DNA of 64,000 bases from Chrysophaeum taylorii. Its lineage: Eukaryota > Sar > Pelagophyceae > Pelagomonadales > Pelagomonadaceae. The notes beneath the pieces were generated by a model. That model was not told the origin of the DNA and did no database searches. It worked only from the letters and a program-made list of their open reading frames with translations. Where the stretch lies: positions 1 through 64,000 of the forward strand of contig JAQMWT010000091.1 in NCBI GenBank assembly GCA_029834535.1, given 5' to 3'. A program made the position numbers and the translations under genes. Below are positions 1 through 64,000 of the stretch, in pieces (the stretch's first letter is position 1; every line of letters begins with the position of its first letter).

Positions 1-1735
1 GAAGGTTCGGGTGGGGGATGTTGTTCGTAATCGGGAGGCGATTTAGAAGTGAGATGAGGAAAGGTAAGTTTAGAAGAAACACGGACTTGGCCGTTCTCAG
101 GATTGAGGACAACACCAGCTAAGTGGTTAACATGGGGTGTGATTAAAGGGTTTATAACATTAGCACCACATAAGTAGATGGGGACGATATCGAGGTTCAT
201 ATTTATGAAATTCATTAGATTCCAGATGCAAATAACAAACAGAACCAAACGGTTTGAGGTAATCTTGTTGGGGAACATTACATTGGTCCAACAAGACTTG
301 TTGGGTCTTAGGACTTTATTATAAATACGTTCGAGAGAAACATTAGGAAGGAGATTGTACGATTGAACAGCATGTATAACAGCCCACGGGTAGTGTGGTG
401 CCGGATCTGTTGGGGGTGACCTTTATAGGATACATTAAGCACATGCCGGAGTCGTTTAGACGTAGCAGTTGCGATGACCAACAGCTGCTTCTACTTAATG
501 ATTAAACACATGTGAAATAGGGAGGAAAACAGACATATTAATACCATGTTCAACACGAAATGGAGTAGTAACGTGTGTTGAGACAAATGGGTCTAAAGAG
601 TCACAATAAATTTGTTCTAATTGTACATGAACATAGGCGGAGCAAAAGTTGCGAACAAACTCGAGGGCATTACAAAATTCGCTGGCATTGGTGGTACGAC
701 AAAGTACACTAACAAAAATTTAGACATGAGACATTTAAAGACTGTGATGTGGTGAAAAGCCCCATTCAGATAGGACAGATACGTAACCACCATCACATGC
801 CCAGGCTTCACCGGGTTGAAAAACTTTTCAAATGAAGGTTGCTTGGTGAGATGATGTGGATAGGGAAAACGTTTTTATGTAAGGTACAATCCACACAAAC
901 GTACGGTGGGCACATCTGAAGGATGATGTCCCGGACTGGCAATAACCCGAACAGCTTTTATAGCCTGCAGAGTCACTAGAATGGTAATGTTGTGAAAATT
1001 GGTAGCACGTCGCTGGAGCGTCTCGAAACGCGAGAGTGCCTCTGGCATGGACTTTTCTGTCAAATGAACATGTTTTTCATGTAATTCTCTTGAAGTTATG
1101 AAGGGAATATGTTTCAATTTGTAGGAGATGATGTATCTGCGGATGAGATGTTAGACAAGAAAGACGTGAGCCACTGAATCGAGATGAAATAGTGGAAGTT
1201 CGTGGTTGGAAGAGATATTGTCAAAACATTGGAAGACTTCATTAGAAATGTATAACATTGTGATATAACTCTGGTTTAATATTAAGGATGTGTCAGTGGA
1301 AATATGTTTGTGAAAAGGCTGACCTATAGTTTTGGTTAGAAGCGTGATCAGGGTCAAAAGATGGTGATAACATTAATTTGCGCAGATCATAGACTATCTG
1401 ACACAGTGTGTATAAATTACGTGATAGGTTCCAGCAGGAATAGCATTAGCAATTATGTCACAGCAAGGTCCGGGGACAACGACGGGGAAATTAATTTGGT
1501 ACGCTGTGAAGTTATTGGCGCGTGCCAGTTCGCGGATGAATAATTGTCGAATGCGATCAAGCCGTAGATCGTGGATCACATGTTGGCAAATCCACGAATG
1601 GTGGGGTAGGTGTGAATAGAATGAGGAACTTTGGCTACATCTTTCTATCACTAGATGTGATGAAGCCAGATACCTGCTTTGAGACAGATGCATGTCCTCG
1701 AAGCAATGATTTTATCGATAATTCAAGATGATTTG
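1..1735 (-). pseudogene. Family 1 copia pol fragment: methyltransferase C-terminus and integrase
   Basis: Read on the minus strand from about 1,730 down, this fragment starts with the C-terminal part of the retrotransposon's cytosine methyltransferase (motif IX/X region near 1,400-1,560). It then runs through the integrase zinc finger (FCVDC-type C-x2-C) and the integrase core with ACDGGYVS. It leaves the window in the linker before reverse transcriptase. Frameshifts break it into short pieces. Its twin on the plus strand at 19,160-20,912 is better preserved. The upstream end is cut by the family 2 LTR at about 1,740. Confidence 0.85.
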
Positions 1736-1739
1736 ATGA

Positions 1740-2530
1740 TTTGTCTTGGTGCAGAGAAATCTGATGCCTCCTACCCTTATCCGTCCGTTGAGAGCGCGAT
1801 CTCTTCCTTACCCTTCTTCTTCTTAACTACACAATCAATTAGTCCTCTGATTTGTGCTCAAGCTCATCATCATGGTCTAGCGCGTCCGAGGAATGTAGCA
1901 CTATACACTCCCTTTCTCGTGTAGTTCAAGATGCCGCCTGTCGTGTTCTGAGAATATAGGGAACATACCTTTCATTCCCGAATTAACCTTCCAGTCGTTC
2001 ATGATGAGACGGGATGGTTTCCCAGGTGACTTACCACTGCATGCTTAATGCTCTGGGTTATGGGCCCAGGCGGGTCCCTGAGAGCCATGTGTTAAAACGT
2101 GCACGTAACCTATGGGTTTGGACTGTTACCGCGCCAGTCCAGCCTCGCCACGCAAACACGCTTGTTTATACAACGCCATTACCAGGGCTGTATATAGCAT
2201 ATTTTGCACACGTGATCGTGTAACCTTGTGCACCTGTTCATAGTATCGTGTTGTCATGTTAATGTTGATGTGTGTGTAAGTTGGCTAACCTGTACTCTTG
2301 CACATGTTATGGAATATTTTGGGTACGTCCACTCGTACATTCCATGACAATGCACTTACCAAGCTCCTTGAGAGCACCAAAATAACCAGCTGCCATGAGT
2401 GACTACGCTTAGCGGCACTACTCTGGACTCACAGCTTGCACAGTTGTCAAATAGACATTTTTCCATCGATAACGCATGAGTGTACATAGACACCGATAGA
2501 CAGACCCCTTAGAATGTCTAGACAGTGTCA
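1740..2530 (+). repeat. Family 2 copia 5' LTR and leader
   Basis: This non-coding stretch precedes the family 2 gag. It repeats in reverse complement at 18,400-19,155, and its outer part is also present, diverged, at 39,525-39,905 (the shared block includes GCTCATCATCATGGTCTAGCGCG). The position directly upstream of gag and the recurrence at several element starts identify it as LTR plus untranslated leader. The matching 3' LTR is not in the window, so exact ends are unknown. Confidence 0.7.
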
Positions 2531-2568
2531 ACTGCGTGACTGAACCCACAGGTTCCCCGTCAACTGCT

Positions 2569-5333
2569 ATGGCAGAACACGCAGCACGAGCCGCACCCAA
2601 GGCGATCACAGGTGCGGACATACTGAAGCTCGAAGCTCCTGTAGTTGAGTTTCTCAACGAAGGAAATCGATTTCAGCTTCAGACCCGCAAGGTATCCTTG
2701 CAAATTAAGCATATTCAACAATTATTACGGTCCAGTCATGCCGATGCCTTCCTCGAGTACGACTCGTACGAAGCATACACTCGGTCATGCAAGGACTACG
2801 AGATCCTCCGGAATCAAATTCTCGATCGCGTTTTCCTGGAATGGAAGACCGATAGGGCTGCTGATCTCCAGCTGTTGATGAATTGCCCCCTGAGTATCAG
2901 GAATGGCACTTCACCAATGAAGCTTTCCCAACTTACCTGACGCAGAAGTAGCTCAGCTAGCTACTGTCTGTTACGACAATGAAGTCAAGGCATTACGCCC
3001 TGAAATCAATCTTCGTTTCTTAGAAGAGGAACGAATCTTAAATCGCGCGCACCCGAAAGCATTAGCTTTTGACACCCGCGTTCGTGCCCCTGTTACCATG
3101 TTTTCGTTAACTGCTGCTGATTGGCACACTTATCAGAACACGTATGCTACATTCTTTACTTCAATCTTGAAAGTGTTGGAAAACCAGCACTTGCGGCCTG
3201 GCCCGCCATCAATGAGGTGTATAACAAAAGTTATTTGCCCAACAAGGCTCGCGCCATTATGCTCATTGCCTTTAGTCACTACGAGTCTGTTACGACTACT
3301 GATGTGTCCTACCTGAAACAGCAGTTTAACTCTGTTGTTTATAATCCTAACTGGTATGTCCATGTCTTTATTGAAGCTGTCCTAGCATTTAGGCAAATCT
3401 CTTACCAACTTAACCAGGAAGAGACTGACCTTCAATTCGACTTTGGTACTCTTTGTAGAAAATTTATGAAGAGATACATCGGCATTATGCCGATAATACC
3501 AGCAACAATCGTTACGATCGTGGTTGGGTAGACTGGTGTTATATGTATGAAACTCGATCTTCATCTCGGCCTGTGCCAGACGCTGAACGATTGTGTCACC
3601 CTACCAACCCTAGCTATATCTTAGAATACGCATTAGACTTATATAATGTAGTATCAAATGGGTCGAACAAAAGACGCTTAGAACGCCCTGTTTCTTGGCA
3701 ACCTGTTGAAGGTTTGACACCACAACCAAAACGAAATTACTACTGACAAACACGCTGGATCTATCAGACAAAGTCTGACTCAAACTGCAAACACGCTTGC
3801 GTCCATTACTTCTTCTCAACCTGGAACATCCCCACGTTTAACGCTAGACGCTCGTAACTCTAACGATGCACGCCAGCCTTTCTCTCGCAGCGACTTATCG
3901 TATTATCGTTCTGGTGATTCTTATGTCACCAAGAAAACTGCTGGACAGTCCCATGACCGTCCAATTTACCCTCGCACTTTCGACAGGTCCTCTCGATCTA
4001 ATATGAAATTATTGGACCGAACGAAGCACACCATAAATACACTGCAAGAGCAGTGTAGTGAACTTACGAAGCATGTGACAGATAATGATATCACGGCTCA
4101 GCTACAACAGAACATCACCAAGTTATTTGAGACTCTGTTGCAATCCGCCGATATTCTATCAACCACATCTACTGAGGACAATGGTGACTTACTTCGTCTA
4201 AACGAACAACTCATGTTCGCAGAAGACATCATTTATGATGTAGACGTTCATCTATCCTCGACCGAAAAGTCGTTAAACTACGTGGAGCCACAACATCATA
4301 CTGTTGCTACTGCTCCCACAATGGCAACTCCTCCTACTACAGATACCAAGAATGCCTCCAACACACAGGGTAATCCCTCTGATATAGTGCCTAACTTCTT
4401 TACTGCTTCCGCCATCTCGGCGTTACCACCAGCGTTACTGTCTTCGCTATCTTCACAGGTCCAACGAGCCATTAACCAACCACAAGCCGAAACCACAATG
4501 GATGTCGATAAGACCTCGCTATCATCATTTGATGAGAAGCACGGCATGGCTGATGAGGCTGACGAACCATCAGCACCTGTTCAACCGATTATCATTCCAA
4601 CTCACTTGTTATTTCTGGAGAACTTCTTCACTGCCAGCCTCTCCACTACTTGCCCGCATTCGGAAAATGCACTTCTAACGAAATATATGAAGGTAAACAG
4701 CGTCCCCCAACATTGTTCCTTTTTATATTTTGACTCTTGTGCTACCATATCGTTAATGTCCGCTACGACTATGCGATTCCAAATCACATTATTCCACTGG
4801 ATCCCAAATACGCACCGATTATTATACAAACTGCCACTGGACAACAACGTGCCTCACATATGATGTTAACACGTAACATAGTTGTCCCACTACCAGATCA
4901 TCCACAAATCGGTTACGTGAAGATTGACTTCGCTTTGTGTCTTCAGCCTGTGCACAACCGACATCTCGCTATATTGAGCATGCTCGAGTGGAACCAGACG
5001 AACTTGACCACTGTGTTCAGTGATCGATCTGAGCCAAAGCTCAGCGCTGTCACGAGCCGCATAGACAAAGATGTGCGTATTCCCATACATTACGTAGCAT
5101 CTAACTTGCCTGCTCTCCCTTGTCTCACCTACAACATCGCCCGCGACAAGCAACTCGAACTACGCTCCCTCGCATTTCCGCTCAAGCGATACCACGAAAA
5201 CAGGGATCTACTGGCATATTATAACTATCTCCTCAAGAGAGTTTTACCAGATCGCCCGTGGATTCGCCCTTTGGTTCTTAATCTTCGGAAACAGAACAAA
5301 TTCGTTCAGCAAAACACTCCGCCATTAACATGA
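2569..5333 (+). pseudogene. Family 2 copia gag-protease (left copy)
   Basis: Encodes the capsid-type Gag followed by the aspartic protease of the polyprotein. The start at ATG 2,569 (MAEHAARAAPK) is chosen because the next residues, ITGADILKLE, align with the family 1 start at 34,363. Gag is split by indels near 2,880, 3,150-3,200, 3,480 and 3,750. The protease follows the acidic linker, with active-site sequence FDSCATIS near 4,730 in place of the usual D-S-G-A, and is frameshifted at about 4,760. The frame ends at TGA 5,331-5,333, directly abutting ATG 5,334. No CCHC zinc knuckle is visible. The right-arm copy (15,520-18,309) is less damaged. Confidence 0.85.
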
Positions 5334-7440
5334 ATGCTTTCTCGCCCAGTGTTTCTCTCACAAGAGCCCAATCTTCGCAAACCCTCTGTCATGTTACTTT
5401 GTTCTGGTTTGTCAACCCCAGCGTTCCTGTCTCAAGCCACTAATGACCTAGGCTTAAATATCAATGTAAAAGTTGTTGTTGAGTCTGATGATACGCTTGT
5501 GCGCATGTTACGCCACCGTTTTCCTACAGTATTATTATTTGAATCTTTACCCGCCTTTATTAACCATCACCACATCTCACCAGAGGAAAGGCGCAAATTT
5601 TATTGCGATATTATTGAGATAACTCCTCCATGCACTAACAGGAATCTACTAAAGCAGCATAAGACCGAAGACTTACAGCCTGCTCGACGACTCTGTTCGA
5701 CAGCATGCTGTCTGTCATCTTCTCCAACCCTTGGTACTACTGGCTGAGATGACACCACCCACAAGTACTGTCATCAAGACCACATAAATGTGGCCAATCT
5801 CATCCATGCCACACTCGATTACTGTGTCGATGTTGTTGACAGGTTCCCGACCTACCTATGTGGCGACTACCAATCTAGGGAAAGATGGATCTGCATCGCA
5901 CGCAGGTATTCTACTGGACCAATCAACATACTTTCATGGCCTATCCACCACCCGCCCTTCTTTAAGATCGTGGATGACATACAAGCCATTCCTAAACGAC
6001 TTTGGCTATCCAAGGATATCGCCAAAGACTGGATCCGGTGTTCCCCGATCCCCAGATGTCCCCGTTCCTAAAACGTTTGCACCTTACTCTCGCACTGGTT
6101 CTGTTCAGCTTACTATGACTGACCTTGAAACACTCAATTTGTTATTTCTCGCCTTCACTCACAACAGGCTCACGAGCAACACACTCTGTTCAATCCGAGT
6201 GTACTTATCATCAGCTGTGTTTCAAACGCTCCTCCATGGACCACTGCCACATGCAACTAATCCATTGCGTGTCAAGGCCTTCTTCCATACTATATAACGT
6301 GTTCGCCAGATTGCACACTAACTCACCCACTCCTGTGTCCTATTACATAACCGTTTTCGAAACTGACCAACCGTCACATAGGTTACCTGCCCTCCATCAA
6401 CATCACACAACACCTACTTCTTAACCGGTGGTCACCACACTGACGGCAAGCTCACCATAGAAGACGCCGCCACCAAATATCATGCTTCCATTGACGCGTT
6501 CGGGAGCACGTATACGTTACTGCCTCCAACGTCCCCGCGACAGAGACAGATCTATATATTTGGAGCCGTTTATGGGTTACTTGTGGATAATCCAAGCCCT
6601 TCCTCAAGTTGGCTCCGCTGCCGCCTATGGCACCGCCATACAAGCTCTTTCCAGATGCTCTTGTGATGCCTGGCTGCCTTACCTAAAGGCCACCGACAAT
6701 TCTTTCGATTACAAGGATTCTCATTTTGCTCTGGAAGATCACCACTTATCCTAACTAACTAACTAACTTCCGACCTCTCCCGAGCATGCCAGGCCGACCG
6801 ACCATCCAGTCCGGAATCACGGGCCTGTAAACGAGGAGCGCCAAATCGGTCAGCGGATGACCATCAAGCTTGTCGCCATGCGACGAGGAGACCGCGATAT
6901 GACTGACAACCAACTCGTCGATAACCTTGTCTTCGCATACCCGTCCCACTGCGAACGTTCCGGCTGCCAACCGGCCCGCCACAGATGCCAACCGCCACGG
7001 ATGCCCTCCCTACTCATTCATGAGGCACCGTCCTCCATCGTAACCGGATCGGCATCCGAGATCCACTTATCCCATAGTCGCTATAGGTATCTTCGTGGAA
7101 GTGACCGCAAACTCGGCTCTAAAATCCACTCCATGCTTGCTCCATTGCCCACCGTCGGGGTATGCAAACATTATCTTACTCGACCCTCGCAACGGAAACT
7201 ACGCTATCCCACTCGACCGGGTTGATTCGTGCTAACAACCACACAAACAACAGGTCTTTCCTCTTGTCTCTTCGCCACGACCTTTGCTGCGACATGCTCA
7301 GCAATGCTCTGCCTGCCGGTACGTACAGCACACTGTACAAGCACCTCTCGCTCCTCGTTGCCGATATTAAATCCCTTATGTTGGACCCTACCTTCCAACA
7401 TACTGCTGCCGTGACGAAGAAATCCTATGTATCCATCTTC
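5334..7440 (+). pseudogene. Family 2 retrotransposon C5 cytosine methyltransferase (left copy)
   Basis: Would methylate cytosine C5 in DNA using SAM. Visible motifs: a motif I-like VMLLCSGLSTPAF early in the ORF; motif IV ITPPCTNRN with the catalytic Cys at about 5,625-5,650; a motif VI region damaged by a frameshift near 5,680; motif VIII with Q-x-R-x-R near 5,870; and a motif X-like SNALPAGTY near 7,300-7,320. It directly follows the TGA ending gag-protease and lies in front of integrase. It is broken by several indels and by the SINE-like insertion at 6,752-7,062. The family assignment rests on the motif order, which is the same in three other copies here. Confidence 0.8.
6752..7062 (-). 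mobile_element. SINE/LINE-tail element, type A (copy A1)
   Basis: A short non-LTR-type insertion ending in a (TTAG)n tail, seen as CTAACTAACTAACT on the plus strand at 6,752. It is flanked by the target-site duplication CCACTTATCC at 6,742-6,751 and 7,063-7,072. It interrupts the methyltransferase. The same insertion is in the right arm at 13,698-14,068, so it predates the inverted duplication. The 5' end is slightly shortened in this copy. Confidence 0.85.
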
Positions 7441-7447
7441 ATGACCT

Positions 7448-10129
7448 TTGATCCGGCCTCCACCACGTGCAGCACAGATACCTTGTCTTTGGCACAAGCC
7501 TTCAAGTGACCCTGCTGCGCACCAGGATGACGACGCACCGCCTCCTCCTGCCTTGGACACCGAACTCAAGTTCGATGTTCGGCGCAAACGTCATATCCCC
7601 GCTCATCCCATTCCTCGCAAGTCCTTCGCACACGGATCCGCTGAGTATCTCAACGCCAAAGAACGTGCCAATCGCTACCGGGTGCACCACTGCCCCGACA
7701 ACGTTGCAGCCAAGGCCCCCAACGTACTGGCTCGCCCTGGCTTCTCTGCCTCAGACATACCGTATCGCGACTTATGCACCGACTGCATCGCGCACAACAA
7801 GCGCCACCCGCACAAGCACTTCAATCCGACCAAGCCCTCTTTTGAGCAAACTCACAAAGCCGGCGAAGTCTGGGCGTGCGACGGCGGCTATGTGACAATT
7901 CCATCAGAATGGGGAGGCTTCACACATATCATTGTGTTCAAAGAACTTATCTCGAAGTTTCTCTTGGTGTACTTTACACGCACCACCAACGCCGCGGAGT
8001 TCACTTAAGCTCTGGACTTTGTGTATGACTTTTGTCGTACACAACTCAACGTACACTTGTGCACCCTCTACTCCGATGCCTTCAAGCCCTACTTTAGCCA
8101 GCACATTACCTCCCCGTACCGCGTCGATAAGGGCATTCAGCTCATCGCTTTCCCGCCGTACATGCACCACTTTAACTTTGAAGTTGAGTCAGCCATCGGC
8201 TTCATCGCCTCCGCCTCCTCAACTCGCCTTCGCTCTCTCCTTAATGCTCATTATCGTGGCTCCAATATCGTGGAACCAGCCATCATGTTCCCCTGGGCGG
8301 TGACACACACCATCCAAAGCTACAACCTTCTCCCGAACGCCACGCTCGAGCGCATTCACCATGCTATCCTGAGTCCGCAACAGCTACTCTACAATCAACT
8401 GAGCACTCCCCAGCATGACATGCTCAAGATCTTCGGCGCTGAATGCTACCTTCTATTGGAACCCCACGAGCACCACAAGTGGGAACCGTGCCGCCGCAAA
8501 TACTTATATCTATGTTGCGCCAACGCGCAAAACCCGCTCGTCTCCCCACGTGTTGACCATATTGCCGACGTCGTCCTCAACCCTGAAAACGGACAAATCC
8601 GTGTTTCGTCCAAGCTGCAATTCCTCTACATGCTCCAGCATCCTACTCCTGATCCTGAACTTGCTCCTCCGCCTCACGCTCCTCCCGCGCCTTTCTCGCT
8701 CACACCCCACGCTGCTATCCAAGACCATTTCATTCAGAGGGGGCACGGACACCTCATCCTCATAGGGGCACTCTCCACCTCCCTCAGCTCCTTCTTCGTC
8801 CCCTGCTCCCGCTTCTTCCCCCCTTCCGACGCTCCCGTCGACGATTCTGGCTCTATGCCACCGCCGCCCTTGCTTCCTTCTTACAAAGACCTTTTTGCAC
8901 AAGATGACCTCATTCTTGTCCCAGGTTCCAAACAACCTAACAACCGCAAGGCAACCTCCATGAAAAATATCCAAGCCCGGCTGCAAGCGTCTACTATTGG
9001 TGCTTACAAAGCCGCTGGTGGCAAACTCGCCGATTTCCGCTGGGATCTTCGCCACCACTTTCTTACGTTCAAGTCGCCCGCCCTCTCCGCCCTACATATC
9101 AATGGTGGTATCCTCTGGTCTGCTATCTGCACAGAGGGAGAACATGCGTTGTTAGCTCGTCTTCTTCTCCCGTTGCGCACTGACTTACTTGCCCGTTACC
9201 CTCACGTCGATGGTTACTTCGCCCACGCTAAGTGCGCATCCAGCATCCCAGCCGCAACCTTTCTAACTGCTGATGGTTCACCTACGCGCTCCATTCCTCA
9301 GCCTCTTTTAGCTGCGTTCACTGAACACGCTGCTGCCTTTGGCATTTCTTTCTTACAATATGCACTTACGTATCTCGCGCCGACCAGCTTTATCGATCAC
9401 AACTCCTCCGAGTTTGGCGCTAATTCTGCATCTCTGGCTGACTTGGAGGAATACCTTCTGGTCTCTACAGAGTATATCACCCAGGTCTTACATGCCGACC
9501 CTACTATCCATATTCAACTGGAATCTGCTTCCTCTACCCTCCCTACTGACGCTGTTTCCGCTTACCCCGAAGTCGCGCACACTGCCTCGACCGCAACGTC
9601 GTTAAACTATAATTCACCAGCCACTGTTGGTCCTGACGAATATAAGATCCAAGAAGCGGACGTTTCCATCGACGAATATAAACTTAAGTGCCTCCACGGT
9701 ATGTCGCCTGAAGACAGGCACGCCTACCTCAAGGCCATCGCCAAGGAACTCCACGACATTATCCGCTTTGGCTGCTTCAAACTTTCCTTACCCGACGGTG
9801 TCTCTCGTCCTATTGACAGCAGGATGGTGCTGAAGATTAAAACAGACTCTGCAGGCAAATACGTTAAGCACAAGGCTCGCCTCGTGCTACGTGGCTTCCT
9901 AGCATCTCTTGGCGCCGATTTCTTTGGCACCTTCAGCCCAATGGCCACAATGACCGCAATCCGGGTACTACTGCTATTGCAGCATACAAGCAATTGCCTG
10001 TCTACCATGCAGACGTCCCGAACGCCTTCGTTCAGTCTGACATTGGTGCCAACGTCTATGTTCAGTGACGGCATCAAGCTTATCGACCCTATGACGCTAA
10101 GTACAAGGGCCGACGCCTACCGAAACTGA
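7448..10129 (+). pseudogene. Family 2 copia integrase and reverse transcriptase, left copy
   Basis: The first part (7,448-8,008) holds the integrase zinc finger ending LCTDCIAHNK and the core start VWACDGGYV. A stop at 8,006 separates it from a 702 aa frame (8,021-10,129), which carries the second core Asp (LYSDAFKPYF), the core Glu (NFEVESA), the variable linker, and the start of reverse transcriptase (KHKARLVLRGFLASLGADFF, then FSPMA). A frameshift near 9,990 ends the frame inside RT. A TATSLNYNSP motif at about 9,590 lies between integrase and RT. Neighbours are the methyltransferase upstream and the palindrome spacer downstream. Confidence 0.88.
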
Positions 10130-10926
10130 AGTCACTTTATGGACTTCGGCAATCACCATCTCTTTGGAACAAAGAGATAGAATAAACGCTTCTTCCGTAG
10201 CCTTGGCTACAAGCGCCTATTCGGTCTTGCCTATATGCTCGAGTATCCGCACATGCTAAGTTCGTCGTATGCAGTCTGTCTGTAGACGACATTGCTATTG
10301 TGTCCAATGATGACACTCTTCGTACTGAGTTACAGGATCCCCTCCAACGGTATGCTGTAGAGCAGTTTGAACCTGTCCATACCCTCCTAGGCATGCGTGT
10401 GTGTCGCACATCTGATGGATCCATTTCTCTGGATGTGCAAGCCAAGCGATGAACTCTTCGCTGATCATCCCTGTCTTGCAGCAACTAACTCCGCTTAAAT
10501 ATCCATGTCCTCGTCCTTCAAGTATAAGATGGCTCCCAGCTCTGAAACAGAGTTGTACATCAACTCGCACTTTGCACCCTCCTTGGCAAGCTGGTGTTCA
10601 TGCAAGTGGCCTGCAGACCTGACTTCTCGCAAGCCTTGGGCAGATGTTCGCGTGGTATGCATGCACCCACGTACGTTAATGTCCAAATGCTAGAACACCT
10701 GCTCCGCTACCTGAGGAAGCCGGAAAACCGCTCACTTCGCCTCTGGTTTCATCCTAAAGGTAATGCTATTGAAGCTCACCTTCGCACTGTCTCCGCTAAT
10801 CGAATTGATCTCTCCACTGTGGTTGACTACCAACCGCAGGATGTATCCACTGGACAGTTTGATCCCTTAGTTGCCATGGTTGACGCTGACAATAGGACGA
10901 GACACCGTCGGGTAAGGAAAGTTTGA
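10130..10926 (+). pseudogene. Family 2 copia RT palm and RNase H start, palindrome spacer
   Basis: Unique spacer between the inverted arms. It continues RT in broken frames: RLPKLKSLYGLRQSP, the catalytic block CLSVDDIAIVS (S-V-D-D, the copia equivalent of Y-V-D-D) near 10,275-10,305, LLGMRVCRTSDG near 10,385, then CRPDFSQALGRCSRGMH and LRYLRKPENRSLRLW. The RNase H domain begins with VAMVDADN at about 10,870-10,895, exactly where the palindrome starts, so the rest of RNase H and the 3' LTR are missing. Confidence 0.85.
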
Positions 10927-12004
10927 AGCAGCCAAAGCGGATAATGTCGTGGAGTTCCTTGGCGATGAGGTAGGCGTGCCTGTTTCCAGGCGACAAACCG
11001 TGGAGGCATAAGTTTATATTCGTCAATGGAAACGTCTGCTTCTTGGACCTTATGTCAGGACCAACTTCGTGGCTGGTGAATTATAGTTTAGCGACGTTGC
11101 GGTCGAGCAGTGTGCGCGACTTCGGGATAATCGGAAACAACGTCAGTGGAGGGTAGGAAGCGTTCCAGTTGAATATGGATATAGGGTCGGCATGTAAGAC
11201 CTGGGTGATATACTCTGTAGAGACCAGAAGGTATTCCTCAAGTCAACAGAGATGCAGAATTAGCGCCAAACTCGGAGGGATTGTGATCGATAAAAACTGG
11301 TCGGCGCCAGATACGTAAGTGCATATTGTAGAAAATGCCAAAGGCAGCAGCGTGTTCAGTGAACGCAGCTAAAGAGGCTGAGGAATGGAGCGCGTAGGTG
11401 AACCATCAGCAGTTAGAAAAGGTTGCGGCTGGGATGCTGGATGCGCACTTAGCGTGGGCAGTAACCATCGACGTGAGGGTAACGGGCAAGTAAGTCAGTG
11501 CGCAACGGGAGAAGAAGACGGGTTAACAACGCATGTGTCCCCCTCTGAGCAGATAGCAGACCAGAGGATACCACCATTGATATGTAGGGCGGAGAGGGCG
11601 GGCGACTTAGGAATGGTGGCGAAGATCCCAGCGGAAATCGGCGAGTTTACCACCAGCGGCTTTGTAACACAATGAGCGCTTGCAGCCGGGCTTGGATATT
11701 TCATGGTTGCCTTGCGGTTGTTAGGTTGTTTGGAACCTGGGACAAGAATGAGGTCATCTTGTGCAAAAAGATCTTTGTAAGAAGGAAGCAAGGGCGGTGG
11801 TGGCATAGAGCCAGAATCGTCGACGGGTGCGTCGGAAGGGGGGGTAGAAACAGGAGCAGGGGACGAAGAAGGACCGGAGGGAGGTGGAGAGTGCCCCCTC
11901 TGAGGATGAGGTGTCCGTGTCCCCCTCTGAATGAAATGGTTTGGATAGCAGCGTGGGGTGAGCGAGAAGGCGCGGAGGAGCGTGAGCGGAGGGCAAGTTC
12001 AGGA
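10893..12004 (-). pseudogene. Family 2 integrase-RT linker and RT start, right copy
   Basis: Minus-strand counterpart of about 8,700-9,820. Recognisable short frames are the linker (PPPPLLPSYKDLFAQDDLIL at 11,750-11,806), the reversed TATSLNYNS motif at 11,084-11,104, and the RT approach IAKELHDIIRFGCFKLSLPDGVS at 10,910-10,985. Many indels split it. It stops at the palindrome junction, so no RT catalytic core is present in this copy. Confidence 0.8.
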
Positions 12005-13211
12005 TCAGGAGTAGGATGCTGGAGCATGTAGAGGGGTACAGCTTGGACGAAACACGGATTTGTCCGTTTTCAGGGTTGACGACGTCGGCAATATGGTCAA
12101 CACGTGGGAGACGAGCGGGTTTGCGCGTTGGCGCAACATAGATATAAGTATTTGCGGCGGCACGGTTCCCTTTGTGGTGCTCGTGGGGTTCCAATAGAAG
12201 GTAGCATTCAGCGCCGAAGATCTTGAGCATGTCATGCTGCTCAGTTGATTGTAGAGTAGCTGTTGCGGACTCAGGATAGCATGGTGAATGCGCTCAAGCG
12301 TGGCGTTCGGGAGAAGGGTGTAGCTTTGGATGGTGTGTATCACCGCCCAGGGAAACATGATGGCTGGTTCCACGATATTGGAGCCACGATAATGAGCATT
12401 AAGGAGAGAGCGAAGGCGAGTTGAGGAGGCGGAGGCGATGAAGCCGATGGCTGACTCAACTTCAAAGTTAAAGTGGTGCATGTACGGCGGGAAAGCGATG
12501 AGCTGAATGCCCTTATCGACGCGGTACGGGGAGGTAATGTGCTGGCTAAAGTAGGGCTTGAAGGCATCGGAGTAGAGGGTGCGCAAGTGCACGTTGAGTT
12601 GTGTACGACAAAAGTCATACACAAAGTCCAGAGCTTGAGTGAACTCCGTGGCGTTGGTGGTGCGTGTAAAGTACACCAAGAGAAACTTCGAGATAAGTTC
12701 TTTGAACACAATGATATGAGTGAAGCCTCCCATTCTGACGGAATTGTCACATAGCCGCCGTCGCAAGCCCAGACTTCGCCGGCTTTGTGAGTTTGCTCAA
12801 AAAAAGGGCTTGGTCGGATTGAAGTGCTTGTGCGGGTGGCGCTTGTTGTGCGCGATGCAGTCGGTACATAAGTCGCGATACGGTAGGTCTGAGGCAGAGA
12901 AGCCAGGGCGAGCCAGTACGTTGGGGGCCTTGGCTGCAACGTTGTCCGGGCAGTGGTGCACCCTGTGGAAGCGATTGGCTCGTTCTTTGGCGTTGAGATA
13001 TTCAGCGGATCCGTGTGCGAAGGATTTGCGAGGAATGGGATGAGCGGGGATATGACGTTTGCGCCGAACATCGAACTTGAGTTCGGTGTCCAAGGCAGGA
13101 GGAGGCGGTGCGTCGTCATCCTGGTGCGCAGCAGGGTCACTTGGAGGTGCATCCTCATCATCACAAGTAGCGAGAGTATCTTCGTAGGACGAAGACATAT
13201 AGTTTAACGAC
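12005..13211 (-). pseudogene. Family 2 copia integrase, right copy
   Basis: Two overlapping frames on the minus strand. The N-terminal zinc finger region (HCPDN ... LCTDC) ends near 12,800 and is separated by a small indel at about 12,790 from the core. The core (12,766-12,005) runs from VRMGGFTHIIVFKELISKF through LYSDAFKPYFSQHIT to FEVESAIGFIA and keeps the second Asp and the Glu of the D-D-E triad. Upstream, the peptide TEMSLNYMS at 13,200-13,221 marks a candidate cleavage point between methyltransferase and integrase. Confidence 0.87.
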
Positions 13212-13221
13212 ATTTCGGTCA

Positions 13222-15519
13222 AGCAGTTGCTGGAGATAGAAGTCATGAAGGCTTGTGCCAAAGACAGGGTATCTGTGCTGCACGTGGTGGAGGCCGGATC
13301 AAAGGTCATGAAGGTGGATACATAGGGTTTCTTCATCACGGCAGCAGCATGTTGGAAGGTGGGGTCCAACATAAAGGATTTAATACCGGCAACGAGGAGC
13401 GAGAGGTGCTTGTACCGTGTGCTGTACGTACCGGCAGGCAGAGCATTGCTGAGCATATCGCTGCAAAGGTCGTGGCGAAGAGACAAGAGGAAAGACTCCT
13501 GTTGTTTGGTGTGGTTGTTAGCACGAATCAACTCCGGTCGAGTAGGATAGCGTAGTTTCCCGTTGCGAGGGTCGAGTAAGATAATGTTTGCATACCCTCG
13601 GACGGTGGGCAATGGAGCAAGCATGGAGTGGATTTTAGAGCCGAGTTTGCGGTCACTTCCACGAAGATACCCTATATAGCGACTATGGGATAAGTGGTAA
13701 TACCCTTACCCTGATCGCCGACTCCGGTTACGATGGAGGACGGTGCCTCATGAATCCTGAGCCTTGCGAGGGCATCCGCCCTCCCGGCGTAGGTTGGCAC
13801 CTATTCGCCTCCCGGGCGGGCCGGTTGGCAGCCGGAACGTTCGCAGTGGGACGGGGTATGGCCGGGGGGCGAAGACGGAAGGTTATCGACGAGTTGGTTG
13901 TCAGTCACATCGCGGTCTCCTCGTCGCATGGCGACAAGCTTGATGGTCACTCTCCGCCGACCGACCTTTCGGCGCTCCTCGTTTACAGGCCCGTGATTCC
14001 GGACTGGCTCCTGTCGGTCCGGCCTGGCTCCCATGCTCGGGAGAGGTCGGAAGTTAGTTAGTTAGTTAGGATAAGTGGTGATCTTCCAGAGCAAAATGAG
14101 AATCCTTGTAATCGAAAGAATTGTCGGTGGCCTTTAGGTAAGGCAGCCAGGCATCACAAGAGAGCATCTGGAAAAGAGCTTTTGTATGGCGGTGCCATAG
14201 GCGGCAGCGGAGCCAACTTGAGGAAGGGCTTGGATTATCCACAAGTAACCCATAAACGGCTCCAAATAAATAGATCTGTCTCTGTCGCGGGGGACGTTGG
14301 AGGCAGTAAACGTATACGTGCTTCCAAACGCGTCAATGGAAGCATGATATTTGGTGGCGGCGTTTTCTATGGTGAGGTTGCCGTCAGTGTGGTGGCCACC
14401 GGTTAAGAAGTAGGTGTTGTGTGATGTTGATGAGGTTGTAAGTAGTAACCTATGTGATGGTTGGTCAGTTTCGAAAACGGTTATGTAATAGGACACAGGA
14501 GTGGGTGAGTTAGTGTGCAATCTGGCGAACACGTTATATAGTATGGTGAAGGCCTTGACACGCAATGGATTAGTTGCATGTGGCAGTGGTTCCATGGAGG
14601 AGCGTTTGAAACACAGCTGATGATAAGTACACTCGGATCGAACAGAGTGCGTGCGTTGCTCGTGAGCCTGTTGTGAGTGAAGGCGGAGAAATAATTAATT
14701 GAGTGTTTCAAGGTCGGTCATAGTAAGCTGAACAGAACCTGTGCGAGAGTAAGGTGCAAACGTTTTAGGAACGGGGACATCTGGGGGATCGGGGAACACC
14801 CGGATCCAGTCTTTGGCAATATCCTTGGATAGCCAAAGTCGTTTAGGAATGGCTAGTATGTCATCCACGATCTTAAAGAAGGGGCGTGGGTGTTGGATAG
14901 GCCATGAAAGTATGTTGATTGGTCCAGTAGAGTACCTGCGTGCGATGCAGATCCATCTTTCCCTATATTGGTAGTCGCCACATAGGTAGGTCGGGAACCT
15001 GTCAACAACATCGACACAGTAATCGAGTGTGGCATGGATGAGGTTGGCCACAGTTATGTGGTCTTGATGACAGTACTTGTGGGGTGGTGTCATCTCAGCC
15101 AGTAGTACCAAGGGTTGGAGAAGCTTGATGACAGACAGCATGCTGTCGAACAGAGAGTCGTCGAGCAGGCTGTGTAAGTCTTCGGTCTTATGCTGCTTTA
15201 GTAGATTCCTGTTAGTGCATGGAGGAGTTATCTCAATAATATCGCAATAAAATTTGCGCCTTTCCTCTGGTGAGATTTGGTGAAGATGGTTGATAAAGGC
15301 GGGTAAAGATTCAAATAATAATACTGTAGGAAAACGGTGGCGTAACATGCGCACAAGCGTATCATCAGACTCAACAACAACTTTTACATTGATATTTAAG
15401 CCTAGGTCATTAGTGGCTTGAGACAGGAACGCTGGGGTTGACAAACCAGAACAAAGTAACATGACAGAGGGTTTGCGAAGATTGGGCTCTTGTGAGAGAA
15501 ACACTGGGCGAGAAAGCAT
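13222..15519 (-). pseudogene. Family 2 retrotransposon C5 cytosine methyltransferase, right copy
   Basis: Best view of the family 2 methyltransferase. The N-terminal frame (15,519-14,695, 274 aa) shows motif I VMLLCSGLSTPAF (residues about 19-31), VVVESD as motif II (48-52), motif IV ITPPCTNRN with catalytic Cys 101, motif VI as LLAEMTPP (Glu 142), and motif VIII YQYRERW (183-189). The C-terminal frame (from 13,624) shows YPTRPELIRANN as motif IX and SNALPAGTY as motif X. Between VIII and IX lies an extra segment of about 250-300 residues, which would contain the target recognition domain. It is interrupted by SINE-like copy A2 and a frameshift near 14,690. The start ATG touches the TGA of gag-protease. 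Confidence 0.88.
13698..14068 (+). mobile_element. SINE/LINE-tail element, type A (copy A2)
   Basis: Complete copy that starts near CCCTTACCCTGATCGCC and ends in GTTAGTTAGTTAG. It is flanked by the target-site duplication GGATAAGTGG at 13,688-13,697 and 14,069-14,078. About 370 bp long. The 3' part (GTGATTCCGGA...CTCGGGAGAGGT) is shared with type B copies. It sits in the methyltransferase gene at the same point as copy A1. Confidence 0.9.
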
Positions 15520-17148
15520 TCATGTTAATGGCGGAGTGTTTTGCTGAACGAATTTGTTCTGTTTCCGAAGATTAAGAACCAAAGGGCGAATCCACGGGCG
15601 ATCTGGTAAAACTCTCTTGAGGAGATAGTTATAATATGCCAGTAGATCCCTGTTTTCGTGGTATCGCTTGAGCGGAAATGCGAGGGAGCGCAGTTCGAGT
15701 TGCTTGTCGCGAGCGATGTTGTAGGTGAGACAAGGGAGAGCAGGCAAGTTAGATGTTACGTAATGTATGGGAATACGCACATCTTTGTCTATGCGGCTCG
15801 TGACAGCGCTGAGCTTTGGCTCAGATCGATCACTGAACACAGTGGTCAAGTTCGTCTGGTTCCACTCGAGCATGCTCAATATAGCGAGATGTCGGTTGTG
15901 CACAGGCTGAAGACACAAAGCGAAGTCAATCTTCACGTAACCGATTTGTGGATGATCGGGTAGTGGGACAACTATATTACGTGTTAACATCATATGTGAG
16001 GCACGTTGTTGTCCAGTGGCAGTTTGTATAATAATCGGCGCGTATTTGGGATCCAGTGGAATAATATGATTTGGAATTGCATAGTCGTAGCTGGACATTA
16101 ACGATATGGTAGCACAAGAGTCAAAATATAAAAAGGAAAAATGTCGGGGGACGCTGTTTACCTTCATATATTTCGTTAGAAGTGCATTTTCCGAATGCGG
16201 GCAAGTAGTGGAGAGACGGTCAGTGAAGAAGTTCTCCAGAAATAACAGGTTAGTTGGAATGATAATCGGTCGAACAGGTCGTGATGGTTCGTCAGCCTCA
16301 TCAGCCATGCCGCACTTCTCATCAAATGATGATAGCGAGGTCTTATAGACATCCCTTATGGTTTCGGCTTGTGGTTGGTCAATGGCTGATTGGACCTGTG
16401 AAGATAGCGAAGACAGTAACGCTGGTGGTAACGTCGAGATGGCGGAAGCAGTAATGAAGTTAGGCACTATATCATAGGGATTACCCTGTGTGTTGGAGGC
16501 ATTCTTGGTATCTGTAGTAGGAGGAGTTGCCTTTGGGGTGGGAGCAGTACCAACAGTAGGATGTTGTGGCTCCACGTAGTTTAACGACTTTTCGGTCGAG
16601 GATAGATGAACGTCTACATCATATATGATGTCTTCAGCGAACATGAGTTGTTCGTTTAGACGAAGTATGTCACCATTGTCCTCAGTAGATGTGGTTGATA
16701 GAATATCGGCAGATTGCAACAGAGTCTCAAATAACTTGGTGATGTTCTGTTGTAGCTGAGCCGTGATATCATTATCTGTCACATGCTTCGTAAGTTCACT
16801 ACACTGCTCTTGCAGTGTATTTATGGTGTGCTTAGTTCGGTCCAATAATTTCATATTAGATCGAGAGGACCTGTCGAAAGTGCGAGGGTAAATTGGACGG
16901 TCATGGGACTGTCCAGCAGTTTTCTTGGTGACATAAGAATCACCAGAACGATAATACGATAGGTCGCTGCGAGAGAAAGGCTGGCGTGCATCGTTAGAGT
17001 TACGCAAGCGTCTAGCGTTAAATGCGGGGGATGTTCCAGGTTGAGAAGAAGTAATGGACGCGAGTGTGTTTGCAGTTTGAGTCAGACTTTTGTCTGATAA
17101 ATCCCGTGTGTTTGTTAGTAGTAATTTCGGCTTTGGTTGTGATGTCAA
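15520..17148 (-). CDS. Family 2 copia gag C-terminus and aspartic protease
   Basis: Open frame of 542 aa. The N-terminal half is the C-terminal Gag region, Ser/Thr rich and then partly helical (DRTKHTINTLQEQCSEL). A candidate processing peptide STEKSLNYVEP lies at 16,577-16,600. The protease follows, with active-site sequence FDSCATISLMS near 16,090, where the usual Gly of D-S-G-A is Cys. It ends ...NTPPLT before TGA 15,522-15,520, which is followed at once by ATG of the methyltransferase in the same frame. The upstream Gag part is in separate frames (17,224-18,309) because of indels, so this is a fragment of the original gag-protease gene. Confidence 0.88.
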   Translation of the reverse strand: MTSQPKPKLLLTNTRDLSDKSLTQTANTLASITSSQPGTSPAFNARRLRNSNDARQPFSRSDLSYYRSGDSYVTKKTAGQSHDRPIYPRTFDRSSRSNMKLLDRTKHTINTLQEQCSELTKHVTDNDITAQLQQNITKLFETLLQSADILSTTSTEDNGDILRLNEQLMFAEDIIYDVDVHLSSTEKSLNYVEPQHPTVGTAPTPKATPPTTDTKNASNTQGNPYDIVPNFITASAISTLPPALLSSLSSQVQSAIDQPQAETIRDVYKTSLSSFDEKCGMADEADEPSRPVRPIIIPTNLLFLENFFTDRLSTTCPHSENALLTKYMKVNSVPRHFSFLYFDSCATISLMSSYDYAIPNHIIPLDPKYAPIIIQTATGQQRASHMMLTRNIVVPLPDHPQIGYVKIDFALCLQPVHNRHLAILSMLEWNQTNLTTVFSDRSEPKLSAVTSRIDKDVRIPIHYVTSNLPALPCLTYNIARDKQLELRSLAFPLKRYHENRDLLAYYNYLLKRVLPDRPWIRPLVLNLRKQNKFVQQNTPPLT

Positions 17149-17223
17149 TCCTTCAACATAAGGTTGCCAAGAAACAGGGCGTTCTATGCGTCTTTTGTTC
17201 GACCCATTTGATACTACATTATA

Positions 17224-18309
17224 TCAGTCTAATGCGTATTCTAAGATATAGCTAGGGTTGGTGGGGTGACACAGTCGTTCAAAGTCTGGCACAGGCCGAG
17301 ATGAAGATCGAGTTTCATACATATAACGCCAATCTGCCCAACCACGATCGTAACGATTGTTGCTGGTATTATCGGCATAATGCCGATGTATATCTTCATA
17401 AATTTTGCTACAAAGAGTACCAAAGTCGAATTGATGGTCAGTCTCTTCCTGGTTAGGTTGGTAAGAGATTTGTCTAAACGCTAGGACAGCTTCAATAAAG
17501 ACATGGACATACCAGTTAGGGTTATAAACAACAGAGTTAAACTGCTGTTTCAGGTAGGATACATCAGTAGTCGTAACAGACTCGTAGTGACTAAAGGCAA
17601 TGAGCATAATGGCGCGAGCCTTGTTACGCAAATAACTTTATTTTTACACTTCATTGATGGCGGGCCAGGCCGCAAGTGCTGGTTTTCCAACACTTTCAAG
17701 ATTGAAGTAAGTATGCAAGAATGTAGCATACGTGTTCTGATAAGTGTGCCAATCAGCAGCAGTTAACGAAAACATGGTAACAGGGGCACGAACGCGGGTG
17801 TCAAAAGCTAATGCTTTCGGGTGCGCGCGATTTAAGATTCGTTCCTCTTCTAAGAAACGAAGATTGATTTCAGGGCGTAATGCCTTGACTTCATTGTCGT
17901 AACAGACAGTAGCTAGCTGAGCTACTTCTGCGTCAGGTAAGTTGGGGAAAGCTTCATTGGTGAAGTGCCATTCCTGATACTCAGGGGGCAATTCATCAAC
18001 AGCTAAATGGAGATCAGCAGCCCTATCGGTCTTCCATTCCAGGAAAACGCGATCGAGAATTTGATTCCGGAGGATCTCGTAGTCCTTGCATGACCGAGTG
18101 TATGCTTCGTACGAGTCGTACTCGAGGAAGGCATCGGCATGACTGGACCGTAATAATTGTTGGATATGCTTAATTTGCAAGGATACCTTGCGGGTCTGAA
18201 GCTGAAATCGATTTCCTTCGTTGAGAAACTCAACTACAGGAGCTTCGAGCTTCAATATGTCCGCACCTGTGATCGCCTTGGGTGCGGCTCGTGCTGCGTG
18301 TTCTGCCAT
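17224..18309 (-). pseudogene. Family 2 copia gag N-terminal region, right copy
   Basis: Capsid-type Gag. The frame from ATG 18,309 (MAEHAARAAPKAITGADILK) runs to 17,644, where a local change (AAAATAAAGTTA on the plus-strand side near 17,635) ends it. Gag continues in 17,631-17,224 (KARAIMLIAFSHYE, YNPNWYVHVFIEAVLAF). The ATG at 18,399 is also in frame, but the inner ATG matches the start of family 1 Gag better. Homologous fragments are at 2,569-3,746, 35,631-36,175 and 36,176-36,720. Confidence 0.85.
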
Positions 18310-19155
18310 AGCAGTTGACGGGGAACCTGTGGGTTCAGTCACGCAGTTGACACTGTCTAGACATTCTAAGGGGGTCTGTCTATCGGTGTCTATGTACACT
18401 CATGCGTTATCGATGGGAAAATGTCTATTTGACAACTGTGCAAGCTGTGAGTCCAGAGTAGTGCCGCTAAGCGTAGTCACTCATGGCAGCTAGTTATTCT
18501 GGTGCTCTCAAGGAGCCTGGTAAGTGCATTGTCATGGAATGTACGAGTGGACGTACCCAAAATATTCCATAACATGTGTGCAAGAGTACAGGTTAGCCAA
18601 CTTACACACACATCAACATTAACATGACAGCACGATACTATGAACAGGTGCACACAAGGTTACACGATCACGTGTGCAAAATATGCTATATACAGCCCAA
18701 TGGTAATGGCGTTGTATTAACAAGCGTGTTTGCGTGGCGAGGCTGAACTGGCGCGGTAACAGTCCAAAACCCATAGGTTACGTGCACGTTTTAACACATG
18801 GTTTCTCAGGGACCTGCCTGGGCCCATAACCTGTAGAGCATTAGCATGCAGTGGTAAGTCACCTGGGAAACCATCCCGTCTCATCATGAACGTCTGGAAG
18901 GTTAATTCGGGGAATGAAAGGTATGTTCCCTATATCCTCAGAACACGACAGGCGGCATCTAGAACTACACGAGAAAGGTTAAGTGTATAGTGCTACATAC
19001 CTCGGGACGCGCTAGACCATGATGATGAGCGTAGGCACAAATCAGAGGACGATTTGATTGTGTAGAAAGGAAGAAGAAGGGTAAGGAAGAGATCGCGCTC
19101 TCGACGGACGGATAAGGGTAGGAGGCATCAGATTTCTCTGCACCAAGACAAATCA
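18310..19155 (-). repeat. Family 2 copia 5' LTR and leader, right copy
   Basis: Mirror of 1,740-2,568. It lies directly upstream of gag on the minus strand, and its outer end cuts into a family 1 methyltransferase coding sequence at about 19,155. In the intact family 1 element the corresponding codons continue upstream without this break, so the junction marks the family 2 insertion point. No second LTR is available to fix the inner boundary. Confidence 0.72.
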
Positions 19156-19159
19156 TCAA

Positions 19160-22100
19160 ATCATCTTGAATTCATCGATAAAATCATTGCTTCGAGTGAC
19201 ATGCATCTGTCTCAAAGCAGGTACCTTGGCTTCATCACATCTAGTGATAGAAAGATGGGCGCCAAAGTTCATTCTATTCACACCCCAACTCCCACCATTC
19301 GTGGATTTGCCAACATGATCCTTTACGATCTACGGCTTGATCGCATTCGACACTATTCAACTCGCGAACTGGCACGCGCCAATAACTTCACAGCGTACCA
19401 AATTAATTTCCCTCTGTCGTTGTCCCCGGACCTTTGCTGTGACATAATTGCTAATGCTATTCCTGCTGGAACCTATCACGTAATTTATACACACCTGTGT
19501 CAGATAGTCTATGATCTGCGCAAATTAATGTTATCACCATCTTTTGACCCTGATCACGCTTCTCTAACCAAAAACTATAGGTCAGCCTTTTTCACAAACA
19601 TATTTCCCACTGACACATCCTTAATATTAAACCAGAGTTATATCACAGTGTTATACATTTCTAATGAAGTCTTCCAATGTTGTGACAATATCTCTTCCAA
19701 CCACGAACTTCCACTATTTCATCTCGATTCAGTGGCTCACGTCTTCTTGTCTAACATCTCATCCGCAGATACATCATCTCCTACAAAATTGAAACATATT
19801 CCTCTCATAACTTCAAGAGAATTACATGAAAAACATGTTCATTTGACAGAAAAGTCCATGCCAGAGGCACTCTCGCGTTTCGAGACGCTCAGCGACGTGC
19901 TACCAATTTTCACAATATTCACCATTCTAGTGATTCCCAGGCTATAAAAGCTGTTCGGGTTATTGCCAGTCCGGGACATCATCCTTCAGATGTGCCCTAC
20001 CGTACGTTTTGTGTGGATTGTACCTTACATAAAAAACGTTTTCCTCATCCACATCATCTCACCAAGCAACCTTCATTTGAAAAAGTTTTTCAACCCGGTG
20101 AAGCCTGGGCATGTGATGGTGGTTACGTATCTGTCCTATCTGAATGGGGCTCCTTTCACCACATCACAGTCTTTAAATGTCTCATGTCTAAATTTTTGTT
20201 AGTGTACTTTTGTCGTACCACCAATGCCAGCGAATTTTGTAATGCCCTCGAGTTTGTTCGCAACTTTTGCTCCGCCTATGTTCATGTACAATTAGAACAA
20301 ATTTATTGTGACTCTTTTAGACCCTATTTGTCTCAACACGTTACTACTCCATTTCGTGTTGAACATGGTATTAATATGTCTGTTTTCCCTCCCTATTTAC
20401 ATGTGTTTAATCATTAAGTAGAAGCAGCTGTTGGTCATATCGCAACTGCTACGTCTAAACGACTCCGGCATGTGCTTAATGTATCCTATAAAGGCCACCC
20501 CCTAACAGATCCGGCACCACACTACCCGTGGGCTGTTCTACATGCTGTTCAATCGTACAATCTCCTTCCTAATGTTTCTCTCGAACGTATTTATAACAAA
20601 GTCCTAAGACCCAACAAGTCTTGTTGGACCAATGTAATGTTCCCCAACAAGATTACCTCAAACCGTTTGGTTCTGTTTGTTATTTGCATCTGGAATCTAA
20701 TGAATTTCATAAATATGAACCTCGATATCGTCCCCACATCTACTTATGTGGTGCTAATGTTATAAACCCTTTAATCACACCCCATGTTAACCACTTAGCT
20801 GGTGTTGTCCTCAATCCTGAGAACGGCCAAGTCCGTGTTTCTTCTAAACTTACCTTTCCTCATCTCACTTCTAAATCGCCTCCCGATTACGAACAACATC
20901 CCCCACCCGAACCTTCGCCCGACATACCCTTTTCTGTTCAAAGCACCCCCAGTGATGCGGAGCAGAGGGGGAATGCTATGTCCACCGACATTGAACACGA
21001 GAGGGGGACTCCTTCATCCCTCGCCCACGCTCCTACTCCCGTTCCCGCATGTGCTCCCGCTGCTTCTGCCCCCGCTGCTTCTGTCGCCACACCTCCGGCA
21101 TCTGAAGTGTCCTCCAACACTTTACCCCTTTTACCATCCTATCGGTCTCTCTATTCTCAAGATGTCCTTCGTCTCACCCGTGGTCCTAATCACCATCAAC
21201 CTCGTCGCAAGACTAATCTCAAGGCTGTCCTCATTCGTATTGCTTCGCCCACCGTTGCCGCTTATAAACAAGCTGGTGGTACGCTTGTCGACTTCAAGTA
21301 CGACCTCGCCAAGCAGCATATCACTTTCTGCGACCCCGCCCTCCACTCCCTTCATATTGCTCATGGCATCCACTGGACGGCTATACCTCCAGAGGGGGAA
21401 TTTACACAAACTCTTCATCATCATGTTTACCAAGCGCTATTCCAGTCTTCTTCTGATATGTGTCATAGGAGCCTTAGCCATTCGTCGACGGATGCCACTC
21501 CTGTTCATCTCATCGACGACCTCAGCCTCGCGGACTTTCACCTTCCTCGCGCTCTCGTTCATCTCATTTCCGAACACGCCCAAGCTCTTCGAGTTCCTCC
21601 CGCTCAATGTGCTTATGCTTTGTTAACGCCCCATTCTATTATGGATCATAATGATGCTTCTTATGGTTCCTCCGAGCCTCACCTCTCCGCCATCCAAGAC
21701 TACATTACTGTGCAGTTTCATTACTTTGATGCACACCTTGGAGATGACCCTCTACTAGCTATTCAACTTGTCGAAGATCCAGATCCCGCTCACACTAACG
21801 ATATGGTCGCTTCTTATACAATCATCCATCTTACCAACGCTCAAGATCCCAGCACTGTTGGTCCGGACGAATATAAAATTCAAGCCAAAGATATCAAGAT
21901 TGATGAATATGAGTTGACCTGCCTCAAAGGTCTCTGATGCTGATCGTAAGGCTTATATCTCCGCTATTTCCAATGAGATTTTTGACATTGTTAAGTTCGG
22001 CTGCTTTAAACTCTCGCTGCCTATGGTAAACTCCAAGCCCATTGATACCCGACTGGTATTACGTATAAAAACCAATGCTGCCGGTGAATACATCAAACAT

Positions 22101-22487
22101 AAAGCGAGATTGGTCCTACGAGGATTCTTAGCTTCGCTGGGCACTGACTTTTTTGACACATTTAGCCCAATGGCGCAGCTCACCGGTATCCGTTGTGTTC
22201 TGGCGCTTGCAGCCCACCTACGACTTCCCGTCTACCACATAGACGTTCCTAATGCTTTTGTTCAAGCTCCCATAGATTCTCATGTCTATGTTAAACTGCC
22301 ACAAGGTATTTACCTACTCGATCCTGAAGATGTAAAATATCAAGGGCGACGTCCCCCAAAACTATTTAAATCTCTTTGTGGATTACGACAGAGTCCTGCT
22401 CTTTGGAACCAAACCACAAATGGTTTCTTCGACACATTAGGCTATAAACGTTTTCGAACAGATACATGCATCTATGCTATATATATG
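19160..22487 (+). pseudogene. Family 1 copia pol fragment: methyltransferase C-terminus, integrase, RT
   Basis: Starts in the methyltransferase C-terminus: LEFIDKI, then MHLSQSRYLGFITSSDRK at 19,201, motif IX YSTRELARANNF near 19,350, and motif X IIANAIPAGTY near 19,450. Integrase follows (FCVDCTLHKK, WACDGGYV, IYCDSFRPY) with a stop at 20,416. A 438 aa frame (20,621-21,937) covers the linker and ends just before RT. RT resumes at 22,023 with KHKARLVLRGFLASLGTDFF, VYHIDVPNAFVQAPI and GLRQSPALWNQ, and stops at TDTCIYA, where an AT-rich junction joins the truncated LTR of the next element at 22,488. Several frameshifts make it non-functional. Confidence 0.87.
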
Positions 22488-23040
22488 GAGAGATTTGACC
22501 CTCTCCGGGTACATGGTAGAGACGGCGTGCAGTTTTTGGCGTGTACAGACCATTCCGCTTGTCACATGCTACTACACAAGGTAGGGATTTAGGCCCTAGC
22601 TTCTTAAGGACATTAGGTCCCATAGAAGCGTTCACACGGACAATGAGGAATGAAGCCTCCGCTAATTAAACAGACAACCCCATACCTGACGGTACGCACA
22701 TGGAGGTCTACTCCTTGTTGGAAGTGAACTGCAGATCTAATTCTTCATAATCTGAGATATAAGGGCGGAAGGGTAAGGAAGGAAAGAGGGAAAGCCGTCT
22801 GACGGAGAGAAAACCCTCTTGTGGAGATAGGTGTGAAAGGAGTGAGAAGTTCCAGTGTCGTACACATAATGTTGGAAGTGAACTGCAGATCTAATTCTTC
22901 ATAATCTGAGATATAAGGGCGGAAGGGTAAGGAAGGAAAGAGGGAAAGCCGTCTGACGGAGAGAAAACCCTCTTGTGGAGATAGGTGTGAAAGGAGTGAG
23001 AAGTTCCAGTGTCGTACACATAATAGTGTAGCTCTCTGGA
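22488..23040 (-). repeat. Family 1 3' LTR, truncated
   Basis: Matches the 5' LTR segment 34,848-35,246 in the same orientation. It begins (minus strand) with TCCAGAGAGCTACAC right after a purine tract and is cut at 22,488, at an imperfect hairpin (GGAGAG...CTCTCC). An AT-rich join there leads into the neighbouring RT fragment. It contains a 154 bp tandem duplication absent from the 5' LTR. Confidence 0.88.
22717..23024. repeat. 154 bp tandem duplication within 3' LTR
   Basis: Two adjacent copies (22,717-22,870 and 22,871-23,024), each starting GTTGGAAGTGAACTGCAG and ending TACACATAAT. The 5' LTR has one copy (from about 35,076), so the duplication arose after insertion or by later recombination. 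Confidence 0.92.
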
Positions 23041-23048
23041 CCCCCTCA
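23041..23048 (-). promoter_or_regulatory. Polypurine tract before 3' LTR
   Basis: On the minus strand TGAGGGGG lies directly in front of the LTR start TCCAGAGAG. A purine run at this place is the expected primer for plus-strand DNA synthesis of LTR retrotransposons. The function is inferred from position and composition. Confidence 0.65.
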
Positions 23049-23172
23049 ACGTGTGAAAGTGGTGTATACATTTCAGACGTTCTTGAGGGCGGAACTTGGG
23101 TAATGTACATAGGAGCAGCGAACAGGTGAACAAACAACAACAAGACATGGGAGGTTAACATGACAGTTTAAT

Positions 23173-25164
23173 TTAAGAGGTCGGGCGTGTTGTGATATTA
23201 CGTAAAGATGCGGTATCCGCAACATCAGATGTGTGGTCCAATTCATCCTCGCTATTATCTTCCAGTTCCTTTAACTCTGGAGAGGAAGAATCATGATCTT
23301 CGGAGGATTGGTCGTTAACTGTATTGTTCGTAGTCATAGCATCACTTAAGGTGACCAGGGGTGCCATAACAGACGAGAGGAAGGACATAGCTGCATCCGG
23401 TGTTAACGTATGTAGGTCCAATGCCGGAATAACATGATCCTGTGCATCAGACATAGCTGCATGTAAATTATGGGCTGCATCGTCGATTAGAGCTTGTTGT
23501 GCCTCGTCATATGTATTTGGAGGAAACTGTCCAATAGACGAAATAAGCGAGCGTGAAATTATGTGGACAAAGACAGCTAAGGTGGGTATCACGTTATCTT
23601 GATGCATCTGGAGGCTTGATAGTATGTTATCCAAGAGCGCGACGTGCTTAATGTTCTCGGTTACTTGAGTGTGTAGATTGTCGTAAGCTTCTTGTACCTG
23701 GGTTAAGTTCTTTAGCGCAACCGATAGCTGTTGATCTTTTGCCATCAATTGCTGTTCACTGTTAGTGAGACGTGAGGATAACGATTGAATCTCTTCTTTT
23801 AACTGGCGTAAAGATTCAACCATGTTATCATTAGATGTGTCTGGCGTGGACTCAGCGGATGGAGTTTCGACTGATGCTGGTGTTACACCTTCAGATAATG
23901 TATTATCTGAAAAGGCATCGATTATAGCGGAGGGATAGCCAACCTGGACTAGCACGTTTTTAAAAGAGGATTGGTGTTCCGGTGGAAGTTGGCGAAAGTA
24001 GTTAAGCATTGGCGGTACCGTCTCGGAAGAAGTCGCGTTAAGTTGGTGAGAGACGTCATTAACGAAGCGTTCAATGAGCACATTAAGTAGCTCATCAGGG
24101 TTGGTCACTACACAGGTTTTATCCTCAACAGATTGAAGTAATGACCAAGCCGCTACAAGAATCTCAAGATTGACATTCGAGATATAAGGAAGCTGTAACA
24201 AGAGAGGAGCATTGTCGTCAGGGTTAATGATGATTTTAGAGGCATCAACGTTACGACTCGCCATACAATGCATGAGCGCCTCTTTGAGCAGCTTGTTGAT
24301 AGCAATGGACTTTCCAAGGCGGAGAATGATAGCTCTCATGTGTGCAGCAGGATCATTATAACATGAAAGATGAAAAGATTGTTGGTTATTGCGAATTAAC
24401 GCTGTCCCATGTTGTGATAAGTTGCACATGACACAAATCAACAGAAAGAAGGGACGCGGTACGTCAAAACAGTGCGCGGCGTGTTGTTCAGACGCGAGAT
24501 GATCTTCGATAATTTTAGCGATTTTGTCCGTTTTAAGCTCATCTTCAGTGCATATAACGAGTACAAGGGGTGTACCCGGCGTATTGGTTTTATTATAGCA
24601 CCTGGTACACGCCACATGTACTTTGACAACCCCTTTAATGGGTGGGTATCGATGGAAGCGAATACCTTCATTGGGCGATATATTAGGGGCGTTCCGGATG
24701 CGCTTTGCCTTTACACATAGCAATGAACTCAAGAACTGGATATTGCCCACAAAATTTGTTTGTTGGGCTTCCGTAAGCAGCTGTTGAATGGACTGATGCC
24801 AACATTGAGGATCTTTAGGTGGTGGTAGTAGGAAGTTCGGTGGCTGGGTACCAAGTGACATGACGTTCCCTGACATCATCGCCATCAAATCGAATTTACA
24901 GTGCTTGAGCAGGAAGTACTCGGACTTTGCTGCTTGCGGTTTAGTTTGTTGTTGGACAGTTGATGACTTAGGCGTCACGGGCGTGGCCTGATTTCCTTGA
25001 GCAACCGAAAGGTATGTCTGGTGTCTCCGATTAGGAGAACTGGTTGGAGCAACGCCTGGATTTAACGCATTGAAAGGGGAAGATAATGATGACACGCCAC
25101 CGCGGCCACGGTTCAGTACCGAATAACGTCGGCTCGCAGCATCCTTGTTCTTTGTTGGGTTCAT
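23173..25164 (-). CDS. Third ORF of family 1 element, unknown function, coiled coil
   Basis: Intact 663 aa frame 3' of pol, where some LTR elements keep env or accessory genes. No family is recognised. Visible features: a basic, Ser/Gln-rich N-terminus (residues 1-80); a Cys/His cluster (ACTRCY at 185-190, ICVMCN 243-248, HLSC 265-268) that could bind zinc; a helical middle; a strong heptad-type coiled coil (about 447-520, from MVESLRQLKEEIQSLSSRL); and an acidic tail (about 620-645). There is no signal peptide or membrane segment, which argues against an envelope protein. A homologous broken copy follows family 2 Gag sequence at 36,721-38,448, so the ORF belongs to this element group. It could be a nucleic-acid binding or Gag-like accessory protein, but that is only inference. 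Confidence 0.85.
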   Translation of the reverse strand: MNPTKNKDAASRRYSVLNRGRGGVSSLSSPFNALNPGVAPTSSPNRRHQTYLSVAQGNQATPVTPKSSTVQQQTKPQAAKSEYFLLKHCKFDLMAMMSGNVMSLGTQPPNFLLPPPKDPQCWHQSIQQLLTEAQQTNFVGNIQFLSSLLCVKAKRIRNAPNISPNEGIRFHRYPPIKGVVKVHVACTRCYNKTNTPGTPLVLVICTEDELKTDKIAKIIEDHLASEQHAAHCFDVPRPFFLLICVMCNLSQHGTALIRNNQQSFHLSCYNDPAAHMRAIILRLGKSIAINKLLKEALMHCMASRNVDASKIIINPDDNAPLLLQLPYISNVNLEILVAAWSLLQSVEDKTCVVTNPDELLNVLIERFVNDVSHQLNATSSETVPPMLNYFRQLPPEHQSSFKNVLVQVGYPSAIIDAFSDNTLSEGVTPASVETPSAESTPDTSNDNMVESLRQLKEEIQSLSSRLTNSEQQLMAKDQQLSVALKNLTQVQEAYDNLHTQVTENIKHVALLDNILSSLQMHQDNVIPTLAVFVHIISRSLISSIGQFPPNTYDEAQQALIDDAAHNLHAAMSDAQDHVIPALDLHTLTPDAAMSFLSSVMAPLVTLSDAMTTNNTVNDQSSEDHDSSSPELKELEDNSEDELDHTSDVADTASLRNITTRPTS

Positions 25165-25279
25165 CTTAGAGAGATCCCCGCATTGCGCATTTCATTTCAT
25201 TTCACATTTTAGCGAGCCTTGGTTCCGTTGTATATGAGGGTTAGTTTAACGTCATTTCGGACATAGTGAAGGGTAAGGG

Positions 25280-28200
25280 TCAACCATCTTGCTGAGCTAT
25301 GGGTTGTTGTAAGCCAAGTAACGTGCGGAATCTGCTGAAGAGCGGAGCTCCGAAGGGTTTAGTAAATCCGTCAGCGATGTTTTGAGTCCCGGAAACATGA
25401 TGTAGACGTATACGTTTTAACTGTACGTAGTCACGAATACGGAACCAGCGTGTGCTGATAGCTTTGGCCTTAGTCGCACTGTCGGGATTATTTGATAGAT
25501 GGATAGCAGAAGCAGAATCCCCAAGTATAGGACTGTTACGTATGAACGACGTGTCCGATGGGAGCGGGTTGTCGTGAGCATCATAATCTAGTAACAGATC
25601 TTTCCCTGAAGGTTGACGAAGATAGTATTGAGGGTTTATAGCGAATGCCATTTCCGTTAACAATTTGCGTAACCAGACCACATCATCGGCACACATATTA
25701 AGGGCGATGAGTTCACTCTCATGCGTAGAAGTAGCGGTGATAGGCTGTAGTTTAGACTTCCAAGTGATGAGAGAACCGAACAAAAAGATGGCGTAGCCGG
25801 TTGTAGACTTGCGGTCTTGTTCATAAGAGGGTGCGTTATCGGCATCAACGAACGCGACCAATGGATCAAAGTTACCTGAATTGACTTGTTCTTTAGTGTA
25901 ATCCAACATGGTTGCCATATCAGTGCGATTGCCGATGAGAAGTCTAAGATGGTCCATTAGTGCGGAAGAGCCAGAGTAGTACCAGAGTCGAAGATTGCGA
26001 TTTTCGGGCTTGCGCAAATAGCGGAGAGTCCCTGTTAGTACTTGAACATGTAGAAATGCTGGATTATGCATTCCTCGGGAACAACGACTAAGGCTTTGGG
26101 ATAGATCAGGGCGACAGGCCAATTGTACAAAAGTGAGCTTGCCGAGTAAGGTGGAGAAAGTATGAAGAATAAACTTGTCCATATCAGAAGATGGCTCTCC
26201 AGTTTTATAAGTGGTTGATGGTGACATCGGTGTAGAAGTGGGACGTAACTGCATTAAAATGGGGTACTCTTCGAACAATGCATCAAGTTTAGCTTGACAG
26301 TCCAGTGAGATGGAACCGTCAGTAGTACGCGTGATGCGCATGCCTAAGAGAGTATGAACTTCTTCAAAGGTGTCGACTGAGTATTCCTTTTTCAGGGCTT
26401 GCTGGAATTCACGACGTAGAGTTTCCGAAGTGCAAGTGATAACAACGTCATCCACTGAGAGCGTGCAAATTAAAAATGTAGCGTCAGCTTGGACTTTAGC
26501 GTAAATGCACGTATCTGTTCGGAAGCGTGTATAGCCTAAAGAATCAAAGAAGCTATTTATAGTTTGATTCCAAAGGGCAGGACTTTGTCGTAATCCATAA
26601 AGAGATTTAAGTAGTTTTGGGAGACGACGGCCTTGATATTTGGTATCTTCAGGATCGAGAAGGTAAATACCTTGTGGCAGTTTAACATAGACATGAGAGT
26701 CTATGGGAGCTTGAACAAAAGCGTTAGGTACGTCGACGTGGTAGACGGGAAGTCGCAGATGGGCTGCTAGCGCCAGAACACAACGGATGCCAGTAAGCTG
26801 TGCCATAGGGCTGAATGTGTTGAAAAAATCGGTGCCCAGAGAAGCTAAGAATCCTCGTAGGACCAGGCGTGCTTTATGCTTGAGATATTGACCGGCAGCA
26901 TTGGTTTTTATACGTAGGACGAGGCGGGTGTCAATAGGCTTTGAGTTGACCATTGGCAACGCGAGTTTAAAGCAGCCAAACTTAACAATATCAAAAATCT
27001 CTTTGGAGATAGCGGAGATATAAGCTTTACGATCAGCGTCTGAGAGACCTTTGAGGCAGTTCAACTCATATTCATCAATTTTGATATCTTTGGCTTGAAT
27101 TTTATATTCGTCCGGACCAACAGTGCTGGGGTCGTGAGCCGTCGTAAGATGGGTAATTGCGTAAGAGGCGACCTGATCAGTAGTATGAGCATAATCGGGG
27201 TCTTCGACAAGTTGAACAATTAGTAGAGGAGCATCGCCAAAGTGGGCCTCAATGTAATGAGATTGCACGGTGATGTAGTCTTCGATGGCGGAGAGGTGAG
27301 GCTCGGAGGCACCATAAGAAGCGTCATTATGATCCAAAATGGAATGGGGTGTGAGCAAAGCATAAGCATATTGAGCGGGAGGAACTTGAAAAGCGTGAGC
27401 ATGTTCGGAAATGAGATGAACGAGAGCACGAGGAAGGTGAAAGTCTGTAAGGCTGAAGTCGTCGAAGAGATGAACAGGAGTGACATCCGGCAATGGATGG
27501 CTAAGGCTCCCATGACACAGAGCGGAAGAAGAGTGAGAAAGCGCTTGGTGAACGTGATGATGAAGGGATTGTGTAAATTCCCCCTCTGGAGGTATAGCCG
27601 TCCAGTGGATGCCATGAGCAATATGAAGGGAGTGGAGGGTGGGGTCGCAGAAAGTTATATACTGCTTGGAGAGGTCATACTTGAAGTCGGCAAGCGTACC
27701 ACCAGCTTGTTTATAAGCGGCAACAGTTGGCGAAGCAATACGAGTAAGAACGTCCTTGAGATTAGTCTTGCGACGAGGTTGAGGGTGATGAGGACCACGG
27801 GTGAGACGGAGGACATCCTGGGAATAGAGAGACCGATAAGATGGTAAAAGGGGCAAAGTGTTGGAGGACACTTCAGATGGAGGTGTGGTGGCGGAAGCAG
27901 CGGGTGCAGAAGCAGCTGGAGCACATGCGGGAACGGGAGAGGGAGCATGGGTAGGAGAAGAAGGAGTCCCCCTCTCGTGTTCAGTGTCGGTGGACATAGC
28001 ATTCCCCCTCTGCGCCGCATCATTGGGGGTGCTGTGAACAGAGAAGGGAATGTCGGGTGGAGGTGCGGGAGGTGGATGTTGTTCATAATCAGGAGGAGTT
28101 TTAGAAATGAGATGAGGAAAGGTAAGTTTAGAGGAGACACGGACTTGGCCGTTTTCAGGATTAAGGACAACATCGGCTAAATGATTAACATGGGGTGTTA

Positions 28201-28963
28201 TTAATGGGTTTATGACATTAGCACCACATAAGTAGATGTAAGGACGACATCGAGGCTCATATTTATGAAATTCGTTGGGTTCCAAATGCAAATAACAAAC
28301 AGAACCAAATGGTTTGAGGTAGTCCTGTTGGGGAACATTACATTGATCCAACAAAACTTGTTGGGGGCTTAGGACTTTATTATAAATACGTTCGAGGGAA
28401 ACGTTAGGAAGGAGATTATATGATTGGACAGCATGTATAACAGCCCACGGGTAGTGTGGTGCCGGATCTGTTAGGGGGTGACCTTTATAGGATACATTAA
28501 GCATATGCCGCAGTCGTGTAGACGCGGCAGTGGCTATGTGACCAACAGCGGCTTCTACTTCATGATTAAAGACATGTAAGTAAGGGGGAAAGGCAGACAT
28601 ATTAATACCGTGTTCAACACGAAAGGGAGTGGTAACATGTTGTGATAAGTAAGGTTTAAACGAATCACAATAAATTTGTTTTAGTTGTACATGAACATAA
28701 GTAGAACAAAAATTGCGGACAAACTCGAGGGCGTTACAAAATTCGCTAGAATTAGTGCTACGACAAAAGTACACTAACAAAAATTTAGAAATGAGACACT
28801 TAAAGACAATGATATGGCGAAAGGATCCCCATTCCGAGAGAACAGATACGTAACCACCGTCACATGCCCAGGCTTCACCAGGTTGAACAATTTTTTCGAA
28901 TGATGCTTGCTTGGTAAGATGGTGTGGATGAGGAAAGCGTTTTTTATGGATCGTACAATCCAC
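25280..28963 (-). CDS. Family 1 copia integrase core, reverse transcriptase and RNase H
   Basis: Intact 1,227 aa frame. The integrase core has Asp 35 (WACDGGYV), Asp 100 (IYCDSFKPY) and Glu 135 or 137 (NHEVEAAVG); the CDCT-type zinc ligand pair just before it is truncated by a frameshift at about 29,030-29,090. A proline-rich linker follows. RT shows KHKARLVLRGFLASLGTDFF, YHVDVPNAFVQ and catalytic LSVDDVVI near residue 836. RNase H shows VAFVDADN (about 1,039), STHESELIAL, LGDSASAI and SGTQNIADGFTK, with all acidic residues present. It converts element RNA to DNA and inserts it. The frame ends TGA at 25,282-25,280. It is the best preserved pol in the window. Confidence 0.94.
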   Translation of the reverse strand: MDCTIHKKRFPHPHHLTKQASFEKIVQPGEAWACDGGYVSVLSEWGSFRHIIVFKCLISKFLLVYFCRSTNSSEFCNALEFVRNFCSTYVHVQLKQIYCDSFKPYLSQHVTTPFRVEHGINMSAFPPYLHVFNHEVEAAVGHIATAASTRLRHMLNVSYKGHPLTDPAPHYPWAVIHAVQSYNLLPNVSLERIYNKVLSPQQVLLDQCNVPQQDYLKPFGSVCYLHLEPNEFHKYEPRCRPYIYLCGANVINPLITPHVNHLADVVLNPENGQVRVSSKLTFPHLISKTPPDYEQHPPPAPPPDIPFSVHSTPNDAAQRGNAMSTDTEHERGTPSSPTHAPSPVPACAPAASAPAASATTPPSEVSSNTLPLLPSYRSLYSQDVLRLTRGPHHPQPRRKTNLKDVLTRIASPTVAAYKQAGGTLADFKYDLSKQYITFCDPTLHSLHIAHGIHWTAIPPEGEFTQSLHHHVHQALSHSSSALCHGSLSHPLPDVTPVHLFDDFSLTDFHLPRALVHLISEHAHAFQVPPAQYAYALLTPHSILDHNDASYGASEPHLSAIEDYITVQSHYIEAHFGDAPLLIVQLVEDPDYAHTTDQVASYAITHLTTAHDPSTVGPDEYKIQAKDIKIDEYELNCLKGLSDADRKAYISAISKEIFDIVKFGCFKLALPMVNSKPIDTRLVLRIKTNAAGQYLKHKARLVLRGFLASLGTDFFNTFSPMAQLTGIRCVLALAAHLRLPVYHVDVPNAFVQAPIDSHVYVKLPQGIYLLDPEDTKYQGRRLPKLLKSLYGLRQSPALWNQTINSFFDSLGYTRFRTDTCIYAKVQADATFLICTLSVDDVVITCTSETLRREFQQALKKEYSVDTFEEVHTLLGMRITRTTDGSISLDCQAKLDALFEEYPILMQLRPTSTPMSPSTTYKTGEPSSDMDKFILHTFSTLLGKLTFVQLACRPDLSQSLSRCSRGMHNPAFLHVQVLTGTLRYLRKPENRNLRLWYYSGSSALMDHLRLLIGNRTDMATMLDYTKEQVNSGNFDPLVAFVDADNAPSYEQDRKSTTGYAIFLFGSLITWKSKLQPITATSTHESELIALNMCADDVVWLRKLLTEMAFAINPQYYLRQPSGKDLLLDYDAHDNPLPSDTSFIRNSPILGDSASAIHLSNNPDSATKAKAISTRWFRIRDYVQLKRIRLHHVSGTQNIADGFTKPFGAPLFSRFRTLLGLQQPIAQQDG

Positions 28964-31621
28964 GCAGAACTTACGGTAGGGTACATCAGAAGGATGATGT
29001 CCCGGACTGGCAATAACCTGAACAGCTTTTATAGCTTGAGAATCGCTAGAATGGTGGATGTTGTAAAGATTGGTAGCACGCTGTTGCGCATCTCGAAATG
29101 CGAGGGTGCCAACTGAACTTTTCTATCAGAGGGTGCATGCTTCTCATGGAGCTGTCTTGGAGTTATGAGAGGAGTGTTTCTCACTTTAGTAGGCGATGAT
29201 ATACCTGCGGATGAAGTGTTAGAGAGGGAGACGTGAGCTACTGAATCGAGATGAAAAGGTAGATGTTTGGGATTAGAGGTAAGATTGTCACAACATGAAA
29301 AGATTTTATTCGAAATGTATAACGCGGTAATGGAACTCTGGTGTAAAATTGAGGATGTGTCTGTAGGAAATAAATTAGTGAAAAAGGTTGACCTGTAATT
29401 TTTGGTTAGTGAAGCATGATCAGGGTCAAAGGATGGTGATAACGTTAATTTACGCAAGTCATAGACAATCCGACACAAATGTTTATAAATTACATGATAT
29501 GTTCCAGCCGGAATAGCATTAGCGATTATGTCACAGCATAGGTCCGGGGACAAAGACAAAAGAAAATTGATTTGGTACGCTGTGAAATTATTGGCGCGTG
29601 CCAATTCACGAGTTGAGTAATGTCGAATGCGATCGAGTCGTGGATCGTACAAGATCATGTTAGCAAACCCACGAATAGTAGGAGTGGGAGTGTATATAGA
29701 ATGAACTTTGGCGCCCATCTTCCTATCACTGGATGTGATGAAGCCAAGGTATCTGCTTTGAGACAGATGCATGTCACTTAGAGCAAAAATTTTATCGATA
29801 AATTCGAGACGATTTTCCTGAGGGTAGAAAACGAAAGAATCGTGAAGTACAGGTGAAGTATAGGAAACCAGTGTTTGTACTAGGCGACGCGTGTCTTGAT
29901 TGTCATTATTATGATGGTATGCTTGACAAAGCCAAAGAAAACCGGTAACAGGATCGAGAGAAGCAGTCTTGTCGATTCCGGTGTCATGTGTGAGGAAGGT
30001 ATAGGTTTCACCAAATGCATTTATATGTGCCTGGTATTTAGAAGAGGAGTTATAAACTGTAATGTCTCCACCTGTGTGTCTTCCACCGGTGATATAAATG
30101 ATGGAGGAAGTAGAGGAACTTTTTAAGAATAACCTGTGAGATGGTTGGTTAGATTCGATAGTTGTAATACGAAAGGAAACAGGTAATGTGATGGATTTTG
30201 GGAATAAGCGTCCCATAATATTATAGTAACTTAACTAACTTCAGACCTCTCCCGAGCATGGGAGCCAGGCGCCGGACAGGCAGGAGCCGATCCGGAATCA
30301 CAGAGGAAAATCGCGCAGTTGGGGCTGAGGCGAGGGACGAGGAGTCGTTGATGACGGACCGCCACTGCGCGCGGTCTTGTGCGAAGTCGTGCAAAAGCGT
30401 CGCAGGCCGCAAACGTGTTGGTCCACGAACAATCGACCTGTCCGTCGCGTTCTGCCCAACCGAGCGAACCCCATCCCAGCGCGGACTTTCCGGGTGCTAA
30501 CCGGCCAGCCCAGGAGGCGAGCAGGCACCGTCTCACTCCGGGACGGCCGGGGCCGCCGCAGGGAGCAAGCGTGTTAGGCGCCGTCCTCCATCGCAACCAA
30601 CGGTTAGCGATCGCAGGGTTATTATTTTACATAATATTATAGAGGAGCACAAAAGCTTTGAGTTTAATAGGAGATCTCATACAAGCAAGGAGCTTCCTGG
30701 AATTAGTTAAGAATCCTAAGCGGAAGTTAGAAATGCCCTCCATGTCATCTTGACTTGGATGTTCGACTGTTTTGTTTGAGTGTAGACGAAGAAACAACAT
30801 GGTTAAAGTTTCGAGCTCAGTAACTGTTAAGCGAACGGATCCTGTGCGACTGAAGCTATTATAAGTTTTGGGTGTAGACACGAATGGCATGTCAGGAAAG
30901 ACCTGCGTCCAAGGTTCGTCGACTATTAGCTTGCGACTGATGGAGTTAGCGTGATCTGCAATATCCAGGAAGGAAGTGACTCGTTTGTTAGGCCAGGAAA
31001 GTAAATCTAGATGGCCGGTGTTATATTTGCGTGCAACGAGGATCCATCTTTCTCTGGCTTGATAATCTCCACACAGATAGCATGGAAATCGGTCACATAT
31101 ATCCACCGTATAGTGCATCGTAGAGAAGATGAGATTAGCAACTCGTATATGGTCTTCATACGATGCGGAGTGTGGTGGCGTCATTTCCATAAAAAGAACA
31201 AGCGGCTTTAAAAGCTCAAGTACACTTAGAGCACTTGGAAACAAGGAGTCGTCCATATCACGCTCGAAAGTTGAAATGGATCGCCCATTGATTATGTTGC
31301 GATTTGTGCATGGGGATGTCAGTTCCACTATATCCGTGTAATATCTTGCACGTTCGGTGTCCGATGCGCGATGTAGATACGTGAGAAACTTGGGTAGTGA
31401 TGGAAAACTTCGATGGAATTACCAACACGTCTTCGTAGCATGTGCGTAAGATTTTCGTCGCTCTCAACAAGAACTTTAACGTTGATGTTGATTTGCAAGT
31501 CATTAGAAGCGCAAGCCAAGAAGGCAGGAGTGGACATCCCAGAACAAAGTAGTGTTACAGTAGGTGTTCGTGAACTTGGAGAAGTAGTTACTGTATGGAG
31601 TAAGCGTGTGGTAACCTTGCG
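28964..31621 (-). pseudogene. Family 1 retrotransposon C5 cytosine methyltransferase
   Basis: Follows gag-protease after an in-frame TGA. Motif I reads TLLCSGMSTPAF (about 31,530-31,565), motif II LVESDE, motif IV ELTSPCTNRN with the catalytic Cys near 31,305, motif VI LFMEMTPPH (about 31,180), and motif VIII YQARERW (about 31,045-31,065). RLTVTELETL lies near 30,820. After the SINE-like insertion the frame resumes at 30,216 and reaches motif IX YSTRELARANNF (about 29,600) and motif X IIANAIPAGTY (about 29,510). Damage is one frameshift near 31,410 and the insertion; removing the insertion with one target duplicate restores the frame. The last part, from about 29,200, contains the integrase approach (RQLHEKH) and a second frameshift. 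Confidence 0.9.
30227..30629 (-). mobile_element. SINE/LINE-tail element, type B (copy B1)
   Basis: 403 bp insertion with a short (TTAG)n tail, flanked by the 13 bp duplication CATAATATTATAG at 30,214-30,226 and 30,630-30,642. Removing 416 bp (element plus one duplicate) puts LLYNIM and GRLFPKS of the methyltransferase back in one frame, so the site was intact at insertion. One frame on the minus strand reads ATLLHDFAQDRAQWRSVI, which resembles the C-terminal end of non-LTR retrotransposon proteins. This suggests a 5'-truncated LINE or a SINE with a LINE tail. Confidence 0.92.
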
Positions 31622-34363
31622 TCATACAGGAGGTGCGAAGTGCTTGCGTATGTAAGGCAGCTGCGAATGCATTGACTCCAAGATGGTTTTGAGCCATGGT
31701 ACGTAAATTACGCGTTCAAGAAGGTTGGAATATAGCTTAAGCATTTCGCGTTGTTCGTTAAAAGCACTTAGTCTGAACTGTAATGAGCGAAGTTCCATTT
31801 TTCGAGCCTTTGCTTGTTGTAGCGAATAAATTGGGAGAGTAGGCAACAAATTGTTTAATCTAAACAAAGTGATCTTGACGTTGTCGTCAATTTTACTCTG
31901 GATAGATGATTGTCCTTTAAATTCAACCCCATAAAGATGTATACCAAGTTTATCTTCTCCCCATTGAGTCATGCTGATGATGTGCAGATCGGGATCGTTA
32001 TGGTCGTTTTGCTTGGGTAAGAAAAGCGCAACATCTAGCTTTACATATCCCACGTTCGGATGCTTTGGGAGAGCGGGAATGACGGTTCTTATAATCATGG
32101 CATGTGTGATACTCTGAGTATCCGTAGCAGTCTGGATAGCGGGTGACAAGGACTCGGGTAGTTTAACGATATGTATTGGATCAGCGTAACGTTTAAAATT
32201 AATTACATGTTGAGAGGCACACGTGTCAGCATATCCTGGCGTAGTCATTAGCGGTAAATTGTACTCATTGTACAGTTTAAGCATTGTTGCATAACAGGCA
32301 TGTGTCGAGCTTTGACCAAACACGTACTGTGTCATGAAACTTTGCGTTTGTTCGGAAGGCACAACGACGAGTGTAAAACCATTGTTTAATTTCGGTAGCA
32401 ACACAGGGGGATCTGTACCATCCTCATTATCTTCGTTGGGTTGATTGTTGGGGAGCTCGGAGTGCGAGGAAGTTTCCCGAGCTTGACGACGAACAATAGC
32501 ATTCTGGGCTTTAGCGTTTATGTGCTGCAGTAGCGGCTGAGGAATGTTATCGATTTCATCATCTTTGATCGATAGGAAAGTATGAAACATTTTTTCTGTT
32601 TCAGCAGCCCCCCTCTGCTCCGCATCACTGGGGGACGCTTCAGGAGCAGAAGTTTCAGCTTGATACTTTTCTTCTATAACATGAGATTCTTTATCGGCTT
32701 CTAAGAGGTTCGATATGGTATTGGACATGGTATCAACTCGAGATAAGTATAGATGAACTTGAGTAGCTTCGTCAGGATCTAAAGACTGTGTCGAAGCTTG
32801 AGAGGCGGTTGTCCAAAGGGTACTAAGTAAGCTCTTCATTTCCTCCTGTACCATTTTAGAATCGGTGGAAGGATTGGGATTCGCTTCCTGTAATTTACCA
32901 AACAGGTGGCGAAGACGATCAACTTGATAAGTAGCCCGGTCCATAAGAGACATGTTAGAGCGTGAGTTGCGGTTAGAGGAGTGTGAGTAGACAGGACGGT
33001 CGAAACTGGTGCCTTTAACGTTATAATTTGAAGGTGGACGATAGTAAGACGTATCACGAGGTGAAATTGTCGATGCTTTATCTTTTGCATTACGAAGCTT
33101 ACGAGCGTTAAAGCCAGACTGTCCAGCCACAGTAGCTAACAATGAGTAAGCATTGTTTAGAGAGTCGTGGGATTGATGAATAGTATCCATCAATAATACC
33201 TTAGGTGGCTTGGTAGCGGTAGTACCAGGGATGTATGGAATCCATGATGCGGGTTTATCCAAGCGTCGGTTAGATGAAAATTTTGTTTCATTATATATCT
33301 TTAACAAGAACTCCAATAACGGACGAACGTCGTTAGGATCAACTAGCTTTAAAACTTCAGGATCGTGAGTCGAGTTGTTCCCAGAGCGTGTCTCGTAGAG
33401 TTTACACCATTCTAATAAAGACTGAGAGTAGCGCTCGTGATCAGAGGGATTAGCATAGAGACGATAGATCTCCTCGTGAGCTTTGAGTGTGATTATGGAA
33501 TCATTAAATTGGATTGATGCTTCGTCATAATTTAATTGCTTTGCCTGAGTTTGGAAAGCAAGGAGTTGTTCGACAAATACATGAGCATACCAATTAACAT
33601 TTAAGGACATTCGATTAAACTGAGATTTAAGCTCAGTGACATCTGTACATGACACTGTCTCATAGTAATGGTAAGCTAAAAGCATTACTGCACGTAGTTT
33701 ATTAGGATGTGCAGTAAGTGCACAAATCTTCTTTAATTGAGGCCACATGGCGAGGGCAGGGCGTTCTTGCGATTCTAGATTGAAGAACGTGTACAGGAAA
33801 CCGGCGTAAGTTTCACAATGTTTGATCCAATCGGCATTAGAGAGACCTGTAAAGGATATGTTAGTTAGAGATGAGTCATACACAATTGATTTAGGGAATC
33901 GGGTATCTAATAAAGTGAGAACACGCTTAACATCCTCATTTAATTCGGGACGAACAAGATTGTATGACTCTTGAAAGAACAGTCGTTCGAGATTATTACG
34001 AACATCGACTGATAGTTGATGTGAAGAATTAACGTGCCAAGTTTTAAGATGATCAGGCAAGGCATCTTCATTAGGTAATTGTAATTCGTTAGCCTTTTCA
34101 GCTTTCCATTGAGCGAAAATGATATCAACTTCGTGTTCGAGAAGTTGGTTATACTCCGGAGCATTCCGGGTGTAAGCGTCATACGAATCAAAGCAGAACA
34201 ACGCGTCCACGTATGGACTTGTCATATGTCTGCGAAGCATTTCAATTTGGAGGCTTACTTTGGTTGAGTTGTCTTGGAAGCGCAATCCAGTTGTGAGTTT
34301 ATCAACAAGGATTTGTTCCTGTTTGCAAATATCCGTGGTGGATATTGGTTTTGGTTTTGACAT
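31622..34363 (-). CDS. Family 1 copia gag-protease
   Basis: Intact 913 aa frame from ATG 34,363 (MSKPKPISTTDICKQEQ). The first 400 residues are Gag, with a capsid-type helical region (NVNWYAHVFVEQLLAFQ); a Ser-rich and acidic part follows. No CCHC zinc knuckle is seen. The protease lies near residue 712 with YADTCASQHVI, where the expected Gly after D-T is Cys, followed by AIQTATDTQS and HPNVGYVKLDVALFLP. A PSDAEQRGAA peptide at about 32,600-32,640 recurs after integrase. The frame ends TGA followed by C; reading on past it gives the methyltransferase in the same frame, which suggests stop-codon readthrough. Confidence 0.92.
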   Translation of the reverse strand: MSKPKPISTTDICKQEQILVDKLTTGLRFQDNSTKVSLQIEMLRRHMTSPYVDALFCFDSYDAYTRNAPEYNQLLEHEVDIIFAQWKAEKANELQLPNEDALPDHLKTWHVNSSHQLSVDVRNNLERLFFQESYNLVRPELNEDVKRVLTLLDTRFPKSIVYDSSLTNISFTGLSNADWIKHCETYAGFLYTFFNLESQERPALAMWPQLKKICALTAHPNKLRAVMLLAYHYYETVSCTDVTELKSQFNRMSLNVNWYAHVFVEQLLAFQTQAKQLNYDEASIQFNDSIITLKAHEEIYRLYANPSDHERYSQSLLEWCKLYETRSGNNSTHDPEVLKLVDPNDVRPLLEFLLKIYNETKFSSNRRLDKPASWIPYIPGTTATKPPKVLLMDTIHQSHDSLNNAYSLLATVAGQSGFNARKLRNAKDKASTISPRDTSYYRPPSNYNVKGTSFDRPVYSHSSNRNSRSNMSLMDRATYQVDRLRHLFGKLQEANPNPSTDSKMVQEEMKSLLSTLWTTASQASTQSLDPDEATQVHLYLSRVDTMSNTISNLLEADKESHVIEEKYQAETSAPEASPSDAEQRGAAETEKMFHTFLSIKDDEIDNIPQPLLQHINAKAQNAIVRRQARETSSHSELPNNQPNEDNEDGTDPPVLLPKLNNGFTLVVVPSEQTQSFMTQYVFGQSSTHACYATMLKLYNEYNLPLMTTPGYADTCASQHVINFKRYADPIHIVKLPESLSPAIQTATDTQSITHAMIIRTVIPALPKHPNVGYVKLDVALFLPKQNDHNDPDLHIISMTQWGEDKLGIHLYGVEFKGQSSIQSKIDDNVKITLFRLNNLLPTLPIYSLQQAKARKMELRSLQFRLSAFNEQREMLKLYSNLLERVIYVPWLKTILESMHSQLPYIRKHFAPPV

Positions 34364-35246
34364 AGTCGTGACCTATGGAAAATAGGTTATAGGAAGGATA
34401 AAACAGGTTGACATGTTTGAATGAAGGGCTTCTAACATGTAGAAGAATATGTACAGTTCGCTATTTTAAGCGTGAGCTTATTTACAAGACCAAACAAAGC
34501 AACATGTCATTTAAACATGATGATTTGAGACTGAAGAATGGATTAATTCTCGAGCAGTCAGTCTTTTGTTGGGGAATGGAAGGAAAAACCCGTACAAGTT
34601 TCCGCGGCTTGTGTAGGAAAAATTTTAATTTTATTGGCTATGCGAGTGCATATGACCAGTGGCCGACCCAACTCGGTCACAAACCAGATTAACTGGGGGT
34701 CAAATACCGTCACACAACAGATATGTACAGTAGACCACCGCCAAACACATTGTCGCATTGTACTCGTAATCAGGCGTAAACTGATCACTCCATTATTCGC
34801 ACAACACAGTTGGGCTGACACACCTACGCATCTGGGCCCATAACCTGGAGAGATTTGACCCTCTCCGGGTACATGGTAGAGACTGCGTGCAGCATAGGCG
34901 TGTACAGACCATTCCGCTTGTCACATGCTACTACACAAGGTAGGGATTTAGGCCCTAACTTCTTAAGGACATTATGTCCCATAGAAGCGCTCACACTGAC
35001 AATGAGGAATGAAGCCACCATTAATTAAACAGACAACCCCATACCTGACGGTACGCACCTGGAGGTCTACTCCTTGTTGGAAGTGAACTGCAGATCTAAT
35101 TTCTTCATAATCCGAGATATAAGGGCGGAAGGGTCAGGAAGGAAAGAGGGAAAGCCGTCTGACGGAGAGAAAACCCTCTTGTGGAGATAGGTGTGAAAGG
35201 AGTGAGAAGTTCCAGTGTCGTACACATAATAGTGTAGCTCTCTGGA
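34364..35246 (-). repeat. Family 1 5' LTR and leader
   Basis: The outer end at 35,246 (TCCAGAGAGCTACAC on the minus strand) equals the start of the 3' LTR. The segment down to 34,848 matches the 3' LTR directly; below that it has no partner, because the 3' LTR is truncated. The inner boundary and primer binding site therefore cannot be fixed. Diverged LTR sequence of the same type is at 49,625-50,614 on the plus strand (shared ACCCGGAGAGGGTCAAATCT). Confidence 0.85.
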
Positions 35247-35267
35247 ATATATATATATATATACATG

Positions 35268-35630
35268 ACTAACTAACTAACTAACTTCAGACCTCTCCCG
35301 ATCATAGGAGCCAGGCCGGACCGACAGGAGCCAGTCCGGAATCACGGGCCTGTAGACGAGGAGCGCCGAAAGGTCGGTCGGCGGAGAGTGACCATCAAGC
35401 TCGTCGCCATGCGACGAGGAGGCCGCGATGTGACTGACAACCAACTCGCCGATAACCTTCCGTCTTCGCCCCCCGGCCATACCCCGTTCCACTGCGAACA
35501 TTCCGGCTTCCAACCGGCCCGCCCGGGAGGCGAATAGGTGCCAACCTACGCCGGGAGGGCGGATGCCCTCGCAAGGCTCAGGATTCATGAGGCACCGTCC
35601 TCCATCGCAACCGCAGTCGGCGATCAGGGT
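35268..35630 (-). mobile_element. SINE/LINE-tail element, type A (copy A3)
   Basis: Full type A sequence with a (TTAG)n tail at 35,268-35,285. Unlike the other copies it has no convincing target duplication: one side is an (AT)n run next to the family 1 LTR, the other is family 2 gag. A rearrangement at its tail is likely. Confidence 0.85.
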
Positions 35631-36175
35631 AAATAACTTTTGTTATATACCTCATTGATGGCGGGCCAGGCCGCAAGTGCTGGTTTTCCAACACTTTCAA
35701 GATTGAAGTAAGTATGCAAGAATGTAGCATACGTGTTCTGATAAGTGTGCCAGTCAGCAGCAGTTAACGAAAACATAGTAACAGGGGCACGAACACGGGT
35801 GTCGAAAGCTAATGCTTTCGGGTGCGCGCGATTTAAGATTCGTTCCTCTTCTAAGAAACGAGCATTGATTTCAGGACGTAATGCCTTGACTTCATAGTCG
35901 TAACAGACAGTAGCTAGCTGAGCTACTTCTGCATCAGGTAAATTGGGGAAAGCTTCGTTGGCGAAATGCCATTCCTGATACTCAGGGGGCAATTCATCAA
36001 CAGCTAAACGGAGATCAGCAACCCTATCGGTCTTCCATTTCAGGAAAACGCGATCGAGAATTTGATTCCGGAGGATCTCGTAGTCCTTGCATGACCGAGT
36101 ATATGCTTCGTACGAGTCGTAGTCGAGGAAGGCATCGGCATGACTGGACCGTAACAATTGCTTAATGTGCTTGAT
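35631..36175 (-). pseudogene. Family 2 gag fragment, minus half of a head-to-head pair
   Basis: Carries a 177 aa frame (from 36,157) equal to Gag residues about 50-230 of family 2 (LLRSSHADAFLDYDSYEAYT to AAWPAINEVYNKSY). It has fewer indels than the copies in the arms. It is cut at 36,175, where gag sequence in the opposite orientation begins, so the two halves of one gag are inverted relative to each other. Confidence 0.88.
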
Positions 36176-36720
36176 TTGCTCTTACCAACTTAACCAGGAA
36201 GAGACTGACCTTCAATTCGACTTTGGTGCTCTTTGTAGGAAATCTATGAAGAGATACATCGGCATTATGCCGATAATACCAGCAACAATCGTTACGATCG
36301 TGGTTGGGTAGATTGGTGTTATATGTATGAAACCCGATCTTCATCTCGGCCTGTGCCAGAAGCTGAACGATTGTGTCACCCTACCAACCCTAGCTACATT
36401 TTAGAGTGCGCATTAGACTTATACAATGTAGTATCAAATAGGTCGAACAAAAGACGCTTAGAACGCCCCGTTTCTTGGCAACCCTATGTCGAAGGTTTAT
36501 CATCTCAACCAAAGCCAAAGTTACTACTTACAAATACGCTGGATTTAGCAGACAAAAGTCTGACTCAAACTGCTAACACACTCGCCCTCATCACTGCGTC
36601 TCAACCTGGTACATCTTCCACATTCAATGCTAGACGCTTGCGTAACTCTAATGATGCTCGCCAGCCTTTCTCTCGCAGCGATTTATCATACTACCGTTCT
36701 GGTGATTCTTATGTCACCAC
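36176..36720 (+). pseudogene. Family 2 gag fragment, plus half of a head-to-head pair
   Basis: Continues Gag from SYQLNQEETDLQFDFG in plus orientation through YETRSSSRPVPEAERLCHPT and ARRLRNSNDARQPFSRSDLS to GDSYVT. The frame 36,323-36,730 is open. It ends at about 36,718, where third-ORF sequence starts, so a deletion has removed the rest of gag and all of pol. Confidence 0.87.
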
Positions 36721-38448
36721 GCACGTATAATTGTCTTTCCTTGTGAGTCATCACCCGCTGGTCACCTCCGTGCCACCATCCTCCGCGTTTTCTTTCTCGC
36801 ATTGGATCTGCAAGCACTGCTCCAAGAACTAATCAAGGAACACGCACTACCCGCTGATATTATTATTACTTCCCCAGTCACAACAGATTCACCAAATGCG
36901 GTGGCCTACCCCTTCAACCTCAAGTTTATTTCTCGGCTTGATCTGGAACACCTGTCGCTTATTGTGACAATTGTTCGCACACATGTAAAGAAGCTGTCGA
37001 TTATTAAGGCGAGCGCTTATCAGCCTTTGGTTCACGCTCTCTGTCGCTCTCTCGTACATCACATTACTGAGCACAACACACTGGCACATGATGAACGACC
37101 ACCATCTATCTTTGACGAAATATCTTCACCAGCTACCTTTTGCGACACCGATCGCAAAGATTTTGCTAAGCTCTTATCATCACGCTACCCCGAACTCTAG
37201 AAAGAACTTACCGCTGCGACCGAAAAGTCAGCAAACTACCCGCCAGTGGCACCTACTGCCCCGGCACCAACACAACCTAGTACTACTACCTCTCCAGATC
37301 TTGCGGCATTATCCTCTCAGGTGACTCAACTTACCCAGCAGGTTGCAATTCTCCAAACTTCATATGGGCAAATGGACCAACGTCTCCACGCCTTAGCTAC
37401 TGAAAATGCTGCCTTGCGGTCTGATTTAACTACTGCTGTCACAGACCTCCGTGACATGGAAAATCGGCTATTCCCAGCCACTACTAATACCAACGTTCTG
37501 CTGGTGACCCTATTCAAGGTGTGTGAGTTACTCAACAGACTCACTCTTGCTTTGAATGACCAACACGACTTAGTGCTTGGCTTGCCTGATGATACTCTCC
37601 TTCAACTCCGAAACGAGTTAATCCGCACGACACATCATCCTGCATTACAACAAAATGAGTCCCTCAAAGATTCTTTTACCATCCCACCGTTTCTCGAGAA
37701 GAACCTCGATGAATTGCAATTGAGCAGCCTTATCCCTCAAATCTTGCATCTCCTGCTCGCTCATACCCACAGGATCATACATCAACATTGCTCTGCAAGA
37801 GTATCAATCATCTTTCTGAACCTGAAAATGATGACGTTCCTGCCATATGTGAAGTCCAATAGGACCAAGCAATCTCCTCACCGTTGTCATTGACATCTGC
37901 CGCATCACGTTCATTTCCCTCTTTTAAAGGTTCCCGTGCCAAAAGCATTCAGAGTGTTATCACCAAGTCTAAGCACTAACAAATAACGAACCCTGCGATC
38001 GCTAACCGTTGGTTGCGATGGAGGACGGCGCCTAACACGCTTGCTCCCTGCGGCGGTCCCGGCCGTCCCGGAGTGAGACGGTGCCTGCTCGCCTCCCGGG
38101 CTGGGCGGTTAGCACCCGGAAAGTCCGCGCTGGGATGGGGTTCGCTCGGTTGGGCAGAACGCGACGGACAGGTCGATTGTTCGTGGACCAACACGTTTGC
38201 GGCCTGCGACGCTTTTGCACGACTTCGCACAAGACCGCGCGCAGTGGCGGTCCGTCATCAACGAGTCCTCGTCCCTCGCCTCTGCCCCAACTGCGTGATT
38301 TTCCTCTGTGATTCCGGATCGGCTCCTGCCTGTCCGGCCTGGCTCCCATGCTCGGGAGAGGTCTGAAGTTAGTTAGTTAGCTAAGCACTAACATCTGTCT
38401 GCTGATGAACCTGTTGTGCCACTTTATGTGACCTCTGAAGTGCACTTC
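36721..38448 (+). pseudogene. Family 2 third ORF, homologue of the 663 aa family 1 protein
   Basis: Two pieces in the same frame (36,802-37,200 and 37,246-37,893) separated by one TAG at 37,198. The first (LQALLQELIKEHALPADIII...) aligns in pattern with family 1 ORF3 residues about 292-425. The second has a Pro/Thr linker containing TEKSANYPPVAP, then a coiled coil (LAALSSQVTQLTQQVAIL ... ATENAALRSDL) and a helical region. It continues after the SINE-like insertion with LYVTSEVHF and is cut by the Helitron-like element at 38,449. The N-terminal Cys/His part is missing. Function unknown. Confidence 0.72.
37981..38380 (+). mobile_element. SINE/LINE-tail element, type B (copy B2)
   Basis: 400 bp, with its 5' end near CCCTGCGATCGCTAACC and tail GTTAGTTAGTTAG. 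Flanked by the 12 bp duplication CTAAGCACTAAC at 37,969-37,980 and 38,381-38,392. Inserted in the family 2 third ORF. Almost identical to B1 and B3. Confidence 0.92.
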
Positions 38449-39524
38449 CTTACTACTAATCGACAGATGTTTGTTTGTCTGTTTGTTTGTCTGTCTGTTT
38501 GTCTGTTTGTTTGTCCCTCGATTTAGGGTAAGGATAAGGTAGGCGCGCGAGCCAGACATTGATCCTCCAAGCCGTCTACGGCGACCTCGCAGACTATTTC
38601 CACGACCCGCGGCGGCTCTTTCAGCGCGCCATTCTCACGCCCCGTCGAAACGATGTTGTCGATGCTGATAACGCGCGCATGACCGCGGCCTTTTTTTCCC
38701 GGAGACGAGGCGTCGGAGTTCTTTTCGGCCGACTAGGTTGGGTCGGAAGACGACGCCTCGCTCTTTACAGTCGAGTTTTCGACTCCCTGACAACCAACGG
38801 CATGCTGACTTTGATCGCGAGCTTAAAGTCTTCGCAACTTCGACCCGTCGCACGGCCACTGCAACGATACCAGATACATGATCGATCGTGTCGTGTCACC
38901 GAGGCTCCTCCAACCTGTATCCCTTAAGGCCCGCCGACGCCAAACGATCAACAAGAGCCAGGGCCAGACGCCCCGCGAGGTCGGCGTCCTCTTGCCCAAG
39001 CCCGTCTTCTGTCACGTCCAGCTCTACGTGGCTCTCTGTCGATCGGCAACCCCGAGGATATGCTCTTCTGAGTCGACGACTCCACCCTACCCCACACGTG
39101 CTGCGCAATACCGATAAGCCCCCTTCCGGCGTCTACACGCGCACTGTAACTTACAGTGTAAGTGAGCTTACTGGGACCAGGTGAACTTACTGGAACCAGG
39201 TGAACTTACGGAGGTTAGAGATTGGGACTAGGTGAAATTAGTGACCAGGCGAACTTACTGGGACCAAGTGAACTTACTGGGTTTTTAGAGTAAACTCAAA
39301 GGTTAGCGGCGTGTGCGGATCAAAGCAGCTTAGATTGGCGAGGGTGAGAGGGACGAGTTCAAAGGAGAGGGGTGAGTGGATGTGAGCACGAGTGGGCTTA
39401 CGCCGAACTTACTGGGGTTAGAGGAGATTGGGACTAGGTGAACTTACTGGGACCAGGTGAACTTACTGGGGTTAGAGATTGGGACTAGGTGAACTTACTG
39501 GCGAACTTACTGGCCTGCACTTGT
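38449..39524 (+). mobile_element. Helitron-like element H1 with PIF1-type helicase remnant
   Basis: Starts TCCTTACTACTAATCGAC, then a short TGTC/TGTT-rich microsatellite (38,465-38,515) and the helicase remnant. It ends in a minisatellite and CCTGCACTTG at about 39,523. The helicase piece reads, across frameshifts, AVYGDLADYFHDPRRLFQRA, ILTPRRNDVVDADNARMTA and, from 38,950, TINKSQGQTPREVGVLLPKP then QLYVALCRSATP. This is the C-terminal helicase signature of Helitron RepHel/PIF1 proteins. Rep and most of the helicase are absent, so it is non-autonomous. Confidence 0.82.
39150..39520 (+). repeat. Minisatellite of AGGTGAACTTACTGG units
   Basis: Imperfect units around AGGTGAACTTACTGGGACC, alternating with GGTTAGAGATTGGGACT spacers. 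The same array forms the 3' part of every Helitron-like copy (41,370-41,710, 51,407-51,755, 52,820-52,935, 53,720-54,140 and, as a short remnant, near 54,550). Confidence 0.88.
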
Positions 39525-39905
39525 CTTGTTTATCCTGATCTCGTCCTCCATCACATTTCTCTAGAGATGTCATGCTCCTCAACCACAAGACATCTCGAGG
39601 GGATGCAGAGAAACCTGCTAACTCCTACCCTTGTTCCGTCCGTTGAGAACGCGATCTCTTCCTCACCCTTCTCATTCCTTTCTGCACAGTCAATTAGTCC
39701 TCTGGTCTGTGCTCACGCTCATCATCATGGTCTAGCGCGCCCCGCAGGTACGTAGTAATTACATGTTACCCTGATGTGTTGCTATGTATCGTCTGTCGTG
39801 TGAAGAGGCTAGGGGGACCACTGCCTGGGTTCCCTGAAACCTACCAGATTGCCAGACTCACGCGGTGAGACGGGATGGTCTCTCAGTGATCTAACCACTG
39901 CCTAG
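39525..39905 (+). repeat. LTR fragment related to family 2
   Basis: Diverged copy of the outer family 2 LTR: it shares CTCATCATCATGGTCTAGCGCG and GAGACGGGATGGT blocks with 1,780-2,030. It precedes a family 3 element that lacks the first part of gag. It is either an unrelated LTR fragment or a family 3 LTR sharing ancestry; the sequence does not decide. Confidence 0.6.
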
Positions 39906-39914
39906 CGGAATACT

Positions 39915-40637
39915 CTGCACATATGATGGTTTTGTTGATCGTCTCAATTCGAAGATTTTTGAAAGAGCGCAACACAAGCATACACTCATCAATGTCGCTA
40001 TCACCAATGGACCCGCAATCGCTACAGTGACTCCAACCCTCCACCTTGCCAAACCTGTGGTCGTCGCAATCATTCTACTGCTCAATGTTATTATCGCTCC
40101 CGTCACCATACTCACTTGCGCTACAATCCGCGCCAACGTCCACGCCAAAATTCCCGTTCCAGGCCTCTGCCTCCCTTTTACAACACACACAACCGTGGTC
40201 TTTTTCCCCAACCCAACTACCCCATCTCCAACAAACGCCCACGCGCTACTGACATATGTCCCTTTTGTGGCATTCCTAGTCATTACAAGAAAGACTGTCG
40301 CAAGCGTCAGCGCTACTTGCACTCCCAAGCCCCGTCCCGACCTCACCCTTCTTTCCAATACCAACCTCGCCCGCCTCGTCCAAATCCACCACTATACCAA
40401 AACTACCTTTCTGCCCCAATACCACTCTTGCCCCCATCTCAACCCTCTCCGCCGCTTCTTGCGTTGCCACCCTCCACCACACCCTCTGTACCGCCTTCCA
40501 CGGCCATGCTTTCCCCTACTGACCCACCTCCCGATGCTGCAAATCCTTCTTCACTTTCCATATTTCTCATTATCTACAACGGTCCACCAGGTCTGGGCTT
40601 CCACCAACTCTCTCAACAATATACTCACCGCCCGTGA
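39915..40637 (+). pseudogene. Family 3 gag C-terminus with two CCHC zinc knuckles
   Basis: Gag nucleocapsid part, which binds element RNA. A first frame reads FVDRLNSKIFERAQHKHTLI; after a frameshift near 40,025 the sequence gives two knuckles of the C-x2-C-x4-H-x4-C type, CQTCGRRNHSTAQC (about 40,046-40,087) and CPFCGIPSHYKKDC (about 40,257-40,298). A Pro-rich tail follows. It ends at 40,637, overlapping the protease frame, which is +1 relative to it. A programmed +1 shift is possible, as in some copia elements, but no slippery site was recognised. Confidence 0.85.
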
Positions 40638-41370
40638 GCGCGACTATCTTCACTACAACAACCTCCGTCTTGTTGTCTACGACACGGCTGCCAACGTCAA
40701 TCTTTTTAATTCCCCTTCTGGTTTTACTCATCTTGACAACACCCAACAACATGCCATCAACTCTGCTATTGGCACTGGATCTGTCTCTGGCTCGGGCACT
40801 GCCCACTTGACGTCCCCTTCCATCGGCCCTATCGACAATCGTGGTCTTCCATCCCCAGCACCCACCCCTTCCGCCCCTCATGGCATCCATATCGCTTTTT
40901 CGCACACTCTCATCTCTCCTGGCCTTGGTGACAAGCGGATTCTTTCTGACCATGCCCTTGAGCAGGCTGGTTACGATTGTCATATGATCCAAGACGTTGG
41001 GCCTACTCACCCTCAACGAATCTTGCGTCACCGCCAGACGCGTCACGTCATTCCCCTGCCCCGTCGCTGTGGTCTCCTGTTGATCGTATGTTGGATCGGC
41101 AATACAACCGCTGCACCTTCCACGGACTTTGTTTCCCCGTTTGTGGAATGTTCTTCCTGCCCTCGCATTCACGACCCTTGCGCTTTTCCAGCCGTGTCTC
41201 AGCGCACCCAACTCACTTTCGACCTGTGGCATGCTCGCCTTGGTCATTATAGTCCCTCTTACATCCGCCGTTTGTCCTCTCTCGCTGTTGGCGCCCCTTT
41301 GTTCCCACGTTCGGCGCCTCTTTCTTTTTGTGCTGCTTGTGCTTTAGGTAAAACAAGTGCAGGCCAGTAA
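40560..41370 (+). CDS. Family 3 protease and integrase zinc finger
   Basis: Continuous frame, meaningful from about 40,560. The protease has LVVYDTAANVNLF near 40,670-40,710, with Ala where copia proteases normally have Gly after D-S/T. The HHCC finger follows (LWHARLGHYSPSYIRRLSS, FCAACALGK) at 41,225-41,352. The frame is cut in GK by the Helitron-like element H2, and after excision it continues exactly into the core at 42,384. Confidence 0.87.
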
Positions 41371-42384
41371 GTTCACCTAGTCCCAATCTCTAACCCCAGT
41401 AAGTTCACCTGGTCCCGTTACGTTCACCTGGTCAGTAAGTTCACCTAGACCAAATCTCTAACCCCAGTAAGTTCGGCGTAAACCCACTCGTGCTCACACC
41501 CACTCACCCCGCTCTCCTTTGAGCTCGTCGCTCTCACTCCCGCCAATCCAAGCTGCTTTGATCCGCACGCGCCGCCAGCCCTTGAGTTTACTCTAAAAAC
41601 CCCAGTAAGTTCACCTGGTCCCAGTAAGTTCACCTGGCCACTCAGTTCACCTAGTCCCAATGTCTAGACCCAGTAAGTCCACCTGGTCCCAGTAAGTTCA
41701 CCTACAGTGCGCGTGTAGACGCCGGGAGGGGGCTTATCGGTATTGCGCAGCACGTGTGGGGTAGGGTGGAGTCGTCGACTCAGAAGAGCATATCCTCGGG
41801 GTTGCCGATCGACAGAGAGCCACGTAGAGCTGGACGTGACAGAAGACGGGCTTGGGCAAGAGGACGCCGACCTCGCGGGGCGTCTGGCCCTGGCTCTTGT
41901 TGATCGTTTGGCGTAGGCGGGCCTTAAGGGATACAGGTTGGAGGAGCCTCGGTGACACGACACGATCGATCATGTATCTGGTACCGTTGCAGTGGCCGTG
42001 CGACGGGTCGAGGTTGCGAAGACTTTAAGCTCGCGATCAAAGTCAGCATGCCGTTGGTTGTCAGGGAGTTGAAAACTCGACTGTAAAGAGCGAGGCGTCG
42101 TCTTCCGACCCAACCTAGTCGGCCGAAAAGAACTCCGACGCCTCGTCTTCGGGAAAAAAAGGCCGCGGTCATGCGCGCGTTGTCAGCATCGACAACATCG
42201 TTTCGACGGGGCGTGAGAATGGCGCGCTGAAAGAGCCGCCGCGGGTCGTGGAAACAGTCGGCGAGGTCGCCGCAGACGGCTTGGAGGATCAATGAATGCC
42301 TGGCTCGCGGGCCTACCTGATCCTTACCCTAAATCGAGGGACAGACAAACAGACAGACAAACATCTGTCGATTAGTAGTAAGGA
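41354..42384 (-). mobile_element. Helitron-like element H2 in family 3 integrase
   Basis: 1,031 bp on the minus strand, from TCCTTACTACTAATCGAC to CCTGCACTTG. It contains a short tetranucleotide array, the PIF1-type helicase remnant (INKSQGQTPREVGVLLPKPV on the minus strand near 41,860-41,920) and the minisatellite. There is no target duplication; the empty site is AAA|TGCATG, an A-T dinucleotide as used by Helitrons. Removing it joins CALGK to MHAVHVGHRN in one frame. The terminal CTTG differs from the classic CTRR end, so the label Helitron-like is deliberate. Confidence 0.87.
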
Positions 42385-43625
42385 TGCATGCTGTTCACGT
42401 TGGCCATCGCAACCGCGTCCCACGTGATCAAGCTACCAGCTCTCTTCCTGAAAACGAAGTCGTGCCGCACCCACGTGCCGTCGCGGCCTGTCTTATCATT
42501 CACGCTGATCTGATGTTCACAGGCGTTCCTTCTTTCATTTACCAAGATCGCGCCATCCTTACCTTTGTCAATGATCACACGCGCAGACGTACGCGCTACT
42601 TTGCTCCTCGCCACGACTCGCTCACAAATGCTCGTCAACTAGAACTTTTCCTGTGCACGGTGGTTCGACCCTTTGGCTATCGCGTTGCGCTCATCTACAC
42701 CGATCGTGACAAGTCTCTTGTGGGTCAATTTGAAACCTTCTGTCTGGGCAACAACATCACCATCAAACGGTCTCCAGCTGCCCAGTCCAAACACTCTCTG
42801 GCACACGCTTTCTCAGGTGTTGTGGAACACTCCCATCGCGCAACCGCATGTATTACTCGGACTCTTTTAGTGCATGCTCACCGTCCACCTGATTTTTGGC
42901 GTTGGGCCATGGAAACGGCCGGTTTCATCTCCGAGCGGATGCCCAATGCATCCAACCCTGGTTATCTGACGCCATACGAAATGTTACACGAAACCTCGCC
43001 TCGCGTGGATTTCCTTCGTGTTTGGGGTTGCCCTGCTGCTATTCTTACTGGTGATAAATGGCCTACGAAAGCAATATCTGGCGTGTTCATTGGCTACCCG
43101 GCCGACGGGCCAGGATGTCGTATTCTTATTCAACGTGCCACTGGTCCTACGATCCATACTTCCATCGATGTTACTTTCGACGAGAGCTTTGCTTTGCGTA
43201 AGTCCCTGTCATCCCAGCCCCTCCCTCCTCCCCTTGTGGATTCTCGTTTTCCTGATTTGTTATATTACGACCCCCGTCTGTCTTCCGCTGTTGCTCCCTT
43301 GTCCCCTGTTTTTGATGCTCGCGAGCCGGCCTTATCGGGACTGATCACCCCAGAGACGATTCCGGAACCCTCACTTCCGATGAACCCAAAACCATCAGCG
43401 AACAGTGCAAAACCAAGTCGAGCCAAACAGAGCGGACCGCGCAGAGTCGACAAAAGCGCACATTACTCTGCGACAAATACAACACAACTCGATCGTCCAG
43501 CCAACGAAAACATCAATACTGGCGTTTTGCCACAACGCAACGCACCACCGCACGATTTACCGTCTGTCGATTCTGTGTCATATTGTCATTCCGTTTATGT
43601 TAATTATGCTAGCTTCGTTTGTTAG
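42384..43625 (+). CDS. Family 3 copia integrase core and linker
   Basis: 413 aa frame. First Asp in IIHADLMFTGVPSF (about 42,500), second in LIYTDRDKSLVGQF (about 42,695-42,735), Glu in FSGVVEHSHRATACI (about 42,810-42,850). The C-terminal GVFIGYPADGPGCRIL block is typical of copia integrases. The following linker is Pro/Ser rich. Its true N-terminus is the zinc finger at 41,220-41,352 on the other side of H2. Confidence 0.92.
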   Translation: MHAVHVGHRNRVPRDQATSSLPENEVVPHPRAVAACLIIHADLMFTGVPSFIYQDRAILTFVNDHTRRRTRYFAPRHDSLTNARQLELFLCTVVRPFGYRVALIYTDRDKSLVGQFETFCLGNNITIKRSPAAQSKHSLAHAFSGVVEHSHRATACITRTLLVHAHRPPDFWRWAMETAGFISERMPNASNPGYLTPYEMLHETSPRVDFLRVWGCPAAILTGDKWPTKAISGVFIGYPADGPGCRILIQRATGPTIHTSIDVTFDESFALRKSLSSQPLPPPLVDSRFPDLLYYDPRLSSAVAPLSPVFDAREPALSGLITPETIPEPSLPMNPKPSANSAKPSRAKQSGPRRVDKSAHYSATNTTQLDRPANENINTGVLPQRNAPPHDLPSVDSVSYCHSVYVNYASFVC

Positions 43626-44680
43626 TTCATTATGTTTTCCTTCCCCTCTGTCTCGCTCACTCCTTTGTTGATCCCCAATATGTCGAAGCCCGTCGTGTCC
43701 TCTATTCAGCCTCCGAATAACTCTCTCAATATACCTATATCGACGATGGCGCCAATTCTTCCGCTCATTTACGCGAAGCTTTGGCGCCTACAAATCCCGA
43801 ACGTCCCGGATGATTACAAGACACTGCCAAAGAATATCACTCCCTAGGTCAGCTTGGTTGCTGGGGTGTTGTTCGCGTTCCTTCTACTTTTTCTGGTAAC
43901 ATCTGCACTTTGAAGTGGGTCCTCCGAAAGAAATACGATTCTGGTCGGTTCAAATCCTACAGAGCGCGTCTGGTTGTCCGCGGTTATACCCAGGTTCAGG
44001 GCATTGATTACCACGATACGTACTCCCCAGTCGCCAATATTGTCACTATACGCTTTTTCCTCACTTTTGTTGCCGTTCATGACTGGGACTTGCATAAGCT
44101 GGATGTCAGCTCTGCTTTCATACAAGCACCGATCGCAGAAGACATCTATGTCTGGCCACCCGAAGGCTATGCTCCTACCCAACTCCAAAGTCATTTACAA
44201 ACTACGCGGCTCTTGGTACGGCTGCAAACAAGCTTGTCGAAACTGGTGGCTTTACTTGGAACGCTTCCTTGTCCATGATTGTGGTTTCGTCCGCGGATCT
44301 GGTGACACTGGCAGTTGCGAACTCTTGCTTATTTCCACTGTCGTTTTGCGCCTTGTCCTCGTTGTTGATGACCTCCTTGTGGCTCACCCCCGTCACTGCA
44401 TTGGACATGGCTCACGCCCGTCACTGCACTGGACACTACCAAGCATTCATGATGCGTTTCTAAGCTTTCACCGATGTCAACGAACTCGATCTCCAAGCTT
44501 AGGTTGGTCTTCGCATCACGCGTGATCGTGCACGTCGCACGATCGCTATCGACCGATCCCATGCTATCCACGAAATTCTCACGGAACACCGCTTCATCAA
44601 CGGCAAACCCGTACTGACTCCCGCTCCAAAAGGTCTTCGTCTCTCCGCTGCTGACTGTCCTACCACCGGTTCTCCCGACC
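43626..44680 (+). pseudogene. Family 3 copia reverse transcriptase
   Basis: RT begins with YHSLGQLGCWGVVRVP near 43,845 and continues TLKWVLRKKYDSGRFKSYRA, LVVRGYTQVQGIDYHDTYSP and LHKLDVSSAFIQAPI. A frameshift at about 44,185 moves to the frame with KVIYKLRGSWYGCKQACRNW and the catalytic VLVVDDLLVAH near 44,355-44,390 (V-V-D-D, atypical first residue). A tandem duplication of GGCTCACGCCCGTCACTGCA-like sequence near 44,381-44,430 disrupts the region after it. Confidence 0.87.
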
Positions 44681-44688
44681 ATATCTTT

Positions 44689-45387
44689 ATGTCCAGAATC
44701 CCTTATCGTCGTATTGTTGGTTGTGTCTTGTTTGTTTCTGTTATGACACGCCCGGACATCACATGGAATGTGAATCAGTGTGCGCAATTTACGGCCAATC
44801 CCGGCAAGCCACACTGGCATGCCATGAGCCATACGCTCCGCTACCTCAATGGTACTCAAGATCTTGCCCTCGTTCTTGGTCGCGATTCTGACCTTCGTCT
44901 CTGTGGTTATTCCGACTCCAGCTGGGCTGACAACCCGGATGATCGTCATTCTACGTCTGGCTACTGTTTTATGCTTGGCAACTCCAGGATCTGTTATTGC
45001 TCACGCACTCAACATTTACTTCCACGTTCATCTTTCGAGGCCGAGTTGCTCGCTCTTTATGCTGCCACTGCTGAACTCTCATGGCCTCTAAAACTTTTTG
45101 ACGATTTTGACCTATCTCGCCACACTGTTCCTATGTATGTTGATAACCGCACCACCGTTACTCAAGTGCGGCTTCAATGCATGACTCGCCGTACCCGTCA
45201 CATCGACATCCGTTTTTATAGCACAGCTGAATGTCACCGCAACAAAATTATTGACCTCCAGCATATACCCCGTCTTGACAATCTTAGCGATATCTTCACC
45301 CGCAGTACGGAAGCCCACCCCTTCATTCGGCTTCGTGCTCGCTATCTCACGTCATGTTTTATCCTGCCATCCCCGGTCATATTATGA
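44689..45387 (+). CDS. Family 3 copia RT thumb and RNase H
   Basis: 232 aa frame: YRRIVGCVLFVSVMTRPDIT, HTLRYLNGTQDLALVLG, then RNase H with CGYSDSSWADNPDDRHSTSG, SSFEAELLALYAATAE, MYVDNRTTVTQ and DNLSDIFTR, so the catalytic acids are retained. The frame ends at 45,385-45,387. No LTR is recognised before the oppositely oriented gag frame at 45,424. Confidence 0.92.
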   Translation: MSRIPYRRIVGCVLFVSVMTRPDITWNVNQCAQFTANPGKPHWHAMSHTLRYLNGTQDLALVLGRDSDLRLCGYSDSSWADNPDDRHSTSGYCFMLGNSRICYCSRTQHLLPRSSFEAELLALYAATAELSWPLKLFDDFDLSRHTVPMYVDNRTTVTQVRLQCMTRRTRHIDIRFYSTAECHRNKIIDLQHIPRLDNLSDIFTRSTEAHPFIRLRARYLTSCFILPSPVIL

Positions 45388-45423
45388 CACAATATTTCAT
45401 GATATTGCCCCTCCTGACGCGTT

Positions 45424-47549
45424 TCACCTCTCCTGAACAACGACGGCTCTGTTAACCGTCGCTTCGGCTACTGCAGCAACCTCGGCAGGTTTACGGCAGG
45501 TGGGCGCCGCGGCCGACGCCCGACATGCTCTTGCGGTCGAGGCTTGGGGCCGATCGTCAAGGCATGCAACCACGACCCCGAGTGTCCAGTCTGGGACTTC
45601 GGCAACGCACCGCAATGGGTAAAAGACAACTCCCGACGAAGGCTGCGCTTCGCATAGAGATTGGAACGCGAAGGTTGCGCTCGAATGTCCCGAACTGTCC
45701 TGGTATCGGCCTCCGTCATATTCGTCATCGCGCGGCCGATGACGTCTGGGCCGGCGCGAATTGCGACTAGAACTCCGGCTATTGCGGCGACGGCGGGGGA
45801 TCGGACTGGGTGTAGGACTATTGGCCTTGTGATCAGGGCTCTTACTTCGGCGTCGGCGCGGCGATCGTCTAGAAGGTGACCGTCCGTCTCGCTGTCGTGT
45901 AGAAGACGACTTGCCATCTTTGATACTTCCGACCTCGCTCACCATGGTCGCCACTGTGGTTCCAAGCTCGGTGAGGGCCGTTTGAATCTCGGTAGGAGGT
46001 TCCGATCCGCGCGTAGCGTTCGCATTAGATGCATCGTCGCGCTTCTCCCAATCGGGACGCGATATGGGTTGCTTTTTATGTTTCCGAATGCGCTTCCACA
46101 TCGCACAGTGATATCGGTCCGGATCGCGGTTGCAAACCACGCGATTCCCGTGTTCATCTTCATCATGAGTGGACCAGAAGTATCCGCACTCCTTGCAGTC
46201 CTTCTTACACCACCAAAACGGATCTCGTACGATCAGCGGAACCGTATTCCCAGACGGTTTATCCGCATCTTGTTTAGCTTGTTGATCGGAGGCCATGGCT
46301 CGACCTCCCCGCCCTCGCGGCGGTTTATTCGGTTTCGGATTGGAGGGCCCCTGGTCCTTTCCCTCCTCCATCAACTTCCGAAAGTCGCTCTCGAGTCTCG
46401 CAATGAGCGCCACCGTCGACGTAAAAGTCACGTAGCTATCCGGGTGACCGCTCCGCATAGTCCGCACAGGGGACCGTAAGTCATTGGACGCCAAACCACT
46501 AATAAGTTGGTCGATAATATCGATGTCGTCCATCGTGCGGCTGGACTCGGTACAAAAGGCCAACGCCTCGTTCTGGAACTTGGTACAATAAGTTTGTACA
46601 TGCCTCTCACCACTCTTTTTCGGAACCGAAGTCAGAGCGACCTTCCGCAGCTCATCGAGCAGCTCCTGCTGCGTGCTCGGAGGTCGGCGAGTCGATCTAA
46701 AATAATCCAAAGCCCTATCACAGTAAGTTTTGTTCAGACGACGGAGGCGCCGAATCGCGGCTCCATGCTCTTCGTCGTCTGCACCCGATTTCAAATAAAA
46801 TGACAGACCGTGCGGCAGCTCATCGCAGAGCTCCTCGTACTTTCGCAAATGCTCATCGAAAATGGTGCAGCGGTATCGCGTAAATGCACCGGCAATAAAT
46901 AACGTAACTTCTCGACCGAGTAATGGTCGTCTGCCAAAGTATGCATCACCGCTGCCGAATCTAAATCAAATTGCCGTTGATCTCGGCCTTCGATGACGAG
47001 TTTGAAGTTGTCAGCTTTCAAACTGGAAGTGGGGCGACGAGATCGGCCCAAGTTGGCCTTCTCGAAGGCGTCCGCAAACGTCTGCGATAATCCCCGTAAC
47101 AATTTCGTACCTTCATCTTCGGTTTCCGCCCTACCCTCAGTCTCCGTATCGACTCGGGGCGGAGGTTCATCCCCCGTTTCAGTGCTCCTTTCCGGTTCAG
47201 GCCGCCTCGCGGGTGTTTCCGGTTCGGGCCGACTCACGGGTCGTTCACGGCTGCTCTCACGTCGCATAACGCGTTCTGCTGCTAATTCGTCTCGCTCACG
47301 ACGAAATCGATCAACCTCCTCACGTAAGGTCCTCGTTGTCTCGAGCTCTTGCCGCAACGCTTCATTCAGCATATTGAGCACTTGTCGAGCCGCTTCTTCC
47401 TTAGCTTCAGCCCTTTCACGGGCGAATTGCTCAGCTAGTCGTTCGTTTTCGTGTCGTCTCCGCTCGAGGTCTTCACGAAGTCGACGTCGAGTCACGGATC
47501 CGTGCTCAATCGTAGTGCGCTCGCCACGGCCCGGGGTTGTTGGACTCAT
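45424..47549 (-). pseudogene. Gag of another LTR retrotransposon
   Basis: Two frames joined by one frameshift near 46,860. The first (47,549-46,870) is a highly charged coiled coil (LEDLERRRHENERLAEQF, LEREVDRFRR-like) followed by a Pro/Glu linker. The second (46,848-45,424) has a retrotransposon Gag pattern (LDYFRSTRRPPSTQQELLDE, VQTYCTKFQNEALAFC, LISGLASNDLRSPVRTM), a Cys/His cluster (WWCKKDCKECGYFW ... YHCAMW) and an Arg/Ser-rich tail. No protease or RT follows on this strand, so the superfamily is open. Confidence 0.75.
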
Positions 47550-47705
47550 CGGCGAGAAATTGCTGTTTCTGGACGCGCTTCAGGGGGTAATTCGGTAGCG
47601 TCGACTGCCTCGGCCTCTCGTAATTCACCTTCCTCGCGGCCGGTCTCAGTGGCGGCGGGAAGCACTGGAGGAGATTCTTCCTCACGCACGTCTGCGTCGT
47701 CTTCC
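47541..47705 (-). CDS. Short acidic ORF upstream of gag, ATGA overlap
   Basis: 54 aa frame starting MEDDADVREEESPPVLPA. Its stop overlaps the next gag start (ATGA at about 47,549). It is either a genuine small upstream ORF or the true Gag N-terminus separated by one frameshift; the acidic composition fits either. Confidence 0.4.
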
Positions 47706-47893
47706 ATACTATATCAATTGTCGATGAGGAATCTCGAACCAAGTCCGGATTCGATCACTCGAAGCAATGCACGTCGCTCACAACGACGCGATCTGTCGCT
47801 GTCAAAACAGCACTCACGGAGTTCTTGTCCGCCTGGCAATCCGAAAAAATGCCGGTGGGTAGCGATCCCACTCGCCAACAGCTTCCGCCGTTC

Positions 47894-48211
47894 TAACTAA
47901 CTAACTAACTTCAGACCTCTCCCGAGCGTGGGAGCCAGGCCGGACCGACAGGAGCCAGTCCGGAGTCACGAGCCTGTAGACGAGGAGCGCCGAAAGGTCG
48001 GTCGGCGGAGAGTGACCATCAAGCTTGTTGCCATGCGATGTGACTGACAACCAACTCGTCGATAACCTTCCGTCTTCGCCCCCCGGCCATACCCGTCCCA
48101 CTGCGAACGTTCCGGCTGCCAACCGGGAGGGCGGATGCCCTCGCAAGGCTCAGGGTCCATGAGGCACCGTCCTCCATCGCAACCGCCGTCGGCGATCAGG
48201 GTAAGGGTAAA
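47894..48211 (-). mobile_element. SINE/LINE-tail element, type A (copy A4)
   Basis: Type A copy of 318 bp with internal deletions (for example at about 48,034 and 48,125), tail CTAACTAACTAACT on the plus strand, and a 7 bp duplication GCCGTTC at 47,887-47,893 and 48,212-48,218. The 5' end carries CAGGGTAAGGGTAA on the plus strand. Confidence 0.87.
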
Positions 48212-48740
48212 GCCGTTCAGCTATACCAAAATCAATCCCGGGTGAATGCGCTGCGATTTCCGACTCGCGCGCGTGTTCGTCGTCTCTCGGGACGTACGAA
48301 CGAAACAAAATCCGCGTATAATTTCAACGCAATTCGGTCCGCTGGAACTCCGCGTGCTTGATCAGGGCACGCGCGCAAATCCGGACCACGTAACACAGTG
48401 CGTACGGGGCACTCGTTCGTTGGCGACCGATATAGTCGCACAATCTCGTGTCCTCCACCACGTACGGCGGCACAGAAAAGAAAAACACGCCCGACCCCCA
48501 GGTGACAAAGGGGGTACTCACCGACTCGCCCTAGACCTCACTGGACGAGGCAAACACGGACTCGGGGTCGGTTATTCTCGCCACACACCTTGCTCACGCT
48601 CACCAAGCCTCTCAACTTGAGGATGGAGAGTTGGTTTATGATAGCAAGATGCGCCTCTCTGGAGGGAGAGGTATGACGTCGAGGAAAGTAAGAAAAGGCG
48701 TCCCGTTGTATCAGGCCTTGAGAAGGGAGGGGGGTAAGCC
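48212..48740. other. Unassigned sequence, possible LTR or leader
   Basis: No convincing coding frame. It lies upstream (in minus orientation) of the gag at 45,424-47,705, so it could be that element's LTR or leader. A purine-rich stretch GGAGGGAGAGG (48,662-48,672) and AGAAGGGAGGGGGG (about 48,722) are present. Nothing else was recognised. Confidence 0.4.
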
Positions 48741-49624
48741 TTAGCGGTCAGGAGTTGCCGCCACCTTCGTCAACAGAAGCCGTTGCAAAACAAACTTCGG
48801 GATCCTCTTCCGCTGCTTCGAGCTGGACATCGACACATCCCACATGCCGCACCATCTCTCCTTCGACCATGGGCGTATCAGGATCAATGCCAATTGGTCC
48901 TTCTCCGATGTGCTCCACAGCCACATGAACTTCATTAGGCTCGTTGGGAGAGTACGACGAAAACGATCTGGTATCACAATGAGGTCAGGATGCAGCGACC
49001 GGTATGGTCGGTACGCTTGACCTCTCATCAGTGGCACATCACACTCGAGCTCTAGCATGTAAGGATTATTAGACAAGAGGTAGCGGGTGTTCGTCACAAA
49101 CGCAAAGTGAGGGACGAAACTCTTATTCTCTCGGGGTGTTCGACGGGAACCAGTTTGACCTTCCGCAGCTTCAGGAGTCCCACTCGAAGTGCGGCTGTCG
49201 CTTCTCAATGGTGGTTCACCGCGGTAATGGCGATGGTGGTTGACTCTGGATCGACTGCAGCAAGCTATCATATCGCCAAGGAGGAACAATTGGCTTCCAC
49301 TGCTTTGCATTTCCGTCCTGCACGGCAAGCATAGCCGTCGGAAACATCGGCACCGTTGTTGGCGTCGCGTCGAACGCTTCATTGTACAAGACCACTCCTG
49401 GGTAATCTTGGGGTAAGTCGGAAACGCTACTTCTGATGACTCCAATGGTGACTTCGGAGCGGCGAAAAATAGCTGTTTCCGAGGTGCAATCGAAGATAGC
49501 ACCCAACAGACACAACTCTCGCGCCCCTATAAGTTACTGTCCATTCGTTTGTCCCACAAAGAACATTAGCAGCGTTGATGCCCCCGGTGTCAAAGAAACT
49601 CCAGAGAGTTGACTCACATCGCAT
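48741..49624 (-). pseudogene. Protease C-terminus and linker of the second methyltransferase-type element
   Basis: Diverged copy of 61,740-62,525. It shares LLGAIFDCTSETAIFRRSEV, DYPGVVLYNEAFDATPTT, AFVTNTRYLLSNNPYMLEL and ECDVPLMRGQAYRPYRSLHP across frameshifts. It therefore comes from the same element type as the one at 58,500-63,345, but ends before any methyltransferase sequence. Its upstream end is cut by the LTR at 49,625. Confidence 0.75.
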
Positions 49625-50614
49625 GTAACTCTCTGATACTCCTTACATCACCCTCCTTCCCTCTTTTCTTATGAGGGTTTTCTCTCTGAGCTAACCACGG
49701 CTTTCCCTCGTCATCGGCCTTCCTTCCATCCGCTTTCTACTTTCTATACAACGTTTTATCTCTGGGCTAACCACGGCTTTCCCTCGTCCTTGGCCTTCCT
49801 TCCATCCGTTTTCTACTTTCTAGACAACATGAAAATCGTCGAGTGTCTTCCTCACACTAGGAGAAATCCGCCCTTGCGTGCCGTAAGGTCCAGAGAGTTC
49901 ACTGTTTAAATCGCAGTAGCTCTGTTCCTCGTTGTCGGTGTGAAAGCTTCTCCGGGATCTGTTTTCCCTGGGAAGTAAGGAGCTTCAACCCTGCCTTGTG
50001 TAGTAGCACGTGACATGCGGGGTGGTCTAGTCACCCCTAAGACCGCACGCGGTCTCTACCTTACACCCGGAGAGGGTCAAATCTCGCCAGGTTATGGGCC
50101 CAGACGCGTAGGTGTGTTAGTCCAATTGTTTTGTGCGCTTAACGATGTAATCAGTTACACGCCTGGTTACAAGTACAAAACGACAAGTGCAGGCGCTGGT
50201 CTACTGTACATATTTGTCGTGCGACGGTGCGTGCCCACCACTAATCGGCAAGTGAACGAGTTGGGTCGTTCACTGGGCACGTGCACTCGTATGATACAAT
50301 AAAACTAACTTTGCCCAGTGCTTGTACGCGGAATACAAGCAAAGGTTTTTACCTTTCGACCCCAACCAAGGATCGTCTGATAAGAAAGGATGTATTTCTT
50401 GTCAGTCTCAGGTCACTCTGTTTAATTGGCATTGTGAACTGTTTGGTCTCGTACATAATTCCACGCTTTTAAGCGTTTATACTCAACGCGTACTGTACAT
50501 ACGATACTCGCACATGCGAACCCTTCTTTCGTATGTGCTGTTATTGTTTATGAATCCGTGCCCTAACCAACCGTGATAGGTCACATTTCAAGTCAAGCCC
50601 AAATTCATGCTTCT
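49625..50614 (+). repeat. LTR and leader of a family 1-related copia element
   Basis: Begins TGTAACTCTCTGATAC at the break of the preceding gene. It contains an imperfect tandem duplication of about 75 bp (49,688-49,828, units with GCTAACCACGGCTTTCCCTCG) and a block shared with the family 1 LTR (ACACCCGGAGAGGGTCAAAT near 50,067, then GGTTATGGGCCCAGACGCG). It leads into a Gag start at 50,615. Confidence 0.75.
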
Positions 50615-51112
50615 ATGTCAAGCTCGAAGCCAAAGCCGATCACGACCACCGACATCCTTAAACTTGAGCAGCAACTTGTTGACAAGCTAAACGATGCTCT
50701 AAGATTTCAAGACAACTCCGCTAAAATAAATCTCTAGTTTGATATGCTTCGCAGGTATTTATCTTTCTCACACGCGGACGCCACATTCAATTATGACTCG
50801 CGGGAAGCCTTTATTAGGCCCGCACCCGACTACAACACGACTTTGGATTCCGCTATTGCGGAGTTATTCATCAATAGGCAGAATCATCATGTCGGTGACC
50901 TAAACCTCCCCGACATTTCTGCTCTTCCGATCCTTCTACAGTCATGGCACTACATTCCCCGTCATCATAATCTCTCAAATGATGAACGTGATGCTCTAGC
51001 CCCCTTGTTCTTTCTAAATGAGTGCAATTTAGTGAGCCCTGATATTGATGCACAGGTCAAACGCACTATAAGCAACCTTGACCTACAATTCCCCATCTCG
51101 GTCGTCTACGAT
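50615..51112 (+). pseudogene. Family 1-related gag N-terminus
   Basis: Starts MSSSKPKPITTTDILKLEQ, close to family 1 Gag. It has a TAG at about 50,736, then an open frame to 51,112 ([32 protein letters not shown]). It is cut at 51,113 by the Helitron-like nest. The rest of this element is not in the window. Confidence 0.88.
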
Positions 51113-51137
51113 CCTTACTACTAATCGACAGACGTTG

Positions 51138-51399
<262 letters not shown>

Positions 51400-51406
51400 A
51401 GTTAGG

Positions 51407-51755
51407 ACAAGTGCAGGCCAGTAAGTTCACCTAGTCCCAATCTCTAACCCCAGCAAGTTCACCTGTTCCCGTTAAGTTCACCTAGTCCCAATCTCTAACC
51501 CCAGTTCGGCGTAAACCCAATCTCACCCCCGTAAGTTCGGCGTAAACCCGCACCCACTCACCCCACTCTCCTTTGAGCTCGTCGCTCTCACCCCCGCCAA
51601 TCTAAGCTGCTTTGATCCGCACACGCCGCTAAGCTTTGAGTTTACTCTAAAAGCCCCAGTAAGTTCGCACTTGGTCTCAGTAAGTTCACCTGGTCACTAA
51701 GTTCACCTAATCCCAATCTCTAACCCCAGTAAGTTCATCTGGTTCCAGTAAGTCT
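51407..51755 (-). repeat. Helitron-like 3' minisatellite, inverted
   Basis: Starts ACAAGTGCAGGCCAGTAAG and repeats CCAGTAAGTTCACCTGGTC-type units in the orientation opposite to the copies downstream. It follows the TCTG array without a helicase segment between, so it is either a deletion derivative or two elements joined. Confidence 0.85.
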
Positions 51756-53026
51756 TAACTACTAATCGACAGATGTTTGTCTGTCTGTTTGTCTGTCTGT
51801 CTGTCTTTAAATGTCGACTGTCTGTCTGTCCTTACCCTGATCGCCGACTGCGGTTGCGATGGAGGACGGTGCCTCATGAATCCTGAGCCTTGCGAGGGCA
51901 TCCGCCCTCCCGGCGTAGGTTGGCACCTAGTCGCCTCCCGGGCGGGCCGGTTGGCAGCCGGAACGTTCGCAGTGGGACGGGGTATGAAGACGGAAGGTTA
52001 TCGACGAGTTGGTTGTCAGTCACATCGCGGTCTCCTCGTCGCATGGCGACAAGCTTGATGGTCACTCTCCGCCGACCGACCTTTCGGCGCTCCTCGTCTA
52101 CAGGCCCGTGATTCCGGACTGGTTCCTGTCGGTCCGGCCTGGCTCCCATGCTCGGGAGAGGTCTGAAGTTAGTTAGTTAGTGTCTGTCTGTCCCTCGATT
52201 TAGGGTAAGGATCAGGTAGGCCCGCGAGCCAGACAGTGATCCTCTAAGCCGTCTACGGCGACCTCGCAGACTGTTTCCACGACCCGCGGCGGCTCTTTCA
52301 GCGCGCCATTCTCACGCCCCGTCGAAACGATGTTGTCGACGCTGACAACGCGCGCATGACCGCGGCCTTTTTTTCCCGGAGACGAGGCGTCGGAGTTCTT
52401 TTCGGCCGACTAGGTTGGGTCGGAAGACGACGCCTCGCTCTCAAGAGTCGAGTTTTGAACTCCCTGACAACCAACGGCATGCTGACTTTGATCGCGAGCT
52501 TAAAGTCTTCGCAACCTCGACCCGTCGCACGGCCACTGCAACGGTACCAGATACATGATCGATCGTGTCGTTGTCACCGAGGCTCCTTCAACCTGTATCC
52601 CTTGAGGCCCGCCGACGCCAAACGATCACCAAGAGCCAGGGCCTGACGCCCCGCGAGGTCGGCGTCCTCTTTCCCAAGCCCGTCTTCTGCCACGTCCAGC
52701 TCTACGTGGCTCTCTGTCGATCGGCAACCCCGAGGATATCCTCTTCTGGGTCGACGACTCCACCCTACCCCACACGTGCTGCGCAATACCGATAAGCCCC
52801 CTCCCGGCGTCTACACGCGCACTGTAGGTGAGCTTGCTGGGACCAGGTGAACTTACTGGGGTTTGAGATTGGGACTAGGTGAACTTAGTGACCAGGTGAA
52901 CTTACTGAGACCAAGTGTGAACTTACTGGGGCTTTTAGAGTAAACTAAAAGGGTAGCGGCGTGTGCGGATCAAAGCAGCTTGGCGGGGGTGAGAGCGACG
53001 AGCTCAAAGGAGAGTGGGTCTTAACT
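51756..53026 (+). mobile_element. Helitron-like element H3 with helicase remnant
   Basis: Starts TCTTAACTACTAATCGAC, then the microsatellite, a type A insertion (51,831-52,180), TCCCTCGATTTAGGGTAAGG, and the helicase remnant 52,225-52,800 (ILTPRRNDVVDADNARMTA on one frame; TPREVGVLFPKPVFCHVQLY on another). A short minisatellite runs to about 52,940. Frames are shifted as in the other copies, indicating that the helicase was already dead when the copies spread. Confidence 0.82.
51831..52180 (+). mobile_element. SINE/LINE-tail element, type A (copy A5)
   Basis: 350 bp from CTTACCCTGATCGCC to GTTAGTTAGTTAG. Flanked by TGTCTGTCTGTC at 51,819-51,830 and 52,181-52,192; because the target is a microsatellite, the duplication could also be chance. 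It lacks about 15 bp of the middle compared with A2. Confidence 0.88.
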
Positions 53027-54148
53027 ACTAATCGACAGATGTTTGTTTGTTTGTTTGTCTGTCTGTCTGTTTGTCCCTCGATTTAGGGTAAGGATCAGGT
53101 AGGCGCGAGAGGATCAGGTAGGCGCGAGAGCCAGACAGTGATCCTCCAAGCCGTCTACGGCGACCTCGCAGACTATTTCCACGACCCGCGGCGGCTCTTT
53201 CAGCGCGCCATTCTCACGCCCCGTCGAAGCGATGTTGTCGATGCTGACAACGCGCGCATGACTGCGGCCTTTTTTTTTCCGGAGACGAAGCGTCGGAGTT
53301 CTTTTCGGCTGACTAGGCTGGGTCGGAAGACGACGCCTCGCTCTTTACAGTCGAGTTTTCAACTCCCTGACAACCAACGGCATGCTGACTTTGATCGCGA
53401 GCTTAATGTCTTCGCAACCTCGACCCGTCGCACGGCCACTGCAACGGTACCAGATACATGATCGATCGTGTCGTTGTCACCGAGGCTCCTCCAACCTGTA
53501 TCGCTTAAGGCCCGCCTACGCCAAACGATCAACAAGAGCCAGGGCCAGACGCCCCGCGAGGTCGGCGTCCTCTTTCCCAAGCCCGTCTTCTGCCACGTCC
53601 AGCTCTCGTGGCTCTCTGTCGATCGGCATCCCCGAGGATATACTTCTGGGTCGACGACTCCACCCTACCCCACACGTGCTGCGCAATACCGATAAGCCCT
53701 CCCGGCGTCTACACGCGCACTATAGGTGAACTTACTGGGACCACGTGAGCTTACTGGGGTTTGAGATTGGGACTAGGTGAACTGAGTGACCAGGTGAAAC
53801 TGGGACCAGGTGAACATACTGGGGTTTTTAGAGTAAAGGGTTTTTAGAGTAAACTCAAAGGTTGGCGGCGCGTGCGGATCAAAGCAGCTTAGATTGGCGG
53901 AGGCGAGAGCGACGAGCTCAAAGGAGTTGGTGTGAGCTAGGTGAACTTACTGACCAGGTGAACTTATATGAAACTTACTGGGACCAGGTGAACTTACTGG
54001 GGTTAGAGATTGGGACTAGGTGAACTTACTGGCCTGCACTTGTGCGAGTTTACGCCGAACTTACTCGGGTTAGAGATTGGGTTTACACCGAATTTGCTGG
54101 GGTTAGAGATTGGGACTAGGTGAACTTACTGGCCTGCACTTGTTCACC
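53027..54148 (+). mobile_element. Helitron-like element H4 with helicase remnant
   Basis: Starts TCTTAACTACTAATCGAC at about 53,019-53,027. It contains the microsatellite, a local duplication GGATCAGGTAGGCGCGAGA (53,092-53,128), the helicase remnant 53,138-53,700 (INKSQGQTPREVGVLFPKPV) and a long minisatellite. CCTGCACTTG occurs twice near the end (about 54,034 and 54,133), which suggests duplication of the terminus. Confidence 0.82.
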
Positions 54149-54546
54149 CTTACCCTGCGATCGCTAACCATTGGTTGCGATGGAGGACGGCGCCTAACAC
54201 GCTTGCTCCCTGCGGCGGCCCCGGCCGTCCCGGAGTGAGACGGTACCTGCTCGCCTCCCGGGCTGGTCGGTTAGCACCCGGAAAGTCCGCGCTGGGATGG
54301 GGTTAGCTCGGTTGGGCAGAACGCGACGGACAGGTCGATTGTTCGTGGACCAATACGTTTGCGGCCTGCGACGCTTTTGCACGACTTCGCACAAGACCGC
54401 GCGCAGTGGCGGTCCGTCATCAACGAGTCCTCGTCCCTCGCCTCAGCCCCAACTGCGTGATTTTCCTCTGTGATTCCGGATCGGCTCCTGCCTGTCCGGC
54501 CCGGCTCCCATGCTCGGGAGAGGTCTGAAGTTAGTTAGTTAGTTAG
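54149..54546 (+). mobile_element. SINE/LINE-tail element, type B (copy B3)
   Basis: Type B copy from CTTACCCTGCGATCGC to a four-unit GTTA tail. A five base duplication TCACC flanks it (54,144-54,148, 54,547-54,551). Sequence is close to B1 and B2. Confidence 0.87.
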
Positions 54547-55317
54547 TCACCTGGTCCCAGTAAGTTAACCTATGTGCGCTGCGCGTGTAGACGCCGGGAG
54601 GGGGCTTATCGGCATTGCGCAGCACGTGTGGGGTAGGGTGGAGTCGTCGACCCAGAAGAGGACATCCTCGGGGTTGCCGATCGACAGAGAGCCACGTAGA
54701 GCTGGACGTGGCAGAAGACGGGCTTCGCCAAGAGGACGCCGACCTCGCGGGGCGTCTGGTCCTGGCTCTTGGTGATCGTTTGGCGTCGGCGGGCCTTAAG
54801 GGATACAGGTTGGAGGAGCCTCGGTGACAACGACACGATCGATCATGTATCTGGTACCGTTGCAGTGGCCGTGCGACGGGTCGAGGTTGCGAAGACTTTA
54901 AGCTCGCGATCAAAGTCAGCATGCCGTTGGTTGTCGGGGAGTTGAAAACTCGACTGTAAAGAGCGAGGCGTCGTCTTCCGACCCAACCTAGTCGGCCGAA
55001 AAGAACTCCGACGCCTCGTCTCCGGGGGAAAATGGCAGCGGTCATGCGCGCGTTGTCAGCATCGACAACATCGTTTCGACGGGGCGTGAGAATGGCGCGC
55101 TGAAAGAGCCGCCGCGGGTCGTGGAAGCAGTCTGCGAGGTCGCCGTAGACGGCTTGGAGGATCAATGCCTGCCTGGCTCGCGCGCCTACCTGATCCTTAC
55201 CCTAAATCGAGGGACAAACAGACAGACAGACAGACAGACAGGCAGACAGACAGGCAGACAGACAGACAGACAGACAAACAAACAAACGTCTGTCGATTAG
55301 TAGTAAGGAGTAGTAAG
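54547..55317 (-). mobile_element. Helitron-like element H5 with helicase remnant
   Basis: Reverse orientation. The helicase remnant 55,165-54,606 has one of the longest frames (208 aa, an off-frame translation), with the signature KSQDQTPREVGVLLAKPVFC in a second frame. The microsatellite at 55,215-55,285 and terminal TACTACTAATCGACAG are present, with a second TAGTAAGG repeated just outside the end at 55,305-55,318. Confidence 0.82.
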
Positions 55318-55460
55318 GCCAAGTCGGGTTTTTTTCGGCCTTTTTCTCGGGGGGAAAGCCCCCCGAACCCCCCGGGAATTGGGGGGCTCTGCCCCCCAAA
55401 CCCCCTGCCGGGGGACACCCCCGGACCCCCCACGCCCCCCCGGGCCTCTGCTGGCGCGCA
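55318..55460. repeat. Cluster of G/C-run hairpins
   Basis: A row of near-perfect short palindromes made of 5-7 base G and C runs: CGGGGGGAAAGCCCCCCG, GGGGGGCTCTGCCCCCC and CCGGGGGACACCCCCGG. They can fold as hairpins or G-quadruplexes. No coding role is seen. Composition differs sharply from both flanks. Confidence 0.85.
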
Positions 55461-56640
55461 CCGACTCGGGTGCCGACCAAAAACGCCGTCGCACGCCGTG
55501 GAAACGTTTTTTTTTCGTCATTTTCGGTTCTTGAAGATGTTCAGATCCGTTATGAGGGTTTATGGTAGAGCGTGTGGCTTCTGGGGTTAAGGGTTATGCG
55601 TGTGTTATTTTCGGCTTGCGTGCCGCGACGCGGTGGACGTGGCCTCCGACCACACGCCCGTTTTATTCTCTTTCTGTTCCGTGGGATTTCGTGGGAGGAG
55701 ACAACAGGTTCAGGGTGGAGGAGGCGGACTCCCCATTGGGGAGTGTAAGGCCGAGGGAATATAGGGTGTAGTAGTCTTTTATTAATATCCATGGTGCGAG
55801 TTCGAGGAGGTAGACAGGGATGAGGCGGCGGAGAATGGAGCGCGCACCGTTTTGGAGTTGAGAGGGCGTGCGTTTCGAGGGAGCACGACGGAGATTTATC
55901 CGTGTGGTCGATGGTGGCCGATGGTGTAGACGTAGATAGCGGACGCGCCGTCGCGGTCGACGGTCGAGAGGTTCTCGCGGCGAGGACGGCCGCTGCGGGA
56001 AGAGCGAGGCGTGGCCGTGGAAGCGGGCTTCGCCGTAGACGCGAGCGGGGAGGTCTTCGTCTCCGTCGGCGATGGCCAGAGCGCGGCCACGGGCCGTTGT
56101 CGTGGACGCGCGCAGGCGCGCGGCCGGTCGTCGGCGCGCTGGCGCGCGGCGCGGCCGTCGCCGCGTTGTTCCTGGTCTTCGATCCGTAGGCGCTCCAGCA
56201 GTAGGTCGCGAGGTTTGCGATGGCCAGATCGCACGGCGGTGGCCGCTCGCAGCGGCGACGAAGACGCCGGCACGCATCGTATCGAAGGTTAAACGGTCTT
56301 GGATCCACCGAGTCGACGGTCGAGTCTCGTTCGGTCGCGCGCGTTCTCGAGGACGTCCCGTCGGAAGAGCGAGTCGTGGCCGTGGAAGCGGGCTTTGACC
56401 GCAGACGCGAGCGCGGCAAGCCGTTCTCGATTTCGGTGGCCGGTCTCAGCAGCGGCGACGAAGACGCCGGCACGCATCGCGCGCGTACCGAAGAGTTCGC
56501 GCGTAAAAAAGGCGAAATCGCGTCGCATTTTTGCGCGCGCCAGAACCCCGAAAGAAAGGATACCCCGCATGCCATGCCGGCGTCGAGGCTCGCGTCCCTG
56601 GCTCGAGCGAAGGAATAAGGGTAAGGGTTTTTTTCTTCGA
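55461..56640. other. GC-rich region with internal repeats, coding status unclear
   Basis: Long open frames exist on both strands (minus 55,550-56,866; plus 56,220-56,618), as expected for high GC content, so none is taken as a gene. The plus strand holds imperfect repeats: GTCGACGGTCGAG at about 55,957 and 56,312, a GTGGCCGTGGAAGCGGGCTT block at about 56,010 and 56,378, and an exact repeat GACGAAGACGCCGGCACGCA at about 56,255 and 56,458. On the plus strand these read as related peptides (VAVEAGF...). It may be an eroded repetitive gene. Confidence 0.4.
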
Positions 56641-56658
56641 AATACTCTCGATTTTTTA

Positions 56659-56727
56659 CGACGACCAGGATCCGAACTCGAGACGTACGTACCGCAACCT
56701 CCCCAGATTCTCGCTCAAAGTTCGTCG
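56659..56727 (-). tRNA. tRNA-like sequence, probably not functional
   Basis: On the minus strand, CGACGAAC at the start pairs with GGTCGTCG at the end (7 of 8 pairs) over 69 bases, and AGTTCGGATCCTGG resembles a B box/T arm. The T stem pairs poorly and the D arm is weak, so it may be a tRNA relic, a tRNA-derived SINE head, or chance. Confidence 0.22.
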
Positions 56728-56867
56728 GTCTCTCCCACAACAGAAGGCTCTCCTGCACTCCAAGAAGAAAACATTTTATAAATAGCAACGCTTTTGGCGC
56801 ATACATTAGCAAAAGAACAGAAAGTAGGTCGCGGGTGAAGCGTTTTGAAATGAATCGGCTTTGCAAA

Positions 56868-57085
56868 ACGCAGATTTTCTCGGCCCGTTTCGAGCATACA
56901 TGCTGCTTTGAACAGAAAGTATAGTTCCGTTAATGTGCTGTGACGGACAGACACACGTTTCCCAATTAATTATTGTGGATTTTCTCGGGCCGTTTCGAAC
57001 ATACATAGGGATTTGAACAGAATGTAGAGATCCGTTGATCTCGAGTGACGGACTGACTGACGTTTCCCAATTAATTATTGTGGAA
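56868..57085. repeat. About 110 bp tandem repeat, two partial units
   Basis: Units share ATTTTCTCGG(G)CCGTTTCGA, CATACAT, TTTGAACAGAA and ACGTTTCCCAATTAATTATT. They start at about 56,871 and 56,981, with a third partial end at 57,062-57,085. Their function is unknown. Confidence 0.85.
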
Positions 57086-57418
57086 GGATTAGGGCCTAGT
57101 TTCAGACCTAGGGGCGCACAGACTGGCCCTGGGAGGGATTACAGGGTTTAGGAGTAAACTATGGGATTATAGGGTTAAGTTTAGGTGCGGGCTTCGCTCA
57201 GGTCGAGCGAGATCGTGGTGTGTAAGTGTAACATGACCACGGCGCCGAGAAAGTACACAACAAGTCGCGTGCCCTGACAAAGGTTAACGACTAGGAGTGA
57301 TCGCCGCGTACGCTGTCGCAGCTCAGAGCATGCAAACACGAGGCTCCACTTTACTCAACCTAACCAAACAAAGCAAAGTTCAGCATGTGCGTTCGGAAGG
57401 CCGAGTTGCAAGCACGGC
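57086..57418. other. Unassigned sequence
   Basis: No supported gene or repeat. A few GGGTTTAGG/ATAGGGTTAAG telomere-like words occur near 57,145-57,180, too few to call an array. Confidence 0.4.
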
Positions 57419-57868
57419 GTGTACAGTATGGTCAACAGCGCGCCGGCGCTGTTGTTTAAGTGCAAAATACAAGGCTGCAACTTTTATGAGCATGCTGCTC
57501 GCTGTGATGGGCAAGTAGACTATATCGCTACGTGTGCTGAAAGCCACACCTGCTCCGATCCTTTGTGCCGACGAAGTCCCAACTATCGCGCGGAGCACTT
57601 CCGCGAGGCCGTGACGGTCCTATCATCAAGGGCACCATGGAGGGCAAGTCAGGCGGCTCTACTCGGCAATTGCGCTTTCGATAGATATCCACGACAGCGT
57701 CATCCGCCAAAGGCACGAGATGACGAACCGGGATCGTTCGCTGGAATCTGTCAAAAACATCGAAATCAGGTGCACCCGAATGCTCTCGGGCGACGAAATA
57801 GCGCGGAATCCGCGGTGTCTTGCGCAGGCTTAGCTGTGGATTTTGTTCTGCGATCGTTCGCATGTTGA
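57419..57868 (+). CDS. Possible zinc-finger protein fragment (FLYWCH/MULE-like)
   Basis: 149 aa frame whose first 50 residues read FKCKIQGCNFYEHAARC then VDYIATCAESHTCSD. The spacing C-x4-C ... H-x-C and the HTC ending resemble DNA-binding fingers at the start of Mutator-like transposases and FLYWCH domains. The remainder is not recognised and may be off-frame. No transposase core was found downstream. The start near MVNSAP is preferred over the first codon of the frame. Confidence 0.35.
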   Translation: MYSMVNSAPALLFKCKIQGCNFYEHAARCDGQVDYIATCAESHTCSDPLCRRSPNYRAEHFREAVTVLSSRAPWRASQAALLGNCAFDRYPRQRHPPKARDDEPGSFAGICQKHRNQVHPNALGRRNSAESAVSCAGLAVDFVLRSFAC

Positions 57869-58500
57869 TGCATGTGTGGCGGTAACGCCCCTCCCTCCGC
57901 TTACCCGTCCTCTTGCCTTGAACTTGTAGATGTCACCCATCTCCACCTGTCTTCCTCCGGATTCTCATGTACGGGAGGTTTGTATTGCTCTTGCCGATCT
58001 TAGCATGTCTTTCTTGCCTTTTTTTGGAATCTATTGACTCTTTTTTTTTTGGAATCTATTGATTCTTGCCTAATCCCTCATCAAAAATTTTGTCCAGCCT
58101 CAAGATGGTACGTACGTGAGCGCCACGTTGGGCGTGTGGTGGGAACCACCTGCGGTTCGGGCTATTTTGAAAGGCCACGTTGTGACCGCCTGTCCGGCAA
58201 AGCGGGGCGGGTGAACTGAGTTTCCACTACAGTGGTCTCGGAAACGGGGACTGAGCGCTTTCGGGTTGTTGTTGCGCGAACCCGGAGTTACTCCGCTCTA
58301 CGTGTTCCGTGCGGTCGGCGATTTGAGAAGCGATTTGAGAGTAAGACCGACGTGGCGAGAGTAGAGTTCCGCGGAATTCGGTGGGGCATTGTTGTGTGTT
58401 TTATGCGAAGCGGAACGACGAGTTGCGAGTGAGAACGTCACTCTGACTCGAGGGCAGATATTATAAGTCCCAAGAACCAAGGGCAAACGCGTTCATTGGG
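57869..58500. other. Unassigned sequence with a short T-rich duplication
   Basis: No supported gene. TTTTTTTGGAATCTATTGA occurs twice in tandem at about 58,018-58,068. The segment 58,220-58,490 may be the leader or LTR of the element that starts at 58,500; no second copy is available to test this. Confidence 0.4.
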
Positions 58501-58506
58501 GCTGAA

Positions 58507-59247
58507 GTGTCGATCACAACCCCGGGCACGTGGCAAAGGAGACTCTGTAAGACCCGTGTACCGAAAAAGCGCGCAGACGTCGTTCAGCGGCCGGCATTTA
58601 ATGAACGACGACGGAAAGGAAATTCAGGTGCCAAGCGGCAGAAAACCACTATCAGCGGAAGACACCGAGCGATGGAGCGATTCGATAGAAGCTGGATGCG
58701 GGACGCCTCGGAACGACTCCGACGCGCAATTACGCCGGCCAGCGACATACCCGTCCAGGGGAGACTCGAAGCTCCAACGGACGACGAGAGAAGCAGAGCC
58801 GCCGCCCCAGAGAACGCGCCAAGCGTGGCTAGTGCGCCCGAAACGAGCTCTGTTGCAAGAGAAATGACACCGGACATAGCGGATACCACAACAGTTCCGG
58901 TGTCTGCGACAGCAACTGGGGGCGAGCCGATGATGTCAACACCCGCACGAGAACCAGAGGAGGAAGCGGCTGCCACTGAACGGCCTCGGCCAGCACCCGA
59001 AATTTCCGCCACAACTCGGAAACCGGAAGAGCGCGCGCCTCCGATTCCTCCAGCAGTCAGCACCGCAGAAGAAGAAAAGAAGGAGTCTGAGTCAGAGATG
59101 ATTCGTCTTTTATTGGAACGAGTCGATCAATTACGTGAGCGTATGAATTTGCAACAAGGCCAATATCAATCGCAACTCGACTCCGCGCGAGAAGAAAACG
59201 GCCGACTTCGGCGGGCGCTCGAGGCCGCGTTGGGAAGCCAAGAATGA
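58507..59247 (+). pseudogene. Gag N-terminal region of the second methyltransferase element
   Basis: Open frame, likely starting at ATG 58,672 (MERFDRSWMRDASERLRRAI), since the upstream part uses no ATG. It has an acidic, Ala/Thr/Pro-rich middle and a C-terminal coiled coil (EMIRLLLERVDQLRERMNLQ ... REENGRLRRALEAAL-like). It ends at TGA 59,245-59,247 followed by C; the same frame continues at once into the Gag core. Organisation resembles the Gag at 45,424-47,549, but the sequences differ. Confidence 0.7.
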
Positions 59248-59265
59248 CGAGCGCCCTCTCCGGAC

Positions 59266-60365
59266 GTGACTCGTGTAACCCCGGAGAGAGGAGACGAAAC
59301 CGTTTCTTCGTTCTCGGACATGACGCCACCACGTGGGTATCCGGAACCCTCAGCGAGGCACCATTCCGTGCGCGGCCCAGAACGCCCTCATCTCACCGAA
59401 CTGCCGTTTGGTGAAAAGGTGCCAGGTATGTTGAACAAAGGGCATAGTCTCTACAAGCTGGCATTTCCACCGCTAGCAGGGCCTATTATCAAGTCGAAGG
59501 ACGAGACCTCGACGTGGTTTGCTCAATTGAGGAGAATGCTTAGTGGAATTTTCGATGCGCCCTCGGTAGCGATGAACCTGCTCGGAGTCGAGTATCTGCG
59601 TGGGCCCATGAATGTCTATTTGCATTGCGAAAAGAGTCGTGGCGAGATGTGAGGCAAATATCATCGGGGTATCATCACCAAAGACGATTTACTTCGGCAC
59701 GATCACAGTGTCTGGACGACATGGGTGAAGCTTTAGTGCTAACCTGCCTCCCGATACCCACTATGGAGCAATTACAGAAGGATGGGTACAAGATGCGGCA
59801 AGGGAGTTTGCCGCTGCAGAAATATATCCGCAAGTAGGTGCAATTGTTCGGTCTGTGGAGAGCTTCGACGGGCCAAAAGCTGGATCCATCTTTACTTCGA
59901 ATACACTTCTTCGATGGATTGCGAAAAGAGTCGTGGCGAGATGTGGGGCAAATATCATCGGGGTATCATCACCAAAGACGATTTACTTCGGCACGATCAC
60001 AGTGTCTGGACGACATGGGTGAAGCTTTAGTGCTAACCTGCCTCCCGATACCCACTATGGAGCAATTACAGAAGGATAGGTACAAGATGCGCCAAGGGAG
60101 TTTGCCGCTGCATAAATATATCCGTAAGTGGGTGCAATTGTTCGGTCTGTGGAGAGCTTCGACGGGCCAAAAGTTGGATCCATCTTTACTTCGAATACAC
60201 TTCTTCGATGGCCTGTCCGCCGAGGTACGTAACAGCATCGAGTACGCTCAGCTCCTTAACCCAGTGATGTCTCGCAGCCTGGGTGAGGTGATCGCCCTTA
60301 CCCAGTTCTTAGCGAATATTCATCCCCATCTGGCCGCGAAGGACAACGACGAGAAGAAAGGATAG
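59266..60365 (+). pseudogene. Gag core of the second methyltransferase element
   Basis: Begins in frame after the TGA (DMTPPRGYPEPS, ETSTWFAQLRRMLSGIFDAP, LLGVEYLRGPMNVYL). A 294 bp tandem duplication follows (59,627-60,214). The C-terminal frame has a typical retrotransposon Gag pattern: MEQLQKDRYKMRQGSLPLHK, then LDPSLLRIHFFDGLSAEVRN and SLGEVIALTQFLANIHP. Stops lie in the first duplicate (TGA about 59,649, TAG about 59,836). Confidence 0.8.
59627..60214 (+). repeat. 294 bp tandem duplication in gag
   Basis: Units 59,627-59,920 and 59,921-60,214, each starting GCGAAAAGAGTCGTGGCGAG and ending ACACTTCTTCGATGG. Differences are few (for example TGA against TGG early in the unit), so the duplication is recent relative to gag decay. 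Confidence 0.95.
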
Positions 60366-61434
60366 AAAGGAAAGGCATACAAATAGCAACTCGCGCGCCA
60401 GCGGTACAAGGAACCGCTACAGCAGCAGCAGCGCCAGGCCGGATACGCTACCGGAATCGAAGCGGAGCTGTCGACGCAGCCGTTAATAGATCCGGCGTTG
60501 CGCAGGGTGTACAAAACGTGTCTTGGCTGTGGGAAGAACCGTGACCACCAACACGAAAATGGTTTATGTCCTCCCAATGGCAACCCCAACAGGAAGCAGG
60601 GCGCCATTCGAACGCTGAAGGAACGCGGATTTCCCGCGACTGACAAAGGACAGGCGAAGTTCCGACAACCTCTTTCGGCAAGGCATGCGACGATGTACGC
60701 ACCCACGGGTCAACCGATTCAGGCACCTCTTGAACAGCAACCCCAGGTGGTCTACGCCGCAGCACAGGGAACAGGTTCAGGGTCGCCGCAGCAGGTTGCA
60801 GGTCCGCCGCAGCAGGATCTCCCGCAGCAGGTTGCAACCCAACAGGTCGTGCAGAATACTCTGAGGCCAGAGGACATTGTTCAAGCCGCTCGTACGATGT
60901 CGTTTATACGACAGGCTCATCAGACGACTAGTACGTTGAGAGAACAGCGCCCGCAAGATCGCGCTGTTCATGCCAGCTATTGCAATGATGGAGTTGCAGC
61001 TCAATGGCTCGATGCCATTCAGTGAGGATCAGGATGGAATCAAACGGTCTCAGTGTTGCACTGTGCTGAATTCGGAGCTCATCGAAGGAAACGTGTCTGA
61101 CGATAACGATGATACTGGAAGCGATGAAGACGCCTTTCCGTCAGAGAAGTATCATTTCCAAGATGAGCCGATGGATCCTCGAGAGTTTCTGGTGATTCCT
61201 GCGGAGACTTGGGAAGCGGAAGAATGCCAGGATCTTGCTGTGCACGAGGCCCCAAATCCATCTTTCCTTTGTGATACACCGGACGTCTCTGAGTTCGAGT
61301 ACCCTGTCGTGCTCGATGTACATGATCGTCTGCACGCTACCACCGTGACACCGCCAGGAGATGGTCCTGCCTAGGATACCGAGGCTTACCCGAGCATCTC
61401 ATCCGATTTTGAGGATTACTGTCCTCAAACCGCA
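60366..61434 (+). pseudogene. Zinc knuckle and Gln-rich/acidic region
   Basis: The frame 60,498-61,025 carries CLGCGKNRDHQHENGLCPP, a CCHC-type finger with longer spacing, then a Gln/Pro-rich stretch (VAGPPQQDLPQQVATQQVVQ). A second frame (60,970-61,374) is acidic (DDNDDTGSDEDAFPSEKYHF) and leads towards the protease. Together these form the nucleocapsid and spacer of this Gag-Pol. Confidence 0.7.
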
Positions 61435-62529
61435 ATGAATACAGTTGGCACTGATTCGTCCCATCGTGAAAATAATGTGGTGACGTATGACGGAACGAGG
61501 CTAACATGCCTGACCTACATTCCAGTCGCTGTCTCTTCTCAGGATGGCTCGACTCATTGCATTACAGCTGCTGGATTAGATGGGATGAGTGACTCGCCTT
61601 ATATCAACCATCGACTTAGCGCGAAGTTGAGACAGGACGGCGAGATCGTGTACCGTCAGCCACTTCCGTGCACGGGCACTCTTGGTGGTTCGGGTGGTTC
61701 AGGAGCAGCTATAGAGGAAAGTGTGGTGCTCCCTTGTGTCTCTGACGCCAGGGAGATCCACGCTGCTGATGTTCTTCGTTGGACGGACAAATGGTCAGCT
61801 CCTTTTGGGAGCCCGGGATTTGCGTCTGTTGGGTGCTATCGTGGATTACACCGAGGAGACTGCCACTTTCCGTCGCTCTGAGGTCACCATAGGGGTCATC
61901 GAGAGTAGTGTGGCCGACGTTCCCCAGGATTACCAAGGAGTTGTCTTGTACAATGACGCCTTCGACGCAACTCCGACGACATTACCGATGTTTCCAACAG
62001 CTAGGCTTGCCGTGCAGGACGGAAATACGAGGCAATGGAAATTTTTGATCCCCCGTGGAGTTATGCAAGCCTCTTGCGGTCAATCCAATCCAGGGCCGAT
62101 CACGGTCGTACTCTTCTCAGACAGCCTCCGTTGGAAGGCAGCCGCCACGCTCCGCACGATTCGCCCGGATCTACGGCAGATCAACCGCCTTCTCGTCGAA
62201 ATTCTCGTGAAGATGGGAGCTTCGTCCCTCGCTTCGCCTATGTCACGAACACGCGGCACCTCTTGCCTAGTCATCCCTACATGCTAGAGCTCGAGTGCGA
62301 TGTTCCGCTGACGAAGGGACAAGCTTATCGCCCTCATCGGTCGCTGCATTCAGATCTTCGTGTGATACCAGGATCACATTCGCCCTACTCACCGGAGCCG
62401 AACGAAGTGCACGTGGCTGTAGAGCACATTGAAGAAGGCCCAATCGGCTTTGATCCCGACGCGCCCATGATCGAAGGAGAGGTCGTGCGGCACGAAGGAT
62501 GTGCGAATGTTCAGCTCGAAAGCTACTGA
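61435..62529 (+). pseudogene. Retropepsin-like protease and linker
   Basis: The catalytic area reads CITAAGLDGMSDSPYINHRL (about 61,558-61,617): D-G-M-S where D-S/T-G-A-S is expected, as if one codon were lost. After a frameshift near 61,780 the C-terminal retropepsin element LLLGARDLRLLGAIVDYTEE follows. The linker (DFDATPTT-like, FAYVTNTRHLLPSHPYML, GQAYRPHRSLHSDLRVIP) ends acidic and leads to the methyltransferase. A second copy of the linker is at 48,741-49,624. Superfamily is undecided because no RT is in the window. Confidence 0.7.
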
Positions 62530-62619
62530 AGAAGACCCTGACGTTTGTTACGCCACCGTTTCAGTGGACGAAGACGAGACTGACATGAAGATGAGGTTTT
62601 GGCTGGATGACCTCCTCCT

Positions 62620-63345
62620 GAGCCTCGTCCAGATGAAGAGCAAAAAAACACCGCTGAAACGGAGGTTTTCGCTAAAGAGCTGCTAGCTAAGCTTGCTTCT
62701 TTGGCCTGGTTACCTTTCACCTACACCTTTGTCGTCGTTTATTTTGCCGGCGCTGGTGGCTCGACTTTGGGTATCCGACGATGCAATGTGCTATTCGGAG
62801 CCTCGTTTCGCATCGTCTTAGCTTTGGACTCTTGTCCACAAGCCCGTGCTGTCTGCCAGCTTAATTTTCCAGGAATTCCTTAAGTCTCGCTTGATTCAGG
62901 GGGATTCCATCGTCGCACGTATGACTCGGTGTTGACTTACTTGTCGGGAGACTACTGGAGGCATTCTTACTTTCATGTGAGCCCACCTTGCATTTATGGG
63001 TCAACCGGCATTCAGCACTATCGAGATGCGCGCAAGGGCGCCACCATTGCTTCGTGGGTCTTGCGTCGTTTTCGGAACGCACCTCACGTGATTGGACGAT
63101 GGATGTTGGAACAAGAACCGTCCGTGATACTGTTCGTAAATCGCGGTTTTTACGTTCCCCGCATTGTCGACTTCTACAGCATCACACCCGAGTTGCTATG
63201 TTCACGCACGCGTCTACTTGCGTGTAATGCCCGCATGTCGCTACCGCTACTTACGCGTGTACTAACAAACTTACAATACCGTTCTGGTCCGGCTTTGGGA
63301 TTTGCGAGTTTATCTCTGAAGTTCCACAGGATTCCCAGTTGAGAT
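62620..63345 (+). pseudogene. Second retrotransposon-borne C5 cytosine methyltransferase
   Basis: One frame with a single TAA (62,881-62,883). Motif I YFAGAGGSTLGI (about 62,740-62,775), motif II VLALDSCPQA (about 62,815-62,845) and NFPGIP. After the stop comes motif IV HVSPPCIYGS with the catalytic Cys at 62,989-62,991, motif VI WMLEQEPS (about 63,101-63,124; EQE for ENV), and motif VIII ELLCSRTRLLA (about 63,190-63,222). Motifs IX and X are not seen before a new gag begins at 63,403, so it is truncated. The motif I sequence is far closer to cellular and bacterial C5 enzymes than that of the copia-borne enzymes, which suggests separate capture. The upstream linker EEQKNTAETEVFAKELL is in the same frame. 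Confidence 0.85.
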
Positions 63346-63402
63346 TCGTCTCTCTGACGTTCCTGAGACGATAGTCAAGTCCAAACAACGTGCTATCGGT
63401 GT

Positions 63403-64000
63403 GTGAAAGGCAAGACGACGAGAAAACAAACCCCGACGAAAATGGGTTCTCGCAGTCAGCAAGACGCCATGATACAGGAGATAAAGGATCTCCAAGCAAA
63501 AGTAGCCGCTAGCGAAGCCGAGAGTAGAGCGGAGCTTCCGCTGCCTTCGCAGCTGCTTCCGAAGCCAATGCCAAAGTCGCTCGACTTGAAGCTCAATTTG
63601 CACAGTTTCTGGGACGTACTCCACCCCCCACTGTCGCTGCTGCGACTCCTCCTCCTATTCCGGCACCCCCAGATCCCTCCTTCAACACCAAACCCAAGCC
63701 CGCTACCTTCTCCGAACCCCCCAGCTCTGTCCTCAAGTCAATGGACGGCGCTCAAGTCACCCCTCCGATGCTCTCCTACCATGTATGGCAGCTGTCCACG
63801 TACCATCGCATGCCTGAAACTTGCATTTCCAAGTATTTCATTCGGAACCTCTTCACATGGGCATCCATCTTACGCGGCCCCACCGACTCTGCCGACGATC
63901 TTCTGAGCTATTGCGTCGCCGAATACGACAAGGATCCCCAACTACATGCCACTGCCGGCAATACCCCAGACTTTTCCGGTCTTAAGGTATACTACCAAGG
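63403..64000 (+). pseudogene. Gag-like coding sequence, runs off the window
   Basis: The frame from MGSRSQQDAMIQEIKDLQAK (about 63,442) is coiled coil. At about 63,535 a +1 shift leads to FAAASEANAKVARLEAQFAQ, a Pro-rich linker, then a helical region (LSYHVWQLSTYHRMPETCIS, YFIRNLFTWASILRG) that continues to the window end without a stop. The pattern coiled coil, Pro linker, helical domain fits Gag of LTR elements. Which element it belongs to is unknown. Confidence 0.55.

Follow-up and report, generated by a model that had tools for sequence, protein, structure and literature searches.

Retrotransposons that carry DNA methyltransferases (DNMTs) have been described from Symbiodinium, where they are LINE and DIRS elements, and from Klebsormidium, where the carrier is a Gypsy element (de Mendoza et al. 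2018, PMC5890265). In the accessible part of that paper, CG methylation is ascribed to the Symbiodinium DIRS enzyme, and the Copia elements of Symbiodinium are stated to be without any DNMT. The earlier note on the DNA studied here had mentioned captured DNMTs in dinoflagellates and charophytes; such captures are indeed published, but their carriers in the accessible text are LINE, DIRS and Gypsy elements, with Symbiodinium Copia lacking a DNMT (PMC5890265). A 2025 paper places DNMT3 members in 'LTR Copia and DIRS' in a single sentence of its accessible part, citing the 2018 paper (PMC12344493). The LTR element is called Gypsy in the accessible text of the 2018 paper itself, as against Copia in PMC12344493, and a 2019 paper names Gypsy and DIRS in the part available (PMC6338049). 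For Ectocarpus, a DNA transposon with a methyltransferase of the N4C/N6A type is reported in the accessible part of a paper on transposable elements (PMC12477816). No other report of a Copia-borne C5 methyltransferase was found among the matches listed from open-licence PMC papers. A Copia element with a C5 methyltransferase between protease and integrase is new relative to the published LINE, DIRS and Gypsy captures found. CoDi elements are the Copia elements of diatoms. They resemble the present elements in being Copia of photosynthetic stramenopiles, but no DNMT domain is mentioned for them in the accessible part of the paper naming them (PMC9998398).

KnitGypsy-Dnmt3 of Klebsormidium nitens, as described in the accessible part of PMC5890265, is similar to the present elements in being an LTR retrotransposon with a C5 methyltransferase inside Pol under purifying selection, but it is a Gypsy element of a charophyte, with a Dnmt3 enzyme and a DIRS-like repeat arrangement. 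The present elements are Ty1/Copia (RVT_2, integrase before reverse transcriptase) with direct LTRs, and carry the enzyme between protease and integrase with 308-334 residues between motifs VIII and IX. SymbioDIRS-Dnmt3 and SymbioLINE-Dnmt share with them, according to the same accessible text (PMC5890265), a very large number of DNMTs carried by elements within a single algal genome, retained key residues and purifying selection; these are, however, tyrosine-recombinase DIRS and non-LTR LINE elements, not Copia. Membership in any of these three groups was rejected, as the present elements have RVT_2 and the Copia order and no Gypsy, DIRS or LINE replication enzymes.

The window, i.e. the whole stretch of 64,000 nucleotides of Chrysophaeum taylorii DNA that was analysed, contains a Ty1/Copia element of 12.8 kb on the minus strand (family 1), bounded by LTRs at 34846-35246 and 22486-23040. 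Its features are listed below, motifs I to X having been located by motif scan.

34846..35246, minus strand: 5' LTR of the family 1 Copia element, direct repeat with 22486-23040
34832..34845, minus strand: primer binding site GGTTATGGGCCCAG, adjoining the 5' LTR, recognized from the sequence
31622..34372, minus strand: Gag-protease ORF, 916 aa, the protease assigned by motif and position
32204-32227, minus strand: protease-like motif DTCASQHV within the Gag-protease ORF
31622..31624, minus strand: TGA between Gag-protease and methyltransferase-Pol, followed by C, in frame with the methyltransferase start
29440..31621, minus strand: predicted C5-cytosine methyltransferase domain, motifs I-X with a long TRD, assigned from motifs, homology to the protein P0004 and the family 2 fold
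31520-31552, minus strand: motif I
31454-31477, minus strand: motif II
31296-31319, minus strand: motif IV, TSPCTNRN, with the catalytic Cys
31170-31190, minus strand: motif VI, MEMTPPH, with the catalytic Glu
31044-31076, minus strand: motif VIII, LCGDYQARERW (QxRxR)
30630-30642 and 30214-30226: 13-bp target duplication CTATAATATTATG flanking the SINE-like insert
30271..30620, minus strand: SINE-like insert of 350 nt with a GTTA-type tail, splitting the TRD, found by repeat comparison
29587-29625, minus strand: motif IX, RHYSTRELARANN
29497-29529, minus strand: motif X, IIANAIPAGTY
25280..29122, minus strand: integrase, reverse transcriptase and RNase H ORF, 1280 aa, assigned by RVT_2, RNase H by position
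23173..25191, minus strand: extra ORF of 672 aa downstream of RNase H, with coiled-coil-like weak matches only
22486..23040, minus strand: 3' LTR with an internal tandem duplication of 154 nt, direct repeat with the 5' LTR

The two LTRs share 95.9% identity in a stretch of 386 nt and 98.3% in a further one of 172 nt. The primer site GGTTATGGGCCCAG presumably pairs with the anticodon half of initiator tRNA-Met, and a G-rich polypurine tract lies immediately upstream of the 3' LTR, so that LTRs, primer site and polypurine tract of a Ty1/Copia element are all present. Pfam analysis of the Pol ORF gave RVT_2 above the cut-off (E 4.1e-42), with rve (0.0057) and SH3_retrovirus (7.7e-5) below theirs. 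The Copia order of protease, integrase, reverse transcriptase and RNase H was found together with an RVT_2-type reverse transcriptase over the cut-off in families 1 and 3, the order being read in both from an integrase upstream of RVT_2, with rve under the cut-off and protease and RNase H placed by motif or position. Since Pfam gave no protease match in the Gag-protease ORF region of the window elements, the protease is assigned there by motif and position only; the D-[ST]-C-A motif precedes the methyltransferase at 32204 in family 1 and at 16099 and 4732 in the two family 2 copies. Scans of the window for Rfam families and tRNAs gave no matches.

Motifs I, II, IV with its Pro-Cys, VI, VIII, IX and X follow each other in the family 1 element between the protease-like motif and the integrase, as the earlier note had reported, and include the ordered set characteristic of C5-cytosine methyltransferases (I, IV with Pro-Cys, VI with Glu, VIII, IX and X). 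In the window copy, motifs I-II and motifs IV-VIII lie in different frames due to a frame change between II and IV, and the SINE-like insert, of which further copies with 98% identity occur in the window at 37989-38338 and 54152-54500, interrupts the TRD. An extra segment between motifs VIII and IX is present as claimed, although with 334 residues in the family 1 locus L040 and 308 in the family 3 locus L023 it is somewhat longer than the 250-300 suggested. Structure prediction for part of the TRD by itself gave a pLDDT of 37. A GGRHTGGDIT pattern in this part may be reminiscent of 2OG-Fe(II) oxygenases.

The window contains further copies of the enzyme, two of them in a second family.

14137..15519, minus strand: family 2 minus copy, methyltransferase motifs I-VIII and first part of the TRD, with one in-frame stop
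15427-15459 (I), 15361-15384 (II), 15205-15228 (IV) and 15079-15099 (VI), minus strand: motifs of the family 2 minus copy
14953-14985 (VIII), 13514-13555 (IX) and 13424-13456 (X), minus strand: remaining motifs of the same copy
13704..14069, minus strand: short insert in the family 2 TRD, distinct from that in family 1, in reverse orientation, with a GTTA-type tail
13057..13696, minus strand: end of the TRD of the family 2 minus copy, with motifs IX and X
5334..7446, plus strand: family 2 plus copy of the methyltransferase, broken by frame changes and stops
5394 (I), 5469 (II), 5622 (IV), 5743 (VI), 5856 (VIII) and 7294 (X), plus strand: motifs of the family 2 plus copy
19159..19854, plus strand: third copy, family 1-like, end of the TRD with motifs IX and X, continuing into the integrase, 83% identity to family 1
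654..1733, minus strand: decayed family 1-like copy, end of the TRD, motif X and integrase

The minus copy of family 2 is 54% identical to the family 1 methyltransferase over 267 residues. Both family 2 copies carry the methyltransferase region, as had been claimed, but motif IX of the plus copy was not found by the motif scan, its site being the break between two matched pieces. Because of the frame change and the 350-nt insert in family 1 and the broken state of both family 2 copies, the window copies are dead and cannot themselves make the enzyme.

The assignment of the domain to the C5 methyltransferases is direct for family 3, a third and much diverged Copia family of the same genome, in which all three enzyme-bearing proteins scanned exceeded the curated cut-off of PF00145; by Pfam its enzyme is a predicted C5 methyltransferase. 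The window piece of family 1 reached only E = 0.2 for PF00145, and no match was obtained in nine out of nine family 1 copies scanned or in the family 2 ORFs of the window, which points to strong divergence. A mixed-profile search found two MMETSP transcriptome proteins, one of which, P0004, forms a bridge: it matches PF00145 at 1.2e-10 and family 3 at 1e-9, and aligns with family 1 along 248 residues at 5e-25. A search with P0004 revealed seven further relatives, P0005-P0011 (three from jgi, three from ena, one from mmetsp); six of these seven passed the PF00145 cut-off, P0006 barely, while P0003 and P0011 stayed slightly under it. The relatives of the enzyme occur in transcriptome and metagenome sources. 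In phage records, P0004 had seven matches, all weak (E 1e-3 to 8e-3); the annotation of six of these is DNA or C5 methyltransferase. In an alignment of eleven sequences, 23 columns were invariant, including Pro-Cys, Glu and GD-Q-R-RW.

Direct comparison of families 1 and 3 gave a blastp E of 0.002, an hhalign probability of 0.2 out of 100 and an HMM E of 0.03; in the opposite direction, with the family 3 profile, no family 1 or 2 sequence scored as well as nine decoys made from reversed ORFs. The HMM test therefore provides no proof of direct homology between families 1 and 3, which rests on P0004. The structure model of the window family 2 ORF (pLDDT 56, pTM 0.59, best blocks 74-88) shows in its N-terminal lobe a class I methyltransferase fold of C5 type. 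With Foldseek, all of the best 50 of 157 matches at E 0.001 were C5-type methyltransferases, the class being assigned by title, and a re-check by VIA-align gave C5-type methyltransferases in all 50 rows listed; this fold evidence is not fully independent, since the alignment behind the model held PF00145 relatives. At the sequence level, no matches were found for the family 3 enzyme region in a protein search at E 0.001, for a single family 3 sequence against PDB sequences at E 1, or for profile A7 against PDB sequences at 0.01. Profile A1 gave nine chance matches in the PDB sequences and no C5 methyltransferase, and profile A3 a single match, to a cytosine methyltransferase, at E 0.2. No confirmed relative was found in viral contigs searched with P0001, A7 and A8, or in bacterial and archaeal contigs searched with A8. 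The earlier note would have considered its proposal refuted by a profile search without a significant C5 methyltransferase match; read literally, this was the outcome for the family 1 sequences, and it is overturned only by the P0004 bridge and the fold, which indirectly support a C5 methyltransferase identity for families 1 and 2.

The host genome comprises 70.8 Mb in 697 contigs. It has 84 matches to PF00504 (light-harvesting proteins), and for one such protein the top PDB match was a fucoxanthin chlorophyll a/c protein (E 2.4e-76). The light-harvesting proteins thus characterize the host as a photosynthetic, brown-pigmented alga with antennae of the fucoxanthin type. A 263-aa piece of the window family 1 methyltransferase had at least 146 matches in this genome, a lower bound biased to the best matches (145 scored of 966 candidates), and the family 2 piece at least 143, likewise biased to the best and a lower bound (141 scored of 1071). 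Among the matches listed, 113 of family 1 and 111 of family 2 had no stop in the matched stretch, while 33 and 32 had one. Motifs IV-X stand in one frame in six (L037-L042) of the 12 excised family 1 loci, which include the window copy L033, and in L040 this frame continues into the integrase. PF00145 was listed at 57 places, comprising two other genes (L001 and L002) and 55 further places, of which 20 were fetched as the family 3 sample and 35 were left unread. Protease and enzyme regions were matched in all 20 fetched loci, the integrase region in 16 and the reverse transcriptase on the same strand in 12, the remaining loci being cut short or rearranged within the fetched stretch. In L023, protease-like motif, enzyme, integrase and reverse transcriptase lie in a single frame of 1951 aa (PF00145 1.1e-7, RVT_2 1.6e-38). 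At least three Copia families with the predicted enzyme between protease and integrase are thus present in many copies in one 70.8-Mb algal genome.

All 12 family 1 loci and all 20 family 3 loci that were read retain the catalytic Cys and Glu, and the Arg of motif VIII is likewise intact in the 32; a loss of Cys or Glu in all related copies, by which the earlier note would have considered its proposal refuted, was not observed. Loci for residue counts and dN/dS were chosen by enzyme similarity, which favours intact copies and lowers the following values: median pairwise dN/dS of the whole enzyme was 0.11 for the 66 pairs of family 1 and 0.20 for the 180 pairs of family 3, compared with 0.18 each for family 3 integrase (120 pairs) and reverse transcriptase (66 pairs), and pooled values were 0.145 for the family 1 enzyme and 0.297, 0.301 and 0.252 for family 3 enzyme, integrase and reverse transcriptase, respectively. 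Motifs IX-X of family 1, located outside the selecting query, gave 0.12, and the neighbouring Gag end and integrase start 0.28. These results support the view that the captured methyltransferase is a conserved part of the Copia polyprotein and is under purifying selection.

That the motifs arose by chance or from an assembly chimaera, as the weak Pfam score of the window piece might suggest, is hardly credible and was rejected: the at least 146 and 143 genomic matches, taken with motifs IV-X in one frame in six of 12 family 1 loci, go beyond chance, and outside relatives in transcriptomes and metagenomes and purifying selection argue in the same direction. It is also very doubtful that the domain persists as a non-catalytic, nucleic-acid-binding part of Pol whose methyltransferase chemistry is a relic. 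The strong divergence of families 1 and 2, without Pfam match, would fit such a part, but none of the 32 loci read has lost Cys, Glu or the Arg of motif VIII, and Pro-Cys, Glu and GD-Q-R-RW do not vary among the 11 aligned sequences.

The enzyme of families 1 and 2 is preceded by a TGA codon lying in the Gag-protease frame. Eleven of the 12 family 1 loci, L033 of the window among them, show the TGA-C pattern, which did not pick up L041, and TGA also precedes the methyltransferase in both window copies of family 2. This arrangement looks like programmed readthrough, while in family 2 reinitiation would be possible, since an ATG stands directly behind the TGA. In the family 3 locus L023, Gag and Pol lie in overlapping frames, and no slippery heptamer was found in the overlap.

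Our preferred reading, to which we assign a probability of about 0.5, is that of a Copia lineage with a C5 methyltransferase fixed between protease and integrase, which would be produced by readthrough, packaged, and most likely used for methylation of the element's own cDNA. Most likely, a minority of ribosomes reads through the TGA in families 1 and 2, in which case enzyme, integrase and reverse transcriptase would be made together in small amount. The enzyme could then be packaged in the particle with integrase and reverse transcriptase, where it would most likely methylate the cDNA before or at integration, so that a new copy would enter the genome already marked. DNMT5 maintains methylation, and host maintenance of this type could carry on the mark of new copies.

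An action outside the particle, on host chromatin or against silencing (the latter also suggested in the earlier note), for instance by marking or unbalancing host DNA so that the element escapes repression, is decidedly less plausible. The many copies in the genome, the DNMT5-like host gene and the distribution of the 57 listed PF00145 places, of which L001 and L002 alone are known non-elements and the 20 fetched among the other 55 are all elements, would agree with it, but the place of the enzyme inside Pol, and not in an ORF of its own, suggests that it acts in the particle.

The substrate may also be RNA, with the enzyme methylating packaged element RNA or the tRNA primer (judging by the primer site, a half initiator tRNA-Met) and not DNA, a tentative alternative which we consider unlikely. 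DNMT2 is known as an RNA methyltransferase with a short TRD. The top Foldseek match of the window model was human DNMT2, yet DNMT1, CMT and bacterial DNA enzymes matched nearly as well, so the ranking cannot tell substrates apart, and the Foldseek and VIA rows single out no DNMT class. The very long TRD of the present elements, with 308-334 residues between motifs VIII and IX, is moreover unlike that of DNMT2. RNA methylation was considered for LINE elements in the accessible part of de Mendoza et al. (PMC5890265), and the lack of a CpG mutation footprint would also be consistent with an RNA substrate.

With regard to this footprint, C/T differences between the 12 family 1 loci were 0.074 at CpG, against 0.052, 0.063 and 0.066 at CpC, CpA and CpT; in 11 of the 20 family 3 loci the corresponding values were 0.106, and 0.091, 0.055 and 0.130. 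Observed/expected CpG was 0.88-1.03 in the methyltransferase elements and 1.04 in a methyltransferase-free Copia of the window. Two further stretches of the window gave 1.17-1.22, and six host gene loci, whose G+C content is higher, 1.26-1.46. The element copies therefore showed neither a clearly raised CpG C/T difference nor CpG depletion beyond the methyltransferase-free window Copia, whereas SymbioLINE copies are CpG-poor according to the accessible text of PMC5890265. A persistent mutagenic CpG mark was not seen, and the suggestion of the earlier note that the element could methylate its own DNA is so far not supported at CpG, there being no hypermutability and no extra depletion. A transient mark, another sequence context, efficient repair or an RNA substrate would be compatible with this result. 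Together with the missing CpG footprint, the four of 20 family 3 loci without a following integrase match were counted against the preferred reading, as were the weak direct comparisons of families 1 and 3, the A1 and A7 searches of PDB sequences without a C5 methyltransferase and the choice of loci by similarity.

The host gene L002 matched PDB entry 7r76 (E 3.1e-129), titled Rad8, which we take to be Cryptococcus DNMT5. This DNMT5-like gene, like family 3, has a predicted C5 methyltransferase matching PF00145, but it is a host gene outside the elements. A tree of 18 rows, without Dnmt1, 2, 3 and 6 sequences, separated the elements and their relatives from L001, L002 and two phage enzymes (99/98), although long branches may join falsely, and placed family 3 as sister to families 1 and 2 plus relatives. 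An ancient single capture may have founded a Copia lineage with the methyltransferase as a core Pol domain, and its elements would then be the source of de novo 5mC in an alga whose remaining methylation activity is maintenance of the DNMT5 type. This wider proposal is rather improbable at present; if true, the 'silencing' mark of the alga would originate from the retrotransposons that it carries.

DNA methylation commonly serves as a defence against retrotransposons, and elements which keep their own methyltransferase under selection would invert that logic. Overall, the finding is real, conserved and abundant, and the proposed mechanism is plausible. Copia particles are well studied, so methylation of cDNA in the particle would be directly testable. 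The capture of the enzyme by Copia elements, with at least three families and relatives among MMETSP marine protists, would show that DNMT captures are more widespread than reported, and the methyltransferase-carrying copies may offer a system in which to study how jumping genes and silencing marks compete.

The family 1 and family 2 elements, two related Copia families carrying a C5-cytosine methyltransferase, share the window with several other repeats.

30271-30620, 37989-38338, 54152-54500: SINE-like 350-nt element, three copies
13704-14069, 35269-35632, 51830-52181, 47893-48204: second short repeat, four copies
40000-45400: separate Copia element, in which no methyltransferase was recognised
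51074-51435: long tandem array of an 8-bp unit

The three SINE-like copies are about 98% identical to each other and have a GTTA-type tail, and the 64-kb window gave no Rfam or tRNA match. The copy at 30271-30620, flanked by a 13-bp target duplication, is inserted in the family 1 TRD, the long methyltransferase stretch between motifs VIII and IX. The second short repeat (81-97% identity among copies) ends in a (GTTA)n tail resembling that of the SINE-like element. In the minus copy of family 2 the TRD is interrupted by the repeat at 13704-14069, whose insertion is accompanied by an 11-bp duplication. The separate Copia element shares 22-33% identity with family 1 in the RT and RNase H regions.

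Outside the elements, two host loci encode C5 methyltransferases.

L001:1498-2577: free-standing ORF, 360 aa (PF00145, E 4.1e-19)
L002:1006-3537: DNMT5-like gene (PDB 7r76, E 3.1e-129)

The first ORF, on contig C634, adjoins a light-harvesting match; it is matched by 191 phage records, with 20-32% identity in the best 25 of 191. PDB 7r76 we take to be DNMT5, and the L002 product has an acidic N-terminus.

Within the coding regions of the elements, the following features were located.

23173-25191: extra 672-aa coiled-coil-like ORF, family 1, downstream of RNase H
36706-37893: similar-looking ORF, 3' of a Gag fragment (35620-36730)
32204-32227 (family 1), 16099-16122, 4732-4755 (family 2): presumed protease motif
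31622-31624 (family 1), 15520-15522, 5331-5333 (family 2): in-frame TGA, Gag-protease/MTase-Pol junction

The Gag fragment and its neighbouring ORF look like a shortened non-autonomous element retaining only Gag and the extra ORF. At the presumed protease the window copies have the motif D-[ST]-C-A-[ST], whereas its common form is D-[ST]-G-A; in family 3, a diverged Copia family elsewhere in the genome, it is IDGGAS. The TGA is kept across copies, and this conservation could possibly indicate programmed readthrough.
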